The notes: generated by a model from the letters alone, not told the origin. DNA of 43,083 nucleotides from Opitutia bacterium (GCA_003566885.1 PXBO01000094.1:1-43083); one strand, 5' to 3'. Positions 1 through 43,083 are shown, numbered from the stretch's first letter. Translations and numbers: made by a program.

Positions 1-1406
1 AACCAGGTGATCCGGATCTGGAACATTGGATGCGAACACAAGGTTTTTATCATTTTCGACCGAACCCGGGACCGCTTATGAACTACGTGTCACGGGATGC
101 TTCCGGAATCACCTTTGATTTTGAGGTGGATCCGTCGGTTGCCCTTGGTAAGCTTGAAATGGCGTTCTTTTTTGCCTCGGAAGAATATGAGATTGATGAG
201 AACGAGGAACCTAAGAACGACGGAATGGCGATATTCGTTTCGGAAATCGATTCGAACGGAGACGTCATTCCGGGCACCCGTGCCAATATCGGCGTACTTT
301 CCGAAACGGAAACCCATAGCAGGGCGATCAGTGTTATGAATGCCGGTACTGTGTTCCACGAGGAGCAAGCTAATACAAGCATCAGTGTAAATGTCCAGGA
401 GTCCGAATTCAAACCCAACAGCGCCAATCAACCTCCGAATTCCTTCGGCTATGTCGGGTTTACCGGCCGATTGATGGCGTCCGGTGGGGCGCTCGAAGTA
501 TATGGGGATGTCAGTGTTACGACCCGGATGCGTCAGATGAACGCATTGGGATTGGGTGCGTCCGGTAATTCCCCTCACGCAGAAAAGGGTTGGGGCGGCG
601 TGATGTTGAGGGGTAGACATGATTCGGATCATAAGTTTTCCGGTTATGTGGTCGCTTTTGGCCTGACCCAAGGCGATGCCATGTTCACGCTCTATAGGAT
701 CGAAGAGCACGTAACGTTCGGTAGAGGCACATCCATCTTTCCCAATGAAAATGAGGATGCGTTTCCTTCGGATACCGTGGAGGTGCTCGAGTCGATCCAG
801 GTCGGTGAGTTCGACGAGCATTTCGAGTTCGCCGAAGCAGAATGGTATTGGATACGGGCGGAAGTGGACGGAAACAATGTTCGAGCCAGGTTTTGGGAAG
901 GTGCCGAAGGGGATGAGCCCGAATCTTGGGCGATCGATGTTACCGACCAGAACGACGCGTTAGGCGCTGGGTTCGTTGGTCTCATTCAGTTGGATACATC
1001 GGCATATTACCTCCTTCAGGGAGAAGATCCTTGGATTAGTAAAAGCGACTTGGAGTGGGACTTTTTTGAAATCGACGATGGTTCCGTTTACAGTACCGAT
1101 TTCGGAGAGTATCAACCCGCGAAACGGATTCCGGCCGGCTGGGAGACGCTTGGGATAGGCGCCAGAGAGTGGGAAATCAAAGAGGATTCGGGAGGCGTTG
1201 CCGGTGCCATTGGCGGGAAATACCTGCAACATGACCTGGAGGGCGAAAATGTCGTGTCGATTTTGAGATATAAAGGGCCAGGGATGGTGGAAGGCGGCAA
1301 ACGCTATCGGGTGAAAGCGGTGGTGGCGGATTCGGATGACCCGGATTGGGACTCGGCGCTCTTTCTGGAGAACGGATCCGTCGGAATCGTAACGGTTTCC
1401 GAGTGA
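1..1406 (+). CDS. Choice-of-anchor L domain protein, 5' end cut by window
   Basis: The frame is open to the left edge, so the true start lies outside the window. The first visible residues include GDPDLEHW, and FFFASEEYEIDENEE follows near codon 55. Both match the conserved parts of the choice-of-anchor L domain (GDPDL, then FxFASEEY), found in secreted or surface proteins of bacteria that use PEP-CTERM, LPXTG or type IX sorting. The middle third (about 590-1060) reads like a laminin-G/concanavalin-type beta-sandwich, with strands such as GWGGVMLRG, but I cannot name it firmly. The protein ends without any visible sorting tail. The next gene, 38 bases downstream, carries a PEP-CTERM tail. Substrate and role are unknown; it is probably an extracellular protein. 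Confidence 0.75.
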   Translation, partial: PGDPDLEHWMRTQGFYHFRPNPGPLMNYVSRDASGITFDFEVDPSVALGKLEMAFFFASEEYEIDENEEPKNDGMAIFVSEIDSNGDVIPGTRANIGVLSETETHSRAISVMNAGTVFHEEQANTSISVNVQESEFKPNSANQPPNSFGYVGFTGRLMASGGALEVYGDVSVTTRMRQMNALGLGASGNSPHAEKGWGGVMLRGRHDSDHKFSGYVVAFGLTQGDAMFTLYRIEEHVTFGRGTSIFPNENEDAFPSDTVEVLESIQVGEFDEHFEFAEAEWYWIRAEVDGNNVRARFWEGAEGDEPESWAIDVTDQNDALGAGFVGLIQLDTSAYYLLQGEDPWISKSDLEWDFFEIDDGSVYSTDFGEYQPAKRIPAGWETLGIGAREWEIKEDSGGVAGAIGGKYLQHDLEGENVVSILRYKGPGMVEGGKRYRVKAVVADSDDPDWDSALFLENGSVGIVTVSE

Positions 1407-1444
1407 ATTCTGCATTCAAAATTGTTAAATTATTGGGAGGCAAT

Positions 1445-2083
1445 ATGAAAGGATTATTCAAGACCTTGTCACTACTGGCATTCTGTGGGATCGCGTACAT
1501 TCCGAACTTAAGCAGCGCGGTGATCGTTTATGTTTCCGGTGAAGGATTCGTATTGAACGACGTCGAGGGTGAATTCGCATCGTTTCCTTTTAGTGAGGTT
1601 TCCGAGACGCTCCGCTTCAGCACATGGATTGATTCCGTTACCGATGAGTTTTTTTGGTCATGGGGAAGCGAAACCCCAAGGGTTCAAGGAGTGAAGGGGC
1701 CTGATTCGTGGGCCGTTCGATTGGAGGCAGGAACGGAGATCGGTGATAATTCCGTATGGGCGGATCGAGGGGTTGGTCGTATGGCCAACATCGATGGTGG
1801 CGGGAACTTTTACGACACCTTCGGCTTCATTGGAGTGCGGGTTTACGAAGAAACCGACGGTTGGCGTTTTCCCGATGCCTTGCCCTTTTACGGTTGGATC
1901 CGTGTCGAACACAGCGCATCCGCGGGAACGTTGACCGTACACGACTGGGCCTGGAACAGTTTTGCGGGCGAACCGATCCTGGCGGGCGCCATCCCGGAGC
2001 CTCGAGTTTACGCGTTGGCGTTCGGGGTCGGGATATTCGGATTCGTGCTGGTGAGGCGGTGGTGTGGCAAGGGCTCAAGCTAG
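1445..2083 (+). CDS. PEP-CTERM sorting domain protein
   Basis: A 212-residue exported protein. The N-terminus is a typical signal peptide (MKGLFKTLSLLAFCGIAY... ending near LSSA). The C-terminus has the three-part PEP-CTERM signal: IPEPRVYAL, a hydrophobic helix (AFGVGIFGFVLV), then a basic RRW stretch. In this family the tail is read by an exosortase and removed during export, often in biofilm or extracellular-matrix producers. The start at 1445 is chosen because GGGAGG lies 5 bases upstream, one of few clear ribosome sites here. The middle region is Gly/aromatic rich and beta-like; I do not recognise a catalytic domain. Its 3' end overlaps the convergent MFS gene by 9 bases. Confidence 0.85.
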   Translation: MKGLFKTLSLLAFCGIAYIPNLSSAVIVYVSGEGFVLNDVEGEFASFPFSEVSETLRFSTWIDSVTDEFFWSWGSETPRVQGVKGPDSWAVRLEAGTEIGDNSVWADRGVGRMANIDGGGNFYDTFGFIGVRVYEETDGWRFPDALPFYGWIRVEHSASAGTLTVHDWAWNSFAGEPILAGAIPEPRVYALAFGVGIFGFVLVRRWCGKGSS

Positions 2084-3313
2084 CGTTTTCCGCTTTCGGG
2101 CCCGGGTCAGGGCGGAGGAGGCGTAGAAGCAGAAGGCGGTGAGGAGGGTGATGAGGACGAGGGTGCCGGCGAGGATGGATTGCATGGGGACCTGGGCGTC
2201 GAGCAGGAGTCCGAACAGCAGGGGGGCCAGAGCGGTGCTGAGGACCCCCACCATGCTGGCCACGCTGCGAATGGCGCCGAGGTTTTCGATGCCGTAGACT
2301 TCGGCCCAGACGGCGACACTGACGCTTTGGCCGGTGCCCATGCTCATGCCGAGGAAGATGAGGTACACGTAGGCGGCCCATTCCCCGGAAAAGAACACCA
2401 GCACCGTGCCGGAGAGCAGGAGGAAAACCATGTGGGCCGGAAGAAGGCGGGTGGCGGTCAGTTGGTCGATCCACGGACCGGCGGCCAGGGCGGTGAGCGC
2501 GCGGGTAATCGCAAAAGCGGCGAATGCCAGAGGAAACACATGGCTGCCCCAGCCGCGGCTTTCGGAGATCAACACCTGGTAGAAAATATATCCGGTGCTG
2601 AAGAATCCGACGGGCACCAGCGCAAAGAGGATCAGGTAGAAGCGGTAGTCGGCGAGCAGTTCGCGCGCTTTCCAGGTTCCGGGGGACTGGTTGCCGCCAG
2701 GGTATTCTTTGACATCGAGGGCGTCCTCATGGCGGCGGCTGAAACGAATCAGCCAAGCGGATACGGGCGCGAGCACCAGCAGCATGAACACGGCGGAGAG
2801 GCCCCAGGAATAGCGCCAGCCCAGGGTGGCGATGGAGAGAGCGACGATTGCAGGAAGGATCATCTCTCCCAAGGGAAAGCCGGTTCCGGCGATGGCCACC
2901 GCTTTGCCGCGATTGGCCAGAAAACTTTTTCCGGCGGTGGTCATGGCGATGTGACCGCACAGTCCCTGCCCCAGATGCCGCAGGGCGACCAGACCGATGA
3001 AGAGGAAAATCCAGTGAGGGGCGACCGCCAGCAAGCCCGCGGAGAGGGCCATGGCCAGGGTGACGGCAAGAGTATAACCGGTCAGCGGAACGCGGTCGAT
3101 CTTACTGCCGGTCCAGGGCAAAAGCAGGGCGCTGAGGACGGTGGCAATGCCGTAAAGCAATCCCACCCGACCTTCGGTCAGGCCGAAACTGGTCGCAAAC
3201 TCCGGCAGGTAAAAAGAAAGCAGGAAGGTTTGTCCGAAACTCGAAAAGAAGGCCAGGAGAATGGCGAACGCCAGAATGCGCCGGTACTGGAGGAAAAATG
3301 AGAAATACGTCAT
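2075..3313 (-). CDS. Major facilitator superfamily (MFS) transporter
   Basis: This 412-residue protein has about 12 hydrophobic helices and MFS-style loops: GSKIDR after helix 2 (motif A region) and charged central loop RFSRRHEDALDVKEYPGG between the two six-helix halves. Start at MTYFSFFLQYRRI is preferred, since upstream codons are polar and not conserved-looking. The frame itself stays open for 29 more codons. Substrate cannot be told; the general look is of the monocarboxylate/oxalate-formate or sugar-phosphate-like MFS groups. It is monocistronic on the minus strand, with a dispersed hairpin repeat about 85 bases upstream of the start. Confidence 0.85.
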   Translation of the reverse strand: MTYFSFFLQYRRILAFAILLAFFSSFGQTFLLSFYLPEFATSFGLTEGRVGLLYGIATVLSALLLPWTGSKIDRVPLTGYTLAVTLAMALSAGLLAVAPHWIFLFIGLVALRHLGQGLCGHIAMTTAGKSFLANRGKAVAIAGTGFPLGEMILPAIVALSIATLGWRYSWGLSAVFMLLVLAPVSAWLIRFSRRHEDALDVKEYPGGNQSPGTWKARELLADYRFYLILFALVPVGFFSTGYIFYQVLISESRGWGSHVFPLAFAAFAITRALTALAAGPWIDQLTATRLLPAHMVFLLLSGTVLVFFSGEWAAYVYLIFLGMSMGTGQSVSVAVWAEVYGIENLGAIRSVASMVGVLSTALAPLLFGLLLDAQVPMQSILAGTLVLITLLTAFCFYASSALTRARKRKTLA

Positions 3314-3398
3314 GAAACCGAATCGGCCATTGCAGCAGATATGGCCGGGGGCGGAAAGGAAATTGCTCCGGAACGGGGTCCTCGGCAGTCGGGCAAAC

Positions 3399-3470
3399 AC
3401 GGCCTTTTTGTTTGGCTTCCGATGATGGCACGAAAAACCATTTCAGATCGAAGATTTGAAATCCTTTCGC
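3399..3470. repeat. Dispersed two-hairpin repeat, copy 1
   Basis: The 24-base core at 3439-3462 (CATTTCAGATCGAA then GATTTGAAAT) recurs at 5120-5143 with one mismatch. Similarity extends leftward over about 40 more bases (ACGGC, TTTTT, TTTGGC, GAAAAA blocks) and to a TTTCGC end. It lies upstream of the MFS gene on the minus strand. Function is unknown. Confidence 0.7.
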
Positions 3471-3501
3471 AAAATGAAGCGTCAGGTATCCCCTGAACCC
3501 C

Positions 3502-3553
3502 CTGGAGGGCGGGGCTCCGTCGCCGCCGGCGATGGCGGAGCATCGCCTTCCAG
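3502..3553. repeat. GC-rich inverted element (CTGGAGGGC...GCTCC family), copy 1
   Basis: The left arm is CTGGAGGGCGGGGCTCCG. The right arm (3536-3553) is the inverted near-copy CGGAGCATCGCCTTCCAG. Related arms occur at 22002-22024 and 36041-36165. It sits between panE and the MFS gene, in a 276-base stretch with no gene. Confidence 0.6.
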
Positions 3554-3589
3554 TTTGGGAGGCTGGCAAGCGCCCGGTTGGTGGGGTGC

Positions 3590-4513
3590 TCAATTCTCCG
3601 CCGGATTCAGTTTATTGAGCAAGGCGTGCAGCAGGCTGAGGCGCGGGGTGGGGACACCCGCCTCGCGGGCCGCTTCGAGCGGGGCGCCCCAGATGGAGTC
3701 GACTTCCAGGGGACGTCCGGCTTGAAAGTCGACCAGGCTGGAGGGGCGGTAGGCGCCCATGGTTCGGGTGACTTCAAGTTGCCGCTCCAGAAAGGCGTCC
3801 TCGATTTCGATGCCCAGCGCCCGGGCGGAAGCCTGGATCTCCCGCATCAGGGCTTTCACCTCGACGGTCAGTGCGGGTTCGGCCAACAACTCTTCGGTAT
3901 CGATGCCGCCGGCGGCGACCGTAAGGCCGTTGAACGGCACGTTCCAGATCAGCTTGCGCCAGCGGGCCTCCCGCAGATCGGCGGCCGCCCGGCAGTTGAC
4001 GCCGGCAGACCGAAGAACTTCCGCGATGACCTCCGGGCGCTCGTCGTTGCCGCCCTGATAGGAGCCCAGGGTCAGCGAGCCCTTGTGCAGGTTGGTGACC
4101 TCGCCGGAAGCGGTGCGGTTCAGGCAGATAAAACACAGGCCGCCCAGTATGCGTCCGGCGCCGAAATGATCTGCCAGAAAGGCTTCGTTGCCGAGTCCGT
4201 TCTGAAGGGTGAGAATGGTGGTTCGGGGGATCAGCAGCGGAGGCAGGAGCTGGGTAAGGATCCGGTTGGCGGGGGTTTTCAGGGCAATGATTACCAGGTC
4301 CACCGGGCCGATCGAGGCGGTGGTTTCGTGGGCGTTTACCGGGTGCAGGTGGACGTTTTCATTCGGAAGCAACAAGCGGATCCCTTTTTCCCGCACCGTG
4401 TCCAGGTCGGAGCGCAGGAGAAAATGAACCTCGCGGCCCGCCCGCGCCAGAAGGCCGCCGTAGTAAAGCCCCACCGCTCCGCTACCGATGATCGCTATCC
4501 TTTGAAACCGCAT
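3590..4513 (-). CDS. panE: 2-Dehydropantoate 2-reductase (ketopantoate reductase)
   Basis: This 307-residue protein reduces ketopantoate to pantoate with NADPH, a step of pantothenate and CoA synthesis in the cytoplasm. The N-terminal Rossmann motif is GSGAVG (residues 10-15). The ApbA/PanE C-terminal helical domain follows, with Lys187 in ARWRKLIWNVPFN at the position of the catalytic lysine. NGLGN near residue 105 is also a family landmark. Length is normal. It follows coaD by 16 bases on the same strand, which places two CoA-pathway genes in one transcript. Other ApbA-family 2-ketoacid reductases are possible, but the CoA context favours panE. Confidence 0.88.
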   Translation of the reverse strand: MRFQRIAIIGSGAVGLYYGGLLARAGREVHFLLRSDLDTVREKGIRLLLPNENVHLHPVNAHETTASIGPVDLVIIALKTPANRILTQLLPPLLIPRTTILTLQNGLGNEAFLADHFGAGRILGGLCFICLNRTASGEVTNLHKGSLTLGSYQGGNDERPEVIAEVLRSAGVNCRAAADLREARWRKLIWNVPFNGLTVAAGGIDTEELLAEPALTVEVKALMREIQASARALGIEIEDAFLERQLEVTRTMGAYRPSSLVDFQAGRPLEVDSIWGAPLEAAREAGVPTPRLSLLHALLNKLNPAEN

Positions 4514-4529
4514 TCCGCTGCCAATGCCA

Positions 4530-5009
4530 TCAAACCTTGCGTACCTCGTGCAAGGCTTTTACCACGTTGGGCGGAACGAAGTGGGTGATATCGCCGCCAA
4601 AGGCGTTTACCTGTTTGATCAAGCGGGAACTGGTGTAACTGTGAGCTTCGTGCGGCATCAGGAAAATGGTTTCCATATCGGGGTAAAGGCGCCGGTTCAT
4701 CAGGGCCATCTGAAATTCGTATTCGAAGTCCGACAGCGCCCGCAGTCCGCGCACAATGGCGGCCGCGCCTTTCTCCCGGGCGAATTCAATCAGCAGGCCG
4801 CCGAAAACCACCGCTTCCACTCGGGGGTGGTCGTGAAGGTTTTCCTTGATTAGGGCCAGGCGCTTTTCTTCGGAAAAAAGCGGCTGTTTATCCTCGTTGC
4901 GGGCCACCGCGATAAGCACCCGGTCGAAGATGCGGGTGGCGCGTTCGAGCACGTCGAGGTGTCCGTTGGTGATGGGATCGAAGGTCCCGGGATAAATTGC
5001 GAGTTTCAT
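4530..5009 (-). CDS. coaD: Phosphopantetheine adenylyltransferase
   Basis: This 159-residue enzyme transfers AMP from ATP to 4'-phosphopantetheine, giving dephospho-CoA, the penultimate CoA step. It shows the nucleotidyltransferase signature YPGTFDPITNGHLDVLERA, with the T/HxGH-type His17. Later VRGLRALSDFEYE and the HxxSSR-like YTSSRLIKQ motif near residue 127 are both diagnostic. Start at MKLAIYPGTF is chosen because the catalytic motif sits at a fixed distance from the N-terminus in this family; the frame stays open for 24 codons upstream. panE follows by 16 bases. Confidence 0.95.
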   Translation of the reverse strand: MKLAIYPGTFDPITNGHLDVLERATRIFDRVLIAVARNEDKQPLFSEEKRLALIKENLHDHPRVEAVVFGGLLIEFAREKGAAAIVRGLRALSDFEYEFQMALMNRRLYPDMETIFLMPHEAHSYTSSRLIKQVNAFGGDITHFVPPNVVKALHEVRKV

Positions 5010-5079
5010 CTGGTGGCGAAAGTGTGCACCCGGGACGGACCGAGAACAATCCCAATTCGGGGTTGCCGGGGATGGAGTC

Positions 5080-5157
5080 ACGGCTTTTTCATTTGGCCCC
5101 TGAAGGCCGCATGAAAAAGCATTTCAGATCGAAAATTTGAAATTTGAGAGGTTTCGC
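5080..5157. repeat. Dispersed two-hairpin repeat, copy 2
   Basis: The 24-base core is at 5120-5143. The first hairpin has perfect 10-base arms, GCTTTTTCAT (5083-5092) and ATGAAAAAGC (5111-5120), with an inner GGCC/GGCC pair. A second weaker inverted repeat is ATTTCA...TGAAAT. It lies about 75 bases upstream of the coaD start. The rest of the 247-base gap before pgsA holds no gene I can see. Confidence 0.7.
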
Positions 5158-5256
5158 TAAAAAACGCGGGACAGAGCTCGCAAAGGAAAAGACCGCGGGG
5201 ATGGAGTGAGGGCACCGGCGGATTGGGGTTGTTAATCCGGAATTCGACCGGATAGG

Positions 5257-5886
5257 ATGTCAGGCGAATCCAGGATGAACTTACCGAATATCCTCACACT
5301 TTCGCGGGTGCCGATTCTTTTTCTGATCGCCGCCTTGATGTCAATCGACGTCGCCGGCGCGGCTACCGGGGCGTTGTTGCTGTTTATCATTGCCGGTATC
5401 ACCGACTGGTTGGACGGCGCGGTGGCGCGGCGCATGGGACTGGTTTCCGACTTCGGCAAGCTGATGGACGCTCTCACGGACAAAATCCTGGTGGTGGGCG
5501 CCATGGTGGCCATTGTGGTTTTCCGGCTGGCGCCTGCCTACACGCTGTTCCTGGTGTTGCTGGTCCTGTCCCGCGAGTTTCTCATCACCGGCATGCGCAT
5601 GATGGCCGCCAGCCGAGGGATCATCATCGCGGCGGAGAAAGCGGGCAAACAAAAGACGGTGACCCAGATAGTGGCCGTGGGCCTCTTGCTGGCGGCGCCG
5701 GTATTGAGCGGCGACCTGGCGGGTTGGTTCGGAGACGGCCAATTCTGGGAACGGGCGGGGGATTTCACCCGGACGGCCGGGGTGATATTTTTCTTTTTGG
5801 CGACGCTGGTGACGGTGACGTCGGGATTGCGGTATTTCCTCAAATACTGGCCGCAGTTGGGTGCCGGGGCCAAGGTGGAGTCATGA
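5257..5886 (+). CDS. pgsA: CDP-diacylglycerol-glycerol-3-phosphate 3-phosphatidyltransferase
   Basis: A 209-residue integral membrane enzyme making phosphatidylglycerol phosphate from CDP-diacylglycerol and glycerol 3-phosphate. The CDP-alcohol phosphotransferase motif DGx2ARx8Gx3Dx3D is present as DGAVARRMGLVSDFGKLMDA followed by LTD. NLPNILTLSRVPI at the N-terminus is typical of PgsA. Start could be 5257 or the in-frame ATG at 5275 (MNLPNILT); both follow an AGG. The 3' end overlaps pgpA as ATGA, so the next enzyme of the pathway is translationally coupled. Confidence 0.92.
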   Translation: MSGESRMNLPNILTLSRVPILFLIAALMSIDVAGAATGALLLFIIAGITDWLDGAVARRMGLVSDFGKLMDALTDKILVVGAMVAIVVFRLAPAYTLFLVLLVLSREFLITGMRMMAASRGIIIAAEKAGKQKTVTQIVAVGLLLAAPVLSGDLAGWFGDGQFWERAGDFTRTAGVIFFFLATLVTVTSGLRYFLKYWPQLGAGAKVES

Positions 5887-6407
5887 AACCATCGCCTCTC
5901 TGGCTACGCGCTCTGCCGACCCGGTGGGTGGTCAATCTTTCGACCCTCGGCCCGGTGGGTTATCTGGGCAAAGCACCCGGCACCCTGGGAACCGTCGCCG
6001 GTTTGCTGTGGTTCACCGTTCTGTTTTACGGTTTGCCGACCTTCTGGTTCCTTCTCCTGGCCGCGGCAACCGTGTACCTCGCGGTGCTGATCTGCGGCGA
6101 AGGGGAGTCCCGGATGGCCAAGGTCGACCCGCCGGAAATGATCCTGGACGAAATGGTGGCCGTGCCCCTGTGTTTCGTTGGATTACAGGTGAATGGGTGG
6201 CAACCGGTCCTGGGCGGTTCGCATGCCTGGGTGTTTATTTTGCTGGGATTTGTCCTCTTTCGCTTTTTCGACATCCTCAAGCCGCTCGGCATACGCAATC
6301 TGCAAAAGTATCCCGGAGGCGTCGGGGTGGTGGCGGACGACGTGGCCGCGGCGCTGGCCACCTGCCTTTGCCTGCACCTGATCGTGGCTTTTACGCCTCT
6401 GGGGTAG
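5883..6407 (+). CDS. pgpA: Phosphatidylglycerophosphatase A
   Basis: This 174-residue membrane protein removes the terminal phosphate of phosphatidylglycerol phosphate. PgpA landmarks are GKAPGTLGT near the N-terminus, DPPEMILDEMVA, FDILKPLGIRNLQ and the closing GGVGVVADDVAAA. About four hydrophobic helices are visible. Its ATG overlaps the pgsA stop (ATGA at 5883-5886), so the two successive steps are made from one message. Confidence 0.93.
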   Translation: MKPSPLWLRALPTRWVVNLSTLGPVGYLGKAPGTLGTVAGLLWFTVLFYGLPTFWFLLLAAATVYLAVLICGEGESRMAKVDPPEMILDEMVAVPLCFVGLQVNGWQPVLGGSHAWVFILLGFVLFRFFDILKPLGIRNLQKYPGGVGVVADDVAAALATCLCLHLIVAFTPLG

Positions 6408-6419
6408 CTCGAACGTATT

Positions 6420-6456
6420 GACCGGGGGGAAGGTTTCTCCCGGGATAAACCCGGTC
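6420..6456. terminator. Possible bidirectional hairpin between pgpA and pyk
   Basis: GACCGGG (6420-6426) and CCCGGTC (6450-6456) form a 7-base inverted repeat between convergent genes. There is no clear T-tract on either side, so intrinsic termination is only a guess. Confidence 0.3.
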
Positions 6457-6464
6457 GCCGCGAA

Positions 6465-7892
6465 TTATTCGACGAAGCGCATTTGCACGGTGTCGACCAG
6501 GCGGTCATTGACCACAATGTTGCTGACTACCACCAGCTTGTCGCCCTTACGGATTTTTTCCTGCTTTTTCAGGATGGAGAGGGCGCGAGCGACCATGACT
6601 TCGGGATCGGAATTGAATTCCAGGGCGTACGGTTCGATGCCCCAATGCAGGCGAAGTTTGCGCAGGGTGGAGGTCGAGCCGCTGAAGGCGAAGATGGGGG
6701 AGCGATGCGGACGCAGCGCCGATAGCATGGTGGCGAGATGTCCGTGCCGCGTGAATACAAGAAGGCCGGAGCTTTCCAGTTCGTTGGCCATGACGACGGC
6801 CGAACGCAACATCCGGGCTTTATCGCTGGTCAACTCGATCCGGTCGGCGAAACCGGCGCCCCCGGACCGTTCGATGCGGCGGGCGATGCGGTCGAGCACC
6901 TCGACGCATTCCAGCGGGTATTTCCCGACGGTGGTTTCTCCCGACAACATGACGCAGTCTCCCTGCTCGTAAACGGCATTGGCCACGTCGGTGATTTCCG
7001 CGCGGGTGGGCAGGGGCGCCTGGATCATGGACTCCAACATATGGGTGGCGATGATTACCGGTTTCCCCAGATGCAGACAGGTCTTCACCGCGCGGCGTTG
7101 GATGATGGGAAGCTCCTCGTAGGGGCACTCGATCCCGAGATCGCCCCGGGCGACCATCAGGCCGTCGCTGCGCTGGATGATTTCGTCCAGATTGCTCACC
7201 GCCAACTGATCCTCGATTTTGGCGATGATGCCGGCGTTCGATTCCAGTTCGCGCAGGAGTTTGCGCAACAGGTCGATGTCGCCTTCCTCCCGCACAAAGG
7301 AGAGCGCGAAGAGGTCGACCCCTTCCTCCACCCCAACGGCGACATCGCGGCGGTCTTTTTCCGTGAGGGGCGGCAGGTTGACCTTGACGCCCGGCAGATT
7401 GATGTGCCGGCGGCTTTCCAGTTTTCCAGGCGAAAGCACTTCGCAACGGATGCGAGCGCGTTGTTTTTCCAGGACCTTGAGTTGTATCAGGCCGTTGTCC
7501 ACCAGGACGGTGTCGCCCACGTGAATGTCGTTGATCAGGTTTTGGTAATTGACGTCGACCGAACGGATTTCTTCGTCGCTTTCGCCCTCGGCCCCGGGTT
7601 TGACCACAAAATCGAAAATCTCTCCCGGAATCAGTTCCATCGGCGCCGACAGGTCGCCGGTGCGAATCTCCGGACCTTTAACATCCATCATGATGGCGAT
7701 CTGCCGGCCCACCCGCTCGCCCACCGATCGGATGCGGCGAACGACATCGCGCGTCCACTCGTGGTTGGCATGGGCCATATTCAGTCGGCAGACGTCAACC
7801 CCCAGCCGGATCAGCTTCTCCAGCATTTCCTCGCTTTCGGTGGCGGGGCCGACGGTGAAAATAATTTTTGTCCGGCGAAAATCGAATTGCAT
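6465..7892 (-). CDS. pyk: Pyruvate kinase
   Basis: A 475-residue glycolytic enzyme converting phosphoenolpyruvate and ADP to pyruvate and ATP. Visible family blocks are RRTKIIFTVGPA at the N-terminus, RLNMAHANHEW, MDVKGPEIRTG, the catalytic-loop IIAKIEDQLAVSNLDEI, VARGDLGIECPYE and MLESMIQAPLPTRAEITDVANAV. Length and domain order (A-B-A-C) are normal. It is a single-gene unit convergent with pgpA. The region upstream of the start (7893-8089) is shared with the divergent metallo-hydrolase gene. No Shine-Dalgarno is seen before the ATG. Confidence 0.96.
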   Translation of the reverse strand: MQFDFRRTKIIFTVGPATESEEMLEKLIRLGVDVCRLNMAHANHEWTRDVVRRIRSVGERVGRQIAIMMDVKGPEIRTGDLSAPMELIPGEIFDFVVKPGAEGESDEEIRSVDVNYQNLINDIHVGDTVLVDNGLIQLKVLEKQRARIRCEVLSPGKLESRRHINLPGVKVNLPPLTEKDRRDVAVGVEEGVDLFALSFVREEGDIDLLRKLLRELESNAGIIAKIEDQLAVSNLDEIIQRSDGLMVARGDLGIECPYEELPIIQRRAVKTCLHLGKPVIIATHMLESMIQAPLPTRAEITDVANAVYEQGDCVMLSGETTVGKYPLECVEVLDRIARRIERSGGAGFADRIELTSDKARMLRSAVVMANELESSGLLVFTRHGHLATMLSALRPHRSPIFAFSGSTSTLRKLRLHWGIEPYALEFNSDPEVMVARALSILKKQEKIRKGDKLVVVSNIVVNDRLVDTVQMRFVE

Positions 7893-8089
7893 CGGCCATC
7901 AGATCAAGGTGTAGGCGGGGAAAGCTCAAGGATTAAAGTCATTGCGGATTCACCGGCAGGTTTCGGTGTTTGAGTCACAGGAGGGGGATTCCGGCGAATC
8001 GGCCTTTCCGGCGGGAAGGCGCCGGAATTGCCTTCCGAATGCCAAATTTCATTCGCCCTTCAGACGGAATTCGCCTTGCCTCATAACCC

Positions 8090-8896
8090 ATGGCCGTTCG
8101 GTTCAAGATTCTTGGAAGCAGCAGCGCGGGGAATTGTGCTTTTCTCCAGACCGAGAACTGTCGTGTCCTGATCGATGCGGGGTTTTCCGGACGCCGCATC
8201 GGGGAGATGCTCGAGGCCTGTGGCGAATCGGTGGAAAACCTCGACGCGGTTTTTGTTACCCACGAACACAGCGACCATGTCGCCGGCCTCCGCGGCCTGG
8301 CCCGATATGGCAAGCTCAAGGTCTTCGCCAACAGCTTCACCGCGGAAGCGGCCCAATCCGGCCTCAAGAGCCGGCTCGATTGGAATATTTTTGAAACCGG
8401 ATCCCGTTTTGTTTTCCGCGATCTGGAAATCGACGCTTTTGGCATTCCCCATGACGCCCACGATCCCGTGGGATTCATTTTCAGCCACGGGCAAGACGAC
8501 CTCTTCGCCCCGCGCATCAGTATCGGCTGGGCGCTGGACCTGGGTTATATTCCGGACATGGTTCGCCAGCGGCTGCGTCAGGTCGACGTGCTGGTCACCG
8601 AGGCCAATCACGACGGTGAAATGCTCCGTCGCGACACCAAACGGCCCTGGTCGGTCAAGCAGCGCATCTCCGGCCGTCACGGGCACCTCTCCAACGAGGC
8701 GGCCCGGGATCTGATTGAAAACACCGCCGAGGCCCGTTGGCGCGATGTTTTCCTGGCGCACCTCAGCCGCGACTGCAACACGGTGGAATGCGTCAACAAG
8801 ACCTTCTCCCGCTCGCTGGCCGGAGACTTCTCCCACCGCCTGTCCGTGGTTTCCCCCGACAACGGCGATGGTGCGCCCTGGCTGGACCTTCGCTAA
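8090..8896 (+). CDS. MBL-fold metallo-hydrolase, YycJ/WalJ-like
   Basis: This 268-residue metallo-beta-lactamase-fold protein has the zinc motif THEHSDH (His58, His60, Asp62, His63). The opening FKILGSSSAGNCAFLQT and the later TEANHDGEML and SGRHGHLSNEAA are typical of the YycJ/WalJ group. That group has reported roles in cell-wall coordination and DNA-related exonuclease activity in Firmicutes. The exact substrate here is unknown. It is divergent from pyk and convergent with the rhomboid gene, so it is probably monocistronic. Confidence 0.88.
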   Translation: MAVRFKILGSSSAGNCAFLQTENCRVLIDAGFSGRRIGEMLEACGESVENLDAVFVTHEHSDHVAGLRGLARYGKLKVFANSFTAEAAQSGLKSRLDWNIFETGSRFVFRDLEIDAFGIPHDAHDPVGFIFSHGQDDLFAPRISIGWALDLGYIPDMVRQRLRQVDVLVTEANHDGEMLRRDTKRPWSVKQRISGRHGHLSNEAARDLIENTAEARWRDVFLAHLSRDCNTVECVNKTFSRSLAGDFSHRLSVVSPDNGDGAPWLDLR

Positions 8897-8923
8897 AAGC
8901 GGCGGCCTTCTCCAATCCCCGGT

Positions 8924-9589
8924 CTAACGCCTCCTTCGCCGTCCGGGAAGGATCGTGGTCAGAACCATTCCGGTAAGGAAACCTCCGATATGAGCCCACC
9001 AGGCGATACCGGCGGTGATTTCCGTCTGCATCAGTTGTGAAAGGCCCATGTAGAACTGGAGCGAGAACCATATCAGAATGAAGATGAAGCCGGGGATCGG
9101 TACGATGGGAATGAACCAGGGGACGAGGGTGATCACCATTGAAAACGGGAATCGGAGCAGGTAGGCGCCCAGAATTCCGGCGATTGCGCCGCTGGCGCCG
9201 ATCATGGGAATGGTAGAGGAGGGGGAGATGGCGAACTGGGCGGCGGCCGCGCCCGCGCCGCTTAGAAAATAGAGCAGAAAGGTCTTGGCCGAACCCAACC
9301 GGTGTTCGACCGGAGGACCGAAAATGAACAGGAACCACAGGTTGGCGGCCAGGTGCAGGAGTCCCGCATGAAGAAACATGGAGGTGAATACGGTCCGCAT
9401 TACCATCGACGGCGGCTCGGAGCCGACGGAAGCGGCGATAAAAGCGTGCTCGACGATAAACCCCTCCAGCGATCCCTGGCGCGCGAGCAGCATCTGGAAA
9501 GCGAACAACGCCATGTTGGCCACGATCACGGTCAGGGTGACCGGGGCCACAACGTTGCGCGGATTGCTGTCGAAGAGCGGAAGAATCAC
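8924..9589 (-). CDS. Rhomboid family intramembrane serine protease
   Basis: A membrane protease with six or seven hydrophobic helices. It carries the catalytic GASGAIAG motif (Ser133 from the chosen start) and the partner HIGGF (His200) in a later helix. HLAANLWFLFIFG is the conserved loop/helix after the first membrane segment, and EHRLG is another family mark. I place the start at a GTG giving VILPLFDSNPRN, because rhomboids usually begin just before a PLxDxNP stretch. An ATG at 9628 would add 13 residues. Substrate is unknown. Confidence 0.9.
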   Translation of the reverse strand: MILPLFDSNPRNVVAPVTLTVIVANMALFAFQMLLARQGSLEGFIVEHAFIAASVGSEPPSMVMRTVFTSMFLHAGLLHLAANLWFLFIFGPPVEHRLGSAKTFLLYFLSGAGAAAAQFAISPSSTIPMIGASGAIAGILGAYLLRFPFSMVITLVPWFIPIVPIPGFIFILIWFSLQFYMGLSQLMQTEITAGIAWWAHIGGFLTGMVLTTILPGRRRRR

Positions 9590-9660
9590 GGTGATGATGA
9601 GCGTCGCGCCTGGGGCCGCGGGAAACAACTCAAATCTTGCGAATGCCCGCGGCAGGATTT

Positions 9661-10230
9661 ATGAATACCGGGATTATGCTTAATCAAGAAGTCACCTTGA
9701 CCCGGGATTGTCCGGCGACTCTTATTCCGGCCGGAGACGCCGTTACCCTTCCGGCCGGCAGCCGGGTCTTTGTTTCCCAGGCCCTGGGGGGTACCGTGAC
9801 GGTGCGGGCGGATTCCGGACTGTTCCGGATCGCGGGGCAGGATCTCGATGCCCTGGGCGAGGGAGCGGAGGAACAGTTGCGTCAGGAGAGTGCGCCCCGG
9901 GCGGCGGCCTCGGACGACTTCCGCGAGGAAATGCTTTGGGAGGCGTTGAGATCCTGTTACGATCCGGAAATACCCATCAATATTGTGGACCTCGGTCTGA
10001 TTTACGATCTCCAGTGCCGCGAAACCCCCGACGGACGCCGGACGGTTGCCGTCAGAATGACTCTCACCGCCCAGGGTTGCGGTATGGGGCCGGTTATCGC
10101 CGACGACGCCCGCGGCAAACTGGAGGCCCTGCCGCAGGTGGAATCGGCCAGCGTGGAGATTGTCTGGGATCCCGTCTGGACGCCCCAGATGATTTCGGAG
10201 GAGGGACGCAAAAAGCTGGGGATCGCCTGA
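9661..10230 (+). CDS. sufT: Fe-S cluster assembly protein SufT (DUF59/MIP18 family)
   Basis: The N-terminal half starts with LTRDCPATLIPAGDAVTLP and VFVSQALGGTVTV, the hallmark of SufT. The C-terminal DUF59 domain has DPEIPINIVDLGLIYDL and MTLTAQGCGMG, with the conserved Cys. SufT helps mature Fe-S proteins. Its position just before fabG, rather than in a suf operon, is notable but not unique. Start is 9661 (MNTGIM) or 9676 (MLNQEV); the latter fits the usual short leader before LTRDC. Fe-S enzymes in this window (the Rrf2 regulator and TtrB-like subunit) could be clients, but that is inference. Confidence 0.9.
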   Translation: MNTGIMLNQEVTLTRDCPATLIPAGDAVTLPAGSRVFVSQALGGTVTVRADSGLFRIAGQDLDALGEGAEEQLRQESAPRAAASDDFREEMLWEALRSCYDPEIPINIVDLGLIYDLQCRETPDGRRTVAVRMTLTAQGCGMGPVIADDARGKLEALPQVESASVEIVWDPVWTPQMISEEGRKKLGIA

Positions 10231-10278
10231 CGATTTAAACCTTGCCAGTGGCCCGGCATTCTGGTCCATGATTCACCC

Positions 10279-11025
10279 ATGGTGTTGACCTTCAAGGATC
10301 GTACCGCGCTGGTCACCGGCGCCGGACGGGGAATCGGCAAGGCGATCGCGGAGACGCTCGCTGCGGCCGGTGTCAATGTGATTTGCGTCAGTAAATCGGA
10401 GTCGAGCTGTGGCGCGGTGGCCGAAGGCATCCGTTCGCGAGGCGGAAAGGCGACCGCCCGGGCGGTTGATGTTGCCGACGGCGCCGCCGTGGCGGAGGCG
10501 GCCGCCGAACTGCTGGCCGAGCATGAAGTGATCGACATCCTGGTCAACAACGCCGGGATTACCCGCGACGGCCTCATGTTGCGCATGAGTGACGGGGATT
10601 GGCAGGAGGTCATCCAGACCAACCTTTCCAGCTGCTTTTATTGGATCAAAGGAATCACCCGTCCCATGACCCGCCGCCGCTGGGGCCGCGTGGTCAATAT
10701 TTCCTCGGTTGTCGGACTCATGGGCAATCCCGGACAGATCAACTACAGTGCCTCCAAGGCCGGCATATTCGGCCTCACCAAGAGTCTGGCCAAGGAACTG
10801 GCCAGTCGTTCGGTGACCTGCAACGCGGTGGCGCCGGGATTTATCGAGACCGACATGACCGCCGGGCTGGATGAGGACGTGAGCCGGGAAATCACCAGTC
10901 GGATTCCGCTGAAACGCCTGGGCAAACCGGAGGATATCGCCGGTATGGTGGCCTACCTCTGCTCCGAAGAGGCGGCGTATGTGACCGGCCAGGTTTTTAC
11001 CGTTGACGGCGGGCTGGTCATGTGA
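10279..11025 (+). CDS. fabG: 3-Oxoacyl-[acyl-carrier-protein] reductase
   Basis: This 248-residue short-chain dehydrogenase reduces 3-oxoacyl-ACP with NADPH during fatty-acid elongation. The cofactor motif is TGAGRGIG (13-20), NNAG follows near residue 90, and catalytic residues are Ser142/143 (NISSVV), Tyr156 and Lys160 (YSASK). The C-terminus [14 protein letters not shown] is typical of FabG. It is followed 40 bases later by acpP and then fabF, a classic fatty-acid block that supports FabG over another SDR. Confidence 0.93.
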
Positions 11026-11065
11026 TCGTAAAGAACGTTCAACCTTTCATTTTCAACCACATATC

Positions 11066-11332
11066 ATGGCAGACTCAAAAACCATAGAGCAGCGCGTTAA
11101 AGAGATTATCGTTAACCAACTGAATGTTAACGAAGATCAAGTTACTCCGGAAGCGTCCTTCCTGGATGACCTCGGCGCCGATTCCCTGGACACGGTGGAA
11201 CTCATCATGGCCTTCGAAGAGGAATTCAAGGACGAGATCAAGGGCGAGATTCCCGAGTCCGACGCCGAAAAGCTGCAGACCGTCAAAGACGTCATCAGCT
11301 ACATCGAGGAGAAAACCGCCGCCTCCTCCTGA
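11066..11332 (+). CDS. acpP: Acyl carrier protein
   Basis: An 88-residue acidic carrier protein. The phosphopantetheine attachment site is Ser40 in [19 protein letters not shown], the standard ACP motif. The prosthetic group comes from CoA, whose synthesis genes coaD and panE lie 6 kb upstream. The start at [10 protein letters not shown] is supported by length and homology, although no Shine-Dalgarno is visible before it (the leader is A/C/T-rich). A strong hairpin follows the stop. Confidence 0.97.
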
Positions 11333-11358
11333 TCGGGGGTAGGCCTCACTTTCACCAT

Positions 11359-11386
11359 GGGCCGCGCCTCTTCGATGGCGCGGTCC
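11359..11386 (+). promoter_or_regulatory. Strong hairpin between acpP and fabF
   Basis: GGGCCGCGCC (11359-11368) pairs with GGCGCGGTCC (11377-11386) across an 8-base loop; nine pairs are Watson-Crick and one is G-U. There is no T-run after it, so it looks more like an RNA stabiliser or partial attenuator than a full terminator. Such a site could keep acpP mRNA more abundant than fabF. Confidence 0.5.
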
Positions 11387-11420
11387 TTAGATCCATCCTT
11401 CCGGTCTTCAGGTAATCGAG

Positions 11421-12680
11421 ATGCCCGATCCCTACGCGCCTCCCCGTATTGTTGTCACCGGCCTTGGAGTGATCGCCGCCGGCGGTCACGATACCGGTGC
11501 CTTTTTTAACAATCTCCTCGCGGGCCAAAGCGGAATCGATCACATCACCAGTTTTGATGTTTCCGATATCCCTTCCAAGATCGGCGCCGAGATCAAGGAT
11601 TTCGATCCTTCGGCCTTCATGGATCCGAAGGAGGTCCGGCGCAACGATCGCTACACGCAACTGGCGGTGGGGGCCGGGCTTCAGGCTGTGGCGGATTCCG
11701 GCCTGAAAATGGATTCGGTGGATCCGGAACGCTGCGGTGTGCTGGTCGGGTCCGGGATCGGCGGGATGTGGACGATCGAAACGCAGGCCCGGGTGCTTTT
11801 TGAAAAGGGACCGCGCCGGGTCTCACCCTTCATGATTCCCTCCCTGATCGCCAATATCGCCAGCGGGCGGCTTGCCATCGAGCTGGGCGCGCGGGGACCC
11901 AATTTCGCGGTGGTGAGCGCCTGCGCGACCTCCACCCACGCGTTGGGTGAGTCCTGGCGAATCATGCGCACCGGTGATGCCGATGTCATGATTGCGGGCG
12001 GAAGTGAAGCGGCCATGACCCGGCTCGGTTACGCCGGTTTCTGTTCCATGAAGGCGATGAGTACCCGCAACGACGATCCCCAGGGGGCCAGTCGGCCGTT
12101 CGAAAAGTCACGCGATGGTTTTGTCATGGGCGAGGGCGCCGGCGTTTTTGTTCTGGAAACCCTCGAACACGCCCGGGCCCGCGGCGCGCGGATCTATTGC
12201 GAACTCGCCGGATACGCCGCGACTTGCGACGCTTATCACATCACCCAACCGGACAACGACGCCACTGCTCTGACCGAGTGCATTGTCAGGGCGCTGAAGA
12301 ATTCCGGCGTACGGGCCGAAGAGGTGGATTATGTCAACGCGCACGGCACGTCCACTTACTTCAACGACAAGTGTGAGACCTTCGCGATGAAAAAGGCGTT
12401 TGGGGACCACGCCTATAAATTGATGGTGAGTTCCACCAAGTCGATGACCGGTCACCTTCTTGGCGCGGCGGGCAGCGTGGAAGCCGCCGTGTGCGCCAAG
12501 GCGATAGAAACCGGCGAAGTGCCGCCCACCATCAATTACGATGAACCCGATCCGGAGTTGGATCTGGATTACGTTCCCAATAAAAAACGCGCCGCGAGGG
12601 TCAAAGTCGCCATGACGAATAATTCCGGGTTCGGGGGCCACAACGCTTCGCTGATCCTCAAGGCGTACGAGGAATCCTGA
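11421..12680 (+). CDS. fabF: 3-Oxoacyl-[acyl-carrier-protein] synthase II (KAS II)
   Basis: This 419-residue condensing enzyme extends acyl-ACP with malonyl-ACP. The thiolase-fold catalytic triad is complete: Cys168 in VVSACATSTHALG, His308 in NAHGTST and His345 in KSMTGHLLGAAG. The closing NNSGFGGHNASLI is the usual FabF C-terminal block. It sits directly downstream of acpP and is followed by a convincing intrinsic terminator, so the fatty-acid unit ends here. Confidence 0.97.
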   Translation: MPDPYAPPRIVVTGLGVIAAGGHDTGAFFNNLLAGQSGIDHITSFDVSDIPSKIGAEIKDFDPSAFMDPKEVRRNDRYTQLAVGAGLQAVADSGLKMDSVDPERCGVLVGSGIGGMWTIETQARVLFEKGPRRVSPFMIPSLIANIASGRLAIELGARGPNFAVVSACATSTHALGESWRIMRTGDADVMIAGGSEAAMTRLGYAGFCSMKAMSTRNDDPQGASRPFEKSRDGFVMGEGAGVFVLETLEHARARGARIYCELAGYAATCDAYHITQPDNDATALTECIVRALKNSGVRAEEVDYVNAHGTSTYFNDKCETFAMKKAFGDHAYKLMVSSTKSMTGHLLGAAGSVEAAVCAKAIETGEVPPTINYDEPDPELDLDYVPNKKRAARVKVAMTNNSGFGGHNASLILKAYEES

Positions 12681-12686
12681 GACCGG

Positions 12687-12720
12687 GCGACGAAAGGTGA
12701 CTTTGGTCGCTTTTCTCTTT
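12687..12720 (+). terminator. Rho-independent terminator after fabF
   Basis: The stem is GCGAC (12687-12691) with GTCGC (12706-12710), one G-G mismatch, then AAAG/CTTT around a GTGA loop. TTTTCTCTTT follows directly. It begins 7 bases after the fabF stop codon. Confidence 0.75.
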
Positions 12721-12758
12721 GAAATCGAACCGGTTTTGACGTTTGTTATCAGTTCGCC

Positions 12759-13031
12759 ATGGAAAAATCGCATCTGATTGCTCACTTTTCCGGTCACGTC
12801 CAGGGGGTGGGGTTTCGTTATCAGGTCAGGGAAGCGGCCAAAGGTTTCAATGTTACCGGCTACGTGAAGAATCTGGCCGATGGTCGCGTCCTCATGGAGG
12901 CCGAAGGTGAAACGACGGAGGTCGACGGCTTTCTGGCCGACATCCAGGATAAATTGAAGGACTATATTCGGAATACGGAAGTGAAACGGTCGTCCGACTT
13001 GAAGGGGAGCTCCGATTTCACCATCCGCTGA
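12759..13031 (+). CDS. acyP: Acylphosphatase
   Basis: A 90-residue enzyme hydrolysing carboxyl-phosphate bonds such as acetyl or carbamoyl phosphate. The signature GHVQGVGFRY contains the phosphate-binding Arg20, and the catalytic Asn38 lies in GYVKNLADG. Length matches the family, and the alpha/beta sandwich occupies the whole protein. It lies after the fabF terminator and 22 bases before an ABC transporter ATPase gene, so it may begin a new transcript. Physiological substrate is unknown. Confidence 0.93.
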   Translation: MEKSHLIAHFSGHVQGVGFRYQVREAAKGFNVTGYVKNLADGRVLMEAEGETTEVDGFLADIQDKLKDYIRNTEVKRSSDLKGSSDFTIR

Positions 13032-13053
13032 GGCGGTCAAACCAATCAACTTT

Positions 13054-14007
13054 ATGACGCCAGCCATTAAAATCGAGAACCTCACCAAGGATTTTCCTTT
13101 GGGGTTTGGTCACTTGAAACTTAGGGCCGTCGAGAATTTGTCCCTGGAGATCGCCGACAACCAGGTTTTCGGCCTGCTGGGTCCCAACGGTTCCGGTAAG
13201 AGCACGACGATTAAGGTCATTCTTGGTCTGCTGGCACCGACCTCGGGATCGTGCCGGATTTTCGGGACTCCGAGCGGTGATGTGTCCTCCCGGCGCGATG
13301 TCGGGTTTCTGCCCGAAGCGCCTTATTTCTATCGCTACCTGACCGGATACGAACTGGTGGCGTTCTTCGGACGCATTTGCCAGGTGGACAAGAAAAAGCT
13401 CAACGACCGGGTGCACGAGGTGATTGAGTGGGTCGGTCTCAAGGAAGCGGCCCATCGCCGGGTCGGAACGTACTCCAAGGGCATGTTGCAGCGAATCGGT
13501 CTGGCCCAGGCGCTGGTGCATGATCCACGCCTGGTTATCCTGGACGAACCCACCGCCGGAGTGGACCCGGTGGGTTCGGCGGAGATTTCATCGCTGATCC
13601 TCAACCTGAAGGAGCAGGGGAAAACCATCATTCTCTGTTCCCACCTGCTGGCACAGGTGGAGGATATCTGCGACCGGATTGCTATCCTGAATCGGGGTAA
13701 ACTGATTCTGGAGGGCGAACTGGGCGAGTTGGTGAGCAAGAAAGACCTGAGGTCGCTGGTGGTGCAGAATTACCGGGATGATTTCAACGAGGAATTGGCC
13801 GGCTGGTTGCAGGCGAGGGAATCCAAATTGGTGGCCGTCGAGCAGCCGCAGTACAGTTTGGACCGCGTCTTTCTCGAACACGTGGGCCGGTCGGAGCTGG
13901 CCCGGGAAAAACTTTCCGACAGGGCCGAGGCGGCTCAAACGGCCAAGCCGGAACCGGAGTCCCGCGAGCCATCCGGTGACGACAAAGAGGACAGGCAGCA
14001 GTCATGA
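13054..14007 (+). CDS. ABC transporter ATP-binding protein
   Basis: A 317-residue ATPase with Walker A GPNGSGKST, signature YSKGMLQRIGLAQAL and Walker B LVILDEPTAGVDP. The first 220 residues form the nucleotide-binding domain. The rest is the C-terminal extension common to CcmA/NatA-type exporters, ending in a charged, disordered tail rich in Glu, Lys and Ser. It overlaps the permease gene as ATGA (14004-14007), so the two form one exporter. Substrate is unknown. Confidence 0.9.
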   Translation: MTPAIKIENLTKDFPLGFGHLKLRAVENLSLEIADNQVFGLLGPNGSGKSTTIKVILGLLAPTSGSCRIFGTPSGDVSSRRDVGFLPEAPYFYRYLTGYELVAFFGRICQVDKKKLNDRVHEVIEWVGLKEAAHRRVGTYSKGMLQRIGLAQALVHDPRLVILDEPTAGVDPVGSAEISSLILNLKEQGKTIILCSHLLAQVEDICDRIAILNRGKLILEGELGELVSKKDLRSLVVQNYRDDFNEELAGWLQARESKLVAVEQPQYSLDRVFLEHVGRSELAREKLSDRAEAAQTAKPEPESREPSGDDKEDRQQS

Positions 14008-14840
14008 ACAAGGTCATTTTCTCTCCCGGCCGGATCAAGGTCATTGCCAAGAACACCTTCCTGGAGGCGGTTCGGCAAAAGTTTTTCAGCTTCCTGGTGG
14101 TGATCGCTTTCGGCATCATTCTCAGCTCGCAGATCCTGCGCGATTTCAGTTTCGGGGCGCCCGAACTGAAGTTCATCGCCGATTTCGGGTTTGGAGCCAT
14201 TGTTCTCTTCGGCTCGGTGCTGGCCATTGTGGCGACCGCTCAGTTGTTCTTCAGCGAGATTGAAAACAAAACGGCCATTACCATTCTGGCCAAGCCGGTG
14301 TTTCGGTCGGAGTTCATTTTCGGGAAGTTTATCGGCACGTCGGCCTTGTTGCTGGTATTCACCGGCATGATGACCGTGATCCTTACGGTGCTTCTGTTCT
14401 GGAGGGAAAGCGCCTTGATGGAGATCGATCCCGAAGCCTTTGAAGCGGGCCGGATGGTGGCTTATGGTGACATTTTCATCTATGGCCTGGTGCAGTGGCT
14501 CAAGTTTTCCATCCTCTGCGGAATCACCATGGTTATCGCCAGCTTTTCCAATACAAACCTTTACTCCGTGGTCATTTCTTTTGTGGTGCTGCTGATTTGT
14601 CACCTGCAATACCTGGCCATCGATGCCTGGACGCAGGTCGACTTTTTTCCGGTGCGGATCGCGGTGTTCATTCTGGCCTCCGTCTTCCCGAATTTTCAAA
14701 TGTTCAATATCGGCGACCAGGTTGCCCTGGGTGAGTCCATCCCGGCGTTTGTCACCCTGCGCATCATAGCCTACGCCATGGTCTACGTGGTCGTCTTCAA
14801 CCTGCTGGCGGTATTCAGTTTCCGAAAGAGGGAGATATGA
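14004..14840 (+). CDS. ABC-2 type transporter permease
   Basis: This 278-residue membrane protein begins with KVIAKNTFLEAVRQKFF, typical of ABC-2/NosY-like permeases that pair with NatA-type ATPases. About six hydrophobic helices follow, including FLVVIAFGIILSSQ, FGAIVLFGSVLAIVATAQL, LLLVFTGMMTVILTVLLF and VVISFVVLLICHLQYL. Its start overlaps the stop of the ATPase gene. ILAKPVFRSEFIFGKF (after the second helix) is a recurrent motif in these permeases. Substrate is not evident. Confidence 0.85.
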   Translation: MNKVIFSPGRIKVIAKNTFLEAVRQKFFSFLVVIAFGIILSSQILRDFSFGAPELKFIADFGFGAIVLFGSVLAIVATAQLFFSEIENKTAITILAKPVFRSEFIFGKFIGTSALLLVFTGMMTVILTVLLFWRESALMEIDPEAFEAGRMVAYGDIFIYGLVQWLKFSILCGITMVIASFSNTNLYSVVISFVVLLICHLQYLAIDAWTQVDFFPVRIAVFILASVFPNFQMFNIGDQVALGESIPAFVTLRIIAYAMVYVVVFNLLAVFSFRKREI

Positions 14841-14910
14841 GCCTTCGCTGGTCAACGCCGCATCGTCCGGTTCGGCGCTCTAAGGGCGCCGGAGAATTTT
14901 CAGGCTGCGT

Positions 14911-15687
14911 ATGAATTGGAAAGCCATCATCGTTGTCTTTGTTGTCCTGTTTCTGACCGGCCTGGCCTTGCGGCCGGTTGCCGATCCGGCGTGGGCGGAA
15001 CTGAAGGCGAGGGAACCGGCGTTGGCCCTGGCGGATATGGAGGCGGCACTGGGGCAGGGAATCACCATCGGAATGCTCGGCGGGTTTCGCGCGGTGGTGG
15101 CGGACCTGCTCTGGATCCGGACAAATGCGGTTTGGGAAACCCAGGACACCTCGGTTATCCCGGCCACCGAAACCCTGATCCGACTGGTGACCACGGTCGA
15201 TCCTCGTCCGGTCTACTTCTGGCTCAACGGGGCGCGCATGATCGCTTACGACATGGCGGTGTGGCGGGTGCGTGGCGCCGGCGGCTACGAAACCGTTCCG
15301 GATGCGGTGGTGCGGCGTTATCATGACGAACAAGCGGAAACCGCCATTCGGCTGCTTCATCGCGGATTCGAATTTCATCCCGACCGGGGAGAACTCCTGG
15401 TGGACATCGCCAACATCTACCTGCGCCGAATGGAGAACGTGGAGAAGGCGGCCGAGTACTACCGGCGCGCTTCCGAGGTAAAAGACCCTCCGCCTTACGC
15501 CGCGCGGATCTATGCCCAGCTTCTGCGGCGGATGGGCGAAGACGAAGCGGCCTACCAGTGGCTGCGGGAGTTGTATCCCACCTTGAATCCACAAGACCTC
15601 ACCCACCAGACCGACCTGGTCCTGAGCCGTATCCGCGAGTTGGAGGCGGAACTGGGCATCCCCTACCTCGAGCGCTTCCAGCCCTAG
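14911..15687 (+). CDS. Membrane-anchored TPR-like protein
   Basis: A 258-residue protein with one N-terminal membrane anchor (AIIVVFVVLFLTGLAL) and the rest presumably outside the membrane. From about residue 145, helical pairs resemble tetratricopeptide repeats: ETAIRLLHRGFEFHPDRGEL, LVDIANIYLRRMENVEKAAE, YYRRASEVKDPPPYAARIY. I do not recognise a named family. It lies 70 bases downstream of the ABC permease on the same strand and may act with that exporter. The last part (ELEAELGIPYLERF) is probably a helix. Confidence 0.65.
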   Translation: MNWKAIIVVFVVLFLTGLALRPVADPAWAELKAREPALALADMEAALGQGITIGMLGGFRAVVADLLWIRTNAVWETQDTSVIPATETLIRLVTTVDPRPVYFWLNGARMIAYDMAVWRVRGAGGYETVPDAVVRRYHDEQAETAIRLLHRGFEFHPDRGELLVDIANIYLRRMENVEKAAEYYRRASEVKDPPPYAARIYAQLLRRMGEDEAAYQWLRELYPTLNPQDLTHQTDLVLSRIRELEAELGIPYLERFQP

Positions 15688-15701
15688 CCCGGGGAAATCT
15701 T

Positions 15702-15720
15702 CTTCCCGGACGCCCGGAAG
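15702..15720. terminator. Hairpin between convergent TPR gene and lpdA
   Basis: CTTCC then GG pairs with CC then GGAAG around an ACGC loop, with one bulged C. It lies in the 36-base gap between convergent genes and could end both messages. No T-tract is present. Confidence 0.35.
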
Positions 15721-15723
15721 GGC

Positions 15724-17124
<1,401 letters not shown>

Positions 17125-17152
17125 ATTCCGTTTTTTGCTCGCGTTCCGAGGT

Positions 17153-18451
17153 TCAGACTTCCAGCAGTCCGCGCGCCGGGTCCTCCAGGACTTCTTTGAT
17201 TTTTCGCAGGAAGGTGACGGCTTCCCGGCCGTCGATGACCCGGTGATCGTAGGAGAGCGCCAGGTACATCATGGAGCGAATCTCGACCGTGCCGTCGACC
17301 GCCACCGGGCGGTCGATGATCGAGTGCATGCCCAGAATGGCGCTTTGCGGCGGGTTAATCACCGGAGTGGAGAGCATCGAGCCGAAGATGCCGCCGTTGG
17401 TGATGGTGAACACTCCGCCTTCCAGATCCTCCAGTTGAAGTTTCCCCTCCTTGGCGCGCTGTGCCACATCGGCGATCCGCTTTTCGATTTCCGCATAGCT
17501 AATCTTATCGCAGTCGCGAATCACCGGCACCAGCAGACCTTTTTCAGTGCTGACGGCGACCGCGATGTCGTAAAAATGATTCTGGATCAGGTGATCCCCG
17601 TCGAGTTGCGCGTTGACCTCGGGGACCGATTTCAGTGCGTGTACCGCCGCTTTCACGAAAAACGACATGAAGCCGAGCTTCACCCCGTGCCGTTTGGTGA
17701 AGGCATCCTGGTGACGGGCCCGCAGGTTTTTGACCGTGGAAAGGTCCACTTCGTTGAAGGTCGTCAGGGTTGCGGTATCGCGTTGTGAAGCGACCAAACG
17801 CTCCCCGATGCGGCGCCGCAGGGGTGAGAGCTTCTTGCGGGTGACGGGTTTATCGGTATCCGCGGATTCCTTACCGGAATCATCTTTCCGCGCGCTGGAT
17901 TCGGAGGCCGGCTTTTCCTCGTCCGAAGAATCGCCGGTTTGTTTGGCGGCTTGCAGGACGTCATTCTTGGTGATGCGTCCATCTTTGCCGCTTCCCTTGA
18001 CCTGCTCGGGATCCACACCCGTTTCCTCGATCGCCCGCCGCGCGGCCGGTGACAGCGGGTGACCGGAATCGCCGCTCTTCCCCTTGTCGGATTCCGTCTC
18101 CCGCTCGCTCTTTTCGGAAGTCGATTCCTCATCCTCGGCGGTTTCTTCTTTTTTCTTCGACTCGCCGGCCTCATCCTCGGCTTCGTCCTTCTCCTCGGAC
18201 TCATCGTCGGCCTTGGCCGAGTCGTCGATTTCCGCCACCACTTGACCGACCTCCACCTCGTCGCCCTCATTGGCCTTCAGGCTTATCCGCCCGTCGGCTT
18301 CCGCCGTGGCTTCCTGGGTGATCTTGTCGGTTTCCAAATCGAAAAGGGGATCGTCCCTTTGAACGAAATCTCCGTCTTTCACCCGCCAGGAGGCAAGAAC
18401 CCCCGAGGTGACCGATTCCCCCACGCTGGGAACTTTTACTTCAATAGCCAT
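17153..18451 (-). CDS. sucB: 2-Oxoglutarate dehydrogenase E2 (dihydrolipoyl succinyltransferase)
   Basis: This 432-residue core enzyme of the TCA-cycle complex has three parts. The lipoyl domain (1-75) carries Lys43 in ETDKITQEA, the DKxxxE-type context of SucB. A linker of about 55 residues is unusually acidic (runs of Glu/Asp/Lys/Ser). The subunit-binding domain is [20 protein letters not shown] with GRITKNDVL. The catalytic domain ends with His403 and Asp407 in SYDHRVIDG. It starts 2 bases after the sucA stop. Succinyl specificity is inferred from the neighbouring E1. Confidence 0.95.
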
Positions 18452-18453
18452 GT

Positions 18454-21252
<2,799 letters not shown>

Positions 21253-21349
21253 TTAAGATGCATCAAAGGAAATGGGGATACAAGAAAGAATCCCTGAAAA
21301 TTGTTTGTCCTTGTGGCTTTGCGCGTGGTTTTAAATACTTTGTCCCCCG

Positions 21350-21583
21350 ATGAACGCTCTGCTTACCGTCAAAGAGGAACTACACAATCTGCAACGGGCA
21401 ACCGCCCGCGGAGACGGCGAGGGAATCGCTTCCGCGCTGACTCGGCTCGACGGGATCGTCAAGTCGGAGAGGAAAGGTTTGCCGCCGCGGCTGATACATT
21501 TTCTGGAGCGCAGGAGTTACGCCAAGGCGGAGGCCTTTATTGAGGAGGAAGCAACCGCCGGCGGCGGTGCTGCGGATTCATGA
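21350..21583 (+). CDS. Small hypothetical protein paired with SUI1 gene
   Basis: This 77-residue protein is helical by eye (LLTVKEELHNLQRATARGDG, LPPRLIHFLERRSYAKAEAF), with no cysteines and no signal peptide. I do not recognise a family. The stop overlaps the ATG of the next gene (ATGA at 21580-21583), so the two are probably translated together, and a role alongside the SUI1-like factor is plausible. The start is supported by the short distance from sucA's divergent start and the absence of other in-frame ATGs. Confidence 0.65.
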   Translation: MNALLTVKEELHNLQRATARGDGEGIASALTRLDGIVKSERKGLPPRLIHFLERRSYAKAEAFIEEEATAGGGAADS

Positions 21584-21963
21584 GCGAAAAAAAACGGATC
21601 TCCACCGGCGGCGGAGAAAGCCTTGGGCACAACCCGTTCGCCGCCATGGACGGCGCCGCTTTCCCCGCGGGTTCCAGGCGGTCCGACCCCGAGCCGGTCG
21701 CGCCGGAGAAACCCGCGCGAAAACCACTCGGCCGCGGCCGGCGGGTGCATATTCGCAAGGAAAAAGCGGGGCGAGGCGGGAAAACCGTCACCGTGATCGA
21801 AGGTCTCGAAACATTGGATACCGGTTCTCTCCGGGATCTTCTCGTCCGCCTCCGCCGCGCGCTCGGTGTCGGAGGCGCGTTGAAAGGGAAAACCATTGAG
21901 GTGCAGGGCGATCAACAGGAAAACCTGAAACCTCTCCTCGAAAAGGAAGGGTTTCGGCGATAA
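21580..21963 (+). CDS. SUI1/eIF1-like translation factor (YciH family)
   Basis: This 127-residue protein has a disordered basic N-terminal half (GRGRRVHIRKEKAGRGGK) and a C-terminal SUI1 domain: GKTVTVIEGLETLD, LRDLLVRLRRALGVGGALKG, KTIEVQGDQQENLKPLLEKEGF. The GGxxKxxxIExQGDQ pattern is the family signature. Bacterial YciH/SUI1 proteins are thought to affect initiation fidelity. It overlaps the preceding small gene. The long basic N-terminal extension is more than YciH normally shows. Confidence 0.88.
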   Translation: MSEKKRISTGGGESLGHNPFAAMDGAAFPAGSRRSDPEPVAPEKPARKPLGRGRRVHIRKEKAGRGGKTVTVIEGLETLDTGSLRDLLVRLRRALGVGGALKGKTIEVQGDQQENLKPLLEKEGFRR

Positions 21964-22001
21964 AACCCAATCCGGCGAAGCCGGCACCGGAAAGGGTTGT
22001 A

Positions 22002-22024
22002 CTGGAGGGCGCGGCTCCGGCGCC
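22002..22024. repeat. GC-rich inverted element (CTGGAGGGC...GCTCC family), copy 2
   Basis: CTGGAGGGCGCGGCTCCGGC with GCC following matches the arm at 3502 and those at 36041-36165. It lies in the gap between the convergent SUI1-like gene and ruvB. A smaller CCGGC-GAA-GCCGG hairpin sits just to its left (about 21972-21984). Confidence 0.55.
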
Positions 22025-22066
22025 CCGGTCTTCGCTTTTCCCTTTTGAATTCGTACTTTTTACTTC

Positions 22067-23101
22067 CTACAGCAGTTCCGGTTGTGACGGATGACCGGGT
22101 TTCAGACCGATCGCTTCGTAGCCGCGGACCGTCAGCACCCGGCCTTGGGGGGTGCGTTGCAGGTAACCTTCCTGGATGAGGAAGGGCTCGTGCACTTCTT
22201 CCAGGGTTTCCGGCTCCTCTCCCGCCGCGATGGCGACGGTGGCCAGGCCGACCGGGCCGCCGTTGTAGTGGGTGGCGATGATTCGAAGGACGCGTTTGTC
22301 CATTTCATCCAGGCCGCGGGCGTCGATTTCCAGCAGCTCCAGCGCCGCCGAGGCGATGTCACGCGTGATGGCGCCATCCCCCCGTTCCTGGGCGAAGTCG
22401 CGCACGAAATTGATCAGGTTGTTGACGATCCGGGGGGTGCCGCGGGCGCGGGAGGCGACCTCCGTGGCACCGCCGGCATCGACCGCGACCTCGAGCAGAC
22501 GGCAGGTGCGATTCACGATTTTCAGGAGGTCGGTCTGATCGTAATAATCCAGGCGGGTCTGCAGGGTGAAACGGCTGCGCAAGGGGGTGGTGAGCAGGCC
22601 GCTGCGGGTCGTGGCGCCGACCAGGGTGAAGCGGGGTAGGTTGAGCCGCACGCTGCGCGCATTCGGTCCCTGGTCGATCATGATGTCGAGCCGGAAATCC
22701 TCCATGGCGGAGTAAAGGTATTCCTCCACGGTTTTCGGGATGCGATGTATCTCGTCGATAAAGAGGACGTCGCCTTCCTCCAGGTTGGTCAGCAGTCCGG
22801 CCAGGTCGCCCGGTTTTTCCACCACCGGGCCGGAAGTGATACGGACGTTTCTTTCCATTTCCGTTCCGAGGAGCAGGGCAAGGGTGGTTTTGCCCAGGCC
22901 GGGGGGGCCGCTGAAAAGGATGTGGTTGAGCGGATCCCCGCGCCGCCGCGCCGCCCCGACCATGACCTGGAGGCGTTCGATCGTTTTGCGCTGACCGGTG
23001 AATTCGGCGAAACGCGTGGGGCGAAGCACGGCTTCTTCGCTGGTGGGCGGGCCCTCCAGAGTCGTTTTGATGAAATTCGCGCCTTTTTCCGGGTCGCTCA
23101 T
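22067..23101 (-). CDS. ruvB: Holliday junction branch migration helicase RuvB
   Basis: A 344-residue AAA+ motor that drives branch migration of Holliday junctions with RuvA. Walker A is GPPGLGKTT (65-73), Walker B is DVLFIDEIHR, and the sensor and arginine-finger region is GATTRSGLLTTPLRSRF. The C-terminal winged helix contains GGPVGLATVAIAAGEE and EPFLIQEGYLQRTPQGR, both diagnostic. Start MSDPEKG is chosen by length; the frame stays open 21 codons further. ruvA and ruvC are not in the window. Confidence 0.96.
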   Translation of the reverse strand: MSDPEKGANFIKTTLEGPPTSEEAVLRPTRFAEFTGQRKTIERLQVMVGAARRRGDPLNHILFSGPPGLGKTTLALLLGTEMERNVRITSGPVVEKPGDLAGLLTNLEEGDVLFIDEIHRIPKTVEEYLYSAMEDFRLDIMIDQGPNARSVRLNLPRFTLVGATTRSGLLTTPLRSRFTLQTRLDYYDQTDLLKIVNRTCRLLEVAVDAGGATEVASRARGTPRIVNNLINFVRDFAQERGDGAITRDIASAALELLEIDARGLDEMDKRVLRIIATHYNGGPVGLATVAIAAGEEPETLEEVHEPFLIQEGYLQRTPQGRVLTVRGYEAIGLKPGHPSQPELL

Positions 23102-23186
23102 AGGCCAATCCAAACTTGTGGCATTGCCGGTTAAAGGCGATCTTCGATCACCGGAAAATCCCACGGGGGGGGAATCTGTCGTCCGT

Positions 23187-24482
23187 TCATGCCGGGTCGA
23201 GCAAACTTTCGGGAATTGCGGACTGATCCACCCTCTCGATGTCGGCGCCCAATGCCTGCAGTTTCTCCTCTATTTTTTCATAGCCGCGATCAAGGTGGTA
23301 GATGCGCTGGACCCAGGTGTCGTTGTTGGCCGCCAGACCGGCCAGGACCAGGGCGGCGCTGGCCCGCAGATCGGAAGCCATGATGGGCGCCCCGGAGAGG
23401 CGATTGCCGCCTTTGATGATGGCGTTGGCCCCGTCGATGGCGATGTCCGCTCCCATCCGCTGGAGTTCCGGCACGTGCATGAAGCGCGACGGATATATTT
23501 TTTCCGTGATGATGCTCAATCCCGGCGTGACACTCATCAGGGCGGTCATCTGTGCCTGAAGGTCGGTGGGAAATCCGGGGTGCGGGTGGGTGATCACGTC
23601 GACAGGACGCAATCGCCCGTTGGAGCGAACCCGAACCTGAGTCGGTTCCACCGTCAGCGGCAGTCCGGCCTCCTCCAGTTTATCCAGAAGGGCGGTGAGG
23701 TGACTCGCGCACATCTTTCGTACCGTCACATCGCCCTCGGTGATCGCCGCCGCCAGGAGGAGGGTGCCGGCTTCGATGCGGTCCGGGATGATAGCGTAGT
23801 CGCACCCCTGAAGGCTGTCCGCTCCGTCCACCGTCAACGAGGGGCTGCCGATTCCTTCGATACGGGCTCCCATGACCTCCAGCATTCGGCAGAGATCCAC
23901 GATCTCGGGCTCGCAGGCGGCACATTCGATTCGCGTCCGCCCGGGAGTCAGCACCGCCGCCATCAACAGGTTGGCGGTGCCCAGTACCGTGCTGCCATGC
24001 CTTCCTCCCAGAAAGACCTCGGCGCCGGCCATGCGGCTGCCGTCGATTTCGACGTACCCCTTGCTGATGTCCACCACACATCCCAGCTTGGAGAAACCTT
24101 TCAGGTGGATGTCGATCGGGCGAGGTCCGATAACACAGCCTCCCGGCAGCGAAACCGAGGAACGGCGGAGCCGTCCGAGAAGCGGACCCATCAGGCAGAC
24201 GGAGGCACGCATTTTGCGCACCAGCTCGTAGGGGGCCCGATGGGTCACGCTGCCCGCTTGAATCCGCCAGGTGTGCGGATCGAGGCGCTCCACTTGCGCG
24301 CCCAGTCGTTTCAGGAGATCCGCCATAAAGCGGATGTCGCTGAGGTCCGGTACGTTACGAATGGTGCATGGTTCGGAGGTCAGGAGCGTGGCGGCAAAAA
24401 TCGGCAGGGCGGCATTTTTCGCCCCGCTGACTTCCACCACGCCCTGCAGCCGCCTGCCGCCTCGAATACGGAGGACGTCCAT
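23187..24482 (-). CDS. murA: UDP-N-acetylglucosamine 1-carboxyvinyltransferase
   Basis: A 431-residue cytoplasmic enzyme that starts peptidoglycan precursor synthesis by adding enolpyruvate to UDP-GlcNAc. Lys22-Asn23 (GAKNAALP) and catalytic Cys116 in LPGGCVIGPRPID are present. The Cys means the fosfomycin target residue is retained. HPGFPTDLQAQ and later MASDLRASAALVLAGLAA are further family blocks. It lies 5 bases after the disordered protein gene and 85 bases before ruvB on the same strand. Confidence 0.96.
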   Translation of the reverse strand: MDVLRIRGGRRLQGVVEVSGAKNAALPIFAATLLTSEPCTIRNVPDLSDIRFMADLLKRLGAQVERLDPHTWRIQAGSVTHRAPYELVRKMRASVCLMGPLLGRLRRSSVSLPGGCVIGPRPIDIHLKGFSKLGCVVDISKGYVEIDGSRMAGAEVFLGGRHGSTVLGTANLLMAAVLTPGRTRIECAACEPEIVDLCRMLEVMGARIEGIGSPSLTVDGADSLQGCDYAIIPDRIEAGTLLLAAAITEGDVTVRKMCASHLTALLDKLEEAGLPLTVEPTQVRVRSNGRLRPVDVITHPHPGFPTDLQAQMTALMSVTPGLSIITEKIYPSRFMHVPELQRMGADIAIDGANAIIKGGNRLSGAPIMASDLRASAALVLAGLAANNDTWVQRIYHLDRGYEKIEEKLQALGADIERVDQSAIPESLLDPA

Positions 24483-24487
24483 AAGGT

Positions 24488-25648
24488 TCAGTCACCCGGC
24501 CGCCAGTCTTTGGCGGGCGTTTGTGAGGATGAGCTTTCCCACTGGAACTTCGATGAGGTCTGGTCCGAACGCTCCCGTGAGGACGAGCTGGAGGACGTCC
24601 GTTCCCGGTCCGGAGCGTCGGTGTCGGGCGGCGAACCCTCTTCCGGTTTCCCGCGGCCGCCGCCGCCCCGATTTCCACTCCGGCGGGTGCGTTTCCGTTT
24701 CGGACGCTCGCCATCGCGGTTCTCCCGGCGGGGGCCCGCCGGTTTTTCGTTCTCCGAACTTTTCCCCTTATCGGAGTCTTCCGGGTTAACGATGTTGCGA
24801 ATCCAGCTTCCAACCCGTGAAAGCAGGCCGCCGGATTTCCCGGAGCCGGCTTTGGCGGCCGGAGGTTTATTGCCTTCGGGGCGTCGAGGACGGGAACCGT
24901 CGCCGCGGCGACGGTCGCCGCGTTCTCCGCGGTTCTGGCCCCTTTGGCCGCGGCCGCGGCCGCCCCGGGATCGCTGTTCCTGCCCGCCTTCGCCGCCGCG
25001 GGCGGCTTGCGGACGGGTTTGCTCGTCCTGTCGAACCGTTTCCTCCCCCGTGGATTCCCCACTTTCGGAAGTGCGGGCGCGATTGCCCCGCCGGTTTCTT
25101 CCGCCTCGACGTCTCCGGCGGCGCGGTTTGGCTTCGCCCTCCGCCGCGCCGGAGGCGGCGTCAGCGGAATCGGTGGAGGCGGTTGACCGCTCGGCGGCCA
25201 CTGGTTCCGGTTTCTCCTCCCGCTCCGGACGTGACCCTGCTTTGGGCTCCGATTCTTTAGGCGATTCCTCAACTGGCTCCCGCTTGGGAGCCGATTTTTT
25301 CTCCGGTCGGGAGTCCGTGCTCCGGTCGCGTTCGGCAGCGGGTTTTTTTTCCGGCTGGGATTCGGGGCCTGCATCGTGTTCGGCCGCGGGCTTCTTTGCC
25401 GTGGCGGCGGGGCGGGTGGCTTTCGGAGAATCGCTCGAATCCTTTTTGGCGGCGAGCCCGGGGTAGGGCTTGCTGACGGGGACCGGGCCGATGTTGGGCC
25501 CGGCGGAAACTCCGGCTTCAGCGGCCGGGCGCCGGGGGCGGCGTCGATTGGGCGGGCGTTCCGAGGCAGACGGGGCGGTTTTCTTGGGGGTCTCAGGTGT
25601 CGGTTCCGACGGTTTGCTTTCGTTTGCTTGGTCTTTGGACTCTTCCAT
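24488..25648 (-). CDS. Disordered, RGG-rich hypothetical protein
   Basis: A 386-residue protein with almost no predicted fold. The N-terminal half is made of Pro/Lys/Ser/Glu-rich segments (for example SKPSEPTPETPKKTAPS). The middle has dense Arg-Gly boxes (GGRGRGQRGQNRGERGDRRR). One short hydrophobic patch, GGLLSRVGSWIRNIVN, could be an amphipathic helix. RGG boxes often bind RNA, but I assign no function. Downstream, murA begins 5 bases after its stop. The reading frame is likely real: it is long and placed tightly against murA, although low-complexity GC-rich DNA also gives long opposite-strand frames here. Confidence 0.6.
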   Translation of the reverse strand: MEESKDQANESKPSEPTPETPKKTAPSASERPPNRRRPRRPAAEAGVSAGPNIGPVPVSKPYPGLAAKKDSSDSPKATRPAATAKKPAAEHDAGPESQPEKKPAAERDRSTDSRPEKKSAPKREPVEESPKESEPKAGSRPEREEKPEPVAAERSTASTDSADAASGAAEGEAKPRRRRRRGGRNRRGNRARTSESGESTGEETVRQDEQTRPQAARGGEGGQEQRSRGGRGRGQRGQNRGERGDRRRGDGSRPRRPEGNKPPAAKAGSGKSGGLLSRVGSWIRNIVNPEDSDKGKSSENEKPAGPRRENRDGERPKRKRTRRSGNRGGGGRGKPEEGSPPDTDAPDRERTSSSSSSRERSDQTSSKFQWESSSSQTPAKDWRPGD

Positions 25649-25946
25649 TGTCTTGTTTATGTGTACTTTGTGTACCTATTGTGTTGCGATCGATCGGCTC
25701 GGCGGATTTCGCAATGGGAAAGGAATCCGGAGCCGGATCTCGTTTGGGCAAGGCTTCCGATGAGGTGCCGACTTCGGTTCAACCCGATTTGATTATCGGT
25801 TGAGGGCACGCGGTTTTCAGCCTTGCAATCTCCATTCCTACAAAAAACCATTTCTTGAGAAAAACAATCATTAAAATGGGGATTAGCCTTTTCGCGGCGC
25901 CGGAAGCCGTCGGCAGCGAGGTGAAGGATGCGTCCCCATTACCGCC

Positions 25947-26318
25947 ATGGACAAATTTGACGAACTATTCGATTTGCAGGAGAAGCTGAACGAGCGCATC
26001 GGGGTCTCGGTGAAGAAACTGTCGGATGAGGAACAGGCTCAATGGCTTCTGAATTACACACGGGCCATTCAACAGGAGACGGCCGAGCTGATCGATTCCG
26101 TTCCCTGGAAGTGGTGGGCGCGTTACCAGGAATTCGACAAGCAGAACGCTCGGGTGGAGATTGTCGACCTGTTCCACTTCTTGATCTCCGCGGCGCAGGT
26201 CATGGGCATGTCGGCGGACGATGTCTATCAGGCTTACCTGAAAAAGAACAAGGTGAACCACAGCCGGCAGGACGACGGGTACGCCCGGAAGGATCAGGAC
26301 GATTCCAAACACATTTGA
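25947..26318 (+). CDS. Dimeric dUTPase-like NTP pyrophosphohydrolase
   Basis: A 123-residue all-alpha enzyme of the dimeric dUTPase/MazG-like superfamily that would hydrolyse dUTP to dUMP. Metal-binding acidic pairs are Glu44/Glu47 in QQETAELIDSVPWKWW and Glu71/Asp74 in VEIVDLFHFLI. YTRAIQQE and GMSADDVYQAYLKKN are typical of the dUTPase_2 group (PF08761). No trimeric dut gene is seen nearby. It is a single gene, with a 300-base gap upstream that holds no other gene I can recognise. Confidence 0.85.
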   Translation: MDKFDELFDLQEKLNERIGVSVKKLSDEEQAQWLLNYTRAIQQETAELIDSVPWKWWARYQEFDKQNARVEIVDLFHFLISAAQVMGMSADDVYQAYLKKNKVNHSRQDDGYARKDQDDSKHI

Positions 26319-26345
26319 GCCGGCGCCGGCGACAGTGCCGCCGGC
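26319..26345. terminator. GC hairpin between convergent dUTPase and SHD1 genes
   Basis: GCCGGCG (26319-26325) and CGCCGGC (26339-26345) form a 7-base stem right after the dUTPase stop. There is no T-tract. It may slow or stop both converging messages. Confidence 0.3.
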
Positions 26346-26388
26346 GACTGATTTTCGCCCGAATCGCCGCGCGCCGCGGGTTGGCGCC

Positions 26389-28332
26389 TCAGCGCAGGGT
26401 CTGGTGTAACTCCTCCAGTCGATGTCCCGCCAGGGTGTTTTGCGGCACGTTCAACTGCCTGCGGGTTTGGCTGAAGAGAAGCCGGGCTTCGTTGGTATGG
26501 CCGTTGGCGTGCAGGTGATTGAGGAAGGGCATGGCGATTTCGTGGAGGAAGTTCGATCCGGAAATATGTCCCCGCAGTTGCGATAGGATCTGCCGGTAGG
26601 CGTTGACGAGGTCGTTGACATCGCCGCGGTCGCGGGCGTGTTCCAGAAAGCGCCGCGCGTAGTGAATGCTCAGGTCCGGACGATCCCGGCGGGTGTCCTG
26701 GCTGATTTGGAGCAGAAGATTCAGCGCCTGGGTGAATTCTTCGTGGTCCAGGTAATGGTCGGCCAGCAAGCCGCGGTAATGGGCGCGAACGTGGGGATGG
26801 TGGGTGAAGGCGTTCGCCGCCCCGCGCAGCGTGTTTTCGTAGGCTGCGGTCCGACCGTTGCCGCGATTGATCTCGGCGACGAGATCCCAGGCGTCGCGAT
26901 TGCGCCGCTCGGCATCGATGGCCCGGCGGGCCGCGGTCAAAGCGCTCGATTCACGTCCGGCCAGAAGGAATTCCCGGGCGAAGGTGCTGTGGTAACGGGA
27001 ATTCGCGTACGCCCGGGTATGGTGGAGGTGGTGTTGCTGGAAATGAAGCTCGTGGTCGTCGATAGTACGCCAGGTTTGCGGGTCGCGGGCGTTGCCGGTG
27101 CGGTAATTGTTCTGGGCGTAGCGTCCCACGTCGAGGTTCCATCCCCGGCTCGATCCCTCGAAGTACCCCATCCAGGCGTGCCGGCCGTTGTCTCCGTAGC
27201 CGGAGAAATAAATGGTAGGCAGTCCGAGCGCTTTGCCCACCTGGGTGGCGAAGTACGACTGGTCCCCGCAAATGCCCCCCACCCGGCGAATGGTCTGCAG
27301 ACGGTAATCGTCGTGGGGCCAGGGTTCCGAAAATCCCGGAAGGTGCGGCCCGTAACGTCGGTGATCGTAGCGCACGGTGGAGTAGGTCCGGCCGAATTGC
27401 GCCACACCGGGACGAATGGCCTGCTGGGCCCACAGCAATTCCTCCTCGGGAGCGATGAGGTCCACCATAAAGCGGAGCTTGCGGGCCGGCAGACGACGGG
27501 GGTCCAGGAGCAGGCGTCCGCCCCGGTGGCTGGATACGAAAAAGGCGAAGGTGTCTTGGGGCGGCATGAGGTTCGACGGCAACAGACCGCCGGGAACGCT
27601 CAGGGGCCAGCCGCCCGGGGGGGACTGATCGTGGACCACGGCGATAGCCAGGGCCAGCGATTTGTATTCTTCGAACACCTCCGGGCCGGCGCGATGGAGC
27701 ATTCCGAGAATACGCGACACCTCCTCCATGCGGTCGTAAGGGGAGATAAGATCAAAGAACTCCCGGGAGAATTCGGCGTCCCGGCAAACCGACAGCATCA
27801 ATTCCGGAGACCAGTTTTCCCCGAACGATCCCGAGTCGGGGGCGAGGTCGGCGTGGAAAGGTTTGTCCTGGAAAAGGTCGATCCACCGGTAGAGATGGTA
27901 CCAGCGCTCCAGTGAGGCGCTATGCTGGGCGCCATAGGACGTCAGCAGGCCGGCCTGCAAATGGGCGGCGAGTGGAAACCATTCCCCTTGCGCGCCGAAT
28001 CGAAGCAGGTCGCCGATTTGGGCGGCCGATGGCGGGCGGCTGAAATCGACGGGCGGCAGGCGCAGGACCCCCGGGGCGAGCGCTTTTTCGCGGTCGCTTT
28101 CCCGCAGGCGGCTGAGAGGAACCGAGTGGATTTGCCCCCCGTCTTCCAGGCGGAGGAGCGCGCTCCTTCCGTCGGTGCCGATCAATTCCGCGTTCAGGGC
28201 AACGCCGCTGGTGGCGGTCCAGGATTGGGAATGGGTGGCGGCGTCATTTCCGGATTCCGCCGGTAAGGAAGAAAGGAGAGAAACGGCAAGGAAAAACAAG
28301 ACCGCCGTGCCAAAAATTGCTGATCCGCGCAT
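26389..28332 (-). CDS. Exported SHD1 plus transglutaminase-like protein
   Basis: A 647-residue protein with a signal peptide (FGTAVLFFLAVSLLSS). Residues about 37-85 (SWTATSGVALNAELIG, GGQIHSVPLSRLRESD) match the SLA1-homology domain common in exported Verrucomicrobiota and Planctomycetes proteins. A transglutaminase-like core has a candidate triad: Cys355 (GGICGDQSYFA), His385 (NGRHAWMGYFE) and Asp401 (WNLDVGRYA). The C-terminal 200 residues are helical repeats resembling TPRs (SALTAARRAIDAERRNRDAW). It could cross-link, hydrolyse or deamidate a surface protein, but the target is unknown. It is divergently placed relative to the Rrf2-ttr-like operon. Confidence 0.75.
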   Translation of the reverse strand: MRGSAIFGTAVLFFLAVSLLSSLPAESGNDAATHSQSWTATSGVALNAELIGTDGRSALLRLEDGGQIHSVPLSRLRESDREKALAPGVLRLPPVDFSRPPSAAQIGDLLRFGAQGEWFPLAAHLQAGLLTSYGAQHSASLERWYHLYRWIDLFQDKPFHADLAPDSGSFGENWSPELMLSVCRDAEFSREFFDLISPYDRMEEVSRILGMLHRAGPEVFEEYKSLALAIAVVHDQSPPGGWPLSVPGGLLPSNLMPPQDTFAFFVSSHRGGRLLLDPRRLPARKLRFMVDLIAPEEELLWAQQAIRPGVAQFGRTYSTVRYDHRRYGPHLPGFSEPWPHDDYRLQTIRRVGGICGDQSYFATQVGKALGLPTIYFSGYGDNGRHAWMGYFEGSSRGWNLDVGRYAQNNYRTGNARDPQTWRTIDDHELHFQQHHLHHTRAYANSRYHSTFAREFLLAGRESSALTAARRAIDAERRNRDAWDLVAEINRGNGRTAAYENTLRGAANAFTHHPHVRAHYRGLLADHYLDHEEFTQALNLLLQISQDTRRDRPDLSIHYARRFLEHARDRGDVNDLVNAYRQILSQLRGHISGSNFLHEIAMPFLNHLHANGHTNEARLLFSQTRRQLNVPQNTLAGHRLEELHQTLR

Positions 28333-28483
28333 GGTACCTTCTACTTTTCGGATGTTTCAATAATGGTACGACCTCAATCCGCCTTCGGTCGACGGCACAA
28401 CAGAAAATACTATGATGGACACCGGTCGCTTATCAAGGGATTTGTGCGAATGCCGCTCGTTTAAAAGGCTCCTCGTTGAAAGT

Positions 28484-28543
28484 TCGGGATCGCTATCGAC
28501 GGAGCGAAGCGGAGATGGCGGAGCAAATCGGGATCGCTATCGA
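28484..28543 (+). repeat. 16-base direct repeat pair
   Basis: TCGGGATCGCTATCGA occurs at 28484-28499 and exactly again at 28528-28543. A partly inverted relative (CTCGATCCCGATTCCGA) follows near 28572. The pair lies within the 400-base gap between the SHD1 gene and the Rrf2 gene, where I see no coding gene. Confidence 0.6.
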
Positions 28544-28667
28544 AAAGCCTGAAAAAACACGCCTTACGGAAACCTCGATCCCGATTCCGATGGAGGGCTT
28601 AACCTGGTGCCATTCGCCTTAGTCTCAAATAATCAATCGCTTAAGGAGTATTCCCTCTCCGTCCGCG

Positions 28668-28724
28668 AAAATTCGACAAACAGGTCGATTTTATAATCGA
28701 CACAAAGGTCGAATATATAAATAG
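28668..28724 (+). promoter_or_regulatory. Promoter with tandem palindromic operator upstream of rrf2
   Basis: A perfect TATAAT lies at 28692-28697. Two inverted repeats of the form TCGAC-6 bases-GTCGA flank it: 28673-28688 and 28697-28712, with starts 24 bases apart. A canonical -35 is not obvious (TTCGAC at 28672 gives only 14 bases of spacing). The layout suits binding of two repressor dimers over the promoter, most simply by the Rrf2 protein encoded downstream. Confidence 0.6.
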
Positions 28725-28732
28725 TGCTTCCC

Positions 28733-29182
28733 ATGATCGGGCTCTCTCAGGGAGTGGGTTATGCGGTGAAGGCCTTGGCCTGCCTCAACGAGGACGGTAA
28801 GGGGCACTTTGTCCGGGAAGTGGCGGAGTGTGCCCAGGTGCCGCCGGCCTACTTGACCAAAGTGTTCAAGAAGCTCGTGGACGCCGGGATTTTGACCTCC
28901 AAGAGGGGCTGGGCGGGCGGCACGCGCCTGGCGCGCGCGCCAGGTTCGATCACACTGCTGGAAATCACCGAGGCGATCGATGGCAACGACTGGAACCGGG
29001 GCTGTCTGTTGGGCCAGGAGTTTTGCAGCGATGAGCGCGCCTGTCCCACCCATGACTTCTGGAAGGTTCAGCGGGAAGCCATCGCGGAAAAACTCCGCAA
29101 CACGACTTTGGCCGCATGCATCGAATTTGAGCGCAATCGCGGCACGCTCGGCACCTGTAAGAGCGTTTCACATCGTTCCTGA
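28733..29182 (+). CDS. Rrf2-family transcriptional regulator with Fe-S cysteines
   Basis: A 149-residue winged-helix regulator. The DNA-binding part has [32 protein letters not shown], the Rrf2 recognition helix and wing. Three cysteines (Cys91, Cys98, Cys104 in [16 protein letters not shown]) sit where IscR, NsrR and RsrR ligate an Fe-S cluster, so it may sense NO, redox state or cluster supply. ATG at 28733 is preferred over GTG at 28724 because [15 protein letters not shown] aligns with the family start. It is 14 bases from the ttrB-like gene and is probably autoregulated with it. Confidence 0.88.
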
Positions 29183-29196
29183 AATTCACCTCAACC

Positions 29197-30213
29197 ATGG
29201 ATAATTTAACCGAAGAACCCTCGATCCCGGAACCGAAAGTAGCATATCCGGCCATGAGCGGGGCGCGGGCTTCGACGCCGGAAGCGCTTCTGAAAAGCGG
29301 GGGAGCGGAGTCATGCCGGACTCGGGATGAATCTCCTGGAGGCGATCCGGGGAGAAAGCAATTCCTGGCCGGAATCGCTGCTTTGGTGGGGCTCGGCGCC
29401 TTGTCCATGCCTTCCTTGGTGCGGGCGGGCATGGCTGCGGCGGCCGAGGATAGCGCGGACGCACCGGACGCGAGCCTGCTGAGGGATGGACCGAGGTTCG
29501 ATGAGGACGAAGCGGAGAATATTATCGTGCGGATGCAAAAGGAGTTGCAGACGGCGATGCGCAAACCCATCGAACAGCGTAAATGGGTCATGGTGATCGA
29601 CCTGCGCAAATGCACCGGCTGCGGCGCCTGCACTATCTCTTGCATTGCCGAGAACCATCTCCCTGCCGGTGTGGTTTACCGACCCGTAATGGAGGAGGAA
29701 CTGGGGACCTACCCGAATGTATCGATCCGCTCCACGCCGCGGCCCTGCATGCAGTGCGAAACGGCGCCTTGTGTTCCGGTTTGTCCGGTCCGGGCCACAT
29801 GGATCCGTCCGGACGGTATCGTCGACATGGACTACGACCAATGCATCGGCTGCCGTTATTGCATGACCGCCTGTCCCTATCATGCGCGAACCTTTGATTT
29901 CGGCTACGATTACTCGGAGGGAACGCCGGCACGACAACCTTACGAGGAGGTACCGAATTATGAATACAACAAGCGCTGGCAACAGCGCAAGGGGCGGTCG
30001 CCGGTCGGCAATGTAAGAAAGTGCCATTTTTGCTCGCACAAAATCGATGCCGGCATGCTGCCTTCATGTGTCACGACCTGTATCGGCTATGCCACTTATT
30101 TCGGGGATGCGAACGACCCCGAGAGCCTGGTCTCCGAGCTGATCAGCCGCAGCAACAAGATTCGTCTCAAGGAGGAAATGGGGACCCGTCCGCGGGTATT
30201 CTATCTCATTTGA
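29197..30213 (+). CDS. Four-cluster [4Fe-4S] ferredoxin subunit, TtrB/NrfC-like
   Basis: This 338-residue electron-transfer subunit has four Cys sets: [35 protein letters not shown] and CHFC...CVTTC. These fit four [4Fe-4S] clusters, as in TtrB, PsrB and DmsB. The N-terminus carries a long polar leader, then Arg53-Lys54 in [18 protein letters not shown]. That is a Tat-like signal with the second Arg replaced by Lys. It would pass electrons between the NrfD subunit and the molybdenum subunit. It is first in a B-C-A order that matches ttrBCA. No Shine-Dalgarno precedes the ATG. Confidence 0.85.
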
Positions 30214-30267
30214 TGACCGGGAATCACCACTTTTGAGCATTGCATAATCCTTGAAGCCACATTCGCC

Positions 30268-31461
30268 ATGCAACCCTCCGCAACCGTTGTCGCCCCCCGC
30301 TTGAACCGGACCATTGACTACCGGGTATCTCTCGGGATTACCTTCATCGCCTTACTCTTCGGGGCATACGGGGTGATTCGTGTACTGGTCTTCAAGGAGC
30401 ACGGAGCGCTCACCAGTTATGTTCCGTGGGGGCTCTGGGTGGGCGTCTATGTCTTTCTTGTCTGGCTCGAGGTGGGAATGATTCTCACGTATTTTCTGTT
30501 GCGGCGGTTTCTTCAGATCGAGGGCCTTCGACTCCTGGCCCCGGTTGTTATGCTGGCGGCGATCTCGGCACTTATCGGTGCGCTTTTTGTCATCGGCATG
30601 GACCTCGGCCACCCGTTTCGCTTCTGGAAGGCCTACCTGCAGCCCAACTTCGGTTCCCTGATGTCCTGGATGATCTGGCTGCACACCCTGTACCTGTTCA
30701 TCCTGGTTGCCGAGTTGTTCGCCTATTTCAAGGGAAAGGACTACGTGGATCGCTGGAAGATCTACCTGAATTTTCTCACCTACATCAGCATTCCCATCGG
30801 CGTGTTGTTGATTGCAGTGATCGGAGGTCTTTTCGGGGTGGTTGCGGCGCGCCCGTTTTGGAACGCTTCCGTTTTGCCGCTCATGTTTTTCATCGCTTCG
30901 CTCGTGGCGGGGCTCGGACTCCTGATTCTTTTGCATTTAATCTTTTCTCCCACGCGGGGCACTCCCCAGTACGAGCGGACCGCAGTCCGGATGGCGCGTG
31001 TTTTCCTCGGTGCAATCATTATTGGTATGATCGCGTCTCTTGCGAACGGCCTCGTCATTGCCTACCCGAACGTGCCCGCCTACGCGGAGGGCTTGAAGCT
31101 GGTGCTCTTCGGTCCCTACTGGTGGACGATCTGGATCGTTCACCTCGCGATCGGAGTGCTCGTTCCTCTCATCCTCCTGGGGCTATGGCGGACGCGCCTG
31201 TGGGCCATCTGGGCGGCCTCGATCTGCTATCTTGTGGGTTTCACCATGGTGCCGGTGAATATCATCATCCCGGGGCTGGCCTACCCCATGCCGACAATGG
31301 AGGGGATCAAGGAAGCCTTTCATCACCCGAAACTGACCTTCGATTATGCGCCGATGTTCATGGAATGGCAGGTGGTGGTCTTTGCGGTGGGGCTTTCGCT
31401 CTTAATCTTCACCGTGGGATACCGCTACATCGTAGAACCTTATCTGAGAGAACACCATTGA
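30268..31461 (+). CDS. NrfD/PsrC-family membrane subunit, TtrC-like
   Basis: A 397-residue membrane protein with about ten hydrophobic helices, of the NrfD/polysulfide reductase family that exchanges electrons with the quinone pool. Family-like features are TSYVPWGLWVGVYVFLVW, GMDLGHPFRFWKAY and FGSLMSWMIWLHTLY. The HPFRFW region is near the expected quinone-binding side. At 397 residues it is longer than TtrC (about 340, from memory). It lies between the ferredoxin and molybdenum subunit genes, giving the complex its membrane anchor. Confidence 0.87.
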   Translation: MQPSATVVAPRLNRTIDYRVSLGITFIALLFGAYGVIRVLVFKEHGALTSYVPWGLWVGVYVFLVWLEVGMILTYFLLRRFLQIEGLRLLAPVVMLAAISALIGALFVIGMDLGHPFRFWKAYLQPNFGSLMSWMIWLHTLYLFILVAELFAYFKGKDYVDRWKIYLNFLTYISIPIGVLLIAVIGGLFGVVAARPFWNASVLPLMFFIASLVAGLGLLILLHLIFSPTRGTPQYERTAVRMARVFLGAIIIGMIASLANGLVIAYPNVPAYAEGLKLVLFGPYWWTIWIVHLAIGVLVPLILLGLWRTRLWAIWAASICYLVGFTMVPVNIIIPGLAYPMPTMEGIKEAFHHPKLTFDYAPMFMEWQVVVFAVGLSLLIFTVGYRYIVEPYLREHH

Positions 31462-31522
31462 GGAAAATTGAAGGCAACGGTTCCGCCGATCACGGATCGG
31501 ATCCATCGAGTCAGGAAAGAAA

Positions 31523-34500
31523 ATGAACGAGACGCAAGCAAAGCCATCGAATCTCTCCCGAAGACAGTTTCTCAAATCCAGCGCGCTGGTGGGTGGATGC
31601 GCGGCTTTGGCGACCGCTTGTCAAAGGGCGGAAGATCTCGCATCGAGGGCGGAGGCCGGGACGTTGCCGTCCGGGGATTTCTACGATCTGGCGAGACCGG
31701 AAAACATTATCTACACGACCTGCATGAACTGCAACACGGGTTGCGGGATCAAGGCGAAGATCGTCGACGGGGTCATGATCAAAATCGACGGCAATCCGTA
31801 CAGCCCGTGGACCATGACCCCTCACCTCCGGTACCGTCACAGTCCCGCCGATCCTGTGATCGCGGCGCTCGATGGCGCCATTTGCCCCAAAGGGCAGGCC
31901 GGCATCCAGACCCTCTACGACCCCTACCGTATCCGTAAAGTTCTTAAACGGATCGGCAAACGCGGGGAAGGGAAATGGAAAAGCATTCCTTTCGAACAGG
32001 CGATTTCTGAAATCGTCGACGGCGGGAAGTTGTTTGCCGATGTTCCCGGAGAAGAATCGCGTGAAGTGGAGGGGCTCGACAGAATATGTGCGGTGCGCGA
32101 CCCCGCGCTCATGTCGCGACTGAGAGCGGACGCGGCCAGAGTCACGGCTGGCGATATGACGGTGGTCGCTTTCAAGGAAGCCCATCGGGATCACCTGCAC
32201 CTCCTCATCGACCCTGAGCACCCCGACCTCGGACCACGAAACAACCAGCTTGTTTTTAACTGGGGACGCATGAAAGCGGGTCGCAGCCAGTTCGTGCAAC
32301 GCTTCATCAGTGATTCTTTTGGGACGATCAACCGCATCGGCCACACCACGGTTTGCCAGGGCTCGCTTTACTTTGCCTGCCGCGCCATGAGCGAACAATA
32401 TGTCAACGGCGAATGGACGGGAGGCCGTAAGTTTTATTGGCAGGCCGACCTTCGGAATGCCGAGTTTGTCATTTTCGCCGGTTCGAATGCGTTTGAGGGA
32501 GGCTACGGCCCCCCGCTGCGCACGCCGAAGATCACCACCGGCCTCACGGAGCGCCGGCTGAAGTTCGCCGTTGTCGATCCGCGCATGGGGAAGCTGGGCG
32601 GCAGGGCCTGGAAGTGGGTCCCGGCCAAGCCGGGCAGCGAGACCGCCCTCGCCCTGGCCATGATCCGGTGGATCATCGAGAATGAACGCTGCGACGAGCG
32701 CTACCTTTCCGCCGCGAACAAGGCGGCTTCCGACGCGATCGGCGAACCGAACTGGAGCAATGCGACCTGGCTGGTGAAGGTCGGCGCGGATGGTGAGCCC
32801 GGAGACTTTCTCCGCGTGGGCGATCTGCCGGAAGAGCAACGTCCGTCGGGCGAGACCGATCGTTTTCTTGTTCTACGCGAGGGCCGTCTCCACGCGGTGA
32901 ATCCGGATGATACGGAAAACCCCATCACCGGAGAACTACTGGTCGACACCACGGTCGACGGGATTCCCGTCAAGAGCAGCATGCAGCTGCTCTACGAATC
33001 CTCTTGCGAGCATGACCTCGAGGGTTGGGCCGAGATCTGCGGCATCCGCACGCGCGACATCATCGATCTCGCCCGCGAGTTCACCAGTCACGGAAAGAAG
33101 GCGGCGGCCGATGTTCACCGCGGGGTCTCGCAACACACCAACGGCTACCTGGCGGTGGCGGCGTGGATGAGCCTCAACATGCTGGTGGGCAATTTCGGAT
33201 GGAAGGGCGGGATGATCGAATCGTCCACTTTCAACGCGACCGGGACCGGCGCCGGACAGCCCTATCCGGTAAACAACATGCACCCGGGAAAACTTAACCC
33301 TTTTGGCATACCGATCATTCGCGACCGCGTCGAATATGAGAAGTCCACGCTCTTCGAGGGTTATCCTTCCAAACGCCCCTGGTATCCGATCGCCGACAGC
33401 ATTTACCAGGAGGTCATTCCCTCCGCGGGCGATGCCTACCCGTACTCGATCAAAGCCCTGATCCTCTACATGGGCGCGCCCAATTACGCGCTTCCGGCCG
33501 GCAACGAACTGAACAAAATCCTTTCGGACACCAAAAAGATTCCGCTTTTCATTTCGAACGACATCACCATCGGAGCGACCTCGGCATACGCGGATTACAT
33601 CTTTCCCGATGGCACCTACTTCGAGCGATGGGAGTTCCACGGCTCGCACGGCTCGGTGGCCCAGAAAGTCCAGCCCGTGCGCACCCCGGTCGTCACCCCC
33701 CTGGTCGAGACGTGCCGGGTGTTCGGCGAGGAAATGTCCCTCTCGCTCGAATCCATGATGATGGGCTTTGCCGAGAAAATGCAATTGAGCGGCTTCGGCC
33801 CCGACGGCTTTGGAAACGGCATGCCGTTTACCCACCCCGACCATTATTACTTGAAAATGGTGGCCAACATCGCCGCGGACGGAAGCCCGGTACCCGACGC
33901 CGGCGAACGGGAGGAAGCGGTCTTTCGAAGCTCCCGGCGTCACATTGCCGCGAATACATTCGATGAAACCCGCTGGCGGGAAGCTGTCGGCGAGGAGTGG
34001 TGGAAGAAGGTGGTTTACGTGCTGAACCGCGGTGGTCGCTTCCAGGATTACCCGGACACCTACCGGGGCGAACAACTGACCAACGCCTACGCCCGGTTGG
34101 TGAACCTTTACTGCGAGAAAACCGCTCGCTTCCGCAACAGCATGACCGGCAAACGGTACGACGGCATTCCCCGGCACTACCCGGTTCTCGACAGCCTTGG
34201 TCAACCTTTGCCTGAATCCGAGGAGGAATATCCGCTGCTCCTCAGCACCTACCGCCAAAGCGTGCAGACGAAATCCCGCACGAATTCCGCTTATTGGTTG
34301 CTGGCCGTCGTTCCGGAAAACGCCATACTGATGAACCGGTTAACCGCGGAATCGTCCCGGTTGAAAACCGGCGACGAGGTGATCATCAAGAGCGCATCCA
34401 ATCCCGATGGCGTCTGGGATCTCGGGGAACTCGGCATGCGCGAGGTCAAAGGCAAAATCAAGGTCGTCGAGGGTATGCGTCCCGGCGTTGTGACCTTCTC

Positions 34501-34708
34501 GCTGGGCTTCGGCCAGTGGGGCAACGGCGCGAGGGACATGTCGGTCGACGGCGACACCATCCGGGGCGACGAACGGCGCGGTCGCGGCATCAACGCCAAC
34601 GCCGTTATGCGCGTCGATCCCTTCCTCAAGAATACCGCGCTTTCCGATCCCATCGGCGCCAGCGTCGTTTTCTACGACACTCGCGTCCGTCTCGAACGCG
34701 CCGGGTGA
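31523..34708 (+). CDS. Molybdopterin oxidoreductase catalytic subunit, TtrA/SrdA-like
   Basis: A 1061-residue Mo-bis-PGD enzyme of the DMSO reductase family. A Tat signal is present (SRRQFLKSSALVGGC). The FeS0 cluster cysteines are Cys67, Cys70, Cys74 and Cys121, with an unusually wide 46-residue spacing before the last. Residues 225-290 (DPEHPDLGPRNNQLVF, SDSFGTINRIGHTTVC) closely resemble TtrA, where DPxxPxLGPRxNQL is followed by NSFGTxN. Cys278 is the likely Mo ligand. AGGAAAG precedes the ATG. Tetrathionate is the best guess as substrate, but related SrdA reduces selenate. Arsenate is possible given the neighbours, though ArrA/ArxA similarity looks weaker. Confidence 0.82.
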   Translation: MNETQAKPSNLSRRQFLKSSALVGGCAALATACQRAEDLASRAEAGTLPSGDFYDLARPENIIYTTCMNCNTGCGIKAKIVDGVMIKIDGNPYSPWTMTPHLRYRHSPADPVIAALDGAICPKGQAGIQTLYDPYRIRKVLKRIGKRGEGKWKSIPFEQAISEIVDGGKLFADVPGEESREVEGLDRICAVRDPALMSRLRADAARVTAGDMTVVAFKEAHRDHLHLLIDPEHPDLGPRNNQLVFNWGRMKAGRSQFVQRFISDSFGTINRIGHTTVCQGSLYFACRAMSEQYVNGEWTGGRKFYWQADLRNAEFVIFAGSNAFEGGYGPPLRTPKITTGLTERRLKFAVVDPRMGKLGGRAWKWVPAKPGSETALALAMIRWIIENERCDERYLSAANKAASDAIGEPNWSNATWLVKVGADGEPGDFLRVGDLPEEQRPSGETDRFLVLREGRLHAVNPDDTENPITGELLVDTTVDGIPVKSSMQLLYESSCEHDLEGWAEICGIRTRDIIDLAREFTSHGKKAAADVHRGVSQHTNGYLAVAAWMSLNMLVGNFGWKGGMIESSTFNATGTGAGQPYPVNNMHPGKLNPFGIPIIRDRVEYEKSTLFEGYPSKRPWYPIADSIYQEVIPSAGDAYPYSIKALILYMGAPNYALPAGNELNKILSDTKKIPLFISNDITIGATSAYADYIFPDGTYFERWEFHGSHGSVAQKVQPVRTPVVTPLVETCRVFGEEMSLSLESMMMGFAEKMQLSGFGPDGFGNGMPFTHPDHYYLKMVANIAADGSPVPDAGEREEAVFRSSRRHIAANTFDETRWREAVGEEWWKKVVYVLNRGGRFQDYPDTYRGEQLTNAYARLVNLYCEKTARFRNSMTGKRYDGIPRHYPVLDSLGQPLPESEEEYPLLLSTYRQSVQTKSRTNSAYWLLAVVPENAILMNRLTAESSRLKTGDEVIIKSASNPDGVWDLGELGMREVKGKIKVVEGMRPGVVTFSLGFGQWGNGARDMSVDGDTIRGDERRGRGINANAVMRVDPFLKNTALSDPIGASVVFYDTRVRLERAG

Positions 34709-34962
34709 GGGACGGGATTGAGTCCTTCGCTTCTACGCCTTTCGACCGCCAAAATAAGGGATCATCTTAGGCCCCGACCGCTGAGGTAAGGCGTTTGCTC
34801 CCCTTTGGTCGCAAGGCGGGCATCCGTGACCAATGAGAAAATTCTTCGATAAAAGGTCAATCAGCCGGGAAAGATCGCCATCAAGGTCAATGCTTCCAAA
34901 CGGGCCTGAGTTCGTTACGCTAATTCTGAATCAATTTTCCACTCTCGATTCTCAACTCTCCG

Positions 34963-35688
34963 ATGGACATCACATGGCTCGTACTCTTGTTGTTGCTGAT
35001 CGCGGTGCTTTACGCCGCGGTCGGTCATGGCGGCGCGTCGGGGTACCTGGCGGTCATGGCCCTGGCGAGTTTCGATCCGGCGGTGATGAAGCCGACGGCG
35101 CTGACGTTGAACCTGATTGTTTCGCTGGTGGCGACGGCGATGTTTTTTTGGAAAGGGCACTTTCGCTGGAAACTCTTCTGGCCGTTTGCGCTGGTGGCCG
35201 TTCCCTTTGCGTTTATCGGCGGCGGCTGGCAGGTGCGAAACGAGGTCTTTCATCTGCTCGTGGCGGGAGCGCTGGTGTTTGCGATCGTCCGCCTTCTTTT
35301 GCCGGGAACGCCCGACCGTGAATTGCGACGCCCGCCGTGGTGGGCGATCCTTCTGTCGGCCTCCACCATCGGGCTCGTTTCCGGCCTGATCGGAGTGGGC
35401 GGGGGGATATTCCTCACACCGCTCCTCCTGGTCTTCGGCTGGGCCCGACCCGCGACCGCGGCGGCCGTCTCCGCGCCGTTCATCTTTGTCAATTCCGCCG
35501 CCGGTCTCCTCGGCCATGGGAGCGCCGTGGCGAACCTGCCGTCCTATTGGCCGCTGCTCGCTTGCGCCGTGCTGGCCGGCGGCATCATCGGCGCGCGGTG
35601 GGGAAGCGCGATCGCCCGTCCGGTGCTCTTGCGCCGCGCGCTGGCGGGTGTCCTCGTTGTTGCCACCGTGAAAATGCTCGTGCTGTAA
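34963..35688 (+). CDS. TauE/SafE (TSUP) family anion exporter
   Basis: A 241-residue membrane protein with about eight helices. YAAVGHGGASGYLAVMAL at the N-terminus and VSGLIGVGGGIFLTPLLL in the second half are the paired TSUP repeats. The family exports sulfite, sulfoacetate and other organosulfur anions. It lies 254 bases downstream of the TtrA-like gene on the same strand. That suits removal of a sulfur product, but other cargo is possible. The leader before the ATG is C/T-rich with no Shine-Dalgarno. The 254-base gap itself holds no gene I can identify. Confidence 0.82.
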   Translation: MDITWLVLLLLLIAVLYAAVGHGGASGYLAVMALASFDPAVMKPTALTLNLIVSLVATAMFFWKGHFRWKLFWPFALVAVPFAFIGGGWQVRNEVFHLLVAGALVFAIVRLLLPGTPDRELRRPPWWAILLSASTIGLVSGLIGVGGGIFLTPLLLVFGWARPATAAAVSAPFIFVNSAAGLLGHGSAVANLPSYWPLLACAVLAGGIIGARWGSAIARPVLLRRALAGVLVVATVKMLVL

Positions 35689-35763
35689 TGACTTTTCCGT
35701 GCACTGCGTAGAAGGGGTTTTTGAAATCATCGATGCATTGAACCCGAATTTTGAATACATACA

Positions 35764-35907
35764 ATGAATACGCCGGTTTCTCATCTTGATAACAAAGGCA
35801 ACGCCCGAATGGTGGATGTCAGCGGGAAACCGGTGCAGCACCGGAGAGCGGTCGCTTCCGGTTGCCTCGATTGCGCTCCCGAAACCCGAAGATCCTTTCT
35901 TCTCTGA
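35764..35907 (+). pseudogene. Truncated moaC (cyclic pyranopterin monophosphate synthase) N-terminus
   Basis: A 47-codon frame reads MNTPVSHLDNKGNARMVDVS then GKPVQHRRAVASG. This is the conserved MoaC start (SHxDxxGxxxMVDVSxKPxxxRxAxAxG). After codon 33 the similarity stops; the frame continues with CLDCAPE and ends at TGA (35905-35907). MoaC is normally about 160 residues, so the catalytic C-terminal part is missing. The break runs into a hairpin repeat (ACGGAGG at 35907-35913 with CCTCCGT at 35934-35940). It lies close to the molybdenum enzyme operon. A functional short product is very unlikely. Confidence 0.8.
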
Positions 35908-35950
35908 CGGAGGCACAGAGCACATAAAGAAAACCTCCGTGCCTTGGTGA
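35907..35950. repeat. Intergenic hairpin (CGGAGGCACAGAG type)
   Basis: ACGGAGG (35907-35913) and CCTCCGT (35934-35940) are inverted, with CACAGAGCACATAAAG between them. The sequence resembles the CTCTGTGCCTCCGTG-type filler repeats I have seen between genes of large Verrucomicrobiota and Planctomycetes genomes (recalled, not checked). It directly follows the moaC fragment. The rest of the 35.9-36.2 kb gap holds only the next repeat. Confidence 0.4.
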
Positions 35951-36040
35951 TATCATGCCTTTTTTCCGTATACCGAGCGGCACCGATTTGCTCATTCGAC
36001 CACTCTCCCCATCGGGGGTTGAAGAACGGTGCAAGATTTT

Positions 36041-36165
36041 CTGGAGGGCCATGCTCCCGCATGGCCGCAAACCGTGCCGGACTGAAACGACGGCGGGTTC
36101 CGGTTCGCACGCACCAAACGTCAGACACACCGGACCCCGCTGCGGCGCGGGAGCGCCGCCCTCCA
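36041..36165. repeat. GC-rich inverted element (CTGGAGGGC...GCTCC family), copy 3
   Basis: CTGGAGGGCCATGCTCCCGC at 36041 is matched by the inverted arm ending GCCGCCCTCCAG at 36165, about 100 bases later. Both arms resemble those at 3502-3553 and 22002. The element sits just beyond the stop of a minus-strand membrane protein gene. Confidence 0.55.
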
Positions 36166-36205
36166 GATACCTTTTTGGTACCGGCTGGGTCGGGTTGGGA
36201 AGATC

Positions 36206-36859
36206 TCAGCGGTTCCGAAATCGAAACGGTGTTCCCGGATTGCTGGAGCGACTTGTGCCGGTTTGTCGCCAAAAAAAGAGGGCGCCAAAGAAAAAGCAGA
36301 GCGTGGCCACGAGTTGGAGGGTTTCCTCGAAATAGAGGGCGGTTTCAGTGGCAATCGGAAAAATCTCTTTGTCGAAGACCCAGGATACCCCGTACAGGAG
36401 TATGCCCGCGAAAACAAAACGGCTTCCCGGATCCAGGAGCAACCGTGCGCGATCCAGCCAGAGATGTCTGCGGTTGAACGCCAGGACGATCCCGTGCAGA
36501 ACCCATAGGAGAACGATAACCGAACGAAATATCACTTCGATGGCGGGCCAGAAGCCTTGGGGGCCAAGTTGGTCGACATCTACTTCGCGGGCGAAAAGGG
36601 TTAGGCACAGCAATGCGAGCGTGATGTGGTATAGAGCAATGGACCGCTCGGAACGATTCAGGTGTCTTCCCCTGTAACCGTGGATGAACGCGGCAAGAAG
36701 GAGCAGGATGGCTTGAGCCCATTCGACAATGTGTCCTTCGTCCATCACCCCCGGAACATTCCGCCAGAGCAGGAAGGTCACGATCGGAGCGGTGACCAGG
36801 GAAGAAACGATGATAATTCCGGGGACCAGGTTTGGCGTGGACGTGTGGCGATGTGGCAT
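36206..36859 (-). CDS. Hypothetical six- or seven-helix membrane protein
   Basis: A 217-residue membrane protein. Helices are visible as GIIIVSSLVTAPIVTFLLW, AQAILLLLAAFIHGY, ALYHITLALLCLTLFA, VIFRSVIVLLWVLHGIVLA, FVFAGILLYGVSWVF and LQLVATLCFFFGALFFW. Charged positions REVDVD and YFEETLQ near membrane edges recall acidic motifs in uncharacterised families, but I cannot name one. The start at MPHRHTST is set by the first helix; the frame remains open upstream through the arsC remnant, which is why a longer call would be wrong. No operon partner is evident. Confidence 0.6.
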   Translation of the reverse strand: MPHRHTSTPNLVPGIIIVSSLVTAPIVTFLLWRNVPGVMDEGHIVEWAQAILLLLAAFIHGYRGRHLNRSERSIALYHITLALLCLTLFAREVDVDQLGPQGFWPAIEVIFRSVIVLLWVLHGIVLAFNRRHLWLDRARLLLDPGSRFVFAGILLYGVSWVFDKEIFPIATETALYFEETLQLVATLCFFFGALFFWRQTGTSRSSNPGTPFRFRNR

Positions 36860-36956
36860 ATTTGATGGATCCTGGTCCGACTGATAGCCGGTATTGGAGG
36901 ATGCAAGCGTTTCTATCGTCGTGACCAATGCCAACGAAAAAATCCCGGCGCCATGC

Positions 36957-37056
36957 CGAGGTCCCTGACCTTTTGCGGAACTCCGACGTGATTGCCTCGG
37001 CGGCGCCGTTGTCGTGGCGGGCGAATCCCCAGTGATGAATTTGGACCGGGTAATAG
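36957..37056 (-). pseudogene. Decayed arsC fragment (arsenate reductase remnant)
   Basis: Read on the minus strand, PVQIHHWGF is followed by GAAEAITSEFRK and, after a frameshift, KVRDL. The intact ArsC at 40030-40497 reads [28 protein letters not shown] over the same stretch. The block TCACTGGGGATTCG is identical in both. At least two frame changes and stop codons break the copy, and no N-terminal CxxxxxCR loop is present. It is therefore a dead C-terminal piece. It lies beside the nucleoside phosphorylase gene, about 3 kb from the live arsC. Confidence 0.75.
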
Positions 37057-37161
37057 GCGGTTTTTCCAATTTTACCGGGAATATTTTGCCAATGGGTCCG
37101 TCATGATTCCCTTTGAGTTGTCCGGTTTGAGTTTTTTGATCCAGACAGCATTATCTTGCGT

Positions 37162-37938
37162 ATGTTTGCTTTTATTACCGGTTCCGGTTTTTACGATTAT
37201 CCCGGCCTGAAAAGGGTTCGGGTCGAAACGCGTTTTGGTGAGGCGACAGTCCTTTCGGGACGTGCCGGCGGTCGCGAGGCATTGGTGCTTCCGCGGCACG
37301 GTGACAATCACGAGCGTCTGCCGCACCATATCAACCATCGCGCACACTTGTTGGCGCTAAAGGAAGCGGGGGCGACGGCGGTGGTTTCACTTTCCGTCTG
37401 TGGTCTGCTGCGGGGGGACTGGCCGCTGGCCCGTCCGCTTCTGGCGGATGACCTGTACTTTCCCGAGAACCGGCTTCCGGGCGGCGAGCCCTGCACGGTA
37501 TTTGATCGGGCCGGCGCTCCGGACCGGGGTCACCTGCTGGCCTCGAGCTTCTTTCACTCCGGTGTTACCGAGCGTATCGAGGCTCTGGCCGGCGAACTTT
37601 TTGAAGATCCACGGCGCGGGATCTATGGGTCGGTTTTGGGACCCCGTTTCAACAGCGCGGCGGAGATTAGGGCGCTGGCACATGCTGCCGGGGTGGATTT
37701 TATTTCCCAGACTTGTGGTCCGGAAGCCGTTCTCGCCAACGAGCTGGAATTGCCTTATGCCTTGGTGGGTTTCGGCGTGGATTATGCCAACGGCGTTGGC
37801 GAGACACCGACTCCCGTAGAGACTCTCCGAAAGAATCTGGGCCGAGCGAATGCGTTTTTCACGGAAGTGATTGAGCGCCTGGTCGAACCGGACGAAGGGT
37901 TTTCGTTTGAGAATTTCATCTACCGGTTTGAGTCGTAG
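37162..37938 (+). CDS. MTAP-type purine nucleoside phosphorylase
   Basis: A 258-residue phosphorylase cleaving the glycosidic bond of a purine nucleoside or methylthioadenosine with phosphate. TGSGFYDYPGL is the N-terminal phosphate loop. PRHGDNHERLPHHINHRAHL is the RHGxxHxxPPHxINxRAN block of MTAP/PNP. The later ISQTCGPEAVLANELELPYA and the GFGVDYANG region are in the place of the purine-binding site. An upstream in-frame TTG gives no better start than this ATG. It is convergent with the glycosyltransferase gene, 12 bases apart. In arsenosugar clusters a similar enzyme is proposed to remove adenine from the arsenical nucleoside. Confidence 0.85.
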   Translation: MFAFITGSGFYDYPGLKRVRVETRFGEATVLSGRAGGREALVLPRHGDNHERLPHHINHRAHLLALKEAGATAVVSLSVCGLLRGDWPLARPLLADDLYFPENRLPGGEPCTVFDRAGAPDRGHLLASSFFHSGVTERIEALAGELFEDPRRGIYGSVLGPRFNSAAEIRALAHAAGVDFISQTCGPEAVLANELELPYALVGFGVDYANGVGETPTPVETLRKNLGRANAFFTEVIERLVEPDEGFSFENFIYRFES

Positions 37939-37950
37939 ATGAAAGTGGGA

Positions 37951-38598
37951 TCAAAGGGATTTCTGTTTGACCCCGCGATTTCCGAGGAGCAGGTCCGCCA
38001 GAACCGGACGGCTGCGGCGAAGTGACGAGATATCGTCGATGTCTTCTTTAACATTCAGGAGGGCGGTTTGCAGCCCGGCTTGTTTGGCTCGGTCCAGCGA
38101 TTGTTTTAGAACCTCCGAGGTACTCCAGGGGATCTGCCGGAAAAGTTCGGGCGCGTGACGCTTAAGGGCGAGCAGGTAGTAGCCGCCGTCCCGCGCCGGA
38201 CCGAACACGGCATCGCAGCCGGAGGTCAGGGAGTCGAGGGCGGCGTAAAAGTCTTCGGAATCGAGATCCGGGCAATCGGCGCCGATCAGAAAGACCGGTT
38301 CGGTTCCCCTGCGAAAGGCGTTCGCCGAGGCGGCGGACAGACGGGCGCCCAGGTCGCCCTCGACCTGCGGAAGGTACCGATCCGCTCCGTGAATCCACGC
38401 GCGAATCCGGTCCTCCGCTTCAGCCGGGGCAAAGTGGATTTCCACCGGCCAGCCGGGGGGAAGGGCGGCAACCTGCCGCTCGACCAGGGAGCAAAAAACG
38501 GCGCAGGCGGCACTGTCCCCGACGTCCCTGGCCAGGCGGGTTTTGACATAGCCCGGGACCGGGCTCTTAAGGAATAGCAGGACGGAGGGAACTGGCAT
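37951..38598 (-). CDS. DUF2064 glycosyltransferase (rSAM/selenodomain-associated transferase 1 type)
   Basis: A 215-residue GT-A-like protein. PSVLLFLKSPVPGYVKTRLA is the usual start of DUF2064 proteins. LIGADCPDLDSEDF gives the acidic nucleotide-sugar site, and DAVFGPARDGGYYLLAL is the other key block. The family (TIGR04282 from memory) is found beside radical-SAM genes, including the arsenosugar gene arsS. The start at MPVPSVLL is chosen from that motif. The same frame is open for 113 codons upstream with no known domain. It follows acr3 on the same strand after 362 bases. Confidence 0.85.
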   Translation of the reverse strand: MPVPSVLLFLKSPVPGYVKTRLARDVGDSAACAVFCSLVERQVAALPPGWPVEIHFAPAEAEDRIRAWIHGADRYLPQVEGDLGARLSAASANAFRRGTEPVFLIGADCPDLDSEDFYAALDSLTSGCDAVFGPARDGGYYLLALKRHAPELFRQIPWSTSEVLKQSLDRAKQAGLQTALLNVKEDIDDISSLRRSRPVLADLLLGNRGVKQKSL

Positions 38599-38938
38599 GT
38601 CGATGGTGGAAGATTGGGGGATAAACTCGGTGCCGGCGATACCTGTTTCGTGCCGCCGCACCGGCGTTACCGCGACGAGACAGGTCTGAGCACCTCGCTT
38701 ATGGGCGACCCGGTGAATGTGACGTTTGAACGGATAAAATATTCCCGGCGTCATTCCGCGAAGGCGGATGCGGATGATTTCCGCGCCGCAGCCAAAGCGC
38801 GCCAGCAACTCATCGTGGCTTGCGAGGATTTTTTCCGCGTCGATCCCGGTGGTGTCTCCTTCGAGATCACGGCATCGAAAGCAAGTTCCTCTTGGCAGGC
38901 GGAATGAAGACGTACCGCTGGTGCGTCCGCTCTCACCC
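38599..38938 (-). other. Open frame fused in phase upstream of the glycosyltransferase, unassigned
   Basis: From a stop at about 38938 the glycosyltransferase frame is open for 113 codons before its ATG. It reads, in part, TTGIDAEKILASHDELLARF, GCGAEIIRIRL and GMTPGIFYPFKRHIHR. No ATG is seen in a good position upstream; a TTG at 38808 and an ATG in RGMTPG are the options. I do not recognise it. It could be the tail of a decayed gene, a true N-terminal extension, or chance. It fills the 362-base gap between acr3 and the glycosyltransferase. Confidence 0.3.
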
Positions 38939-38960
38939 TAGCCTCAGGCTTTTGGGCACA

Positions 38961-40028
38961 TTAACTGTGAAAATGGGTTCGGTCAACGTGTTTCACTCTG
39001 GCGGGAAACCAGTGCTTGGTCCGGTTGGCGATCTTGACCAGCGCCAGCATTACCGGAACCTCGACCAACACGCCGACGATCGTGACGAGGACGACAGGGG
39101 ACGAAGCCCCGAAGATCGTGATGGCTACCGCCACCGCCAACTCGAAAAAATTCGAGGCGCCGATCAAGCCTGCCGGCGCGGCGACATCGTGACATATCCG
39201 AAGTTTTTTACTGACGAAGTAGGCGATGAAAAAGATCAGAAAGGTCTGGATGATCAGAGGAATCGCAATCAGGAGAATATGGAGCGGATTCCCCAGGATC
39301 ACCCCGCCCTGGAATGAGAAAATAAGGACAAGCGTCAGAAGCAGACCGCCGATGGTGACGTTATTGAACTTGGTGATGAATTGCCGATGGAAGTATTCCT
39401 CGCCCCTGCGCTTGATCACGGCACGACGCGTCCAAATTCCGCCGGCCAGGGGGATGACGACAAAGAGAAACACGGACAGAAACAAAGTATCCCACGGAAT
39501 CGTGACGCCTCCGATACCGAGCAGAAAGACGACGATCGGAACGAAGGCGACGAGAATGATCAAGTCATTGGTAGCGACCTGCACGATCGTGTAGGCGGGA
39601 TTGCCCTTCGTCAGGTGGCTCCAGACAAAAACCATAGCCGTGCAGGGAGCGGCGCCGAGAATGACGGCGCCGGCAAGATAATCTTTCGCCAAATCCTCCG
39701 GGATCCATGCACTGAATACATAATAAAAGAAGAGGGCCGCGAGTCCGAACATGCTGAACGGCTTGATCAACCAGTTGACCGTCCAGGTGACGTAGAGCCC
39801 GCGAGGCTCACGCCGCACGTTCTTGATGCTGGTGAAGTCCACCTTCATCATCATCGGGTAGATCATCAGCCAGATCAGCACCGCGATCGGGATGGACACC
39901 TGCGCATACTCGAACCTGGCGAGGAATTCCGGAATGCCCGGAAGAAACCTCCCGATGAGGATGCCGGCGATCATGCAGAGCACGACCCATACGGTCAGGT
40001 TCCTTTCAAAAAAACTGATTCCAGTCAT
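38961..40028 (-). CDS. acr3: Arsenite efflux permease ACR3
   Basis: This 355-residue membrane carrier exports arsenite. Ten helices are visible. ILGAAPCTAMVFVWSHLTKG holds the conserved Cys of helix 4, and ASNFFELAVAVAITIFG contains the conserved Glu of helix 9; both are needed for transport in ACR3 proteins. The start at MTGISFFERN lies 1 base after the arsC stop. An in-frame ATG at 40046 would overlap arsC by a few codons. ACR3 with ArsA makes an ATP-driven pump in some species. Confidence 0.94.
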   Translation of the reverse strand: MTGISFFERNLTVWVVLCMIAGILIGRFLPGIPEFLARFEYAQVSIPIAVLIWLMIYPMMMKVDFTSIKNVRREPRGLYVTWTVNWLIKPFSMFGLAALFFYYVFSAWIPEDLAKDYLAGAVILGAAPCTAMVFVWSHLTKGNPAYTIVQVATNDLIILVAFVPIVVFLLGIGGVTIPWDTLFLSVFLFVVIPLAGGIWTRRAVIKRRGEEYFHRQFITKFNNVTIGGLLLTLVLIFSFQGGVILGNPLHILLIAIPLIIQTFLIFFIAYFVSKKLRICHDVAAPAGLIGASNFFELAVAVAITIFGASSPVVLVTIVGVLVEVPVMLALVKIANRTKHWFPARVKHVDRTHFHS

Positions 40029-40029
40029 T

Positions 40030-40497
40030 TTATTCCGTTTCGTCATTTTTCGATCCCGGGTTCGACGTCGTTCCCTCCCGATAACCCGCGGCATAGGCCT
40101 CGAACACCAGTTTGATCTGGTCGCGCACGCGGCGGAACTCGGCCGTGATTTCCTCTTCGGTGCCGGTGGCGTGGGCCGGGTCGTCGAATCCCCAGTGATA
40201 ACGGTTCACCTGGCCTGGAAACATCGGGCAGGCCTGGTCGGCATTGCCGCAGACGGTGATGACGGTGTCGATGTTCCGCTCGAGGAACTCGTCCATGTGT
40301 TTGGACCGGTGTTCGGAAATATCGATGCCGATTTCTTTCAAGGCCTCGATGGCTTTCGGATGGACGTAACCCGCCGGATTCGAGCCGGCGCTGTGGACGT
40401 CGAAAAGGTCGCCTGCGGTCTGGCGCAAAATGCCTTCGGCCATGTGACTGCGACACGAATTTCCGGTGCAGAGAATGAGTACGGTCGGTTTGGTCAT
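40030..40497 (-). CDS. arsC: Arsenate reductase, thioredoxin-coupled type
   Basis: This 155-residue low-molecular-weight-phosphatase-fold enzyme reduces arsenate to arsenite. The P-loop is CTGNSCRS at residues 10-17, and the other redox cysteines are in CGNADQACP. Those mark the thioredoxin-linked ArsC of the S. aureus type, not the glutaredoxin type. [16 protein letters not shown] is the conserved C-terminal block. It is immediately followed by acr3. A repeat-derived leader, without Shine-Dalgarno, precedes the ATG. Confidence 0.94.
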
Positions 40498-40503
40498 GGT
40501 TTG

Positions 40504-40600
40504 GTGGATTGAAGATTGAAGATCGAAGAATGGTGGAGTGTGTCCCGACCCCCAATACTCCAGTACTCCATCCCATAACTCCAGTTATCCATCACTCCAT
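40504..40600 (-). repeat. Leader repeat before arsC (TTCGATCTTCAATC and GGAGTATTGGAGT modules)
   Basis: Plus-strand GTGGATTGAAGATTGAAGATC followed by GAAGAATGG, then tandem ACTCCA/ATACTCC units, fills this 100-base gap. A close copy precedes arsA at 42669-42740. In each case, on the coding strand, the CTTCAATCCAC end abuts the start codon. These are direct repeats with slippage variation (GATCGAAG is doubled in the second copy). Confidence 0.7.
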
Positions 40601-40610
40601 TTCTTCTTCC

Positions 40611-40826
40611 TCACCCGTGGCAGCCACAGGACGGGCCGCAGGCGTCACCGCCGCCACCATCGTCTTTTTTCATGAGGCCGTAGCCGCCCAGGATGACCCG
40701 CCGGATGGGTTCGCCCGTTTCCGGGTGTTTGTCCAGTGGTTTGTCTTTCATGCTTTGTTGGATTTCGAAGTACTTCGCCTCTTCGCCCTTTTTTTCGGGT
40801 ATGGTTTCGTAAACGTAGGTGGTCAT
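40611..40826 (-). CDS. FmdB-like small protein with Cys-rich tail
   Basis: A 71-residue protein. YVYETIP, FEIQQSMKDKPLDKHPETGE and IRRVILGGYG follow the FmdB regulatory-protein frame (YxY...FEvxqSMxDxPl...P.xgxpvrRlisGG). The usual CxxC zinc knuckles are absent, replaced by T-I-P and H-P-E-T positions. Instead a tail GGGGDACGPSCGCHG carries three cysteines and a histidine, a possible metal or metalloid site. Its ATG overlaps the arsA stop (ATGA at 40823-40826), which ties it to arsenic resistance. Confidence 0.75.
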   Translation of the reverse strand: MTTYVYETIPEKKGEEAKYFEIQQSMKDKPLDKHPETGEPIRRVILGGYGLMKKDDGGGGDACGPSCGCHG

Positions 40827-42661
40827 ACTTGTGTTGTTGTCTCGGTGGTTTTGTTGGACTCGAGGAGCGTCCGCAGGCCCGACGGACCGACGGGATCGAC
40901 GGGGCTCCAGGGGATCAAAAAGACGGGTGTATCGGCGTGCTCGTTACAGACTTCGTGAATGTAGCGGATTTCGGCGCGTCCGCGCGCGGCGAGGAGGGGC
41001 TCGGCGGTGTCCGTTCCGGCGAGGCTTTGGTTGATGATCCAACCGTGGGGTTCGATTTGCGCACGACGGAGGTCGGCCTGGAGGGCGGCGGCTTCATGCA
41101 CGGGAGTGGCTTCGGGCAGGGTGACGAGCAGGACGTGGGTAAAGTCGGGGTCCCGCAGGCGGGGGAGGAGGCGTTCGACCGCTTCGGAGTTTTCGGAGGA
41201 GCGGCTTTGGCGTCCGAGTTCGCGGTGGTAGGACTGGGTGGCGTCGAGGAGGAGGAGGGTGTGCCCGGTGGGCGCGGTGTCGAGCACCACAAAACCGTCT
41301 TCGCCCTGGGCCACGGTGCGGGCGAAGGCGCGGAACACGGCGATCTCCTCGGTGCAGGGAGATCGCAAGTCCTCCTCAAGAAGCGCGCGGCTGTCGGCGT
41401 CCATGTCGGCGCCTTTGGTGGCCAGAACCTCTTCGACGTAGGCCTGTGTTTCCGCCTTCGGATCGATGCGTTCGACCTCGATTCCGGTGTTTTCCGCCCC
41501 GAGCGCGTCGGCCAGGTGAGCCGCCGGGTCGGTGGTGGAGAGGCGTACCTTGGCGCCCCGTTCCGCCAGGGCGAGGCCGAGCGCGGCGGCGACCGTGGTT
41601 TTGCCGACGCCGCCCTTGCCCATGGTGAGAATGACGCCGCGCTGTTTTTTCACCAGGCGGTCGGCCAGGGCGTTCAGGTCGGGCAGGTCGGGGAGGGGTT
41701 TGTGTTCCATTGCGTGAACGTGCGCCCCCAGAGTCTCCATGACCGTGGCGTCATCGGCGAAAAACGCGCGCAGGACATCCAGGCCGATCAGGTTGGCCGG
41801 AACGAGAGGGGCGAGGTAGAGGGGGAGCGATCGGATGAAGTCGATTTCGGTTTCGATCGCTTCGTTTTGGCGTTCGTGCCAGCGCGCGGCGACCGGATCG
41901 CCTTCGGGTTGGGAAACGAACCAGCCGTTGATGGCCAGACTCTGGTTTTGTATGCCGATCTGGGTGAGCTCGTGCCATGTGCGGCGGGCTTCCTTGAGGG
42001 CCGCCTTCTGCGCCCGGCTGACGAGGAGCATCTTCGTTCGCGCCGGGTCCTTCAGCACCTCGACGGCTTCCGCGTAAAGGGCGCGCTGTTTCTCCAGTCC
42101 GGCGAGCGGACCGAGGCAGGAATTGCCGGTCGTGTTGTCGTCGAGGAAGCTGGTCCAAGCTTGCGAGAGCGCCATCAAGCGCAGGGTGTGGCCGGTCGGC
42201 GCGGTATCGAAGACGATGTGATCGAAGTCGGTGTTGTTTTGGCTTCCCAGGTAACTTGTGAACTCGTCAAAGGCCGCGATCTCCATCGTGCAGGCGCCGG
42301 AGAGCTGTTCTTCCATTTCCTTCAGAGCCGCCTCCGGAAGGAGGCCCCGCATCGGACCGACCACCTTCTCGCGGTACTCCGCGGCGACGGCTTCGGGATC
42401 GATGTTCAGAGCGGAGAGGTGCTTGACGCCGGGAACGGCACGCGGTTCGCGCGATAGTTCGAGCCCCAGGACCTCGTCGAGGTTCGAAGCCGGATCGGTG
42501 CTCACCAGGAGCGTTCGTTTTCCGCTTTCCGCCAGAGCCAGAGCGGTGGAGGAAGCGAGGGAGGTTTTTCCGACGCCCCCCTTGCCGGTGAAAAAGAAGT
42601 ACCGCGTGGGCGAGTGCAAGAGCTCCCGGACGGGACGGTGTTGAATGGATTCAGGTTTCAT
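40823..42661 (-). CDS. arsA: Arsenical pump-driving ATPase ArsA
   Basis: A 612-residue soluble ATPase with two homologous halves, each with a deviant Walker A: GKGGVGKTS (26-34) and GKGGVGKTT (about 345-353). Each half also has the DTAPTGHTLR/L signature. Metalloid-binding cysteines are conserved: SGACTMEIAAFDEF, NSCLGPLAGL and SPCTEEIAVFRAF match E. coli Cys113, Cys172 and Cys422. It delivers arsenite to a permease; here the partner is ACR3, since no arsB is seen. The start at MKPESIQHRP is the ATG nearest the first P-loop. A repeat-derived leader lies before it. Confidence 0.95.
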   Translation of the reverse strand: MKPESIQHRPVRELLHSPTRYFFFTGKGGVGKTSLASSTALALAESGKRTLLVSTDPASNLDEVLGLELSREPRAVPGVKHLSALNIDPEAVAAEYREKVVGPMRGLLPEAALKEMEEQLSGACTMEIAAFDEFTSYLGSQNNTDFDHIVFDTAPTGHTLRLMALSQAWTSFLDDNTTGNSCLGPLAGLEKQRALYAEAVEVLKDPARTKMLLVSRAQKAALKEARRTWHELTQIGIQNQSLAINGWFVSQPEGDPVAARWHERQNEAIETEIDFIRSLPLYLAPLVPANLIGLDVLRAFFADDATVMETLGAHVHAMEHKPLPDLPDLNALADRLVKKQRGVILTMGKGGVGKTTVAAALGLALAERGAKVRLSTTDPAAHLADALGAENTGIEVERIDPKAETQAYVEEVLATKGADMDADSRALLEEDLRSPCTEEIAVFRAFARTVAQGEDGFVVLDTAPTGHTLLLLDATQSYHRELGRQSRSSENSEAVERLLPRLRDPDFTHVLLVTLPEATPVHEAAALQADLRRAQIEPHGWIINQSLAGTDTAEPLLAARGRAEIRYIHEVCNEHADTPVFLIPWSPVDPVGPSGLRTLLESNKTTETTTQV

Positions 42662-42668
42662 GGGAGTC

Positions 42669-42740
42669 GTGGATTGAAGGTTGAAGATCGAAGATCGAAG
42701 AATGGAGTAACCCCAAAACTCCATTGCTCCAATACTCCAA
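42669..42740 (-). repeat. Leader repeat before arsA, second copy of the arsC leader family
   Basis: The plus-strand text begins GTGGATTGAAGGTTGAAGATC and then repeats GAAGATCGAAG. It ends in ACTCCATTGCTCC and AATACTCC units. It is the same kind of element as 40504-40600 and takes up most of the 91-base arsD-arsA gap. Confidence 0.7.
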
Positions 42741-42752
42741 ACCGTGACGGCA

Positions 42753-43082
42753 TCACTCGGCTTCCACTTCCGCGTCCCGGGCGCGTTTGACGAAGCCGCT
42801 TCGTTCGGCGGTTTCCGGGTAGCGGCCTTTCATTTCCAGGACTCCATCCACGTAGATCAGCGGAAGCGCGCCCGTGCCTTCCTTTTCGAGGATGGCGCGG
42901 ACGTCCGGATTCTGCGCGAAGGTTATCGGTTCCTGGGCCAGGTTGTGGCGTTTCACCTCCACTCCGAAATTGCCCAATTGGGAAAGCATGCCGGCGAACC
43001 TGGGTAAAAGCGGGTCGACATCGGGACCGCAGACTCCGGTGGAGCAACACATGGGAGGGTCGTAAACGGTTACTGTTTTCAT
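42753..43082 (-). CDS. arsD: Arsenite metallochaperone ArsD
   Basis: A 109-residue chaperone that binds As(III) or Sb(III) and hands it to ArsA. The binding site is MCCSTGVCGPDVDP, with Cys12, Cys13 and Cys18, as in E. coli ArsD. VYDPPMCC at the N-terminus and the thioredoxin-like fold (ALPLIYVDG) fit. The later Cys pairs of some ArsD proteins are absent, as in shorter homologues. It is the first gene of the visible ars operon; its ATG is complete 1 base from the window edge. An arsR would be expected just beyond. Confidence 0.93.
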   Translation of the reverse strand: MKTVTVYDPPMCCSTGVCGPDVDPLLPRFAGMLSQLGNFGVEVKRHNLAQEPITFAQNPDVRAILEKEGTGALPLIYVDGVLEMKGRYPETAERSGFVKRARDAEVEAE

Positions 43083-43083
43083 T

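Follow-up and report, generated by a model that had tools for sequence, protein, structure and literature searches.

Two questions are raised by a row of four genes in a genome fragment of an Opitutia bacterium, namely which oxyanion the encoded molybdoenzyme reduces and how its production is controlled. The original prediction had described a TtrBCA/SrdBCA-like respiratory operon for a tetrathionate- or selenate-type substrate, placed under a cluster-sensing Rrf2 repressor. Our analysis favors, at a probability of about one half for the reading as a whole, an arsenate-type respiratory reductase under an Rrf2 protein that would govern its own operon through paired binding sites.

Within the window, as we term the whole analyzed stretch of 43,083 nucleotides, four ORFs follow each other on the + strand (28733–34708) with intergenic gaps of 14, 54 and 61 nt, an arrangement best explained as a four-gene operon, rrf2-B-C-A. 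The first gene, rrf2 (28733–29182, +), encodes a 149-residue Rrf2-family regulator (PF02082, 6e-27, 94.8 bits; TIGR00738 over cut-off). It is followed by B (29197–30213, +; 338 aa), a four-cluster 4Fe-4S ferredoxin subunit matching the 4Fe-4S dicluster models of Pfam and NCBIfam, whose four cysteine clusters supply 16 ligand cysteines, and by C (30268–31461, +; 397 aa), an NrfD/PsrC-type quinol-interacting membrane anchor (PF03916, 2e-25) with about ten hydrophobic segments. The last gene, A (31523–34708, +), encodes a TAT-exported molybdoenzyme of 1061 residues with Molybdopterin, Molybdop_Fe4S4 and TAT domains (Pfam, NCBIfam). Its amino terminus carries the twin arginine 13–14 and a CxxCxxxC...C motif with invariant C67, C70, C74 and C121, the B and C genes are adjacent, and Cys278, invariant across 36 homologues, is the probable Mo ligand. 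ORFs and domains thus agree with the row of subunits first described. A TauE/SafE-type exporter (34963–35688, +; PF01925, 8e-32) lies 254 nt 3' of A and is a conserved neighbor, as it is also found 3' of A in the related locus L012/G028. Since rrf2-B-C-A recurs in the independent assemblies L012/G028 and L013, we do not suspect an artefact. The source MAG is 67.6% complete and its large-subunit relatives are Opitutales/Puniceicoccaceae MAGs; the host is a soda-lake-type bacterium. No Rfam or tRNA features were found in the window.

We placed the large subunit among its relatives by identity, profile scores and phylogeny. Three Opitutales proteins share 84, 83 and 81% identity with it, proteins of Balneolales and Rhodothermaceae 67%, and proteins from many phyla mostly 42–57%. 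Identity to true TtrA, represented by references from annotated ttr plasmids, is ~32%, compared with 46% to SrdA and ~23% to ArrA. As SrdA we took the protein L073 of Mesobacillus selenatarsenatis SF-1, because its contig BASE01000031 is the one reported to carry srdBCA (BSSF00031 in the genome paper, PMC4319585) and because SrdA belongs to this enzyme lineage (PMC7331816). Three trees, calculated with FastTree (99 rows), a mixture model (47 rows) and bootstrapping (29 rows) from homologues sampled by similarity to the window, and therefore reporting on the position among these references rather than on clade sizes, agree in separating canonical TtrA as its own group, with SrdA nearer yet outside the clade of the window and ArrA and PhsA far away. 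A 12-row clade containing the window and excluding SrdA was supported at 100/99, and its split from TtrA at 100/100. The wider group of 45 rows, within which the Thermoproteaceae and SrdA rows fall, was split from the ArrA and PhsA references at an SH-aLRT of 99. Likewise, the segment following the Mo cysteine, HTTVCQGSLYFA, is specific to the clade and differs from TtrA, SrdA and ArrA. Judged from its sequence, the large subunit belongs to an unnamed ars-linked clade outside canonical TtrA and SrdA. Its AlphaFold model (mean pLDDT 90) has ArrA (6cz7) as the top solved match, followed by PsrA, which fits the superfamily and selects no substrate.

This placement supports the broad TtrA/SrdA lineage proposed at the outset, whereas the protein groups with neither TtrA nor SrdA when these are compared together with ArrA and PhsA. 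The functional label TtrBCA, in turn, was rejected on score, tree and residue motif. The window protein reaches 494 bits against the NCBIfam TtrA equivalog, whose cut-off is 1750, although TtrA is its best NCBIfam match all the same; searching its own genome with this model retrieved the present A gene only, and the ArrA model yielded 98 bits (cut-off 1600). Two further arguments for a ttr system turned out to be less specific than assumed. The B-C-A order is indeed present, but being the rule across the whole lineage it was rejected as evidence for ttr, and the TtrA-like blocks DPEHPDLGPRNNQL (230) and SDSFGT (263) are real, but in versions common to the whole TtrA/SrdA/archaeal lineage. A tetrathionate reductase, or one for another sulfur oxyanion, under Rrf2 control would draw on this shared lineage, on the best-matching model and on the TauE/SafE exporter just downstream, as in L012. 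We regard it as unlikely given the missed cut-off, the fully supported split from TtrA, the different residues around the Mo cysteine, the lack of a ttrRS pair in the window and the ars linkage of the clade described below. Compared with TtrBCA/TtrRS of the E. coli plasmid pC27A-4 and of Proteus, the locus thus shares gene order and overall architecture, but differs in the sequence of A and in having Rrf2 in place of ttrRS.

The closest characterized system is SrdBCA of M. selenatarsenatis SF-1, which has the same B-C-A order, a TAT-exported A subunit of ~1060 residues, a four-cluster B and an NrfD-type C. As its 46% identical large subunit is a selenate reductase, the substrate of the window enzyme is not readable from identity. 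A Srd-type selenate reductase, for which this relationship and the shared gene order speak, nevertheless appears improbable: SrdA stays outside the well-supported clade, the segment after the Mo cysteine differs (CGQTSNKAW versus CQGSLYFAC), and the SrdA-side loci of our sample have no ars genes nearby. The Srd locus also differs in lacking an Rrf2 gene.

In contrast, several observations connect the clade of the window with arsenic. An ars cluster on the − strand (37951–43082) starts 3.2 kb downstream of the operon. It comprises genes for a TIGR04282 'arsenosugar biosynthesis' glycosyltransferase (37951–38808, −; 176 bits, cut-off 134), the arsenite efflux transporter Acr3 (38961–40094, −; 367 bits, cut-off 283), an LMWP/thioredoxin-type arsenate reductase ArsC (40030–40497, −; TIGR02691, 150 bits, below the cut-off of 174), the arsenite pump ATPase ArsA (40823–42724, −; TIGR04291, 756 bits, over cut-off) and, at the window end, the metallochaperone ArsD (42753–43082, −; NF033727, 109 bits, over cut-off). 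Among loci flanked by 6 kb or more, ars linkage was seen in 8 of 43 in the clade of the window and in none of the 22 that group on the side of SrdA (Fisher test, P 0.03; 0.07 with longer flanks); the other 35 clade loci lack ars genes within 8 kb. The sole ars-linked locus outside the clade in the tree sample is a plasmid copy of Citrobacter arsenatis (L116). Within 8 kb of A we counted five Acr3 genes, against 0.15 expected from the genome-wide Acr3 counts of 50 genomes (P ~6e-7). One locus (L081) carries arsC- and acr3-like genes directly after A, and a genome of the same genus (G001) retains, next to arsC-arsD-arsA-acr3, an operon remnant in which the start of B is joined to part of A. Moreover, Ttr-type enzymes of Melioribacter roseus (MROS_1074–1076, located beside ArrTSR and ars genes) and Pyrobaculum aerophilum (PAE1265) are reportedly transcribed in the presence of arsenate, the induction of the Melioribacter ttrA not being statistically clear (PMC5492636). 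Both belong to the lineage of the window enzyme, and the Melioribacter locus shares with it the proximity to ars genes, its ArrTSR-type two-component system contrasting with the Rrf2 protein found here.

Taken together, clade linkage, Acr3 proximity, the L081 and G001 loci and the reports on Melioribacter and Pyrobaculum favor arsenate, which we consider about as probable as all other options together. Arsenate is hence a better, albeit unproven, guess than tetrathionate on this genomic evidence. The original prediction was right to leave the substrate undecided in view of the nearby arsenic cluster, and the linkage data now lean to arsenate. An enzyme of broad specificity, using chalcogen and arsenic oxyanions opportunistically with the ars cluster as a coincidental neighbor, would be compatible with the described catalytic versatility of the lineage (PMC10100899) and with the patchy ars linkage; as Acr3 proximity exceeds chance ~30-fold in the sampled genomes, we give it only a small chance. 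An arsenate-reducing enzyme of this clade would in any case be distinct from ArrA/ArrB, since the window A is ~200 residues longer and lies outside ArrA in the tree, despite the structural match to 6cz7.

Turning to the regulator, Cys91, Cys98 and Cys104 were located exactly where first described and are invariant in 11 aligned Rrf2 proteins, whereas the Verrucomicrobiota Rrf2 beside BCA in G334 lacks them. The protein scores 52 bits against the IscR equivalog (cut-off 207). Its Cys-X6-Cys-X5-Cys pattern resembles the Fe-S sites of IscR and NsrR. A function as cluster-sensing repressor is plausible from the three cysteines. With IscR, NsrR, RirA and RsrR it shares the Rrf2 family and three cysteines in the sensing loop, and it differs from them in the X6 and X5 spacing, in paired sites 24 bp apart and in targeting respiratory and anaerobic enzymes. 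As the original prediction had stated, no homologue of TtrR or TtrS is present in the window. An rrf2 gene directly 5' of B was found only in Verrucomicrobiota loci (the window, L012/G028, L013, L127/G222 and L123/G334) and is missing at this position in L014, L124 and L128, so the idea that Rrf2 accompanies this enzyme throughout its family was rejected. As other lineage members, for example L028, L035, L057, L076 and L128, have TtrR/TtrS-like genes upstream instead, Rrf2 control is a Verrucomicrobiota feature in this sample.

Control of the operon by Rrf2, in place of ttrRS, is made likely by a conserved putative operator. Site 1, GACAAACAGGTC (GACA-N5-RTC; 28675–28686, +), is conserved in position upstream of rrf2 in relatives, and site 2, GACACAAAGGTC (28699–28710, +), starts exactly 24 bp after it. 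Site 2 overlaps TCGACA, a promoter-like match to a −35 hexamer at 28697, and this overlap would suit repression, which it does not prove. A palindrome upstream of rrf2, GTCGATTTTATAATCGAC, initially looked like the operator, but more plausibly consists of the halves of sites 1 and 2 that face each other. The GAC...GTC-like halves recall IscR type-1 sites. A GAYA-N5-RTC pair with 24 bp from start to start also precedes rrf2 in G039 (L130), L012/G028 and L013. Further 24-bp pairs were found in the genome of L014, one ahead of the B gene of this locus, where a neighboring rrf2 is lacking, and one ahead of an rrf2 heading pyruvate:ferredoxin oxidoreductase (PFOR; G460/L182). Single sites precede rrf2 in G222, G334 and G061, the last of which also heads PFOR, and G052 has two sites at a spacing other than 24 bp. 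In nine upstream regions of 150 nt we counted 14 sites compared with 0.27 expected from shuffles, a descriptive figure given that part of these regions had already revealed the motif by the time the sites were tallied. The pairs of L014 and L182 came to light later and count as independent support. The sites are absent before five rrf2 paralogues with other neighbors, which served as controls. A genome-wide search for the tandem motif yielded mostly chance matches in coding sequence and, besides the rrf2 sites (G000, G028, G039), no clear regulon member.

In comparisons with relatives, the similarity of the regulator and that of the enzyme followed different patterns. The closest Rrf2 found, 87% identical and encoded in G039, heads C-A-B genes scoring as ArrA and ArrB (arrCAB) and is preceded by the same operator pair. 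The G039 ArrA reaches 1144 bits and that of M. selenatarsenatis 1124, both below the cut-off of 1600 of the ArrA model, the references of this comparison being ArrA proteins. The Rrf2 proteins of L012 and L013, in contrast, are only 45–50% identical to that of the window, though their A subunits are 83–84% identical to its A. At the DNA level, similarity between the window and G039 covers 28685 to 29165, that is, operator and rrf2 only, whereas similarity to L012 across BCA starts at ~29384. Based on these differing blocks, regulator and operator behave as a unit apart from the enzyme genes. A decayed rrf2-arr locus is present in G054, a congener of G039. The module occurs beyond this enzyme, and a role of Rrf2 specific to arsenic was rejected, since this operator also accompanies related rrf2 genes at the head of PFOR. 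For the same reason the link of the cassette to arrCAB is weak evidence on the substrate. Direct, ArsR-like binding of arsenite by the three cysteines without an Fe-S cluster, which the arrCAB headed by the nearest Rrf2 and the ars genes near the operon might suggest, is highly improbable, because PFOR with no adjacent arsenic gene is headed by close relatives that have these cysteines and this operator, and because the cysteine pattern resembles the Fe-S sites of IscR/NsrR.

The arsenate reading can be put into a working scheme based on the families involved. C would take electrons from menaquinol and B, as four-cluster conduit, would deliver them to the periplasmic A subunit for the reduction of an oxyanion, most likely arsenate; the arsenite produced may then be disposed of by the nearby ars cluster. 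Rrf2, carrying an Fe-S cluster on Cys91/98/104, would bind both GACA-N5-RTC sites, 24 bp apart and overlapping the promoter, and govern its own operon by oxygen, redox or Fe-S status instead of substrate sensing. The same regulator-operator cassette would serve arrCAB and pyruvate:ferredoxin oxidoreductase in relatives.

The regulatory idea of the original prediction is thereby strengthened and broadened, while its enzyme label is imprecise. A one-component Fe-S-type regulator stands where related operons use two-component sensors, and what replaces the usual two-component control looks like a movable cassette for anaerobic/Fe-S control. In a broader and tentative view, a mobile Rrf2 and tandem-operator cassette might have taken over unrelated oxygen-sensitive enzymes in Opitutales, including two different arsenate-type respiratory reductases, the classic ArrCAB and one of the TtrA/SrdA lineage, in which case anaerobic arsenic respiration in this order would be switched by Fe-S/redox status with no substrate-sensing two-component system. 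The paired putative operator offers a candidate binding site and a predictor of the regulon. For arsenate respiration that proceeds independently of ArrAB, TtrA-type enzymes are among the candidates in Melioribacter and Pyrobaculum, and the operon described here marks a clade spanning many phyla that is statistically tied to ars genes.

Downstream of A, the window carries a gene for a TauE/SafE-type exporter (34963-35688), whose position is conserved in L012 (exporter gene at 11514-12242), a relative with the same rrf2-B-C-A arrangement, and which could be part of a functional unit with B-C-A. The end of the window's ars cluster is formed by a TIGR04282 glycosyltransferase gene (37951-38808), of a family named after arsenosugar biosynthesis, adjoined by an MTA-phosphorylase-like gene (37156-37938). 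Three sizeable minus-strand ORFs of the window (24488-25648, 26389-28332 and 36206-37069) had no match in NCBIfam or Pfam.

Linkage of B-C-A operons to ars genes was also observed elsewhere. In another genome of the window's genus, all that is left of the operon is a remnant in which the start of B is fused to a fragment of A (L011, G001:C358, 533-1189), adjoined by arsC-arsD-arsA-acr3 (1527-5060). An Anaerolinea MAG harbors arsC- and acr3-like genes directly after its B-C-A operon (L081, 5420-13244), along with a distant second A copy of a different subclade. On a conjugative plasmid of the arsenate-associated Citrobacter arsenatis, a TtrA-lineage B-C-A operon lies within an ars island (L116, NZ_CP037863.1, 7013-11817), and similar genes are present on other enterobacterial plasmids.

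The regulator and its operator likewise occur in further settings. At L123 (G334:C73, 4440-16265), an Rrf2 gene lies between tandem B-C-A operons; its product has lost all three sensing-loop cysteines, yet the upstream site is retained. At L174 (G061:C40, 211-4115) and L182 (G460:C100, 1501-3410), an Rrf2 gene of the window's type, together with its operator, stands in front of genes for pyruvate:ferredoxin oxidoreductase; in G061 a MoeA gene lies farther downstream. Finally, in G054, a congener of the rrf2-arrCAB-bearing relative G039, the rrf2-arrCAB locus is in decay (L179, G054:C5, 709-2670), with operator site 2 changed and site 1 still intact. Arr-type operons seem to be gained and lost fast here.
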